Assembly (NCBI GenBank): GCA_022566265.1
Contig: JADFJG010000018.1
Location: forward strand, 1-40,456
Source: Pseudomonadota bacterium
GTDB taxonomy: Bacteria > Pseudomonadota > Alphaproteobacteria > SMXQ01
Direction: 5' to 3'
Length of the DNA: 40,456 bases
Shown here: piece after piece, positions 1-40,456 of the stretch
Layout: each line of letters opens with the position of its first letter
Numbering within the stretch: position 1 is the first letter of the stretch
The notes under the pieces: model-generated
The model's input: the letters and a program-made list of their open reading frames with translations, nothing else
Told to the model about the DNA's origin: nothing
Databases searched by the model: none
Program-made: the position numbers and the translations under genes

Positions 1-479
1 ATGAAGCCGCCCAACGGCACCCTCATATGCGGCTCGATCAGGCTGTATCGAGCCGGGAAAATATGAAGCGCGGCCCCGCCGGACCTTAAGACGCGGGCAA
101 TCTCGTCGAGCGCGAGGTCGTAGTTCATGACGTGCTCGAACACGGAAGCGGAAAAGACGAAGTCGAAGAAGCCGTCTCGGAAAGGAATACGATATATCAG
201 CTCCTTTACATCGTATTCGGGAATTTTCGCCTGCTTGTCTATGGGGGAGAACCCGAAATACCGCGAGTCTTCCGGTCGGCGCAGCTCCACCGCCGAGACG
301 ACGTCGAAGCCATAGGCGTCGTACCCGGCGTCGCGATATTCGTAGACGTAGGGGCCCGAGCCGCAACCGAAATCGAGGACCCTTGATTCACGATTCAGAT
401 CGAAACCAAGAAGAGTCAGCATATTGCGATGCCGTCGAACTTGGCTGAAGGCGGTCGGAACGGGCGAAGGCTGTCCCAT
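1..479 (-). CDS. Class I SAM-dependent methyltransferase, 3' end cut by the window edge
   Basis: The reading frame is open from the ATG at 479 to the window edge, about 159 codons, and is missing from the ORF track because it has no stop here. The SAM-binding motif I VLDFGCGSGPY lies near residue 35. The acidic end of strand 2 is GFDVV, and motif IV/post-motif is FDFVFSASVFEHV followed by EIARVLRSGG, typical of the Methyltransf_11 type. The upstream frame meets a stop about 20 codons before the ATG with no better start. It lies downstream of the GT4 gene on the same strand, so it probably methylates a sugar or lipid in the polysaccharide pathway. The substrate cannot be told. Confidence 0.8.
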   Translation of the reverse strand, partial: MGQPSPVPTAFSQVRRHRNMLTLLGFDLNRESRVLDFGCGSGPYVYEYRDAGYDAYGFDVVSAVELRRPEDSRYFGFSPIDKQAKIPEYDVKELIYRIPFRDGFFDFVFSASVFEHVMNYDLALDEIARVLRSGGAALHIFPARYSLIEPHMRVPLGGF

Positions 480-868
480 TTGGTGGTTGCATCCCCACGT
501 CGTGAATTTGCCGAGCGCCGAGGCGCTAGGTCATGGAATCCCCGGGCACCCGCACGTTATCATCTACACCATGTTCGGGGAGCGTGGATTCCGATCCGGT
601 TGAAACCGTAACCATGCTGTGCTGAGAGCCGTGTGATGGGTACCGGTGAACCGCCCATTGGACTGGGCCTTTCGCCGCAGATCCGATCAGGGTCGCGACC
701 ACCTTTCCAGGCTGGAAACTCAGGATGACCCAGAGAGGTTATAGCCATTCGATGTGCACCGACAGGTGTTGCTACGACCGGGCAGGACAGGCCCCGTCGA
801 GGAAGCCTTCGATTCGCAGAGGTTGCTCTACCGATTCGGGCGTTAGTATGACTCAAGCCGGTCAAAGG
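480..868. other. 389-bp gap without a recognisable gene
   Basis: This gap separates the GT4 gene from the partial methyltransferase on the same strand and is unusual in an otherwise closely packed cluster. The 101-codon minus-strand ORF at 560-865 has unbiased, Arg/Pro-rich composition and resembles nothing I know. A plus-strand stretch near 610-655 (GAGAGCCGTGTGATGGG) resembles the 5' half of a group II intron domain V, but the complementary half is absent. It may be a decayed insertion. Confidence 0.4.
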
Positions 869-2797
869 TCAGTCCCCCGTAGCCTGGCCGGGTCCGGAAC
901 CAGGAGGCGCCCGGCGGTCCGGGGTGTCCAAACCGTAGGCGTCCAGGGTCTCTGCGATCATGCGTCCGATCCCGAAGCGCTCGCGGATGAAGGCCGGTCC
1001 CCGTTGCCGCGCCTTCGCCGCCCAGTCGGGATTATCGAGAACAAAGAGAACACGCGCCGCCAGACGCGATGGGTTTCTCTTTGCCTCGATCCAGCCGGTG
1101 TGGCCGTCGAGAACGGCATCGCGGGTTCCACCGGCATCGGTCGCGACCACGGGCACACCGAGGGCCTGCGCCTCGATCACGACGTTTGGAAGCCCTTCGA
1201 AGCGGGAGGTCAGCAACAATACATCCATCGCGGCATAGGCCGGAGCGATGTTCTTCTCCGTTCCCGGAAGGAACAGCCGGTCGGCGATGCCAAGCCTGTC
1301 CGCCAGCTTCATTAATTTCGCCTGCATCGGTCCGGTTCCGACGAGAAGGAAAATGACGTCCGGTCGCGCGCGGGCGATCCGGGCGGCGGTGCGGACCCAA
1401 AGCAGTGGATCCTTCTCATTGTAGAAGCGAAAGACCGATCCGACGATGCGGGTACCATCCGGTATGCCGTGTTGCCGCCGGAAATCACTAATTTCGCGTG
1501 GGGTGGGACCGAGGCCGGTGAAATCAGAGCCGTTGTGGATCACGCGGAGCCGTTCGACAGGAACGTCGAGCCACTCGGCGTAATCAGCCGCGCCCGCCTC
1601 GCTGTTGTTCAGAAGGGTGACGTTCGGCAGGGCCAGGAGCGCCCGGTAGCCGCTTCGCATATAGGGCAAATGATAATTGAACCGATAAGGCGCCAGGTTC
1701 CGCGTACTCAAAACGATCTTGGGCACGCCGACGAATGCGGCGGCAAGGCCGGCCTTGATGCATGTGCCGTCCTGCCAAGCGTGGACGACTTCGGGCCGTC
1801 GCCTAAGGAATTCGAGCGCGTAATAGCCGATGCCGTCGGCCAGCCCCGGGGCCCACCATTGGAAAGGCCGCAGGAATTCATAGAGACGCGAGAGGCGGGA
1901 ATCTGGATTGAACTCCTTGGTTTCGTGCTGCAGCTTGGAAACGTCAATTGCAGCCTCCTCAAGCCGCCAACGGAAAAAGTCGTGATCGAGTACCTCGTTC
2001 CCCCGCTCGCAAAGGACGCTGACATCGCTGAGGCCTTCACCGGTTAGACCAACCGCCGTATTGACCAGCTGTCTCTCGGCCCCACCCCAGGCGAGGGCGG
2101 AATTCGCCAGCACGATACGCGAGGGAACGAAAGAAGCCCCAATGTCTCCAGTGGCCGTGCCGTCCTCGGTCAAAGACGACACGATTTTATTGAACTTCTT
2201 CCCCGTCCTGCTCCCCAGCCGGCGGCTGGCAAGCGAAACGACCCGGCCAATGACGGGTATCCTCGTTGCCGCATGGGCGGTCCGGCGAAGGACTGTGAAA
2301 TACAAGAGAACATGCCGCCATAGCCCTATGCTGTTCATGACCGCTGCTAACATCAGTCGTTGTCCGACCAGGATCGGGATCGGCCTCCGCGCCCACCCGA
2401 CGAGTGTCTTTAACACCACCCAGAACACGCCGTGGCGGAGAGCCGCGAGCCCCATGAAAAACGAGATCTGAGAACGGGTCCCGAAAAAAAGGAGCGTAGG
2501 CGCGGTTTTTTCCGGCAAATGCCACTGGCGTTGCCCCCGGTGAAGCCTTCCACCTGTCTGAAGCCATCCCACCCGCTTGGGAAAACGCAGAGCGAGTGCG
2601 CTGTTTTCGTTTGCCAGGACGATTCCCGCGACCTCCTGAAGGGCCAGCAATGCTTCGGCACTCTTCTCCGGGATGGCGTATGGAACGGCGACCGTGACCC
2701 GGCCAAGCCCCAACTCGGCGCGGGCGTCGCGCACTTCGCCCACCAAATCGTCCGGCACCGGACGTTCCATCTGCGTTTCGGACGGTTCCATATCCAT
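869..2797 (-). CDS. GT4-family glycosyltransferase with a ~220-residue N-terminal extension
   Basis: This 642-residue protein has a complete GT-B glycosyltransferase family 4 module in its last 420 residues. It starts with the acceptor-side motif AWGGAERQLVN near residue 236. The donor-binding signature EGLPNVVIEAQALGVPVV starts at about 534, with IVGSVFRFYNEKDP before it. Such enzymes transfer a nucleotide-activated sugar onto a growing lipid-linked glycan at the cytoplasmic membrane face. Residues 1-220 are not part of a normal GT4 (about 370-400 residues). They contain a Rossmann-like start (VTVAVPYAIPEKSAEALLAL) and hydrophobic stretches at about 110-170, and I do not recognise them. The ATG overlaps the stop of the upstream methyltransferase (TGATG), implying coupled translation. 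Confidence 0.88.
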   Translation of the reverse strand: MDMEPSETQMERPVPDDLVGEVRDARAELGLGRVTVAVPYAIPEKSAEALLALQEVAGIVLANENSALALRFPKRVGWLQTGGRLHRGQRQWHLPEKTAPTLLFFGTRSQISFFMGLAALRHGVFWVVLKTLVGWARRPIPILVGQRLMLAAVMNSIGLWRHVLLYFTVLRRTAHAATRIPVIGRVVSLASRRLGSRTGKKFNKIVSSLTEDGTATGDIGASFVPSRIVLANSALAWGGAERQLVNTAVGLTGEGLSDVSVLCERGNEVLDHDFFRWRLEEAAIDVSKLQHETKEFNPDSRLSRLYEFLRPFQWWAPGLADGIGYYALEFLRRRPEVVHAWQDGTCIKAGLAAAFVGVPKIVLSTRNLAPYRFNYHLPYMRSGYRALLALPNVTLLNNSEAGAADYAEWLDVPVERLRVIHNGSDFTGLGPTPREISDFRRQHGIPDGTRIVGSVFRFYNEKDPLLWVRTAARIARARPDVIFLLVGTGPMQAKLMKLADRLGIADRLFLPGTEKNIAPAYAAMDVLLLTSRFEGLPNVVIEAQALGVPVVATDAGGTRDAVLDGHTGWIEAKRNPSRLAARVLFVLDNPDWAAKARQRGPAFIRERFGIGRMIAETLDAYGLDTPDRRAPPGSGPGQATGD

Positions 2798-3693
2798 CAG
2801 GCGGGGGATCGGGTATCCGCCGCGGGCGCGGCGTTGTCCGACTGGGCCGGCGAATCATGCCGGCCGGCGGGCCGCAGTTTGTAGAGGATGCAGGAGCTGC
2901 CGAGCCAGCGCGCGCACCGTTCACGGGCCGGAAGTGGCCAGTTCGTTCCGCGTAGCATGTAGCCGGTGTAGAACAGGCCCATGGGCTCGACGCTCAGAAT
3001 CTCGTACCCGTTGCGGCGGAAATGGCGAAGCCACCAGAACCGGCCGAAGGTGGCGATTTCCGTGAAGGCGTTGCCAAACTCACCATGTCGCGGCGGCGTG
3101 AGGGCGCGCACCCCCTGGAAGGTCCGGATGCCGAGGCCGACCATACCGCTCATAACGGTGCGCGCGGCCCGCTTGACGCCGTTGATCCGAGTCCGGAGCG
3201 ACAGACCCGCCCCCTGCCCCGGATTGGCGCCCCCATGAACCGGGGATGCGGGGGGCGTGGCTCTCCGCCCCTGGATCAGCTTATGGCCCGTGCTCAGGTA
3301 ATGGCTAACGATGGTCCAGAAACTCCAGGTGCCCGTGGGCATGGCGTGCAGGCAAAAGCCGCCCGGTTTGAGCACACGGCCGATCTCCGCATAGAGACGC
3401 TCGCGGTCGCGGATGTGCTCCAGTACGTTCGACGAGAAGACGACGTCGAAGCTGTCGTCGGGGAAGGGGATGGCCGCGCCGTCGTAATCCAACACCGGGA
3501 ACACGCGTTCCTCGGCGTAATTCGATTGCGGAATGTCGATCGACGCGACGCCGTAACCGTGCTCGCTCAGGAGCTTGGCCTGGAAACCGGTGCCGCCGCC
3601 GATCTCCAATATCCGTACCCCGGGCGGCAGATGGCGCTCGACGAACGCGATCTCGTGCCGGCGGATTTGATGGAGAAACTCGATCGAGAACAT
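2797..3693 (-). CDS. Class I SAM-dependent methyltransferase
   Basis: The SAM-binding glycine motif ILEIGGGTGFQAKLL is near residue 30. The strand-2 acidic end is ASIDIPQSNY, followed by FDVVFSSNVLEHI and EIGRVLKPGGFCLHAMPTGTW, all standard for Methyltransf_11 enzymes. At 298 residues it is longer than the minimal fold. The extra C-terminal part carries an Arg-rich stretch and hydrophobic pieces (MGLFYTGYMLRGTNW) that may dock at the membrane. The ORF opens with TTG at 3699, but the ATG two codons in is preferred. Translation is coupled to the GT4 gene by a one-base overlap. It probably methylates a sugar or the chain end of the exported glycan; chain-end capping by methylation is known for ABC-exported O antigens. 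Confidence 0.82.
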   Translation of the reverse strand: MFSIEFLHQIRRHEIAFVERHLPPGVRILEIGGGTGFQAKLLSEHGYGVASIDIPQSNYAEERVFPVLDYDGAAIPFPDDSFDVVFSSNVLEHIRDRERLYAEIGRVLKPGGFCLHAMPTGTWSFWTIVSHYLSTGHKLIQGRRATPPASPVHGGANPGQGAGLSLRTRINGVKRAARTVMSGMVGLGIRTFQGVRALTPPRHGEFGNAFTEIATFGRFWWLRHFRRNGYEILSVEPMGLFYTGYMLRGTNWPLPARERCARWLGSSCILYKLRPAGRHDSPAQSDNAAPAADTRSPA

Positions 3694-3705
3694 CGGCAAC
3701 CCATT

Positions 3706-4923
3706 TCAGCTTGAACGTTCACTGATCGGTTCCGGCGGGCCCTCCACGGCCTCTCCATACAAATGCTCGCCGCCTCGCCTTTCCAAAGCTTCACACATTG
3801 TCTTGAACTCACGCCGGATGACGTCGAGGTCGTCTTCCTCCCAAACCAATTTCTGAACGGGGGAGGCGAAAGGGTAACGCTCGGCGCCGATTTCGATACC
3901 GAGGTTCGTCAACCATTCGACGGTCGTTTGCGGCACGCCCGGAGTGAGAATCTTGAACATCAAATATGGCGTGGTTTCGCTAAGGATACAAAGCCCCATC
4001 GGTCCGTTACTCGAACCGAGATTGAGATAGCTCCTCTCATAGAGCGCCATGCGCAGCTCGAGGTTGAGCGGCGCGCCCTCGAATATCGTGAGACCGGCGA
4101 AGAGCCCGGTGGTAGGCGCCATCGCAGTCTCGAGGTCGCGAACGAAGACCGCGAAATATTCCTTCGGATCGAGACCACGGGCGAACGCCGTCCACGCCGT
4201 GACGTTACTGTTGCGCTCCTCGTGGTAACCGTATTCACGCAAGGTGATGGTAACGACCTTGCGTCCGTGGGCACGGGGCACCAACCACTGGTCGGCATAG
4301 CGCCGCGCCTGTTCGCCCCCGTTCAGCACGCAGCCCTGCTTGCCGGCTCTGCCGGCCGCCATCAACTCCCGGTAGGCGGTGACAGCGTAACCTTGGGTAT
4401 CCGGCGACTTGGACTTATAATTCTCAGGGTAAACATGGTTGGCCAAACGCGCCACGAGATCCGCTTGTCTCCGGGAGTTACAGAAGACATGGCCGGTGCA
4501 GGAGGGAAGAAGCTGGAGGCTGGGCAACAACAGGTTGGATATGCGCCAGCGCCGCGATTCGCGGTCGACGATCCGTTCGTAGTCGGGCCATTCCTCGCGA
4601 AATCCCCCCCTCTCGCCCGGCACGAACATAACCTGTATCGCGGCAAGGCCTCTTGCGCGCCGCTCCAGATCGGCGGCCGCAAGGAAGAACAGAAAGTCGA
4701 AGGTGATCGGCTCGCGGCCGAGATCGTAGAACACGCGAAGTGTCGTATCGTCGGCACGCAGGCTTGGAACTAAAAGCGAAGCCGAGTCCAGGCAGTAATT
4801 TTTGATCCTGTTCCAGAACTTCTGAACTCGCGCGCGCCGGGCACGGAGGTCTGCTTTCGGATCCGGCACAAATTGCGACAACTGCTTCTTAAGAAATTGC
4901 ACGGAAGGCGGTCGCTTGTTCAC
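3706..4923 (-). CDS. Unrecognised protein of the polysaccharide cluster
   Basis: This 405-residue soluble protein starts with GTG. No family is assigned with confidence. It has no signal peptide or convincing membrane segment. The C-terminal half contains VVTITLREYGYHEERNSN, then YFAVFVRDLET and LRMALYERSYLNLGSSNGP. This layout (a beta-strand with a basic/Tyr loop, then a repeat about 40 residues later) recalls the C-terminal half of GT-B or fucosyltransferase-like enzymes that bind a nucleotide sugar, but this is inference. It lies between the dehydrogenase and the methyltransferase with gaps of 15 and 12 bp, clearly inside the operon. It could be a glycosyltransferase of an undescribed family. 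Confidence 0.75.
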   Translation of the reverse strand: MNKRPPSVQFLKKQLSQFVPDPKADLRARRARVQKFWNRIKNYCLDSASLLVPSLRADDTTLRVFYDLGREPITFDFLFFLAAADLERRARGLAAIQVMFVPGERGGFREEWPDYERIVDRESRRWRISNLLLPSLQLLPSCTGHVFCNSRRQADLVARLANHVYPENYKSKSPDTQGYAVTAYRELMAAGRAGKQGCVLNGGEQARRYADQWLVPRAHGRKVVTITLREYGYHEERNSNVTAWTAFARGLDPKEYFAVFVRDLETAMAPTTGLFAGLTIFEGAPLNLELRMALYERSYLNLGSSNGPMGLCILSETTPYLMFKILTPGVPQTTVEWLTNLGIEIGAERYPFASPVQKLVWEEDDLDVIRREFKTMCEALERRGGEHLYGEAVEGPPEPISERSS

Positions 4924-4938
4924 AGTCTTATGCCCGCA

Positions 4939-5997
4939 TCATCCCGCGGATCCAATCGCCATGTCGATGAGCGCCCGGCCGACCCGGCCGGCTTCGACGT
5001 CTTCCAAGGCCTTGTCGATATCGGCTAACGGATAGTCCCGTGTGTCCATCTTGGTCAGCGGAAGCCTGCCGCTCAGGAACTCGGCCGCGTAATCCGGTAT
5101 GTCCCGGTCGGGCACGGTATCGCCACCCCAACTGCCCAGGAGACGCTTGCCGCGGATGAGATCGTAAGGGTCGATGGCGATGCGTTCGCCCGGCGCCGGA
5201 TTGCCGGCGACGACGCAAAGCCCGCCACCGTCCCTTGCCGCGCCAAAGGCGGTTTCCATGACCGCGGGCCGGCCCGAGGCCTCGATGGCAAGATCGACGC
5301 CGCGCCCATCGGTGATCCCGAGGACGGCCTCGAGCGGATCGCGCGAGGCGGCATTCACCGTATGCGTCGCGCCGAGCGTTTCGGCCTGGCGCAGCTTCGC
5401 CTCGATGACGTCGACGGCGATGATCGGGGTTGCTCCCGCCATGGCGGCCACCGCCACGGCCGAGGCGCCGACGCCGCCGACGCCGAAGACGGCGACCGAC
5501 TGGCCGCGCCCGAGTTTCGCCGTGTTGCGCACGATGCCGCCGCCCGTCGGCACGGCGCAGCCGAGCAACGCCGCCTCTCGCAGTGGCATTTCGGGCGGGA
5601 TGGGGGTGAGGCGGTTCTCCGATACCACCGCGCGGCGCATGAAGGTGCTGATGGCGCCCGAATTAACCGGGCCTTCGTCACCCTGATAGACAGTGGAAGG
5701 CGCCTCCGCGCCTTCGCCCTTGATCCAGGACAGCACCACGTGATCGCCCGGCCCGACCTTGGTCACGCCGTCGCCGATCTCGGCGACGATGCCCGATCCC
5801 TCGTGGCCCAGGGTGTGGGGGAGGTGCGGGTCGGGGCCCTTAAGGCCGCGGACCTCGTTGATCTGGGAACGGCACACGCCGCTGTAGGCCACGTCCACCA
5901 GCACCTGTCCGGGCCCCAGCGCCGGGAGCTTCAGATCCATGATCCTGAGCGCGGCTCCGGTCTCCACCAGAACCGCCGCCTCGACCCTGGCGGTCAT
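4939..5997 (-). CDS. Zinc-type alcohol dehydrogenase (MDR superfamily) without the structural-zinc loop
   Basis: This 352-residue medium-chain dehydrogenase oxidises or reduces a hydroxyl/keto group with NAD(P). The catalytic zinc ligands are visible as VCRSQ near residue 39, the GHEGSG motif near 60, and LLGCAVPTGGG near 150. The nucleotide-binding motif is VAVFGVGGVGASAVAVA. The usual four-cysteine structural-zinc loop is replaced by WIKGEGAEAPSTVYQ, which holds no cysteine. The ORF track extends 51 residues too far. The ATG at 5997 is chosen because the fold starts there and AAGGAA lies upstream. Within the operon it probably acts on a sugar or its precursor. Confidence 0.88.
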   Translation of the reverse strand: MTARVEAAVLVETGAALRIMDLKLPALGPGQVLVDVAYSGVCRSQINEVRGLKGPDPHLPHTLGHEGSGIVAEIGDGVTKVGPGDHVVLSWIKGEGAEAPSTVYQGDEGPVNSGAISTFMRRAVVSENRLTPIPPEMPLREAALLGCAVPTGGGIVRNTAKLGRGQSVAVFGVGGVGASAVAVAAMAGATPIIAVDVIEAKLRQAETLGATHTVNAASRDPLEAVLGITDGRGVDLAIEASGRPAVMETAFGAARDGGGLCVVAGNPAPGERIAIDPYDLIRGKRLLGSWGGDTVPDRDIPDYAAEFLSGRLPLTKMDTRDYPLADIDKALEDVEAGRVGRALIDMAIGSAG

Positions 5998-6076
5998 ACC
6001 CCGTTGTTTCCTTTTGCCCGTGGCGTCTCTAACGAGTCCGTGCCCGCCCATCCGGCGTGGCGGGTCCGGCCTCGCG

Positions 6077-6739
6077 CTATCCGGCGATGAACCAGTAGTA
6101 ATCACCGCTATAACCGGCCTCGTCGAACAGCGCCGTCCAGTCCTCGACATGCATGTAACTCAGCGCCGTCAGGTTCCATGCCAGCATGTTTTGGCGCTCC
6201 TCGTCGTTGCGCCAGGCGTCGACGGTGATGAAGGCGTGCCGGCGGGAGACCCGCTCGATCTCGCCGAGCGCCCGCTTGCACTCCTCGATCGCCAAATTGT
6301 GAACCGTGTTGATGGCGATGACGAGATCGAAGCTGGCGTCCTCGAACGGCAGCTCCCTCGCGTTCGCCACCTGGACGAAAGGTTTCATGTCTTCGATGGC
6401 ATTCTCGATGGCGTAAGACGAGACGTCGATGCCGCGAATGTCGATGCCGGGCATCAGCAGCTTGAAATCATGCATCATGAAGCCCTTGGCGCAGCCGACA
6501 TCGAGCACCGAGGCGTCCTCGGCCAGCCCGTAGTGGTCGCGAAACCGCTTGACCGTCTCGGTCCAGAAGCGGGGATGATAATGGTAGCCGCCGTAACCGG
6601 TCAGCCTATCGCCGTCGAAGAACCCGGCGCCGAACTCCCGCGCGGTGGCGCGATGCCCGTCCGTTATGAGTTTGGCGCGCTCATCCACCGGCCGCGGCGA
6701 GGTTGGATAGCGGTCGAGGAGATTGATTTCCTGGCCCAT
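6077..6739 (-). CDS. SAM-dependent methyltransferase (VLDVGCAKGF type)
   Basis: The SAM-binding motif is VLDVGCAKGFMMHDF near residue 80. It is followed by RGIDVSSYAIENAIEDM, then FDLVIAINTVHNL where most relatives have an EH. It ends in WTALFDEAGYSGDYYWFIAG. The combination CAKGF, NTVHNL and a terminal YxGDYYWFI marks a recognisable subgroup of sugar-cluster methyltransferases. The longer frame opens with TTG at 6760; the ATG at 6739 (MGQEINLLDRYP) fits the subgroup better, though neither has a clear ribosome site. It sits between the ALS-like TPP enzyme and the dehydrogenase. Confidence 0.82.
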   Translation of the reverse strand: MGQEINLLDRYPTSPRPVDERAKLITDGHRATAREFGAGFFDGDRLTGYGGYHYHPRFWTETVKRFRDHYGLAEDASVLDVGCAKGFMMHDFKLLMPGIDIRGIDVSSYAIENAIEDMKPFVQVANARELPFEDASFDLVIAINTVHNLAIEECKRALGEIERVSRRHAFITVDAWRNDEERQNMLAWNLTALSYMHVEDWTALFDEAGYSGDYYWFIAG

Positions 6740-6773
6740 AAAGGGAACGCGTAGCGTCAATCGTTCGCCGGCC

Positions 6774-8570
6774 TCAGTCGAGATGGCGTGACACTTCGAG
6801 TGGCTCGACGATCATGTTTTTCAAAAATTCATCGCGCGGCATCAAGGGATTGGGATCCTCGATGGGACGGCCGGACTTTAACATAGGCACCAGGCGCTGG
6901 TTCGGGTCGAACTCCAGGTTGCACAGGACCGGGCCCTCATGGTCGAGAACCTGGCGAATCTTCTCGCGCATGCCGGCGTGACTTTTAATCGAGAGGGCCT
7001 TGATGCCGTATGCGCGGGCAATGCTTACGTAATCCGGATCGGGGACACCGCCTTCCGGCCGGGAAGCGTGGTACCGGCTATCGTACCAGTCATCCTGGGT
7101 CTGTTGGATGATGCCGTAGCCGTGATTATTGAACAGGAAGATCTTGATCGGCAGCCGATGGTGGTCGATTGTCGCCAGCTCCTGAATGTTCACTTGCAGG
7201 CCGCCGTCGCCAATGATGCAGATCACCTGCTTCTTATCGTTGGCGAAGCATCCGCCCATGCTGGCAGCCAGGGAATAGCCCATCGGCGAGTTGTTGAGTG
7301 CCGATAAAACCCTCTGGTTCTTGCCAATTTCATAGCCTTGGAAAGTCTGGATCAGGTTGCCGCCACAATCGGTGAAGATGATATCGCCCTCGGCGGTCTC
7401 CTTGGACAGATCGCGCAGGAAGACATAAGGATTTACCGAACCCTTCTGCTTCTCGAATTCCGGGTCGCAGGACGGGTATTTGTCCCGCCAGTCGGCGATT
7501 TTGGCGAGCCACGGGGAGATATCGCGCGTTCTAATCCTGTTCATCTTTTGATCGATGACATTGAAGAAGTCGCTGACATCCGCCTGGATCTTCACATCGA
7601 TTTTCATGCCCTGGCGGGAGAACTTCGATAGTTCACTTTGGTCGAGCTCGACCACCACCTTCTTGGCATCCCGCGCAAAGCTGCTGGCCGGGGTCCCCGT
7701 GGCATGTGAATCGAGGCGCGAGCCAATCGAAAGGACAAAGTCTGAATTCTGGATGGCAAAGTTGCCGCGCCGCGTCGAGCTGATTCCGAAACCGCCGATG
7801 TTGAGCGCATGATTGGTTTCATACATATCCATCGTTGCCCAGGTGAGGGCGATCGGAAAGCCAAGCCGGTCCGCCAGCCGCCGCGCGCGCTCTTCCTCTT
7901 TCTTGATGCGGATGGCACCGCCCAGCACCAGAATCGGGCGTTCCGCCTCGGCGATCAGTTTGAGGACCCGTTCGACCTTGTTCTCCAACGGTTTCGGGTC
8001 CAGCTTCTTCTTTTTCCTGGGCTTGAACGATGGCAGTGTCCGCGGGTCGATGTTCATGCGTTGTACGTCGTCGGGAATGTCGATGAAGACCGGTCCCGGA
8101 CGGCCCGTGGTCGCCAGGTGAATCGCCTTCTCAAGCTCGTAGCGGATGCGTGAAGGGTCCTCGACCAGCGCGGCGTACTTGGTTATCGGCTTCACCAGCT
8201 CCACATGAGGCGATTCCTGGAAGCCCAACTGGCGCACGCCAGGGGCGTTCTTGCTGAGCCGGGTGGTCGAGACCTGACCGGCCAGAAAGATCGAGGGAAG
8301 CGAATCGTAATAAAGACACGCCATGCCGGTCAGCAGGTTGGTGACGCCCGGGCCCGTCGTCACGATCGCGGCACCCATATTGCCGGTCACCCGGGTATAG
8401 CCGTCAACCGCCATCGCCGCGGCCTGCTCATGCAGGGTGGGGATATATTCGATATTGGCCTCGGCGGCGACCGAATCGATGAGCCGCGCATTCGCCCCGC
8501 CGGTGACGACGAAGACATGGCGAATCCCAAGCCCCACCAAAAATTTAGCTACGTAATCGGAAACCTGCAT
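6774..8570 (-). CDS. Acetolactate-synthase-like thiamine-diphosphate enzyme
   Basis: This is a 598-residue enzyme with the three-domain layout of the acetohydroxyacid synthase family. The N-terminal TPP-PYR domain has the catalytic Glu48 in LHEQAAAMAVDGYTR. The central domain contains RPILVLGGAIRIKK. The C-terminal TPP-binding domain has GDGGLQVNIQELATI followed by LFNNHGYG. Housekeeping IlvB is normally beside its small subunit IlvN; here the neighbours are methyltransferases and sugar enzymes. Known polysaccharide relatives such as YerE add a two-carbon unit from pyruvate to a 4-keto sugar, making branched sugars. The ORF opens at 8750, but the family start is MQVSDYVAKFL at 8570; an ATG at 8675 is also possible. 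Confidence 0.88.
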   Translation of the reverse strand: MQVSDYVAKFLVGLGIRHVFVVTGGANARLIDSVAAEANIEYIPTLHEQAAAMAVDGYTRVTGNMGAAIVTTGPGVTNLLTGMACLYYDSLPSIFLAGQVSTTRLSKNAPGVRQLGFQESPHVELVKPITKYAALVEDPSRIRYELEKAIHLATTGRPGPVFIDIPDDVQRMNIDPRTLPSFKPRKKKKLDPKPLENKVERVLKLIAEAERPILVLGGAIRIKKEEERARRLADRLGFPIALTWATMDMYETNHALNIGGFGISSTRRGNFAIQNSDFVLSIGSRLDSHATGTPASSFARDAKKVVVELDQSELSKFSRQGMKIDVKIQADVSDFFNVIDQKMNRIRTRDISPWLAKIADWRDKYPSCDPEFEKQKGSVNPYVFLRDLSKETAEGDIIFTDCGGNLIQTFQGYEIGKNQRVLSALNNSPMGYSLAASMGGCFANDKKQVICIIGDGGLQVNIQELATIDHHRLPIKIFLFNNHGYGIIQQTQDDWYDSRYHASRPEGGVPDPDYVSIARAYGIKALSIKSHAGMREKIRQVLDHEGPVLCNLEFDPNQRLVPMLKSGRPIEDPNPLMPRDEFLKNMIVEPLEVSRHLD

Positions 8571-8718
8571 TTTCGCTGGTCCTATCACCTGGTCCGGCCG
8601 AGCGCTCACGTCACCTCTCACCGAAGAGTCCGCTGGATCTTGGTTGAAAAAGGCCCCAACGGTCTGTTCGCGCATATCCTTCACTGTCAAACGACATCCA
8701 TTTGGCCATTCGATATCT

Positions 8719-9414
8719 TCACCTGTATTCAGGCCGCAATCCAACTCCAATCGCCCAGATGTAGTGGCACATGGGCGCGTAGCTGGTGTGCAGAACCTCG
8801 TCGTTCATGCCGAACATAAACACGTTCTCGAAGTATCTCTCTGTGACTTCTCGGAGAGTCTTGAAGCTCTTCAGGTTAATGTGCTGAATTCTGCTTCGCT
8901 CCGTTGCGTATTGCGCCGCACTGATGTTCGGCGTTCCGGTGATCAAGACACCGGATGGCACAAGGCATCGAACAATATTGTCCATAAAAGCCTTCTCGGA
9001 TTCCGGCTCCAGATGTTCGATGACATCAATGGAAAAGGCTGCATCGATTTTAACACTCGGTCGCTTCTGAGTGACATCAGCAAGCTCGTAGGTGACGTTC
9101 GTCAAATGGGCGAGGCGCTTGGGGTTGCTCTCGATGTGGCGCGGCTCCCAGTCGACGCAGTGCAGATGGCCTACCGCCTGGGCCACAATCGAAATGCCAA
9201 AACCGTCACCGCAGCCGACTTCCATCGCCCGCGCCTTGCCTTCGAGCATCTTCGCGCAAAATTTGTAGCGCGAGAGCACAAAGACCAAGTGTTTGGGGTC
9301 ATGGACCATGCTATAGGACGTCCATGGGCCGAGACGCACCTCTTCAATGTCGAACTGCGGACCAGCGCCCAGTTCGTACGCTTCCTTTGCCGAGATCTTT
9401 TTGCTCTTTTTCAT
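8719..9414 (-). CDS. Class I SAM-dependent methyltransferase
   Basis: This 231-residue protein has SAM motif I in AMEVGCGDGFGISIVAQ near residue 65. The strand-2 aspartate is in HCVDWEP. FSIDVIEHLEPESE and CLVPSGVLITGTPN follow, as in UbiG/Methyltransf_23-type enzymes. The start is fixed by an ATGA overlap with the stop of the upstream SDR; the ORF track starts seven codons too early. The N-terminus is Lys-rich (MKKSKKISAKEA). The gap of about 150 bp to the TPP enzyme is larger than elsewhere in this block. Confidence 0.84.
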   Translation of the reverse strand: MKKSKKISAKEAYELGAGPQFDIEEVRLGPWTSYSMVHDPKHLVFVLSRYKFCAKMLEGKARAMEVGCGDGFGISIVAQAVGHLHCVDWEPRHIESNPKRLAHLTNVTYELADVTQKRPSVKIDAAFSIDVIEHLEPESEKAFMDNIVRCLVPSGVLITGTPNISAAQYATERSRIQHINLKSFKTLREVTERYFENVFMFGMNDEVLHTSYAPMCHYIWAIGVGLRPEYR

Positions 9415-10235
9415 GCGATGTCGTCGCCCCTCCAATCGTTTAAGTATCGTCGCAACTTGAACATGTCCGGTGTACTCGACAGTTTCTCGCCGAGGCGCCG
9501 CTCGCCCCAGATATCATTGACCACGCTAAAATTCCTGCCGCTGACCACATCCCGGGGCTGGGCGATTGCCCAGTCGAGGAAATCCAGGATCTGACTCATG
9601 GGCGTGCATTCATCACTGTTGAGCTTCTGCAATGTCCTCTGATAGTTCGACCCGGCTTTCTCGCCCGCTCTCAGGGTTTCCGCGTGGATTTTCGTGTCGG
9701 CCCAGCCCGGGCCAACAATCACGAACCGCGCGTCCGAGACCTCGGCGTCGAGCAGTTCGCACATCTTGATCTGGCCGATCTTGGAGACGATCTCTGCCGA
9801 GTAATTGCGCGGCGCGTTGTTCGTTCCCGGCCCGGCAAACAGGATGACGATGGAAAGCTGCTCTGTCCCTCGGCGGCGCATTGGCAGGAGCGCATGCGCG
9901 AAGCGCATCTGCTGGGTCAAATTCACGCTCACTGACCGCTCCCACTCGTCGAAATCACATTCGAGGAACGGTGCGATTGGCTCCATGGTCGCCGGACAGA
10001 TCATGAGGACATCCCAAACGGGCGCGGCGCGCACAAGATCGGTGCAAGCCTTCTTGACGGACGGGATGTCCGTCAAGTCACAGGGAACCAAAGTGGCGCC
10101 AGTCTCCGCCAGTTCGGCTGTGGCAGAGGACGGTGTTCGATAGGTTCCTGCCACCGACCAGCCGCGAGCCAGCCAACGCCGGCCAGCAGCGGTCCCGATA
10201 TCACTCGATATGGAGATAATGAGGCGCGTGCTCAA
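9411..10235 (-). CDS. Short-chain dehydrogenase/reductase family protein with an altered active site
   Basis: The 274-residue sequence follows the SDR fold: an N-terminal beta-strand and nucleotide loop (ISISSDIGTAAGRRW), VPCDLTD at strand 3, SVNLTQQM at helix 4, and a proline-glycine motif VGPGWADTKIH. The first glycine of the usual TGxxxGIG loop is serine. The position expected for the catalytic tyrosine of YxxxK is Glu148 in NYSAEIVSKIG; Tyr145 lies three residues earlier. It may be a reductase with an altered site or a non-catalytic partner. It begins with TTG overlapping the upstream stop (TTGA) and ends in an ATGA overlap with the methyltransferase, so it is well embedded in the operon. 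Confidence 0.8.
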   Translation of the reverse strand: MSTRLIISISSDIGTAAGRRWLARGWSVAGTYRTPSSATAELAETGATLVPCDLTDIPSVKKACTDLVRAAPVWDVLMICPATMEPIAPFLECDFDEWERSVSVNLTQQMRFAHALLPMRRRGTEQLSIVILFAGPGTNNAPRNYSAEIVSKIGQIKMCELLDAEVSDARFVIVGPGWADTKIHAETLRAGEKAGSNYQRTLQKLNSDECTPMSQILDFLDWAIAQPRDVVSGRNFSVVNDIWGERRLGEKLSSTPDMFKLRRYLNDWRGDDIA

Positions 10236-11224
10236 GGCTTGTGCCTGTACTCAAGCGGTTGTTCCTTGACCCGGTCCCAGTTCGCCTCCACCCAGTCGAC
10301 CACCTCCGCGATGCCGTCCCCGAAATCGATAGCGGGACGCCAGCCGAGCTCGCTCCGCGCCTTGGCCGAATCGATGACGTAGGCGGCATCCTGGCCCGGC
10401 CGTTCGGCGACGGTCTCAACGCAATCGGCGATTTCCCGTCCCATGCGCTCACAAACGGCGCCGACGACATCGGCGATGGCGATGCCGCCATCGGGCGACA
10501 GGTGATAGCGCTCGCCCACGCGCCCTCCTTTGAGGACGGCCAACTCGCCCAGCGAGACATCGCGCACATGGATATAGGATTTGACGGCGCCGCCGCCGCC
10601 ATGAAGCTGAATGCGCTTGCCGAGCTTCACGTAGATCGCGGTGCGCGGGATGATCTTGAACAATTGCTGGCGGGCGCCGTAAACATTGGTCGCCCGGACG
10701 GTGAGAACGGGAAACCCGTACTCCTTGTGATAGACGGAAAGCAGCATGTCCGCCGCCGCCTTGGAGGCGGCGTAGGGCGTGCTGGGATTGTCCGGCGTCT
10801 CCTCCGTCACCAGACCGGCGCAATGGCCGTAGGCCTCGGGCGAGGAGATATGAAGGTACCGCCCGGGGTAGTCCTGGCGGCGCAAATGGTTGACCAGGCG
10901 CGCCAGCGCCACCGTGTTGGTCTCGAACCACTGCTCGGGGCTCTCCCAGCTCGGCGCGACCTCGCTCTGGGCGGCGAAATTGACGATGGCGTCGGGCCGT
11001 TCCCGGTCCAGCAGGTCGATCAGCGCGTCCATGTCATGGTTCATGTCGAGTTGGAAGAAGCGAAGCCGCGAGAGATCGTTCCGCGCCTTGTAGCGCAGGA
11101 AGAAATCGGGCTTTTCGGGGGACCGGCTGATGGCGAGGATTTCGCTCTTGGGATCGTCGAGCAGGAGATCGACGAAATCCTGGCCGGAAAAGCTGTTGCT
11201 GCCAAGCACGGCGATCTTCGGCAT
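10232..11224 (-). CDS. NAD-dependent sugar epimerase/dehydratase (extended SDR)
   Basis: This 330-residue extended SDR resembles nucleotide-sugar 4,6-dehydratases. The NAD loop is VLGSNSFSGQDFVDLLL. The active site shows ISSPEAYG, which keeps the catalytic Glu of dehydratases, and PYAASKAAADMLL, the YxxxK. TVRATNVYGARQQLFKIIPR and YIHVRDVS follow, as in the dTDP-glucose and GDP-mannose dehydratase families. The ORF track adds 64 spurious residues. The ATG at 11224 overlaps the E1-beta stop (TGATG). It probably makes a 4-keto-6-deoxy nucleotide sugar, or epimerises one; the nucleotide base is not evident. Confidence 0.87.
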   Translation of the reverse strand: MPKIAVLGSNSFSGQDFVDLLLDDPKSEILAISRSPEKPDFFLRYKARNDLSRLRFFQLDMNHDMDALIDLLDRERPDAIVNFAAQSEVAPSWESPEQWFETNTVALARLVNHLRRQDYPGRYLHISSPEAYGHCAGLVTEETPDNPSTPYAASKAAADMLLSVYHKEYGFPVLTVRATNVYGARQQLFKIIPRTAIYVKLGKRIQLHGGGGAVKSYIHVRDVSLGELAVLKGGRVGERYHLSPDGGIAIADVVGAVCERMGREIADCVETVAERPGQDAAYVIDSAKARSELGWRPAIDFGDGIAEVVDWVEANWDRVKEQPLEYRHKP

Positions 11225-12270
11225 CAGAAGGGCCCGGTGAAGCCGGGATCGGGCACGTCGAGCGGCCCATCGGCGGGCGGCATCGCCACCGGGCCGCGGT
11301 CCAGCATCTCCATGACGGCGGTAACGATGTCGCCGGCGCGCGGATAGTAGTGCCGGGCCAGCGCCGGCGAGGTCGGTGTCGGGATGTCGGGAAGGCCGAT
11401 GCGGCGCGGCGGGCAAATGAGCCGGTCGAAGGCCCGTTCGACGATTTGGGACACGATCTCGCCGCCGAACCCGCCGGTCACGCCGCCGGTATCGGCGACG
11501 AGGAGACGGCCGGTGCGGCGGACCGACGCGATGACGGTCTCGGCGTCGAAGGGGCGCAGGCTGCGCAGATCGATGACTTCGGCCGATATGCCGTGTCCGG
11601 CCAGGACCTCGGCGGCGCGCATCGCCTCGATCGTCATGTAGGAGATGCCGACGAGGGTGATGTCCTCTCCCTCGCGGAGACGCCGCGCCTCGCCGATGGG
11701 GACGCGGTAGGGCTCCTCGGGCACCTCGCCCTTGGTGCCGTGGAGCCAGCGGTGCTCGAGATATATCACCGGATTGTCGTCCTCGACGGCGGCGATCAGC
11801 AGCCCCTTGGCGTCATAAGCCGTCGCCGGCATCACCACCTTGAGGCCCGGCACGTGGGCGAACCACGCCTGCAGGCTCTGGGAATGTTGGGGTCCCTGGC
11901 CCCAGCCCCGCCCGATGACCATGCGGACGACGAGGGGCACGCTGGCCTCGCCGCCGAACATGTAATGAAATTTCGCCGCCTGGTTGACCAGTTGCTCGAT
12001 CGACAACAGCGCGAAGTCCAGGCGCTGGTGGGTGAGGATCGGCCGCATGCCGACGATGGCAGCGCCGATGGCGACGCCGGTCATGGCGTTCTCGGACGTC
12101 GGCATGTCCATCACCCGGGCGCCGTGGCGCTCCTTGAGCCCCAGCGTGGTGCCGAAGACGCCCTTGGGGTCGGGGACGCCGAGGCCCATGAGGTAGACGT
12201 TGGCATCGGCGGCGAGGCACTGGTCGGTCGCCTCGCATATGGCCTCGGCGTAGGTGATGACGCGGCTCAC
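11224..12270 (-). CDS. TPP-dependent E1 component, beta subunit (transketolase-like)
   Basis: This 348-residue protein matches the beta subunit of 2-oxoacid dehydrogenase E1 enzymes (Transket_pyr plus Transketolase_C). The opening is ITYAEAICEATDQCL, with MPTSENAMTGVAIGAAIVGMRP carrying the catalytic-site Glu and YLEHRWLHG near residue 170. The C-terminal domain includes EVIDLRSLRPFD and LLVADTGG. It normally pairs with E1-alpha to decarboxylate a 2-oxoacid and pass the acyl unit to lipoyl E2. No E2 or E3 gene is present; it is encoded among sugar enzymes instead. It starts with GTG in a GTGA overlap with the alpha subunit, consistent with a heterotetramer made in equal amounts. Confidence 0.88.
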   Translation of the reverse strand: MSRVITYAEAICEATDQCLAADANVYLMGLGVPDPKGVFGTTLGLKERHGARVMDMPTSENAMTGVAIGAAIVGMRPILTHQRLDFALLSIEQLVNQAAKFHYMFGGEASVPLVVRMVIGRGWGQGPQHSQSLQAWFAHVPGLKVVMPATAYDAKGLLIAAVEDDNPVIYLEHRWLHGTKGEVPEEPYRVPIGEARRLREGEDITLVGISYMTIEAMRAAEVLAGHGISAEVIDLRSLRPFDAETVIASVRRTGRLLVADTGGVTGGFGGEIVSQIVERAFDRLICPPRRIGLPDIPTPTSPALARHYYPRAGDIVTAVMEMLDRGPVAMPPADGPLDVPDPGFTGPF

Positions 12271-13253
12271 CGGCTCTCACTCGCGTAGATTTCGGTCGAC
12301 ATCTCTTCCGCCGGCGGAAAGGCGCTCTCCTCGGCGAAGGTGAAGGCGTCCCGCACTTCCTTGTCGATGTCCTCTTCCAAGTCCCCAAGGACGCCCTCTT
12401 CCACCCGGTGATCGTTCAGCAGTCTGGCGCGGTGGGTCGCGATCGGGCAGCGGGAAAGCCAAGCCTCGAATTCCTCTGGCGCGCGGTAGCCGATGTCGTT
12501 GTCGAGGTTGGGGCCGCAGTGCTCGCGCCAGCGGTAGGTGGCGAACTCGAGGAACACCGGACCGTCGCCGGCGCGCAAACTTTCGACGGCGTCCAGCGCC
12601 GCCACATGGACGGCCTCGGCGTCGTTACCGTCCAGGGCGTCGGCGGTGATGCCGTGGCCGCGCGCGAGCGCGACGATCGGGCGTCCCTCGGGCTGGCGCA
12701 CGGACAGTGGCGAATAGACCGAATAGAGGTTGTTCTCGCAGACCAAGAGCACCGCAAGCCGGTGGGTCGCCGCGAAGTTCAGGCTTTCATGGAAGATGCC
12801 GGTCTCGACGGCGGCGTCGCCGAAGAAGGCGACAGCGATGCCGGTCTCTCCCCTGAGCTTGGCCGCCAGCGCCACGCCGACGGCCATGGCGATGGTGCCG
12901 CCGACGATGGGCGTGGCGCCGAGGAAACCGGCGGCGCGGTCGATGAGGTGCATGGAGCCGCCCTTGCCGCCGCTGCACCCCGAAGCCTTGCCGTAAATCT
13001 CCGCCATCATCGCCTTGAGATCGCCGCCCTTGGCGAGGTAATGGCCGTGGGATCGGTGGCCGCTGACGATTTGATCATCACCTTCGAGAGCCTGACAGAC
13101 CCCCGCCGCCACCGCCTCCTGTCCGATGCAGAGATGGACGGGACAGCGCATCCGTTGTTCGCCATAACGCTCGACGATCGCTTCCTCGACGCGGCGGATG
13201 CGCCGCATCGTCCGGTAAAGGGCAAGCGCCGTTTCGGCCGATACCGCCGTCAC
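12267..13253 (-). CDS. TPP-dependent E1 component, alpha subunit
   Basis: This 328-residue protein corresponds to the E1-alpha family. It begins LYRTMRRIRRVEEAI, followed by HLCIGQEAVAAGVC, GHRSHGHYLAKGGD and GGKGGSMHLID. The TPP motif is FFGDAAVETGIFHESLN with the ENN about 30 residues on. It ends at the GTGA overlap with the beta subunit. The ORF track runs 330 codons too far upstream over the epimerase. The GTG at 13253, 11 bp after the epimerase stop, is the likely start; a TTG at 13268 is the alternative. Without E2/E3 nearby, the pair may transfer an activated two-carbon or acyl unit to a sugar or an amino sugar. Confidence 0.88.
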   Translation of the reverse strand: MTAVSAETALALYRTMRRIRRVEEAIVERYGEQRMRCPVHLCIGQEAVAAGVCQALEGDDQIVSGHRSHGHYLAKGGDLKAMMAEIYGKASGCSGGKGGSMHLIDRAAGFLGATPIVGGTIAMAVGVALAAKLRGETGIAVAFFGDAAVETGIFHESLNFAATHRLAVLLVCENNLYSVYSPLSVRQPEGRPIVALARGHGITADALDGNDAEAVHVAALDAVESLRAGDGPVFLEFATYRWREHCGPNLDNDIGYRAPEEFEAWLSRCPIATHRARLLNDHRVEEGVLGDLEEDIDKEVRDAFTFAEESAFPPAEEMSTEIYASESR

Positions 13254-13264
13254 GCCGGATGGGT

Positions 13265-14278
13265 TCAACTTAGGTCGCACGCCTGCATCGTGCGGATGTT
13301 GTAATAGCGGACCCCGTTCATCGGATCGGGCAGCCGGCCGGTCCTGAAGGCGTCGACCAGCCCCTTCACCGCGTCCTCGACGGTGCGCTTGGGAGTGAAG
13401 CCGAGCTCCCTGCGGATCTTGTCGGAAGAGATGTGGTAGGACCGGTTGTCGTCCGTCGGCTCGACATCGAGCGCGACGCCATCGCCGACCACGCCCCGCA
13501 CCGATCTCGCGATATCCATCACCGAGCGGTTCTCGTATCCGGCGTTGTAGATCTTGCCGTCGATCGTCTCGTCGGCGGTCTCGAGGCATTCGACATAGAG
13601 GTCCGTCATGTCGTCGATGTGGATGTTGGGGCGCAACTGTTCGCCGCCGAACACCTTGATCCGCCCATTGTTGACGGCGTGGTTGGTGAGGATATTGACG
13701 ATGACGTCGAGCCGCTGGCGCGGCGCATAACCGCAAACCGTCGCCGGGCGCAGCGTCAGGGTGACGAAACCCGGCGCCCGTTCCTCCTCCAACACCTCTT
13801 CGCACATCGCCTTGTATTTCGAATAATCCGTCAACGGTTTCAGCGCCATGTCCTCGGTGATGTCGGGCTCGTCCTTGAGGCCGTAGACGCTCGACGACGA
13901 GGCGTAGATGAATCGCTTGGCGCCCGCGTCCCGCGCCGCCCGGACCAGCGGGCGAAAGGCGTCGAAATTTATCGACTTGCCGAGTTCCGGGTCGAGCTCG
14001 AAGGACGGGTCGTTGGATATGCAGGCGAGATGGATCACCGCATCGCAGCCGGTGAGCGCCCGGGCCACCGTTTCCGGGTCGCGGAGATCGCCCTTGATCT
14101 CGGTCAGGCGCGGGTGCCCGGCGACCGGGGCCAGCACGTCTTCGCCGTAGAGGTAGAGGTCGAGCACCGTGACCCCGTGGCCGGCCCCGAGCAGCTTGGG
14201 CACCAAGGCGCTGCCGACATAGCCGGCGCCTCCGGTGAGGAGGACGTTCCATTTCCGGGGCTCCGTCACGCCGCTCAC
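13265..14278 (-). CDS. NAD-dependent sugar epimerase (extended SDR)
   Basis: This 337-residue extended SDR has the NAD loop LLTGGAGYVGSALVPKLL. The active-site serine is in YASSSSVYGL, and YSKYK supplies the YxxxK. LRPATVCGYAPRQR and NIHIDDMTDLYV follow, matching GalE-like and NDP-sugar epimerase enzymes. Translation probably starts at the GTG at 14278, whose GTGA overlaps the stop of the kinase fusion, giving MSGVTEPRKWN. The longer ORF in the track is an artefact. Tightly coupled to the adenylyltransferase-kinase gene, it is a candidate epimerase for the heptose-like or other sugar made by that enzyme. Confidence 0.86.
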   Translation of the reverse strand: MSGVTEPRKWNVLLTGGAGYVGSALVPKLLGAGHGVTVLDLYLYGEDVLAPVAGHPRLTEIKGDLRDPETVARALTGCDAVIHLACISNDPSFELDPELGKSINFDAFRPLVRAARDAGAKRFIYASSSSVYGLKDEPDITEDMALKPLTDYSKYKAMCEEVLEEERAPGFVTLTLRPATVCGYAPRQRLDVIVNILTNHAVNNGRIKVFGGEQLRPNIHIDDMTDLYVECLETADETIDGKIYNAGYENRSVMDIARSVRGVVGDGVALDVEPTDDNRSYHISSDKIRRELGFTPKRTVEDAVKGLVDAFRTGRLPDPMNGVRYYNIRTMQACDLS

Positions 14279-15834
14279 TTCAGCAGGGAGGTGATGTATT
14301 TCACCAGTTGGGGTTTCTCGACCGAGGACCGGTGGCCGACGATGCCGACCTTGATCGCGCCGACGGCGTTGCCGATGAACCCCGCCATGTCCAGCGGTAT
14401 GCCCGAGGCGGCAAGGGGCGAGGTCACCGCGAGGAAGGCGTCGCCGGCGCCGATGGTATCGACCACCGTTCGCGTGAATGCGGGGATCATTCGCAGCGGC
14501 CGGTCCGGTTCGAACACGGCGCAGCCGTGATCGCCGTAAGTGACGATGAAGCGTGGGCAGTCGATGCGGGTGGCCAGACCGTCCCGCAGCACCCGGTCGA
14601 TATCGCCGTGCTTGTCGCCGGCGGCGAGCCGCGCCTCGGGCGCGTCGAGGCACATATAGTCGGCGGACGGATACTTGGTGATGGGGTTGAAGCCCTGGTT
14701 GCCGCTGTTGGTCTGGGCGTTGACCGCGAGAAACCTGGAGTCCCGCCGCAATACCTCGACCGTCGAGCCGCCGATCAGGCCGTGGCCGAAGTCGGTGACG
14801 ATCACCAGGTCGTATCCGCCGGCGCGCTCGGCGATCAGGCGGTCGAGCTCGGCCCTTTGCTCGTCCGCCAGCGCCGTGTCGTCCATGTAATAGACCTCGA
14901 ACAGCTTGCGGAAATAACTCTGTTCGACGAAGCGGCGCTTGCGTGTCGTCGGCACGCCGGACCGATAGAGCGGCGTCAGCGTGACATTCGGTTTCAGGCA
15001 GCCGCGCACCAGTTCCTCGTAGGGGTCGCCCTCGCCGAGCGCGGTCAGTATCTCCACCTCGCGGCAGAACCCCGCCACGTGGTTGGCGGCGGCGAACACG
15101 CCGCCGGCGAAGGCCTCGTCGCTCTTGTGCAGGGTCGTGATGATGTTTTCCTTCCACGACTTGCCAAGCGCGTTGACATAGCTGTACTCGTCGACGATGG
15201 CGTCGCCGACAAGCAGGACCCGGAGATCGGCGATGCCCTCGATCGCTTCCAGGGCATGATCGAGATATCGTCCGCCCTCGCGGCGTTCCTCCAGATAATC
15301 GCGCAGTTCCGGTTCGTAGACGTCCAAGTGCCGGTTGATGAGCGCCGAGGCGCTGAACACGATCTCGTCGGTGAAGACGATGCGCCCGCCATGCTCCTCC
15401 ACCGCCAGGCGTTCGCCGGTGATCTTGCCGGTGACATCGTCTTCCTCGCGCGCGTATTCCGAGCCCTTGAGATAGACCGCGGGCTTGACGGCGTGAATCG
15501 CGGGCTCGGCGCTGGCTGCGTCATTGATGCCGACGTAATCGACGATCTCGAGGGAAGCCAGCGTCTCCGCCCGGATCTCGGCGGCGAACACCGGCCGGTC
15601 CGGGCCCTTGCCGACGAACCGGTCGGCCGTGACCGTCACCATGAGGACATCGCCCTCGCGCCGGCCCGCCTCGAGGTGGCGGATATGGCCGTGGTGCAGG
15701 ACGTCGAACACGCCATGGGCGAGGACGACGGCCTTGCCTTCCTTGCGCGCGGCTGCCGCGATGGTGGCAAGCTCGTCCAAGGGCCGGACCTTGCCGGAGG
15801 CCTTTACCATCTCTGGTTCGGGTTGCGTCGTCAT
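14275..15834 (-). CDS. Bifunctional nucleotidyltransferase / PfkB sugar kinase, HldE (RfaE)-like but with reversed domain order
   Basis: This 519-residue protein has two domains. The N-terminal one is a cytidylyltransferase-fold nucleotidyltransferase (VLAHGVFDVLHHGHIRHL, HxGH at about 47-50, and VYLKGSEYA). The C-terminal one, about residue 200 onward, is a PfkB/ribokinase kinase with VLLVGDAIVDEYSYV at its start and the catalytic DTIGAGDAF at 459-467. E. coli HldE makes ADP-heptose with the kinase first and the adenylyltransferase second; here the order is swapped. The reaction is presumably phosphorylation of a sugar phosphate and activation with a nucleotide. It is coupled by ATGA and GTGA overlaps to epimerases on both sides, and a GmhA-like isomerase lies near 26.5 kb. 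Confidence 0.85.
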   Translation of the reverse strand: MTTQPEPEMVKASGKVRPLDELATIAAAARKEGKAVVLAHGVFDVLHHGHIRHLEAGRREGDVLMVTVTADRFVGKGPDRPVFAAEIRAETLASLEIVDYVGINDAASAEPAIHAVKPAVYLKGSEYAREEDDVTGKITGERLAVEEHGGRIVFTDEIVFSASALINRHLDVYEPELRDYLEERREGGRYLDHALEAIEGIADLRVLLVGDAIVDEYSYVNALGKSWKENIITTLHKSDEAFAGGVFAAANHVAGFCREVEILTALGEGDPYEELVRGCLKPNVTLTPLYRSGVPTTRKRRFVEQSYFRKLFEVYYMDDTALADEQRAELDRLIAERAGGYDLVIVTDFGHGLIGGSTVEVLRRDSRFLAVNAQTNSGNQGFNPITKYPSADYMCLDAPEARLAAGDKHGDIDRVLRDGLATRIDCPRFIVTYGDHGCAVFEPDRPLRMIPAFTRTVVDTIGAGDAFLAVTSPLAASGIPLDMAGFIGNAVGAIKVGIVGHRSSVEKPQLVKYITSLLK

Positions 15835-16828
15835 GGCTTTGCCGCTCCCAGATAGCGGAACCAGTCGGCGGTGGCCTCAACGATGGTTTCGGGTGTCCAT
15901 ACCGGCGCCTCGCGCCAGTACTCGATCTCCTCGACCATCCTTGCCACCCCCTCCTCGAAGGTGATTTTCGGCCCCCAGCCGAGCCGTTCCTCGATCCGCG
16001 TCGTGTCCCCCCAGGTGCGGTCGGGCTCGCCCGGGCGCTTGGGCACATAGATGACCTCGCCGCCCAGGAGTTCGACCAGGCGGTTGACGCTATAGCTGTC
16101 GCCGGATCCGACATTCAGGATTTCGCCCGCGAGGTCGGATCGGGCAGCGAGAATGAACGCCTCGACGACGTCGGTCACGAAGGTGAAATCCCGCGTCTGG
16201 GTGCCGTCGCCGACGACGGTGAAGGGCCGGCCCGCGAGCTTCTGCGCCAGGAACACCCCGAACACGGCGCCGTAGGTGCCCGACGTGCGCGCGCGCGGCC
16301 CGTAGACGTTGAAGAACCGCAACGACACCGCCGGCAGGCCGTAGGTTTGGTGCCAGTGCATCACATACTGCTCGGCGATGTTCTTGGTCAGCGCATAGGG
16401 GTACATGGGCCGGATGGGCGCGCTTTCGGGCGTCGGGAACACGTCCGGGACGCCGTAGCACGATGACGACGCGGCATAGACGAGTCGTTTCACGCCGGCT
16501 GCCCGGGCGGCTTCGAGCACGGCCAGTGTCCCCTCCACGTTGGCGCGGTGATAGGGAACCGGCGCCTGGATCGACGGCACGATGTCGGCGAGCGCCGCCA
16601 GGTGAAAAACCCATTCGGCACCGTCAAAAGCCTTCGCGAGTGCGTCCGGTTCGCAGATATCGCCCTCGATAACTCTGAGCCCAGGTCGATCGCGCAAATG
16701 CGCCAGGTTCTCCGGCCGGCCGGTGCTGAAATCGTCGATCACCGTCACCTCATGGCCGTCGTCGAGCAGACGCTCGACCAAATGGCAGCCGATGAACCCG
16801 GCGCCACCGGTGACCAGGGCGCGGTTGG

Positions 16829-16832
<4 letters not shown>
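15831..16832 (-). CDS. NAD-dependent nucleotide-sugar epimerase (UDP-glucose/GlcNAc 4-epimerase-like)
   Basis: The 333-residue protein has the NAD loop [18 protein letters not shown], the [11 protein letters not shown] stretch after strand 2, and [15 protein letters not shown]. The catalytic region is YAASSSCYG with [11 protein letters not shown] as the Yxxx[20 protein letters not shown] and [12 protein letters not shown] complete the GalE/WbpP/Gne pattern. The ATG at 16832 sits in an ATGA overlap with wzt, and the end overlaps the next gene likewise. It likely interconverts UDP-sugars for the repeat unit. Confidence 0.88.
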
Positions 16833-18228
<1,396 letters not shown>

Positions 18229-18229
<1 letters not shown>

Positions 18230-19089
18230 TAGATGCGGTCCACGAGGTTGCGTTCGGCGCGCACGAAGAACGCCAGGCCGACCGCCAGCATGATCACCGA
18301 GATGACAAGCGGCATCACGAACATGACGACGCCGGGCACCGTGCCGCCGGCCCCGGTCAGCGCCCAGCGGAAGCCTTCGATGATGCCGACCATCGGATTG
18401 AGACCGTAGATAAGCTGGAAGCGCTCGGGCACCAGCGAGGCCGGGTAGATCACCGGCGATGAGAACATCCATATCTGGATGATCAACGGCAGCGCCAGCC
18501 CGATATCGCGATAAAGCGCGTTCAGTGCCGCCCCGAACACGCCGACCGCGAACCCGCAGAACGCCGCGTAAACCACGAATAGTGGCAGCGCCAGGATCGA
18601 CATCGTCGGAACGACGCCGAAAAAGGCCATGAGGCCGAACAGCACCACCAGCGCCAGGATGAAATCGGCCAAGGACACGAACAGGGCCGAGGCCGGCAGC
18701 AGGAGACGCGGGAAGTAAAGCTTGGTCACGATCTCGCGGTTGGCCACCAGGGACTGGCCACCGCCCATCGCCGTCTTGGAGAAGAATTGCCAGGGAACGA
18801 AGCCGGCGAGGAAGAACACCGGATAGGGCAGATCATTGGACGGCACACGAATGAGGTAACCGAGGAAGATGCTGAAGATCAGCGTCATCGCCAGCGGCTC
18901 GAACAGGGCCCAGGCGAGGCCGACCACCGTTTGCTTGTAGCGGACCTTCAAGTCGCGCCACACCAGGATGTGGAGGAAGGCGCGGTAGCGCCACAACTCT
19001 CTGGGGTTGAGCGATGTCAGGTTGCGGTCTGGGCTGATCACCCTTATGTGCGGGGTTCCTTGGTCAGCCGAGGTTTCACTGTCCGTCAT
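18229..19089 (-). CDS. wzm: Polysaccharide ABC exporter permease
   Basis: This 286-residue ABC-2 type membrane protein has six predicted helices. The N-terminal amphipathic segment includes YRAFLHILVWRDLKVRYKQT, the family hallmark before the first helix, and VGLAWALFEPLAMTLIFSIF. Later parts are PYPVFFLAGFVPWQFF and the SSPVIYP motif near residue 215. It pairs with the adjacent ATPase, and the two genes overlap by one base. It begins about 70 bp after the ops-like element, so it is the first gene expected to benefit from antitermination. Confidence 0.93.
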
Positions 19090-19135
19090 GAATTTCTTTT
19101 CAGGTGTCGATTGCTTACGTTGACTGATTTCCGAG

Positions 19136-19157
19136 CCGGGCCCGAATTTCGGGCCGG
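19136..19157 (-). other. GC-rich hairpin between the ops-like site and wzm
   Basis: A near-perfect inverted repeat, CCGGCCCGA with TCGGGCCCGG and one bulged base, lies six bases downstream of the ops-like core in the transcribed strand. There is no following U-run, so it is not a typical intrinsic terminator. It may pause the polymerase or act as a conditional barrier that the RfaH-like protein overcomes. Confidence 0.45.
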
Positions 19158-19162
19158 TTTCC

Positions 19163-19173
19163 CACGCTACCGC
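19163..19173 (-). promoter_or_regulatory. ops-like (JUMPstart) element, GCGGTAGCGTG
   Basis: On the coding strand of the operon the leader reads GCGGTAGCGTG. The E. coli ops consensus that pauses RNA polymerase and recruits RfaH is GGCGGTAGCGT, usually followed by G. All bases match except the first G (T here). It lies in the 167-bp leader between the RfaH-like gene and wzm, on the correct strand, which is where JUMPstart elements sit in polysaccharide operons. The coincidence of sequence, strand and context makes chance unlikely. Binding by the local RfaH-like protein is inferred. Confidence 0.7.
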
Positions 19174-19202
19174 AGTCCGGGTGAAATCGCCTCTCCCGGA
19201 CT
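19174..19202 (-). other. Hairpin directly abutting the ops-like element
   Basis: The transcribed strand contains AGTCCGGG and CCCGGACT, a perfect 8-bp inverted repeat with a 13-base loop. Its 3' arm touches the first base of the ops-like core. E. coli JUMPstart RNA also has a stem-loop upstream of ops. The structure could support pausing by preventing backtracking. Confidence 0.55.
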
Positions 19203-19256
19203 ATCCCAGAACGTGCGCCTGTCGCGCCGGCCCCCTCGCAGGCGGCGCTTCCGCCC

Positions 19257-19754
19257 TCAGGCCGGGGCGATGGCCTCGCTCGACAGACGCGTCTTGACCT
19301 GGCGATCCAACAGGTCGAACAACACGAACACCCGCTCGGCATCCGCCATGGAGTGGAACCGGCCGATCAGTTCGGCGAAGGGCCCCTCGATCACCCGCAC
19401 GAGATCGCCGGACTTGTAGTTGCCGGGACGGGTGGTGTCGAACATTCCCGTCCCCTCGCGCTTCCGTATCTCCTCGACGATCCCGTCCGGTACCGGCGCC
19501 GGCGCATCGGCGTGGCGCACCAGGTCCGAGACGCCAATGGTGGAGAGGATCGGCCGCCACCGGGTCGCCAGCAAATCCAGGGCGACGAACAGATAACGCG
19601 GAAACAGTGGCCGGCGCACCAGCTCCCACCGCCGCGCGTGGCGGCGGCGTTTCTGGTAGCGCGGCAGATAGGCGGTGTAGCCTTGGCGTCTCAGGTGATC
19701 GAGCGCCTGGGCTTCCGCCTGGGCCCGGGTGTAGACGACGTACCAGGCGGTCAT
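19257..19754 (-). CDS. rfaH: RfaH-like transcription antiterminator (NusG paralogue)
   Basis: This 165-residue protein matches RfaH in length (162) and layout. The N-terminal NGN domain includes WYVVYTRAQAEAQALDHLRRQ, RRPLFPRYLFVALD (RfaH: EPLFPNYLFVEFD) and IGVSDLVRHA. The C-terminal KOW domain is GDLVRVIEGPFAELIGRF, then VFVLFDLLDRQVKTRL. Such proteins ride with RNA polymerase after recognising ops in exposed DNA and suppress pausing and Rho termination across long operons. The ATG is in an ATGA overlap with the MarR-type gene; the ORF track's 343-residue version is a shadow extension. An ops-like element lies 83 bp downstream. It presumably drives the wzm-to-methyltransferase operon. Confidence 0.88.
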   Translation of the reverse strand: MTAWYVVYTRAQAEAQALDHLRRQGYTAYLPRYQKRRRHARRWELVRRPLFPRYLFVALDLLATRWRPILSTIGVSDLVRHADAPAPVPDGIVEEIRKREGTGMFDTTRPGNYKSGDLVRVIEGPFAELIGRFHSMADAERVFVLFDLLDRQVKTRLSSEAIAPA

Positions 19755-20431
19755 GCTTGCGCCTCCTCCTCCTCGCGCACCGCGGGTTGCTCGGTGACCC
19801 GTAGCAGGGCGGGCGCCAGCACCCGGTCGCCGCCGATGCCGGCCTTGCCGGCGGCCTCGGCGATGGCCTCGAAGGTGTCCTGGGGGGTCTTGACGTCGGT
19901 GATTACCAATGCGTCGAGGCCACCGGAATCTTGCGTCAGGTCCAAGGCCGCCGCTAAATTCCCAACCACCGGCCGTCCCGCGCACGATGTCGCGCCGCCC
20001 TCGGCGTCGATGACGCAGACGATCTCGACCGGGGTATCGGTGGCGCTCAGCACCATGATCTCGGCCAGCTCGCCGCCGCCGACGAGCGCGATCCGGCGCC
20101 GGCCGTCGCGCGCGCAACCGGCCAGCAGGGCCGCGCATTGGTGCTTGGCGTCGCGGAAGAAATTGAAGGAAACCGACAGATACTCGGCTGTCAGCCGGCT
20201 TTTTTCGGCGAATCCCCGGGGGGTCAGATAGTAGGCGTAGCGGTTGAGCGGCGCCTGGCGGACCTTGATCAACCCCTTGTTCGCACATCGTTTGAGGTAG
20301 GCGTTGGCAAGCCCCAGCGCGATGCCGAGCTCACTCGACAGCGAGCGCTGGGTCAGCTCGCTGTCGCGCTCGACCGCGCTCAGCAGGCCAAGCATGATCG
20401 TCGTTTTCTCGGAGTCAGGCTGCTGCGTCAT
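19751..20431 (-). CDS. MarR-family EPS-associated transcriptional regulator with C-terminal sensor-like domain
   Basis: This 226-residue regulator starts with a winged-helix domain whose sequence (LLSAVERDSELTQRSLSSELGIA, ANAYLKRCANKGLI, YAYYLTPRGFAEKSRLT) matches the MarR-type regulators found beside exopolysaccharide genes. After about residue 110 there is a second region (RRRIALVGGGELAEIMVLS) that looks like a small Rossmann-like domain, so it may sense a nucleotide or sugar nucleotide; this is inference. It is the first gene after a promoter with two palindromes, suggesting autoregulation, and is coupled to the RfaH-like gene by an ATGA overlap. Confidence 0.87.
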   Translation of the reverse strand: MTQQPDSEKTTIMLGLLSAVERDSELTQRSLSSELGIALGLANAYLKRCANKGLIKVRQAPLNRYAYYLTPRGFAEKSRLTAEYLSVSFNFFRDAKHQCAALLAGCARDGRRRIALVGGGELAEIMVLSATDTPVEIVCVIDAEGGATSCAGRPVVGNLAAALDLTQDSGGLDALVITDVKTPQDTFEAIAEAAGKAGIGGDRVLAPALLRVTEQPAVREEEEAQA

Positions 20432-20469
20432 CTCACGCGTACTTCAAATCAGAGATAATCTCCCCGCCA

Positions 20470-20482
20470 CCCCGATCCGGGG
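20470..20482 (-). other. Small hairpin in the leader of the regulator mRNA
   Basis: CCCCG-ATC-CGGGG is a perfect 5-bp inverted repeat about 40 bases upstream of the regulator start codon, inside the inferred 5' leader. Its role is unknown. Confidence 0.3.
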
Positions 20483-20501
20483 ATGGCTCGACATCGCCAG
20501 C

Positions 20502-20516
20502 GTTCATCACGTGAAC
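20502..20516. promoter_or_regulatory. Operator-like inverted repeat 1 (GTTCA-N5-TGAAC)
   Basis: GTTCATCACGTGAAC is a 5-5-5 inverted repeat located at or just after the inferred transcription start. It shares both half-sites with the palindrome at 20532-20548. The two centres are 31 bp apart, close to three helical turns, so dimers could bind the same face. The MarR-type product is the obvious candidate ligand. Confidence 0.6.
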
Positions 20517-20522
20517 AACACG

Positions 20523-20552
20523 TTTATACAGCGTTCACGCGGTGAACGTCAA
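20523..20552 (-). promoter_or_regulatory. Sigma70-like promoter of the regulator/rfaH/exporter operon
   Basis: On the minus strand TTGACG (20552-20547) and TATAAA (20528-20523) are separated by 18 bp, close to the sigma70 consensus, with a TG immediately before the -10 box. Transcription would begin near 20516, about 85 bases before the regulator ATG. A palindrome fills the spacer between the boxes, a classic position for repression. Confidence 0.62.
20532..20548. promoter_or_regulatory. Operator-like inverted repeat 2 (CGTTCAC-GCG-GTGAACG)
   Basis: This is a perfect 7-3-7 palindrome lying between the -35 and -10 boxes and overlapping the end of the -35. Occupancy would block RNA polymerase. 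Together with repeat 1 it suggests a repressor binding as two dimers. Confidence 0.65.
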
Positions 20553-20560
20553 CAATGATC

Positions 20561-21265
20561 TCATGAACGGCGAGGGCTCGCCAATTCCCGGCCGAGACAG
20601 CGCAAAAAGCGCAGCCCCGTGGGGATCGCCGGGGCGCCGGTATCGCCGGCTATGCGCGGCCCCTCGACGGTCGGGAACTCGACGATGCGCATCCCGTGTT
20701 TCAGGCAACGGATGGTCATCTGGTACTCGATGGTATAATCGACGGCGTCGAGCTTGAGCACCTCGACCGCCTGGCGGGTGATCGCGCGATAGCCATTGAT
20801 GGTGTCGGTGATATAGGGGCCGGAACGGCGAAACCCCAGATTGGCCGCCAGGGTGAAGGCGTTGTTGGCCCATTTGCGGAACTTGAAGAAATTTTCGTCT
20901 TCCTCGTTCACCGCGCCCTTCATCATGCGCGAGGCGATGACCAGGTCGGCGCCGTTCGCCAGCAGAGTACGAAAGCGGGGGAGATCGTCCGGCGTCTCGT
21001 TACCGTCGGGCGAAAAGAACAGGTAGGCGTCCGCCTCGACCTCGCGAAAGGCTATGTGGAATGCCTCGCCGCGGCCCCGGCGCGACTGGCCGAATACCGT
21101 AACCCCGCGTTGCCGTAAATATTCGACCGTGCCGTCGGTGGAACCGCCATCTATGGCGACGATGGCGTCATATCCAGCCTCCGGGCCCGGTTCTCCTATT
21201 CGGGGAAACATGACCTCCAGGCATGGCCGCTCGTTTCGTACCAGGATACAAAGCGCAATTTTCAT
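20561..21265 (-). CDS. Family 2 glycosyltransferase (dolichol-phosphate-mannose-synthase-like)
   Basis: The 234-residue GT-A enzyme starts with IALCILVRNERPCLEVMFP. The nucleotide-binding region is VAIDGGSTDGTVEYL, and the DXD-equivalent is YLFFSPDGNETPDDL. TDTINGYRAITRQAVEVL and YTIEYQMTIRCLKHG follow, as in polyprenyl-phosphate glycosyltransferases related to DPMS. It has no membrane helices at the C-terminus, so it is the short soluble form. It likely loads a sugar onto a lipid carrier or extends the glycan. The ATG overlaps the stop of a 36-codon ORF. It ends just before the operator/promoter region. Confidence 0.87.
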   Translation of the reverse strand: MKIALCILVRNERPCLEVMFPRIGEPGPEAGYDAIVAIDGGSTDGTVEYLRQRGVTVFGQSRRGRGEAFHIAFREVEADAYLFFSPDGNETPDDLPRFRTLLANGADLVIASRMMKGAVNEEDENFFKFRKWANNAFTLAANLGFRRSGPYITDTINGYRAITRQAVEVLKLDAVDYTIEYQMTIRCLKHGMRIVEFPTVEGPRIAGDTGAPAIPTGLRFLRCLGRELASPRRS

Positions 21266-21372
21266 GACCGATATTCCACGCGACCATGGATCTCGGCGCC
21301 GCCGGGAAAATACAGGGCGCCGGCATGGAAGTCGGCCGGGGTGACCGGGGCAAGGGAAGCAATAATCGTCAT
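21262..21372 (-). CDS. Small ORF (36 residues) coupled to the GT2 gene
   Basis: An ATG 11 bp after the gmd stop opens a 36-codon frame (starting MTIIASLAPVTPADFHAGA) that ends in an ATGA overlap with the glycosyltransferase start. It fills almost the whole gap between gmd and GT2. I do not recognise the sequence. It could be a genuine small protein, a leader peptide ensuring coupled translation, or the remnant of a larger gene. It is not in the ORF track because of its length. Confidence 0.5.
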   Translation of the reverse strand: MTIIASLAPVTPADFHAGALYFPGGAEIHGRVEYRS

Positions 21373-21382
21373 CCGGATTTCG

Positions 21383-22387
21383 TCAAATGTCGAAGCGGTC
21401 CTTGATGCCGGCATCTTCCAGATCGGCGCGCATCATGATGCGGACGAGTTCCATGAAGTTCGTGCGCGCCTCCCAGCCCAGCACTTTCTTGGCCTTGGAG
21501 GGATCTCCCATGAGCAGATCGACCTCGGCCGGGCGGAAGTAGCGGGAATCGATCTCGACGTAGTCGTGCCAGTCGAGCCCGACCATGCCGAACGCGGCGT
21601 CGAGAAACTCCCGGATACTGTGGGTTTCGCCGGTGGCGATGGCGTAATCATCAGGCTCGTCCTGCTGCAGCATCAGCCACATCGCCTCGACGTAATCCTT
21701 GGCGTAGCCCCAGTCGCGTTTGGCATCCAAATTGCCCAGAAAAAGCTTGTCTTCGCGGCCGGCGAGGATACGGGAAAGTCCCCGGGTGATCTTGCGGGTA
21801 ACGAAGGTCTCGCCCCGGCGGGGGCTTTCGTGGTTGAAGAGAATGCCGTTCGAGGCGTGCATACCGTAGGCTTCGCGGTAGGCAAGAACGTTGTAGTAGG
21901 CGTTGACCTTGGCGCAGGCGTAGGGACTGACTGGATTGAACGGCGTTTTCTCGGACTGGGGGACCTCTTTGGCCTTGCCGAACATCTCGGAGCTCGACGC
22001 TTGGTAAAAGCGGACGTGCTTCTCCGCGCCCACGGCGCGGATCGCCTCGAGCAGCCTGAGCGTGCCCATGCCAACGACATCGGCGGTGTAAATGGGCTGG
22101 TCGAAGGACACCCGGACGTGGCTCTGTCCGCCGAGGTTGTATAACTCGTCCGGTTCGGTCTTGTTCAGGAGCCCGGCCATGAATGACCCGTCCGTGAGAT
22201 CGCCGTAATGGAGGAAAAGCTTGATATCGTCTGCGTGGACATCCTGGAAGATGTGGATGATGCGCCCGGTATTGAACGAGGAGGATCGTCGAATGACGCC
22301 ATGCACCTCGTAGCCTTTCTCGAGCAGGAACTCGGCGAGATAAGAGCCGTCCTGGCCGGTGATGCCGGTGATCAATGCGCGTTTCAT
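21383..22387 (-). CDS. gmd: GDP-mannose 4,6-dehydratase
   Basis: This 334-residue enzyme converts GDP-mannose to GDP-4-keto-6-deoxymannose. The NAD(P) loop is [18 protein letters not shown], followed by [16 protein letters not shown]. The catalytic motif is ASSSEMFG and the YxxxK is [29 protein letters not shown] is diagnostic of Gmd. The true start is the ATG at 22387 in an ATGA overlap with the aminotransferase-like gene; the ORF track overextends. Next to a ColD-like enzyme it points to a GDP-3,6-dideoxyhexose rather than only fucose or rhamnose, and no GDP-fucose synthase (fcl) is visible. Confidence 0.95.
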
Positions 22388-23580
22388 GCTGCGAAAAAGC
22401 TCCTGACGGTATTGCCGACGTAATCCACTTCTTCGTCGGTTATGCGCGGATGCACTCCCCAGTAGAGGCCCGTATCCATGATACGGTCGGCGCCGGCAAG
22501 GGAGCCTGCCACGCGGTGGGAGACATGCTCGAAGGCGGGTTGACGCGCCATGTTGCCGCAGATTATCGGTCGGGTCTCGATACCCTTCTCCTCGAGGAAG
22601 CGCATAAGCTTGTCTTTCTCTGCCGATGACCGGCACAGAACGGGATAGCCGAAAAAGGCCGGTTCGGTATCCTCGGTCGTCCGCATGACCGACAGTTTGC
22701 CGGCTTCGACCAGTACCGTGAACGCCTCGTGCCAGGCTTTTCCGATCTCCTTCCGGCGGCGGTTGAAGGTGGACAGTTTGGGCAACTGACGTAGACCGAA
22801 GGCCCCATTCAGCTCGGTGGGACGGAGGTTGAAGCCGGTGGTGATGAAGAGGAAACGTGGGTCGATTTCGGGGTAGCGTCGCTCGATCGCGTCGCGGTCC
22901 GTCCGGTGCCGGGACCAACCGTGAGAACGCATGGAGCGGAGAAGATCGGCGATCTCGTCGTCATCGGTCACCGCCATCCCACCCTCGATGGTGCTGATGT
23001 GGTGGGAGAAATAGAAGCTGAAGGTGCCGATTTGGCCGAAGCAGCCGGTGTAGCGTCCGCCATGGCGCGTGCCCAGCGCCTCGCAGGTATCCTCGACCAG
23101 CCACAGGCCGTGTTCGGCGGCAAGGCTAACGACCGGCGCCATGGGGGTGGCGTTGCCCATGGCGTGGATCACGCAGATCGCTCCCGTCTTCGGCCCGATG
23201 GCCGCTTTTACCGCATCCAGGTTCATCTGCAGCGTGTCCGGGTCGCAGTCGACGAGCACCGGCACGCATCCCGCCTGGACGATCGGCCAGATCGTGGTCG
23301 ACCAGGAAACGGCGGGGACGATGACCTCGGTTCCCGGTCCCAGACGCCGGCGCCCTTGCCGTTCCGGAATCATCGGATTGCTGATGGCGAACCAGGACAA
23401 CAGGTTGGCCGACGATCCCGAATTGACGAAAATGGCGTTACCCGCGCCGAGATATTCGGCAAAGGCCTTCTCGAAGGCGAGGCACCGCGCACCCATGGTC
23501 AGTTTCGCCGATCTGAGACACGATATCGCCTCTTCAATCTCCTCATCGCCGAAGGTCACCGCGCTGATTTTGATATGCAT
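22384..23580 (-). CDS. ColD/RfbH-like PLP-dependent sugar 3-dehydratase (DegT superfamily)
   Basis: This 398-residue PLP enzyme has the DegT/DnrJ/EryC1 fold. Cofactor contacts are [13 protein letters not shown] near residue 53 and [11 protein letters not shown] near 162. At the position of the aminotransferase lysine it has histidine (His193 in [14 protein letters not shown]). In ColD and in the E1 dehydrase RfbH this Lys-to-His change turns an aminotransferase into a C3 dehydratase, and the EDxCEALG motif is typical of the same group. With gmd immediately downstream the likely substrate is GDP-4-keto-6-deoxymannose. No extra Fe-S cysteine cluster is evident, so it is nearer to ColD. The ATG at 23580 is chosen; the frame opens at 23646. 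Confidence 0.85.
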
Positions 23581-24077
23581 GGTTCGTACGATCCACCCCG
23601 TTGGCGAAATAGCCAACTTACACACCCACGATTCGGGCTTTATCACTCACTCAAGGCCCGTCATCACTATGAAATGGTGATCGTCCCAAGTGACGTTGAC
23701 CTTCGCACAGCGACCTCTGGTGGCCGGAGATGCTAGGCGAAACTTCATTGTGCCTCAAGGTCATTGTCTGAATCCCATGCCCCCAAACGAGTGGAAACAT
23801 GATGGCAAGCAAGAGAGCATGGCAAAACCCCGCGGCGACGTTCGCCATATCGTTCAATGCGCCGTTCCTCAGGCGTAAACGTCGAATGCCGCTCTAGATG
23901 TGAACAAAGCCCCTGCGTCACCCTGGAACAAAGCCAAGGGATGTGTTAGTGCAGCGATGCCTGGAGACCGTCCCCGGGGGCCGGCATGGGCATGGGCCAG
24001 CCTGGGTGGCCGACGGCCCCATGGTCCGTGCCGGTTTAACCAATCATTGGCATTTAGTGATTTAGGTATTCTCCGCC
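23581..24077. other. 497-bp divergent intergenic region
   Basis: This region separates the minus-strand sugar genes from the plus-strand flippase-like gene, so it should hold promoters for both. Short ORFs in it lack coding character. An inverted repeat ATCAC-N9-GTGAT lies at 23663-23681 about 85 bp upstream of the ColD-like start. I saw no ops-like sequence and no clear -35/-10 pair. Confidence 0.5.
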
Positions 24078-25058
24078 ATGACCCGTAAGATGTTGAGGAA
24101 CCTGTTGCTGGCGGCGATAAAACTGGCGGTGAGCGGCCTTTTGATCTGGTACGTCACGACCAAGATCGACATCGGTAGCGCCCTCGTGCATCTCAAGAGT
24201 TTGAGCGCCGTTATCGCCATCGCCGTCGTCGCGGTGATCATCTCCGGCTTTGCCGTCGCCGGTTACCGTTTGCGTCCCATCCTCGGCATGTTTGGCGAGA
24301 GGTGCTCTTTCCTGTTTGGTTTCCAGACCATGTGGATCGGCAACTTCTTCGGTCAGGCCTTGGTCACTTTCCTCACCGGCGACGCCGTGCGCATCTGGTG
24401 GATCATGCGGCTCGGCATCGGCCTCCGGGTGGCGGCCAGCGCCATCCTCATCGACCGGGCGATCGGCTTCATCGCCTTGATGGTCCTGGTGCTGCTTGCG
24501 CTCGCGCCGCTGCTCGATCTTACCGGGGATGCGGTGATGCGTGCCGGCCTTTTCAGCGTCGCGCTCGCCGGCACCGGCGCCATCGCCATCTTCTTCGTCC
24601 TCGGCCGGGTGATGCCGGAACGTATGCACCAAGGCCGCTATATAGGGTTCGTGGCCGATATGGCATCGGCCAGCCGCCATGCCCTGGCGGCGCCGCGCGA
24701 AGGCGTCCTCGCGTTCGCCCTGAGTATCGGGGTTCAACTCATTATGGCGCTCGCCGTATTTATCCTTGCCCGCGCATTCGGTCTCGAGGTTTCGTTCTAC
24801 CAGTGCCTGATGGTGGTACCCGTCGTCGTCCTGATTTCCATGATGCCGATATTCGTCGCCGGCTGGGGTGCCCGCGAGTTCTTGATGGTGCAGGCGTTCG
24901 GCCTCATGGGCTTCCCCGCCGACAAGGTGCTGGCCGTCTCCATCACCTTCGGCCTGGGGTTGATGATCGCATCCGCCCCTGGCGGCGTGCTGTGGCTGAT
25001 CAACCGGCGCGCCAAAGACGAAACGACTGTCTCCAATCAGACCGGCGGCACCGGTTGA
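24078..25058 (+). CDS. Flippase-like integral membrane protein (LPG synthase TM / YbhN family)
   Basis: This 326-residue protein has about eight hydrophobic helices. It has the features of the flippase-like/lysylphosphatidylglycerol-synthase transmembrane family: an early GYRLRPIL loop, then FFGQALVTFLTGDAVRIWWI and IDRAIGFIALM near residues 85-135. Later MPIFVAGWGAREFLMVQAF and GLMIASAPGGVLWL follow. Related proteins are common in envelope-glycan loci and are thought to move or anchor lipid-linked intermediates; the function here is inferred from family and position. Confidence 0.85.
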   Translation: MTRKMLRNLLLAAIKLAVSGLLIWYVTTKIDIGSALVHLKSLSAVIAIAVVAVIISGFAVAGYRLRPILGMFGERCSFLFGFQTMWIGNFFGQALVTFLTGDAVRIWWIMRLGIGLRVAASAILIDRAIGFIALMVLVLLALAPLLDLTGDAVMRAGLFSVALAGTGAIAIFFVLGRVMPERMHQGRYIGFVADMASASRHALAAPREGVLAFALSIGVQLIMALAVFILARAFGLEVSFYQCLMVVPVVVLISMMPIFVAGWGAREFLMVQAFGLMGFPADKVLAVSITFGLGLMIASAPGGVLWLINRRAKDETTVSNQTGGTG

Positions 25059-25211
25059 CGGCGGCGATGCCCGAGGCTTGCAACAGGGCTGGCGCCGCTG
25101 TCAACTCATCGAATAACAGAAATCCGGTCTTGGACGAAATGGTTCAGTAGATTTCCTATTCCCCCCGGCCTCCACGTATCCACATCCTGTCGGTAATTCA
25201 CGGGAGCTGAA

Positions 25212-26105
25212 ATGTTGCTGCAATTATCCGATTTCGAAGACATTGCCGAGTTTCGGGTGCTGCGCGACGGTTCCTTCGCCACGCTCGGCCTGATCACCAT
25301 ACCGCAACCGGCGATGCTCGTATTTCTCGAGGAAGAACGGTTTCTCAAACGGGTTCGGGCGTTGGATGGGCTTGGCGCGGTGATCACGACACCTGCTCTC
25401 GCCAAGCGCTTGGACGGCCCTTATGCGCTCGCGCAAAGCAGTAATTCTCGGCGATCCTTTTTTGATCTTCACAACCATCTCGCCCTCGAGACGGAATTTT
25501 ATTGGCGCTCCCACCCGAGCGAAATTCATCCGACGGCAGAGATCCATCCACGGGCCTGGATAAACCCGACCGACGTGCGCATCGGGCGGCATTGCCGGAT
25601 CGACGCGAACGCAATCGTGCATGCCCGTGTGGAGCTCGGCCGGGATGTGATCGTGCACTCGGGCGCCGTATTGGGCACGGCGGGATTGCAGCGCATGGTC
25701 GTCGACGGAACCGTGGTGGATTTGGCCCACGCCGGCGGCGTGCGGATAGAAGACAATGTTCAAGTGCTTTGCAATGCCGTGATTGCCGCCGCGGTTTTTC
25801 GCCAGTCCACCACGATTGGCGCCGGTACGCGGATCGGCAACCTCGCCTATCTCTCACACAACGTTCAAGTCAAGGAGCGTTGCCAGATCGGCCATGGCGC
25901 GGTCATCTCAGGCAATAGCTTTCTCGGAAACGATGTCACGATCGGCCCCGGCAGCACCCTCACGGACGGCATTCATGTCGGTGACGGTGCCCATGTGACG
26001 GCTGGCGCGACCGTGGTGCGCGACGTCGAATCAGGGCAGCGGGTCAGTAGCGGGTTCGCCGTGGAGCATCGTCGATATCTGCGTTTTCTGAGCACCATGC
26101 GGTAG
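25212..26105 (+). CDS. LpxD-like hexapeptide-repeat acyltransferase
   Basis: The 297-residue protein has an N-terminal region (about 1-95) resembling the uridine-binding domain of LpxD. A left-handed beta-helix of hexapeptide repeats follows from about 100 (IHPTAEIHPRAWINPT onward). The stretch IGNLAYLSHNVQVKERCQIGHGAVISGNS corresponds to the catalytic-histidine region of LpxD. It is shorter than LpxD (about 340) and lies outside the usual lpxD-fabZ-lpxA operon, so it is probably an acyl- or acetyltransferase of the surface glycan. GGGAG lies seven bases before the ATG. Confidence 0.82.
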   Translation: MLLQLSDFEDIAEFRVLRDGSFATLGLITIPQPAMLVFLEEERFLKRVRALDGLGAVITTPALAKRLDGPYALAQSSNSRRSFFDLHNHLALETEFYWRSHPSEIHPTAEIHPRAWINPTDVRIGRHCRIDANAIVHARVELGRDVIVHSGAVLGTAGLQRMVVDGTVVDLAHAGGVRIEDNVQVLCNAVIAAAVFRQSTTIGAGTRIGNLAYLSHNVQVKERCQIGHGAVISGNSFLGNDVTIGPGSTLTDGIHVGDGAHVTAGATVVRDVESGQRVSSGFAVEHRRYLRFLSTMR

Positions 26106-26113
26106 CATTCGGA

Positions 26114-26128
26114 GCCCCCTTGGGGGGC
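26114..26128. terminator. GC hairpin between convergent genes (possible terminator)
   Basis: GCCCCC and GGGGGC with a 3-base loop lie nine bases after the LpxD-like stop and before the end of the convergent gmhA-like gene. No T-run follows on either strand, so it is a weak candidate. Confidence 0.25.
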
Positions 26129-26149
26129 CCGTGGCGCGCGTCGGCGGGG

Positions 26150-26770
26150 TTAGAAATTGGACTTGGCGATCGCGTCCTCGGCCATCTCGGACTGGCGCAG
26201 GTACTGGGCGACGATGTGCATGATGGATTGGTGCACGTCCTCGACGATGCCGTAGTTGGCGGCCTCGACATGGACGTTGACGTCGGCGATGGCCGCCGAG
26301 CGGCCTCCCGAGAACCCGGTCAGCGCGATCGTCCTAAGGCCGTTGTCCTTTGCCCATGAGACGGCGCGCACGATGTTTGCCGAATTTCCGGAGGAACTTA
26401 TGGTCATCAGGATATCGCCCGCCCGTCCCATGGTCCTGACCTGGTAAAGGAAGATGTCCTCGAAACCGATGTCGTTGCCGATCGCCAGCATCAGCTCCAG
26501 ATTCGCGCTCATGGAAATGACGCGGGGGCGGAAGGTGGTGTCGGTCTGGATGCCCTTGACGTAGTCGCAGAGAAGGTGGTTGGCGATCGCCGCCGATCCG
26601 CCGTTGCCGCCGGTGAACAGCATGACGCCGTCGCGAAAACCCTCCTCGATGATGGCGCAGGCGCTCATCACCGCATCGCGGTCGACCGACCGGTGGGCCT
26701 CGGTTATCTCGGCGAAGTAATCATCCAAGAAGGGCTGGATCGACCCATATGTCTTGTCGGGGAATGACAT
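26150..26770 (-). CDS. GmhA-like phosphosugar isomerase (SIS domain)
   Basis: This 206-residue single-SIS-domain protein has the GmhA pattern: LFTGGNGGSAAIANHLLCDYVKG, ANLELMLAIGNDIGFEDIFLYQV and TISSSGNSANIVRAVSWA. The tail is EDVHQSIMHIVAQYLRQSE, containing the active-site histidine. GmhA converts sedoheptulose 7-phosphate to heptose 7-phosphate, the first step of nucleotide-activated heptose synthesis. Together with the HldE-like fusion at 14-16 kb this suggests a heptose or related sugar in the glycan. Start at ATG 26770, with AGAGGAT upstream; the ORF track begins 40 residues early. Confidence 0.87.
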   Translation of the reverse strand: MSFPDKTYGSIQPFLDDYFAEITEAHRSVDRDAVMSACAIIEEGFRDGVMLFTGGNGGSAAIANHLLCDYVKGIQTDTTFRPRVISMSANLELMLAIGNDIGFEDIFLYQVRTMGRAGDILMTISSSGNSANIVRAVSWAKDNGLRTIALTGFSGGRSAAIADVNVHVEAANYGIVEDVHQSIMHIVAQYLRQSEMAEDAIAKSNF

Positions 26771-27010
26771 ATCGAGATCCTCTGCTTCTCGTCTCCGACG
26801 ATCCGCGATTGAAAATGACCGGTCGACCGGCCCCCGGCGATCCTTCCCCAGGCATTGCCGGTCCACCTTCAGGGCGGCGAAGAACAGCACCAGCCCGAAG
26901 GGCCATTTGGCAGCCCGCCTTCACCCAAAAGGGATGTACCACCCGCCATGGCGCGTGGCCAGAGCGATTCGTGTTGTTCCGCCGGTGCTGGCGCCCGACC
27001 GGTGGTAGGC

Positions 27011-28318
27011 TCAGTCGGAATCTTGCCCGGCGAGGGCGGCTTCGGCGGGTTCGGCGACGCCAAGCGTATCGTCGTCCATGATGGCGACGGAGAGATCGAC
27101 GCCCTTGAGGTTCGCTTTTGTCAGGTTGGCGCCCCTGAGATCGGTGCCGTTGAGGTTGCAACCCTCCATGTCCGCCGATATCAGGTCGGCCATTTTGAGG
27201 ATCGCATCGGTGAGATTGGTCGGCCAGAACCGTCCCGTCGCTTGGCCGTCGGGCCCCTTGATTTCGGCCTTCCTCAAATTAGCATTCCTCAGCTTGGCCG
27301 CCGTCAGATCGGCCCTGCAGAGGTTGCAGCCGGAAAGGTCGGCGCCGCTGAGATCGGCATGGGCAAGCTTCGCTTCCGACAGGTCCGCCATGACCAGGGA
27401 GCAGCCTGTCAGGTTCGTCCCCGTCAGATCCGTGTTCTTGAGGATCGCGGCGTTGAGGTTGGCCTCCACCAGGTCGATATGGCTGAGATCGATACCCTCG
27501 AGGTCGGCGCGGGTACCGCTTCTGCCGTTGGTCTCCATCCACTCGTAATGGGCGTTGAGGATTTTTTGGACCTTCTTCGGCAGGCTTTCCGAGGAGCGGT
27601 GCAGCGTCGCGCCCTCGAGATTCGCGCCCGAGAGGTCGACGTCCGCCATCTCGACGCCCGAAAAGTCGACATCGGCGAAAGTCACATCGTGCAGAATGGC
27701 GCCGCTGAGATCGGCGCCCTTGAGCACCGCCCCGGTGAGGTCGGAGCCCGTGAGGTTGGCGTTGGTCAGGTTGGCGTGGCTCAGGTTCGATTGCGAGAGG
27801 TTCACGTCTCTCAGGTCCGCCTGGCTCAGATTGGCGTGGCTGAGATCGGTCTGGACGATCACCGAATTGGCGAGCTTGGCGCCTGTCAAGATCGCCCCTA
27901 CCAGGTTGGCTTTTTCGATGTGGATGTTGCCGAGGTCGACCTTGACGACCTGGAGCTCGCCTTCGAAGTCGGCCTTCATCAGCGCCCCGTCGCGCATGTC
28001 CGCGCCCGCCAGGCATGACCTCACCAGTTTGGCGCCGCGCAGCGTCGCGCCGCGCAGATCCGCCTTGAAAAGATTGGCGTCCGTAAGGTCGCATTCCTGC
28101 AGGTTGGCGCTGAAAAGGTCGGCTTCCTCGAGGTTCGCCTTGATCAGGATGCAGCGGCTTAGATCGGTGCCGGTCAGCTTCGCCCGCTTCAGATTGGCTT
28201 CCGAGAGGTCGAGGCCATAGAGCTCCTGCAGGGTCAAATCGGCGCGCACGCCGCCATGAATTCCCTTCAGCCACTTCTCATGGCTAAGCAGGATCGCAGC
28301 CAGATCGCTAGGCGTCAT
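27011..28318 (-). CDS. Pentapeptide-repeat protein with internal duplication
   Basis: The 435-residue protein consists largely of A(D/N)LxX pentapeptides that form a right-handed quadrilateral beta-helix. It has two similar modules. Each begins with an HxxW(M/L)-type helix and a Gly-rich RADL: SHEKWLKGIHGGVRADL near residue 12, and NAHYEWMETNGRSGTRADL near residue 250. The pentapeptide run follows each, from LSEANLKRAKLTG and from LSHIDLVEANLNA respectively. Family roles vary (gyrase-mimic protection, scaffolding, unknown). It stands alone, with AGGGGAT before the ATG, and ends in an acidic tail. Function unknown. Confidence 0.87.
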   Translation of the reverse strand: MTPSDLAAILLSHEKWLKGIHGGVRADLTLQELYGLDLSEANLKRAKLTGTDLSRCILIKANLEEADLFSANLQECDLTDANLFKADLRGATLRGAKLVRSCLAGADMRDGALMKADFEGELQVVKVDLGNIHIEKANLVGAILTGAKLANSVIVQTDLSHANLSQADLRDVNLSQSNLSHANLTNANLTGSDLTGAVLKGADLSGAILHDVTFADVDFSGVEMADVDLSGANLEGATLHRSSESLPKKVQKILNAHYEWMETNGRSGTRADLEGIDLSHIDLVEANLNAAILKNTDLTGTNLTGCSLVMADLSEAKLAHADLSGADLSGCNLCRADLTAAKLRNANLRKAEIKGPDGQATGRFWPTNLTDAILKMADLISADMEGCNLNGTDLRGANLTKANLKGVDLSVAIMDDDTLGVAEPAEAALAGQDSD

Positions 28319-28612
28319 ATCCCCTACCGTGCCTTGTGGACCTGTTCCCGGAGGCGCCGAGAGTCCGGGCCTCGGGCGCCCCACGAACAGTCGATCGCCG
28401 ATGGCGCGGCGCGCGGCAACCTTCCCGTTCTCGACAGACTCTTGTGATCGTGCCGCCAGCATTCACAGATAAGTCTTAACGAACTATAACTTGCTGTGAA
28501 TATTAGCGTTTTTCTGAAAGCGGCCAGCCGATTCCGGCCCCATCGGCGGCCCTTCGGGGGCGCCTGAAGCGGATATTCATGTACATCCACATGAGTCGTA
28601 ATAGATTGCCAG

Positions 28613-28630
28613 GCGGGCGCAAACGCCCGC
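28613..28630. other. Perfect GC hairpin upstream of the ceramidase-like gene
   Basis: GCGGGCG-CAAA-CGCCCGC is a 7-bp stem with a 4-base loop, about 30 bp before the ATG of the plus-strand membrane protein. It would sit in the 5' leader. No T-run follows. Role unknown. Confidence 0.35.
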
Positions 28631-28660
28631 AAGCCGGGGAACGAGACCTGGGGAAAGTTT

Positions 28661-29473
28661 ATGCCAGGACGAACAGCGCTTATGCCCCGAAGGCTCTATC
28701 GCAGGAATATCGGGGTGCTGGCCCTGGTGGCCGTCGTGGCGTTGATGCTGGCGGGGATGGTTGCGCCTTTCGGCCAGGACCCGGCCTATCATCGCTTCGC
28801 CGATCAGTGGGAATTGCTGGGCATTCCCCATTTCGGCGACGTGGTGTCCAATATCGGACTCCTCATCGTCGGCGCGCTGGGCCTGGCCTTCGTCACCGGC
28901 GGACGGGGCCGGGCGGTATTGACGGAACCCTCGGAGCGCCTGCCCTATCAGATTTTCTTTACCGCCATCGCGCTCATCGCTTTCGGATCGGCCTATTACC
29001 ACGCCGATCCGACCGACCAGACCCTGTTCTGGGACCGCCTGGCGATGACCATCGCGTATTCGGCGTTGCTGGCGTTGTTCATCGCCGACCGCGTTCACGG
29101 TCCGGTGGGGGTCCGGGTGATGCTGCCCCTGCTCGTCGCTCTCGGCGCAGGCGCCCTGATCTATTGGCGTCTCGGCGAGGCCGCCGGCGATCTGCGTTTC
29201 TACTTTTTGAGCCAATTCTATCCGGCGCTGATGATCCCTCTCATCTGCCTGCTGTTTCCGGGCCGTCACACCTTGGGCCGTTACGTCCTCTATCTGTTCG
29301 TCTGCTACGCCTTCGTGGTTGGCGGCGAGTGGCTCGACCACGAGATCTACGCGCTTAGCGCCGGCGTGGTGAGCGGCCATAGCCTCAAGCACCTGTTCGC
29401 GGCGCTGGCGGCCTCTATGATCCACATTATGCTGGTGACGGCCGTGAAGCGATCCCGGCCGTCGATCAGGTAG
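28661..29473 (+). CDS. Ceramidase-superfamily membrane protein
   Basis: This 270-residue protein has about seven membrane helices and the CREST/alkaline-ceramidase motifs. FGDVVSNIGLLIVGALGL corresponds to the first conserved helix. FGSAYYHADPTDQTLFWDRLAMTIAYS carries the His and Asp of the zinc site. GHSLKHLFAALAASMIH carries the C-terminal His pair. These residues form the metal site that hydrolyses ceramides or related lipids. Bacterial members often occur in sphingolipid-producing alphaproteobacteria, but the substrate here is inferred. GGGGA is nine bases before the ATG. Confidence 0.83.
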   Translation: MPGRTALMPRRLYRRNIGVLALVAVVALMLAGMVAPFGQDPAYHRFADQWELLGIPHFGDVVSNIGLLIVGALGLAFVTGGRGRAVLTEPSERLPYQIFFTAIALIAFGSAYYHADPTDQTLFWDRLAMTIAYSALLALFIADRVHGPVGVRVMLPLLVALGAGALIYWRLGEAAGDLRFYFLSQFYPALMIPLICLLFPGRHTLGRYVLYLFVCYAFVVGGEWLDHEIYALSAGVVSGHSLKHLFAALAASMIHIMLVTAVKRSRPSIR

Positions 29474-30068
29474 CCAGCGCCGCCGAGCAGCCCCATTTGC
29501 GCGCGAACACGAAATCCTTGAGCGGCTTGCGCCGGCGCGGCGCGAAGCCGGCCTCCCCGGTCTCGCCTGGCGGCGCGTCGGGTTTATCGGGATAGCCGAC
29601 GGCGACGGCGGCGACCGGTTCGAAGCCCTCGGGAATGTCATAGGTCTGGCGCGCGCGTTCGGCATCGAAGCCGGCCATGAAATGGGCCGCCAGGCCATGG
29701 TCCGTCGCCTCCAGGGCCAACTGGGCCGAAGCCAGCCCGATGTCGTGGAGCGCGTGGCGATTGATCCGGCCGTCGCGGTCGAATGTCAGCTTGGCGACGC
29801 TAAGCAGGAGCACCGGCGCCTGACATGCCCAAGCCTGGTTGCCCGGCGCGAGGCAAGCGAGCAGGCGCTCGAAATCCTCCGGCCGGTCGCCGGTCGCGAC
29901 GATGAAGGCCCAGGGTTGCTCGTTGAATGACGACGGCGCCCAGCGCGCCGCCTCGAGCAGGGATCGAAGCGTCGCCGGATCCACGGACCGTCTCAAAAAC
30001 GCCTTCGGGCTGAAACGCTGTTGGATCAGTTCGTGCACCGGGTGATCGGTGGGCGCGGGATTTTGCAT
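29466..30068 (-). CDS. Nitroreductase-family FMN oxidoreductase
   Basis: This 200-residue protein fits the NfsB/nitroreductase fold. The FMN-phosphate contacts are RFSPKAFLRRSVDP near residue 18 and EAARWAPSSFNEQPWAFIVA near 40. ALHDIGLASAQLALEATDHGL and VAVGYPDKP follow. It reduces nitro compounds, quinones or similar using NAD(P)H. The start is the ATG at 30068 with GGAAG upstream; the frame opens at 30140. Its last eight bases overlap the convergent ceramidase-like gene. Confidence 0.88.
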   Translation of the reverse strand: MQNPAPTDHPVHELIQQRFSPKAFLRRSVDPATLRSLLEAARWAPSSFNEQPWAFIVATGDRPEDFERLLACLAPGNQAWACQAPVLLLSVAKLTFDRDGRINRHALHDIGLASAQLALEATDHGLAAHFMAGFDAERARQTYDIPEGFEPVAAVAVGYPDKPDAPPGETGEAGFAPRRRKPLKDFVFARKWGCSAALAT

Positions 30069-30183
30069 TTGCTTCGTCTTCCAGGTTTGCAGTTCGGCGC
30101 AACGGCGGCTTGGTCTTTCAGAGCCGCTCGTCGGTGACATTCAAGAGGCCATGAATCTGAATCTCAACGAAGTTCGAGCCAAG

Positions 30184-31413
30184 CTAGAATAGTAATGACA
30201 GCTGACCGGAGTCATCTTCTTTGATTTTAATCCCTGCCTCAATACCGGAATCCCTCTTACCTCTTGGCAAGAAGGCCAGAATCTTCTCCATTTTCGCTTG
30301 GTAGCCGCCTTCTTTTCGTGCGATGAGGTCTCTCTTCAAAAGAGCATTCAAATCTCGGGTTACCGTTTTGGGTGTCTTACCGGCATAGTTTTCCGCCAAC
30401 TCCGGGGTCAGACGTGCGATATCTCTTTTTTTGACCACCCCACCGGCGCGGGAGAGGTCTATGATCAATCTTAGTTGGCGGCGCTGCGCGGGTGTCGTCG
30501 GATTGTCGAATACGTCGTGAACATAGTTGAGCCAAGAGGTCTGCCACTGCTGGTATTTGATAACATTTATCTGCTCCCGCAACTGATCGACGAAACCTTG
30601 CACGGCATATTGTATAAAAGGAATTATGTTGCCTCCTGTTTTGCTCGCTTGGTCAAGCTGCCTATAATATTCACTTCTTGTCAGATTATAATGATTGCTA
30701 AGTAAATGCGCAGCGGCTGACGGCACCCCTGCCGCAAGCAGGAATTTGACCTCAATGAGTCTCGCGGTACGTCCATTGCCATCACCAAATGGGTGAATCC
30801 ATACAAAGTAAACATGGGCCACGATACTTTTGATAATGCCGTAAACCATTTCATAACCAGGCTTCGGTACGAAATCGGGCCCATTTAACCAACCACAAAG
30901 CTTTGTTAGCAAATACTCGCAGTCTTCATGGGGAGCACATCTATAAGCTCCGACGCCGGCAGGATAAGTCCTTATTGCTCCTGGAATGGTTCCTTCGTCG
31001 AGCGTGAGCTTCTCTAATACCATGCGGTTGAACCGCGTGAGAGTGTCTATGGTTAATGGCTGTGGGCCCAATTCCTCGATCTCATTTAGGATAGCGTTCG
31101 CGGCGTGGAGTATGTTTGTGACCTCTCGCCCCAAATATTCACGCGATTTCGGCAAATTCAACTTGCCCTCGATCTGATCCCGCACCTCCCTTTCCGTAAG
31201 TGTGTTGCCTTCTATGGCCGTGGTTGCCCGAATCCCCTTAGCCAGATACACTTGATGGAGTTCGTCGGCGACATCGGGGCGCAGGGGAACGCGCGCTATG
31301 TGCCCGCACTTTGACTGGGCCTCTCCTAGGGCAATCCAGAACTCCCGCGAGGCCGGTCTCAGATCGATTTGAAAGGTGATCCACGGATGGCTCGCTTCGT
31401 AATCCCTCTCCAT
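30184..31413 (-). CDS. Fic-family adenylyltransferase-type protein with winged-helix tail
   Basis: The 409-residue protein has the Fic active motif HPFGDGNGRTARLIE. An N-terminal inhibitory helix TTAIEGNTLT ([S/T]xxxE[G/N]) is present, making it a class II self-inhibited Fic enzyme that modifies a target with AMP or a related group. The C-terminal part (about residues 310-380, RDIARLTPELAENYAGKTPKTVTRDL) looks like a winged helix. The start at 31413 has GGAGGAGG upstream; longer starts lack a ribosome site. This stretch is clearly richer in A/T (TTTTGATTT, ATATAATAATG) than its neighbours, suggesting acquisition by transfer. The target is unknown. Confidence 0.87.
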   Translation of the reverse strand: MERDYEASHPWITFQIDLRPASREFWIALGEAQSKCGHIARVPLRPDVADELHQVYLAKGIRATTAIEGNTLTEREVRDQIEGKLNLPKSREYLGREVTNILHAANAILNEIEELGPQPLTIDTLTRFNRMVLEKLTLDEGTIPGAIRTYPAGVGAYRCAPHEDCEYLLTKLCGWLNGPDFVPKPGYEMVYGIIKSIVAHVYFVWIHPFGDGNGRTARLIEVKFLLAAGVPSAAAHLLSNHYNLTRSEYYRQLDQASKTGGNIIPFIQYAVQGFVDQLREQINVIKYQQWQTSWLNYVHDVFDNPTTPAQRRQLRLIIDLSRAGGVVKKRDIARLTPELAENYAGKTPKTVTRDLNALLKRDLIARKEGGYQAKMEKILAFLPRGKRDSGIEAGIKIKEDDSGQLSLLF

Positions 31414-31794
31414 GTCCTCCTCCATGTCCCTTAATATAGTGCTAGAAGCCATTGTTATCAAGATATAATAATGATTTCTACTAGAAAAATGTCCCATGAT
31501 ATGTCACCACTATTTTGCCAATGGGCTGTCCACCGCTTATGCAGTTGGGGCCGAGCGAAGACGCCCTGTTGGACGGAGTAGACAAAGCTTGAGCCCGAGC
31601 CCTGGCCCGAGCCCGAGTATGCCTACGAGAAAGAATTGACGGGCTGAGCCGTACAGTGACGATCTATTTCCGTGCTTGAACGCCCCCGGCGCCGGTCATT
31701 CGACGACGCCATGACAATCGGCGGAGCTTTGCTGTAACATCGCCAAGAAGAGGTCCGCTAACGGGCCCCGGAACAGAGCAGTGAGGATGAAACG
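31414..31794. other. 381-bp intergenic region without a gene
   Basis: The Fic end of this region is A/T-rich. Further on there is a short run of GAGCCCGAG-type repeats near 31591-31617. No convincing ORF, RNA or operator is seen. A possible ribosome site GTGAGGATG precedes the SRPBCC start. Confidence 0.4.
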
Positions 31795-32214
31795 ATGGCG
31801 CAGGTATCCTTATCGCAAGAGTTACAGGCCTCCGCCGAGGAGGTCTGGGAGTTGATCGGCGGGTTCAATTCCCTCCCCACCTGGCACCCCGCGGTCGAGA
31901 AAAGCAAGATCGAAGGCGAGGGCGAGGGCCAGGTCCGCACCCTCGATCTGACCGGCGGCGCCACCATCCGCGAACGGCTCGATCGGACGGACGAGGACGC
32001 CAGGAGCTACACCTATTCCATACTTTCGGGCCCACTGCCGGTCGCCGATTACGTCGCCACCTTGAGCGTACGCGAAGCCGGCGATGGGGCGTGCGTGGTC
32101 GAGTGGTCGAGCGAGTTCAATCCCGACGGGCTTCCCGAAGCCGCCGCGGTCGAGATCATCGAGAGCGTTTACCAAGCGGGGTTCGTCGGTTTGACCGAGA
32201 AGTTCGGCGAATGA
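31795..32214 (+). CDS. SRPBCC-family (START-like) ligand-binding protein
   Basis: The 139-residue protein matches the polyketide-cyclase/SRPBCC fold. The opening is VSLSQELQASAEEVWELIGGFNSLPTWHP. A beta-rich centre with GQVRTLDLTGGATIRERLDR follows, then a C-terminal helix SVYQAGFVGLTEKF. The family binds hydrophobic ligands or acts on small substrates. It stands alone and faces the convergent symporter. Function not deducible. Confidence 0.83.
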   Translation: MAQVSLSQELQASAEEVWELIGGFNSLPTWHPAVEKSKIEGEGEGQVRTLDLTGGATIRERLDRTDEDARSYTYSILSGPLPVADYVATLSVREAGDGACVVEWSSEFNPDGLPEAAAVEIIESVYQAGFVGLTEKFGE

Positions 32215-32257
32215 AGAGGCGGTAAAGGCGGCGCCAGCCCTACTGCCGGATAACGCC

Positions 32258-33685
32258 CTAGCCCTCGGCGCCCCGCCGGCGATCGCCAGGCGCCGGGCCG
32301 ATGACGGCGCCGATCAAATAGCCGGCGGTGCAGACCATCAGCCCGTAGACGTTGATGCCGAGATCGTCGGCGTACTTGCCGGCGCCGATGTCGATCCAGG
32401 CGGGGAACAGCTCCAGCCCAAGGGCGCCCTCCAGCGTCACGCCGACGCCAAACAGAAGCCCCGGCCAGAAGGCGAGGTGGAAGCTCAGCTTTCCCGCGCC
32501 CCGGATGAAGGACAGCAGGAATATCGGCGCCAGGCCCATCACCATGGTGCCGCTGATCGTGGTGGCGGCGATGATGGCGGGGCCGGCGGCGTCGCCGAGA
32601 TAGAGGCTAAGGAGCGGCAGATTGCCCAATATGGCGATCGCCACCATGACGGCGCGCCCCATGCGGACCTGGCGCTCGGTGGCGCCGGCGGAACGGTTCC
32701 GCCAGTCGCGCCCGGCAAGCTTGGCGGCCGAGGCGAAGGTCGAGTCCAGCGTCGAACCGGCGCTGGTCACCATGATGGCGTTGAATACCAGCAGCATGGG
32801 CAGGCCGAGGCTGGCCGGAACCGAGACCGAACTGTTGCCGGAAATCCCCAAGCTCAACCCGTAAAGCCCGACGGTCGAGAACAGCAGGATGAAGCCGCCG
32901 GCAAAAATTCCGGCAAGGATGAAGCCCCGCAGCATCACCTTGGGGCTGGTGATGAAGCCCCGGTCGGTGAGGACCGGGTCGTGAAACGGGTAGCTCAGGA
33001 CTTGCACCAGGGCGAGGCCGCAAAAGGTGACGCCGGCGAGATTGCGCCCGGCGCTGACCTCGGGAAGTCCCCGTTCGGCGAGCGTCGGCCAGATGATGGT
33101 GAGGATCGCCACCAGTAGGATGGCCGCCAGGATCATCTGGGCGCCGTCGGTCAAGAGGCTGCTCCTGAGCCCCCCGCGCCAACTGTAATAAACCGTGAAA
33201 GCGGTGACCAAAAGCACGCCCAACCAGTATTCACCGCTGCCCTCATTGCCGAAATAAAGCGCCGCGACCTTGGTGTTGGACCACACCTCGTTGAACAGGC
33301 GGATGGCGATGGCGATGAGGAACAGCTTGGCGCAAAGGGCGCCGTACTTGCTTACCAGGAAGTCAGACAGCGAGGTGTACCCGCCGCGGGTGCGCAGCAG
33401 ATAGATGGTCACGCCGGCGACCACGAAGCTCAGGTAATAGAACGCGTAGCCGATGCCTCCGGCGATACCGAAGGCATTGGCGAGGTCGGCGGCGTTGGCG
33501 ATGGACTTGGCGAAAATCCAGGTGATGGCGGCGGACGCCACCAGGAGCCACAGGCCCGGCTCGTTGCCGGTTTCGGACCCGCCGGCGAAGAACTGCGCCG
33601 GCGTCACCCTGCGAGGCGTCATGCGTAGGATCAGGGCGCAGTAGCCCAGTAACACCAGCCAGGGCGCGATAAGCGCCATATTCAC
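32258..33685 (-). CDS. Sodium/solute symporter (SSS family)
   Basis: This 475-residue integral membrane protein has about 13 helices and the SSS pattern: FFAGGSETGNEPGLWLLVASAAITWIFA, GGIGYAFYYLSFVVAGVTIYLL, YSWRGGLRSSLLTDGAQMILA, and later MVTSAGSTLDSTFASAAKLAGRD. These proteins take up sugars, amino acids, urea or similar using a sodium gradient; the substrate is unknown. It is likely to start with GTG at 33685, preceded by AGGGG at good spacing; the ATG two codons later lies too far from that site. Confidence 0.85.
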   Translation of the reverse strand: MNMALIAPWLVLLGYCALILRMTPRRVTPAQFFAGGSETGNEPGLWLLVASAAITWIFAKSIANAADLANAFGIAGGIGYAFYYLSFVVAGVTIYLLRTRGGYTSLSDFLVSKYGALCAKLFLIAIAIRLFNEVWSNTKVAALYFGNEGSGEYWLGVLLVTAFTVYYSWRGGLRSSLLTDGAQMILAAILLVAILTIIWPTLAERGLPEVSAGRNLAGVTFCGLALVQVLSYPFHDPVLTDRGFITSPKVMLRGFILAGIFAGGFILLFSTVGLYGLSLGISGNSSVSVPASLGLPMLLVFNAIMVTSAGSTLDSTFASAAKLAGRDWRNRSAGATERQVRMGRAVMVAIAILGNLPLLSLYLGDAAGPAIIAATTISGTMVMGLAPIFLLSFIRGAGKLSFHLAFWPGLLFGVGVTLEGALGLELFPAWIDIGAGKYADDLGINVYGLMVCTAGYLIGAVIGPAPGDRRRGAEG

Positions 33686-34007
33686 GGCCTGCCCCTCATG
33701 GATGTCTCATGGATGTCTCGTCTCGGGGCGAATGCCTCGGCAATGGCTGGCCGGGCTCGGGCTCCCTCCCGGGCTAGATTCGGCGGGCAGAACCGGCCAA
33801 GCGGAAGGCATCCGGCGGCGCCACCTCCTCACCCTCTAACAAATGCGGGCGGTGCTTGTAAACGACCAACCGGCCGTGATCGCGAACTTGTGATGTCGAA
33901 GGGGGATGAGCGGTCCCGGGCGGGGAGCCGATAAAATACCGGGTCCGGTGGAACCGGACCCGGCGTCGGCAGGCGTTAGGAGGCGCTAAGTAGGCGCTAA
34001 GTATTGG
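33686..34007. other. Intergenic region with a tandem 11-bp repeat and terminator
   Basis: ATGGATGTCTC occurs twice in tandem at 33698-33719, just upstream of the symporter start. The rest holds no convincing gene. A terminator hairpin is listed separately. Confidence 0.4.
33931..33963 (-). terminator. Rho-independent terminator downstream of the DUF1127 gene
   Basis: A perfect 11-bp stem, CCGGGTCCGGT and ACCGGACCCGG with a 3-base loop, is followed on the minus strand by TATTTTAT. It lies about 45 bp after the DUF1127 stop, in the right orientation. Confidence 0.75.
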
Positions 34008-34400
34008 TCAGGCGGCGCGCGGCGTCTCGGCGTCGTTGGCGGGAACGTCCAACACCGCCAGGTCTTCCTCGATCGTCAATGGATCGGGCCGGGTCGCGGC
34101 GGATTGACCCTCGGGGGCCTTGGTGTAGGTGCGATAGGAATCGGCGACCAGCCGGGGGATATCGCCGCGGTGAATGCCGATGTCGGCAAGCAGGCGATCG
34201 TCGAGCGTGATCAGCTGCTGGTGGAGCACCTTGCGCCGGTTGGCGCGCTCGATCGAGTCGACGAGACGGCTGAACCAGGCGGCGATGGCGGCGAAGGGCG
34301 AGCGCCGCTCCGAGCCCGCGTTCCGATCGCTCTTCGGTTCGGAAACGAATGCGGCTGGACCGTGGCCGAGGCTAAATTTGTCGTAAGTGGGGGTGGTCAT
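34008..34400 (-). CDS. DUF1127 family protein
   Basis: This 130-residue protein carries the short DUF1127 motif (LITLDDRLLADIGIHRGDIPRLV) near residues 63-85, preceded by an amphipathic basic helix. DUF1127 proteins are abundant in alphaproteobacteria; small ones affect RNA metabolism and phosphate or carbon responses, so a regulatory role is possible. The N-terminal 40 residues and the acidic C-terminus (PLTIEEDLAVLDVP) are longer than in the minimal family. AAGAAG precedes the ATG, and a clear terminator follows the gene. Confidence 0.82.
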   Translation of the reverse strand: MTTPTYDKFSLGHGPAAFVSEPKSDRNAGSERRSPFAAIAAWFSRLVDSIERANRRKVLHQQLITLDDRLLADIGIHRGDIPRLVADSYRTYTKAPEGQSAATRPDPLTIEEDLAVLDVPANDAETPRAA

Positions 34401-34621
34401 CTTCTTGTTTCCCTAAGTCTTGGTGTTGTTGAGAAGCGGACCTGGTCTCGAACTCCGCGAGCCTGGCCCGGCGCTGAACCTGAGATGGAGGCAGGACAGG
34501 CCAATTTGTAGCGCAAAAGTCTCAACACTGTGTTGACGGGAACGCATGGCTCTAAAGGCCGGCCCATGCATCGCCGGAAGGGCTTATTCCGCCCGCCGGT
34601 AGGGCCGATTCGACGGGTCAG

Positions 34622-35296
34622 TCAAATCCCAGAGGGCCGGACCGTGCGCCAGTTTTCGAACAGATGCACCATGGCGGCGGTGGCGATCACCGGCGCCACC
34701 AGGTTGAGCCCCGGCACCGTGAACAGCAAGGCGATGACGATACCGGCGAGGAACAGCCGTCCCCGATGCGCCTTCCTCAAATGCCGGACCTCCTCGAGGC
34801 CGATGCGTCTCAGCGCCACCAGTTCGAAGAATTCCCGCCCCAGGAGATAGCCGTTGACGCCGTAGAAGACGAACGGAAAAAGCGGCGGTATGAGCAGGAA
34901 TATCAGCATCACGAGGTTGAGCACGACCATCGCCGCAAGGAAACCGGCGGTGGCGCCGAGCGCCGCGCCCAGCCCGGCGCCTGGGGCCTCGGGCAGATCG
35001 GCGTAGTGGCGGGCCTCGGTGGCGCCGGCCACGCGATCGAGAAAGAGGCTGGAGATGACGGTGAACACCGCCGGGAAGAGGAACCAGGTGAGCACCAGGG
35101 TGGCCGCCCAGCCGAGCACGTCGACGATGGTCTCCAGCCAACCCGAGGCGAACAGTTCCGTGCTCTCGATGACGGCGCCGATGGTCAACCAAAGTGCCGC
35201 GAAGACAGCGATGGCGGCGCCAAGGCTCAACCAGATTACCCGCCGGGTAGCCCCATCCGCCAACTGACCGAATGCCTTGAGGAACGCAGCGAACAT
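34622..35296 (-). CDS. EI24 domain (CysZ-like) membrane protein
   Basis: The 224-residue protein has about five hydrophobic segments and the EI24 pattern: LETIVDVLGWAATLVLTWFLFPAVFTVISSLFLDRVA near residue 55, then FYGVNGYLLGREFFELVALRR near 145, and PGLNLVAPVIATAAMVHLFE near the end. CysZ relatives mediate sulfate uptake, but the annotation is only to family level. GGAGC lies eight bases before the ATG. Confidence 0.83.
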   Translation of the reverse strand: MFAAFLKAFGQLADGATRRVIWLSLGAAIAVFAALWLTIGAVIESTELFASGWLETIVDVLGWAATLVLTWFLFPAVFTVISSLFLDRVAGATEARHYADLPEAPGAGLGAALGATAGFLAAMVVLNLVMLIFLLIPPLFPFVFYGVNGYLLGREFFELVALRRIGLEEVRHLRKAHRGRLFLAGIVIALLFTVPGLNLVAPVIATAAMVHLFENWRTVRPSGI

Positions 35297-35452
35297 TTAA
35301 CAAGCTCCGGCCGCGGCGGCGAGCGCGAAGGGGCCTTCGATGGGGCGCCGAGACCGCCACCGGCTCCCGTGTTCCCCATCGCCCGGCCACATTAACAGAT
35401 TCCGGCGCCACGTCGCGCCGTGCCGGTGAAAGTCCTGGGAAATAAAACCGCG

Positions 35453-35468
35453 TTAAGTATAAATTAAC
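35453..35468. promoter_or_regulatory. CtrA box (TTAA-N7-TTAAC)
   Basis: TTAA-GTATAAA-TTAAC matches the CtrA recognition sequence defined in Caulobacter exactly. It lies about 75 bp upstream of the CtrA-like gene start, in an A/T-rich promoter region between this gene and the divergent EI24 gene. Autoregulation is inferred. Confidence 0.7.
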
Positions 35469-35541
35469 TTAGTTTATTTATTTGTATTGATAAGTGTTCC
35501 CATGACCGATGGGAACTGGTCTCGGTTCCAGAGGGTCCGCG

Positions 35542-36276
35542 ATGCGTGTGCTGCTGATAGAGGACGACCTTAACACCTTGAAAAGCATCGAGCTGACGCT
35601 GCGCGCGGAGGGTTTTGCCATCGACGTCGCCAATCTCGGCGAGGAGGGCCTGAAAATGGGCCGGCTCTATGGCGATTACGACATCGTGCTCCTCGATCTC
35701 CTGCTCCCCGATATGGATGGCTATGAGGTACTGGCGCGGCTGCGCACGGCCGGCGTCAAGACGCCGGTGCTCATTCTCTCGGCCCTCGCGGACGCGGAAG
35801 AGAAGATCAAGGGCCTTGGTATCGGCGCCGATGACTATCTGACGAAGCCGTTCGATAAGGGAGAGCTCATCGCCCGCATCCACGCGGTGGTGCGCCGGTC
35901 GCAGGACCGGGCCCGGTCCGTCATTCGCACCGGCGCCCTCGCGGTCGATCTCGATTCCCGCACCATCGAGATCGATGGCCGGCGGGTGCACATGACGACC
36001 AAGGAATTCGGCATCCTCGAGCTCCTGTCGCTGCGCAAGGGGGTGACGCTGAGCAAAGGGAAGTTCCTCGACCATCTCTATGGCGGCCGGGACGAGCCCG
36101 ATCACAAGATCATCGACGTATTCGTCTGCAAGATGCGCCGCAAACTGGCGGCGGCGGGTGACGGCGAAAGCTATATCGAGACGGTGAGGGGAGCGGGCTA
36201 TCTCCTGCGCGATCACGCCGACCGTACGCTCAAGGGCCGGACGGCGGTCTCCCCCGGCGCCACCGCCACCACCTAA
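35542..36276 (+). CDS. ctrA: CtrA-family response regulator
   Basis: This is a 244-residue OmpR-type regulator. The receiver has the acidic pocket (LLIEDD), phospho-acceptor Asp in [16 protein letters not shown], and KPF with the conserved Lys. Its output domain is very close to Ctr[31 protein letters not shown], then [19 protein letters not shown] (Caulobacter has [14 protein letters not shown] and KIIDVFICKLRKKLA). CtrA controls cell-cycle, motility or polarity genes in alphaproteobacteria. The internal ATG at 35542 (MRVLLIEDD) is the proper start. A CtrA box lies upstream. Confidence 0.88.
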
Positions 36277-36519
36277 CCCGCCCTTCGGCAGGGGGTGGAG
36301 CGCCACCGCCACCCGCCGCTCCCAGCCGTCCCGGATCGGGTCCGGCTCCATCGCCCGATGCGCCCCCGCCCGGCGCCGGGATGATGAAACCCAGAATCAA
36401 GGAACATTGACAGGTTGAATACAGGTGCGCTCAATTAATGCTGGATAAAATTCGAGCGCGATCAAGCGTTGTCGAGGAGAGGGGGCACGTCATGGAGGAA
36501 CAATTCGTCGAATGACCAA

Positions 36520-37764
36520 GTGACAAAAGTGGTCCGGCTAAAAAAGAACCTGCGTGATAGCGGAATGATCGTGGCGATCGCGTTGGCTGTCGTGATCCTG
36601 TCAGAAGGGTTTCTGCGCTTACTCTTTCCTCACGCCGGTCCGGCGGCCAGCGCCTATGAGTTTCATCCGGATTACCTGATGACCCTGAAGCCGGGCGTCG
36701 AGAAGACGTTTTTCGGATTGCTCGCCAACGGCAATACGGCGATCCGCTGGCAGACCAACGCGCGGGGTTTTCGCGGCGCGCCGCTGGAGGAAAATCCGGA
36801 TCTCAAGATCATGGTCTATGGCGACTCGAACGTCCAGGCGCGGTTTTCAAGCCTGAAGGACACTTTCTCTCACCGCCTCGAGACCGCGCTCGAGAGCCGT
36901 CTGGGCACCAACGTCGACGTCATAAACGCCGGCGTCATCGGATTCGGTCCCGATCAGAGCCTCCTCAAATTCAGGAAGGAGGCGGATGTTTACCGGCCGA
37001 ACATCGTTATCTTTCATGTTTTCGCCGACAACGACTTTGGCGATCTGTTGAGGAACCGGCTGTTCGAGTTGGCGCCCGACGGCAAGCTCGTCGAAACGCC
37101 GCACGAGAGGAAATTGTTGGAGGAAGAAAAGGCCAGGTTGACGCCCGATGCCAACGCCGTATCGCCATGGTCATCGCTCTATCTCGTGCAGATGGCGCGG
37201 AACTTTAAGAAAAACCTGACGTGGTTCTTTGCCAAATCGGATTCGGACCGGGAGAAGCGGGATAAGTCAGACGAAATCCTGCGTTATTTTGCCGAGAAGG
37301 GCGCGGCGGAATATGCCGTCTACCGGGATCGAAAGCCGCGCCGTTTCAGCCTGCTGGCGGATCAATACGATCTGGACGTGGCGACGGATATCGAGAGTGA
37401 ATCGGCGCGGGCGAAGATCGCCCTGATGGATCGGGTGTTGCGCCAGGCGCGAGACTTCGCGGCTTCCAGAAACACCAAGTTCCTCGTCCTGATCCAGCCG
37501 TCTTCACGGGATCTCACCGAAAACCTTTCGCCGAATTACCGCGACCTGGCAAAATTCAGCGGCTATGGAAGGAACAATCTTTCATCGGCGGTGGACAAGA
37601 TTTGCCGACGCGCCGGCATCGGCAGGATCAATCTGTTCGACATCTTCATGAAGAACGATCCCCAGACGCTCTATTTCAAGAAGGCCGACGGCCATTGGAG
37701 CGACGCGGGACAGGCGCTCGCCGCGGAAGCGACCGCTGACTATGTGCAGCGGGAATTTTTCTAG
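36520..37764 (+). CDS. Membrane-anchored SGNH-hydrolase-like protein
   Basis: This protein of about 414 residues has a basic N-terminus (RLKKNLRD), then a hydrophobic anchor MIVAIALAVVILSEGFLRLLF, and a periplasmic domain. SGNH-like blocks appear as IMVYGDSNVQAR (Ser), GVIGFGPDQSLL (Gly), HVFADNDFGD (Asn) and DGHWSDAGQALAAE (the Asp-His). The layout resembles the AlgJ/AlgX type that acts on polysaccharide O-acetyl groups; the substrate is unknown. The start is uncertain: GTG at 36520, ATG at 36565 or TTG at 36469, none with a good ribosome site. Confidence 0.8.
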   Translation: MTKVVRLKKNLRDSGMIVAIALAVVILSEGFLRLLFPHAGPAASAYEFHPDYLMTLKPGVEKTFFGLLANGNTAIRWQTNARGFRGAPLEENPDLKIMVYGDSNVQARFSSLKDTFSHRLETALESRLGTNVDVINAGVIGFGPDQSLLKFRKEADVYRPNIVIFHVFADNDFGDLLRNRLFELAPDGKLVETPHERKLLEEEKARLTPDANAVSPWSSLYLVQMARNFKKNLTWFFAKSDSDREKRDKSDEILRYFAEKGAAEYAVYRDRKPRRFSLLADQYDLDVATDIESESARAKIALMDRVLRQARDFAASRNTKFLVLIQPSSRDLTENLSPNYRDLAKFSGYGRNNLSSAVDKICRRAGIGRINLFDIFMKNDPQTLYFKKADGHWSDAGQALAAEATADYVQREFF

Positions 37765-37812
37765 CCGGGGTTGGCAAGGGGACTCATCCAGTCTATCGGC
37801 GAACCTGGCGCG

Positions 37813-38133
37813 TTATCCGGTGAGCTTGATATTCCCCCGTTGCACGTCGAGGCGGAGATGGCAGCCGTCGCCGTGCTCGCGGATGAAGTCCGCGACGGTC
37901 TGGCCGTCGCGGTAAAGCTTGTAGCGCGCGCTTGCTTCCTTGCCGCCGCCGCCGGGCGCGTCCATCGGATCGACGATGCGTTCGATGCGGATGGTGGCGG
38001 CGGTTTTCAGGGCTTCCTCGACATTCCCGATGGCCCCTTCCCGGCCTTTTTCAAAGTCCGGGCCGAGGGCGACGTAGAGGTCCTCATAGAGCCGGTCGAG
38101 CTCTTCCACACTCATGCCGGCGAGGGGTTTCAT
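37813..38133 (-). CDS. Small hypothetical protein
   Basis: The 106-residue protein starts at ATG 38133 with GGTGGAG upstream. It begins MKPLAGMSVEELDRLYEDLYVAL, a charged helical opening. It has no transmembrane segment or recognised motif; RLDVQRGNIKLTG closes it. The ORF track's longer version runs through a non-coding region. It is convergent with the SGNH gene. Function unknown. Confidence 0.6.
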   Translation of the reverse strand: MKPLAGMSVEELDRLYEDLYVALGPDFEKGREGAIGNVEEALKTAATIRIERIVDPMDAPGGGGKEASARYKLYRDGQTVADFIREHGDGCHLRLDVQRGNIKLTG

Positions 38134-38206
38134 GGCGTCTCCACCGCGGGACCCATCCCGCCTGCGCGGCCGGAGCCGCTTCGGCGTGGCGAAGTCCCGG
38201 CCGGGC

Positions 38207-38374
38207 TCACGAATAGGCTTGGTAATGCGTGGTGGCGTCCCGTGGCCGCTTGCGTGGCGAGGCATCGGTCCGGCCCGACTTTTCGGCGCCGACTTCGGAG
38301 AAGGCCGAGACCTGCAACAGTTCGAGATCCTCCACCCCGGCGCTTTCGAACCAAACCCGTGAAAGTGAATGGGA
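38207..38374 (-). pseudogene. Unrecognised C-terminal coding fragment
   Basis: A minus-strand frame without start codon reads RVWFESAGVEDLELLQVSA and ends RPRDATTHYQAYS at a TGA. The composition (acidic, hydrophobic periodicity, polar tail) looks like a real protein C-terminus, but the upstream frame meets a stop after about 56 codons. It appears to be a truncated gene lying 74 bp upstream of the small hypothetical gene. Confidence 0.35.
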
Positions 38375-38932
38375 TCAAGGGGGTTTCCCAGAATGTTGCC
38401 CCTGACCGTCTCATTACGCCTCAATGCGTTACGGGTCAGATGGAAAACCCGAGTGTCCCACCAAACCAAACCCCGCCGAAACCGATTGGCACGACGGGGC
38501 TGGTCTCATTCAAAGCGCACAGTGGACGGCTAAATACAGTGGCGCTGTGTGAAATATACGCTCTACCACGGGGCCGGTCAAGAGCAAGCCCAGTGCTAAG
38601 GAGTAAGGGCGACCGGCGGGCCGGCAGCGGCTCGTAAGTAGACTCCAGCCTCACGCGCGCTGCTGACGACGTGAGGGCCGAAATGCGACGGACGGCTCCG
38701 AGGAGCATGTGTGATCGCTGAGGCAGGCAAGGCCACCGCAAAAAGCGCGGGGGTCTTCGTGCTTGCCTCATGCTCAAGGCTCACCAAGAAGCATACGGTA
38801 GATAGAAGTAAGAAAGTGGTGCTTGAGAGTTGAAATGAAGGCTGAAAATAAAAATGGGCCAAAATTTCGTCAATTGAACCAGGGGGCAAAGTGGAGAAAA
38901 GCAAAGACGACGCGGTGATTGCCAAGAGGCGT

Positions 38933-38977
38933 GTAGTGGCCTAGAATTCTCCGTTCTGAAAATCTTCAGGCCACTAC
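38933..38977. repeat. 10-bp perfect inverted repeat directly before the MFVRFR ORF
   Basis: GTAGTGGCCT and AGGCCACTAC enclose 25 bases; the right arm ends one base before the ATG at 38979. It could form a strong hairpin over the translation start or mark the end of a mobile element. Confidence 0.55.
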
Positions 38978-38978
38978 A

Positions 38979-39548
38979 ATGTTCGTTCGTTTCCGCAAAC
39001 TCTCCTGTGACGGATTCAAGCCTCGGAGTGCCGCATCCTCGGCTACCTCGATTGCCTGCCGGTATCCGTGGCGCGGTCCCGATGGTCCCGTGGCCTGCCG
39101 GGGCCATTGTCACGCGAAGCCGCGTTGTCGGTGGCGGGTTGGCCGTGATGAGCAGCTAGTGCCCTACCGGCTCAAGGTCATCCTAGTCGAAAACAAACGG
39201 GTTAACGGCAAGGTGAAGCAGGAGACCATCGCCGTGCTCGGCAGCATTGACGCCATGTTGCTCCCGGAGTTCTGGGATGGGATCGACACGAAAGAAGCGG
39301 CCAAGCTCAAGGCCGACGAGGCGTACCGCATTGGCAAAGGGCTGGGCCCGGTCGCGGCCTATCTGAGCATCGACGAGATCATTCGCGTCGCTGCCATGTG
39401 CGGCGCGGATGCGATCCATCCGGGCTATGGCCTGCTCAGCGAAAATCCGGAATTCGTTGATGCCTGCGACGCCAGCGGCATTACTTTCATCGGCCCAAAA
39501 GCCGCGCATATCAAAAATGAATTTAGTTCCTTTCCACTTTTTCAATAA
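38979..39548 (+). pseudogene. Chimeric ORF: small MFVRFR-type protein fused to a pyruvate carboxylase piece
   Basis: The 189-residue ORF joins unrelated parts. The first begins MFVRFRKLSC and contains YRLKVILVENKRVNGKVKQE and AVLGSIDAMLLPEFW, the pattern of a small alphaproteobacterial protein of unknown function that also resembles the N-termini of IS1634/IS1380-like transposases. Residues 22-60 between these parts look frame-disturbed (Arg/Cys-rich). From about residue 111 it becomes the biotin-carboxylase domain of pyruvate carboxylase. The last dozen residues are the reverse side of a glycosyltransferase gene. The ORF is very unlikely to be a functional protein. Confidence 0.6.
39309..39503 (+). 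pseudogene. Pyruvate carboxylase (biotin carboxylase domain) fragment
   Basis: KADEAYRIGKGLGPVAAYLS is followed by IDEIIRVAAMCGADAIHPGYG and LLSENPEFVDACDASGITFIGPKA. This is the highly conserved N-terminal portion of the biotin-carboxylase domain, and the ADAIHPGYGLLSE motif is diagnostic. Only about 65 codons are present, without the N-terminal start or the ATP-grasp remainder. It is abutted on both sides by unrelated sequence. Confidence 0.8.
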
Positions 39549-39725
39549 CAGCCCCAGAAAGGAGCTAATGTAACTTCTACAGTGAACTATGAGTACCTCT
39601 TCTTTTCTAACTAATGCTCGCAATACCCATGCACCCGTAAGAAGATCATAAAGGGTTGACAGGACGGGAAATCGGGAGTGATATCTCAACGGTTTCCATT
39701 GAATGTCATTCGCCGCCAACAGCAT
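39486..39725 (-). pseudogene. GT4-family glycosyltransferase N-terminal-half fragment
   Basis: The minus-strand frame reads PLRYHSRFPVLSTLYDLL, then VLIVHCRSYISSFLGLLLKKW and GTKFIFDMRGFWADE, which corresponds to about residues 60-130 of a group-1 glycosyltransferase. After FWADE the frame runs into the reverse of the pyruvate carboxylase piece. A stop lies just upstream of the ATG, so the natural N-terminus is missing too. This part is A/T-richer than the polysaccharide cluster, so it is probably not a piece of it. Confidence 0.75.
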
Positions 39726-39822
39726 TGAAATTTAGAGGACGGGCTGAGCCCGGTGAGATATGGCTGATTGGAATGATGTGACGGATAATAGGGGCGTGGT
39801 TCGCCAGCTTCAGGTCTAGCCG

Positions 39823-40456
39823 ATGGTCCTCTCGGTTCTCACATATAACGCATCGAGCGGGTCGGATACCGCCGCCAGTGGTGCGGGTCCATCCACGGCG
39901 ATTACCGGATCGAGCGCCACCAACGGCGCAGGTAATATTGTCAATCTGGATGGCACTCCTGATCTGTCCGGGGTGGCGGTCAATGACATTATCTGGGTCA
40001 ACGTATCCGGGGTCAACATAAACCTTAGTCGGATAACAGCGGTCGATGATGGCGCTGATACTGTAACCACAGAAGACCTGACGGTGCTGGGTGGTGGGGT
40101 TACATGGGCCATCGGCGGCAAGCGCAAGACACTGGAAAACAACACCAGTAAAATGGATTGGGAAGACTCCAAGGCTGGCTGGCGGTTCGTCTTTGAGGCA
40201 GGAACTTATTCGATCACGAAAGACATAGACCCCGGAGTTGGTGACGACACCAATGGGCCAGTCGAGTTCGTATCCAGCGATCCCGGAGTGGTGTTGCCGA
40301 TCTTCGACATCACCACCAATATCCGCATCTTCAACCTAACCGTAGCCTGCAACATTATCATTGATGGCATCAAAGGCACGCGCAGTAGTGGAGGCTGGCC
40401 CGGTTCGGTACTAGTCCGATTAGCTGTCAGCGGCAATGTGTTACAGTTGCGCCGTT
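39823..40456 (+). CDS. Phage-like structural or beta-helix protein, 3' end cut by the window edge
   Basis: An uninterrupted frame runs from ATG 39823 (a TAG lies one codon upstream) to the last base, at least 211 codons. It is absent from the ORF track because it has no stop. The sequence is rich in Ser, Thr, Gly and Asp, with motifs such as GNIVNLDGTPDLSGVAVND, ITAVDDGADTVTTEDL and TWAIGGKRKTLENN. I associate these with phage or prophage virion-type proteins that continue into a parallel beta-helix (here FEAGTYSITKDI). Base composition is lower in GC than the rest. Family assignment is from memory of patterns, not a search. Confidence 0.65.
   Translation, partial: MVLSVLTYNASSGSDTAASGAGPSTAITGSSATNGAGNIVNLDGTPDLSGVAVNDIIWVNVSGVNINLSRITAVDDGADTVTTEDLTVLGGGVTWAIGGKRKTLENNTSKMDWEDSKAGWRFVFEAGTYSITKDIDPGVGDDTNGPVEFVSSDPGVVLPIFDITTNIRIFNLTVACNIIIDGIKGTRSSGGWPGSVLVRLAVSGNVLQLRR

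Follow-up and report, generated by a model that had tools for sequence, protein, structure and literature searches.

A predicted YerE-like carboligase of a new sister clade, kept with an E1/HldE gene module in an alphaproteobacterial O-antigen cluster

Why should an acetolactate synthase (ALS)-like enzyme, encoded without an IlvN subunit, stand amongst methyltransferases and sugar enzymes, and which sugar would it act upon? The question is raised by a 40,456-nt stretch of DNA, hereafter 'the window' (contig JADFJG010000018.1 of assembly GCA_022566265.1, from a Pseudomonadota bacterium of the alphaproteobacterial lineage SMXQ01). A first-pass annotation had proposed that the enzyme adds a two-carbon unit from pyruvate to a GDP-3,6-dideoxy-4-keto sugar, supplied by gmd and a ColD-like enzyme of the same locus. 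We consider it fairly probable, judging by sequence and gene content, that it is a YerE-like carboligase adding a keto-acid-derived branch to the keto sugar of a neighbouring 'E1/HldE' module, with gmd and ColD standing apart from it; the first-pass annotation thus had the enzyme class and the idea of a branched sugar right, but the acceptor that it named is probably not the true one.

The cluster is of the O-antigen type and ABC-transporter-dependent, with a Wzt-like ABC ATPase (16829..18262, minus strand, as are all features marked (-) below; PF00005), a Wzm-like ABC-2 membrane protein (18229..19089(-); PF01061), a NusG/RfaH-type antiterminator (19257..19766(-); PF02357) and glycosyltransferases at 869 and 20561; it also contains gmd and a ColD-type 3-dehydratase. 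Its gene calls are strong homologies, as opposed to chance open reading frames. The methyltransferases and sugar enzymes reported around the ALS-like gene are indeed present, namely a methyltransferase at 2797-3699, SAM methyltransferases at 6077..6760(-) (PF08241; adjoining the TPP gene and, like the module, conserved) and at 8719..9435(-) (PF08242; the TPP gene on one side and an SDR on the other), and the SDR itself at 9411..10235(-) (PF13561). The 405-residue operon protein at 3706-4923 matches neither Pfam nor NCBIfam.

The ALS-like gene (6774..8570(-)) is an intact reading frame, open from a TTG at 8750, with a likely ATG start at 8570 and a stop at 6774, and its 598-residue ThDP-enzyme product matches the N, M and C TPP-enzyme Pfam domains (E-values of 4e-31, 1e-26 and 2e-36). 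A tblastn search of the window with E. coli IlvH found no IlvN/H regulatory subunit, confirming what had been noted at the outset; the AHAS that the host genome encodes on a different contig is adjoined by an IlvN/H gene, 44.7% identical to E. coli IlvH. The best sequence match in the PDB is JanthE (8rph; 369 bits), which is one of the YerE-like enzymes and catalyses the coupling of keto acids to ketones; plant AHAS follows at 270 bits. A Foldseek search with the predicted model (pLDDT 87) again has JanthE as its top PDB match (E 2e-57, TM 0.90), followed by AHAS (E 6e-47), a match that we take as supporting evidence only, since the model drew on relatives of both sister clades.

In a maximum-likelihood tree of 34 proteins, with YerE represented by JanthE and RfbGH-linked enzymes, the window enzyme and six relatives (65, 60, 59, 42, 40 and 39% identical) form one clade (support 100/97), sister (97/92) to JanthE and the CDP-pathway-linked YerE-like enzymes, and so lying outside the YerE/JanthE clade proper; the joint 18-row clade (100/100) leaves out E. 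coli IlvB, IlvI, Gcl, PoxB and Oxc, along with the host genome's own AHAS. Phylogeny against YerE and IlvB, the check put forward in the first-pass annotation, therefore groups the enzyme with YerE-like carboligases and apart from IlvB; tree, absence of IlvN and active-site residues together rule out an IlvB identity. As far as its sequence can place it, the enzyme represents a new clade, sister to carboligases of a known kind, within the YerE-like superclade. The closest relative (65%; loci L013/L045 and L072 of genome G745) comes from a 1-Mb metagenome-assembled genome labelled Patescibacteria, and its contig may be misbinned or recently acquired. In another genome (G368), a B12-binding radical SAM protein, possibly a C-methyltransferase, adjoins the TPP gene (L031:4834-6945).

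Turning to the active site, His289 occupies the acceptor arginine column of AHAS (the Arg of 'FDDR'; in E. coli AHAS II the contact to the acceptor carboxylate is R276), and the Trp of the AHAS 'QWQ' motif is Thr, as it is in JanthE and the YerE-like enzymes. A C-terminal signature, 'ED..PL..R..F/L..NM' ('IEDPNPLMPRDEFLKNM'), is common to the window enzyme and the YerE-like enzymes, and was not found in the AHAS, Gcl, PoxB and Oxc sequences compared. All five JanthE 'hot spots' differ (V121, Y268, P293, Y297 and K567 correspond to F117, S264, H289, T293 and M563), so that we regard the enzyme as a relative with a pocket of its own, as against a YerE orthologue, and one whose donor and acceptor may also differ. 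Set beside the YerE-like carboligases (YerE of Yersinia, ErwE and JanthE; PMC12247030, PMC12188165), it shares superclade, ThDP fold, C-terminal signature, an LPS/O-antigen setting and the loss of the AHAS acceptor residues, but forms a separate sister clade, is not partnered by RfbG/RfbH, has neither Lys567 nor the C-terminal insertion, and differs in its acceptor-pocket residues. Enzymes of this kind are sought as catalysts for chiral tertiary alcohols, and a clade with an altered active site is now added beside them.

Two conserved partners that were absent from the first reading, a PDH-E1 alpha/beta-like pair (11224-13265) and an HldE-like fusion (14275-15834), proved central to the question of the acceptor. 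They belong to a module spanning 4939-16850 of the window, which includes a Zn-dependent alcohol dehydrogenase (4939..6090(-); PF00107/PF08240; homologues of 47-55% in L031, L032, L045, L079 and L080) and the 6077-type methyltransferase (identities of 54-68% in each of the six TPP relatives and of 38-48% in many loci that have E1 only); the 8719-9435 methyltransferase, on the other side of the TPP gene, has a homologue (42%) in L045 only. Next to the SDR gene is a dTDP-glucose-4,6-dehydratase-like protein (10232..11230(-)) that keeps the Glu and YxxxK (motif SSPEAYG) and scores 210 bits against TIGR01181, under that family's cut-off of 365. There follow the E1-beta-like subunit, with transketolase pyrimidine and C-terminal domains (11224..12270(-); PF02779/PF02780), the E1-alpha-like subunit (12267..13265(-); PF00676 and tree), an NAD-dependent sugar epimerase-like protein (13265..14248(-); PF01370; 44-72% identity in module-bearing loci), the HldE-like fusion itself (14275..15834(-)), in which the nucleotidyltransferase precedes the PfkB kinase, and a LegB/GalE-like epimerase/dehydratase (15831..16850(-); homologues of 57-66% in L076, L099, L102, L105, L107 and L110). 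A GmhA-like phosphoheptose isomerase (SIS; 26150..26788(-)), scoring 114 bits against a TIGR00441 cut-off of 209, has relatives in L032, L033, L034, L072 and L099.

Each of the six relatives of the TPP enzyme is accompanied, within its locus or elsewhere in its genome, by PDH-E1 alpha/beta, a kinase resembling HldE, a protein like dTDP-glucose 4,6-dehydratase, a further epimerase and a methyltransferase (L031+L076, L032, L033, L034, L048 and L045+L072, each with E1, HldE-like gene and 10232-type dehydratase). At four of these (L032, L033, L034 and L048) the TPP gene sits in one locus with E1 alpha/beta, the HldE-like kinase and counterparts of the window's dehydratase 10232, epimerase 13265 and methyltransferase 6077, and three of the four have GmhA as well; in G368 and G745 the module genes are split over two contigs each, with E1 and TPP apart. 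The gene order on contig C148 of G368, E1b-E1a-13265-HldE-15831, is that of the window.

Across a class-wide sample of 385 genomes, the host's own included (thresholds of E<=1e-130 for the TPP enzyme and E<=1e-90 for the E1 protein), the TPP enzyme was found in 4 and E1 in 18 of the 384 others, and all four TPP genomes fall amongst the 18 (chance probability about 3.4e-6, to be read as a guide only because the sampled genomes are not independent). The E1 pair with reversed HldE occurs in roughly 5% of the sampled class genomes, mostly without the TPP enzyme, which we therefore regard as accessory to the module. No sampled genome from the host's own genus and family was found to have either the TPP enzyme or the E1 gene, as would fit horizontal gain. 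This recurring E1/HldE gene set, to which no function has been assigned and to which the altered-pocket clade is now linked, looks like an uncharacterised O-antigen sugar module. The linkage of E1 and TPP is one of association, and does not by itself make a single sugar the substrate of both. At three further loci (L073, L074 and L075), the E1 pair and an HldE-like gene lie near apparent split transketolase halves and a 6077-type methyltransferase.

What sort of sugar might the module make? The domain order of the fusion is the reverse of that in HldE, and the gene is a divergent second copy, the host genome having a canonical HldE on contig C58; since six of the seven genomes checked also encode a canonical HldE of their own that scores above the family cut-off, we take the module copy to be a dedicated one. 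In G745 the homologue (L072) has a GmhB-type phosphatase domain fused in front, and in G168 a sugar-1-phosphate nucleotidyltransferase adjoins the HldE-like kinase; together with the GmhA-like isomerases, these features point to a predicted route of the heptose-7-phosphate type.

The E1 alpha subunits of the module form one clade (100/99), apart from the PDH/housekeeping E1 alpha of the same genomes, in a tree whose inner branches are poorly resolved and which places one G545 paralogue, with uncertainty, inside that clade. No lipoyl E2/E3 domain was found among the window ORFs scanned. The pair probably acts as a further carboligase, resembling AviB1/AviB2. Three ThDP families, E1-type pairs and YerE-like enzymes amongst them, are reported to take ketones, including keto sugars, as acceptors, and the presence of both of these carboligase types within one O-antigen cluster is the unusual point here. 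As with the alphaKADH2 branched-sugar carboligases (AviB1/AviB2, Pau11/Pau12 and KbDH; PMC4753412, PMC12247030), the PDH-E1 alpha/beta pair of the window lies in a sugar cluster; those known serve Gram-positive antibiotics, and the likeness is one of description.

From these gene identities, the phylogenetic placement and the conserved partners we infer the reactions, donor, acceptor, nucleotide and step order of a model. The ThDP carboligase would decarboxylate a 2-keto acid, either pyruvate or one of its homologues, and join the resulting acyl carbanion to a nucleotide-activated sugar at a ketone group, which would yield a C-branched sugar of the O-antigen. The acceptor would come from the neighbouring module, by way of the GmhA-like isomerase and the reversed HldE (acting as sugar-phosphate kinase and nucleotidyltransferase), then the epimerases 13265 and 15831, and then the 4,6-dehydratase-like protein 10232; dehydrogenases and methyltransferases would complete the sugar, with the chain exported by Wzm/Wzt, and the E1 alpha/beta pair is perhaps a second carboligase. 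Because the partners in the relatives are heptose-type and PDH-like, the enzyme probably helps to make an undescribed branched sugar. In the literature that we found, neither the module served by the TPP enzyme nor its product is described, and a search for heptose, PDH and branched sugar in combination gave nothing useful; bradyrhizose, which was considered as a product, is a C10 sugar with an 11-gene cluster that includes a dTDP-glucose dehydratase-like gene (PMC4743980).

A possible parallel is the 'virenose' O-antigen region of Coxiella burnetii (CBU0664-0704), for which the parts of the reports available to us describe the E1-like CBU0692/0693, gmd, Wzm/Wzt, NAD epimerases, a phosphoheptose isomerase and an HldE with its domains reversed (CBU0678), on which phase I LPS depends (PMC5843353, PMC5423948, PMC3204966). 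The same accounts place the closest orthologues of CBU0678 in Alphaproteobacteria, from which its group was apparently acquired. Reversed HldE, E1 pair, GmhA, epimerases and ABC exporter thus recur in the window, matched by published description; a YerE-like enzyme and ColD, both present in the window, go unmentioned in those parts of the reports. We treat the likeness as a lead, because the two regions were set side by side by description and not by sequence. Since the Coxiella region fits the same module description, with a reversed HldE needed for full-length LPS and a sugar that has only been guessed at, a version of the module from a harmless alphaproteobacterium would open a Coxiella-type pathway to testing. 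More speculatively, and with distinctly less confidence than in the enzyme's part, the product might be a doubly branched, heptose-type O-antigen sugar, built by two ThDP carboligases unrelated to each other, the YerE-like enzyme and the PDH-E1-like pair, on a nucleotide-activated scaffold supplied by the dedicated reversed HldE, in a route akin to the virenose-region pathway; such a route has not yet been described.

What, then, of gmd and ColD? Both are present at 22-23.6 kb, as first reported: gmd (21383..22396(-)) scores 549 bits against a TIGR01472 cut-off of 415, and the ColD-type 3-dehydratase (22384..23646(-), with a start perhaps at 23580) has His at position 215 in place of the PLP Lys and no CxC...C iron-sulfur motif, the cysteines of the RfbH CxC motif region being absent, so that a GDP-3,6-dideoxy-4-keto sugar is plausible. 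With gmd next door, the likely ColD substrate would be GDP-4-keto-6-deoxymannose. The window thus shares gmd and a ColD-type 3-dehydratase with the colitose pathway (gmd, ColD, ColC), but has no recognised ColC, and that pathway is not linked with the TPP clade elsewhere. Most likely, the two enzymes make a separate GDP-3,6-dideoxy sugar.

The original proposal, in which GDP-4-keto-3,6-dideoxy-mannose, made by gmd and ColD, receives a C2 branch from the ALS-like enzyme to give a GDP-linked, yersiniose-like sugar, draws on the real presence of both genes, on the fact that YerE proper acts on the CDP version of the 4-keto-3,6-dideoxy sugar, and on the lack of any recognisable GDP-fucose-synthase/ColC-like protein among the scanned window proteins, which could leave the ketone free for branching. 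We nevertheless think it unlikely: the ColD and ALS-like genes are 13 kb apart with the E1/HldE module between them, and whole-genome searches with the window ColD found no ColD-like gene at E<1e-40 in the close relatives G368, G323, G168 and G342, that is, in four of the six relatives' genomes, all of which have the E1/HldE/4,6-dehydratase module. Of the other two, searched with the same query, G746 gave a partial match (36%) on a different contig, and G745 an RfbH of the CDP type, which lies on the E1 contig. As acceptor, a GDP-3,6-dideoxy sugar is possible, but less likely than the module's keto sugar.

Should the gmd/ColD sugar carry a branch, the E1 pair and the ALS-like enzyme would be equally good candidates for adding it. 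ColD-type genes directly adjoin E1 subunits, and not an ALS-like enzyme, in two unrelated genomes (L071:2095-5114 and L111:7288-9992, the latter also with two GDP-fucose-synthase-like genes), making these pairs candidates for E1-type branching of a 3,6-dideoxy sugar, and E1-type pairs branch 4-keto sugars of antibiotics; the window could on that footing make two branched sugars. That too is improbable for the window, where the E1 pair is flanked by the 10232 and 13265 genes, an arrangement also seen in G745, and where the order E1b-E1a-13265-HldE-15831 is shared with G368, a genome without ColD.

A CDP route in the window was also rejected: a CDP-glucose 4,6-dehydratase-family match over the cut-off lies on contig C10 of the host genome, but the search found no RfbH-type gene besides the window ColD. 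In the distant YerE-like genomes G462, G534, G487 and G392, RfbH and CDP-glucose dehydratase lie within about 3-10 kb of the gene, and for most enzymes on the JanthE side of the tree the genome also encodes RfbH and CDP-glucose 4,6-dehydratase, often at close range; this pairing was not found near the TPP gene in the window clade. The weakest reading, that of a lyase of small molecules (a divergent acetolactate synthase, for instance) for which the sugar cluster is incidental, can point to AHAS as the best NCBIfam match (383.6 bits, under the TIGR00118 cut-off of 538.35) and to the AHAS-like F117 and M563, but is very unlikely given the missing IlvN, the real AHAS elsewhere in the genome, the tree, the lost acceptor Arg and the signatures in common with YerE-like enzymes.

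Returning to a YerE-like carboligase acting on the module's keto sugar, there remains the reduction step, for which the SDR just upstream had been proposed. In four relatives out of six (L032, L033, L034 and L048) its gene lies beside that of the TPP enzyme, which fits a shared pathway; in the window the 8719-9435 methyltransferase separates the two. The chemistry stands up less well, since alignment shows the catalytic Tyr of YxxxK changed to Glu in the SDRs of the window and L048, with Tyr kept in the other three, and a role as ketone reductase is therefore doubtful; the branch ketone, if reduced, may instead be a substrate of the Zn-dehydrogenase at 4939.

Elsewhere in the window, the protein at 24078-25058 is an LPG_synthase_TM (PF03706), with similar proteins in the E1-module loci L033, L103 and L109. 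A biotin carboxylase N-terminal fragment at 38979-39548 switches abruptly to unrelated sequence near the contig end and is possibly a chimera or a decayed gene. Also encoded are a pentapeptide-repeat protein (27011-28462) and a Fic/DOC-family protein (30184-31497), the latter with a low third-position GC (0.54) and perhaps recently acquired.
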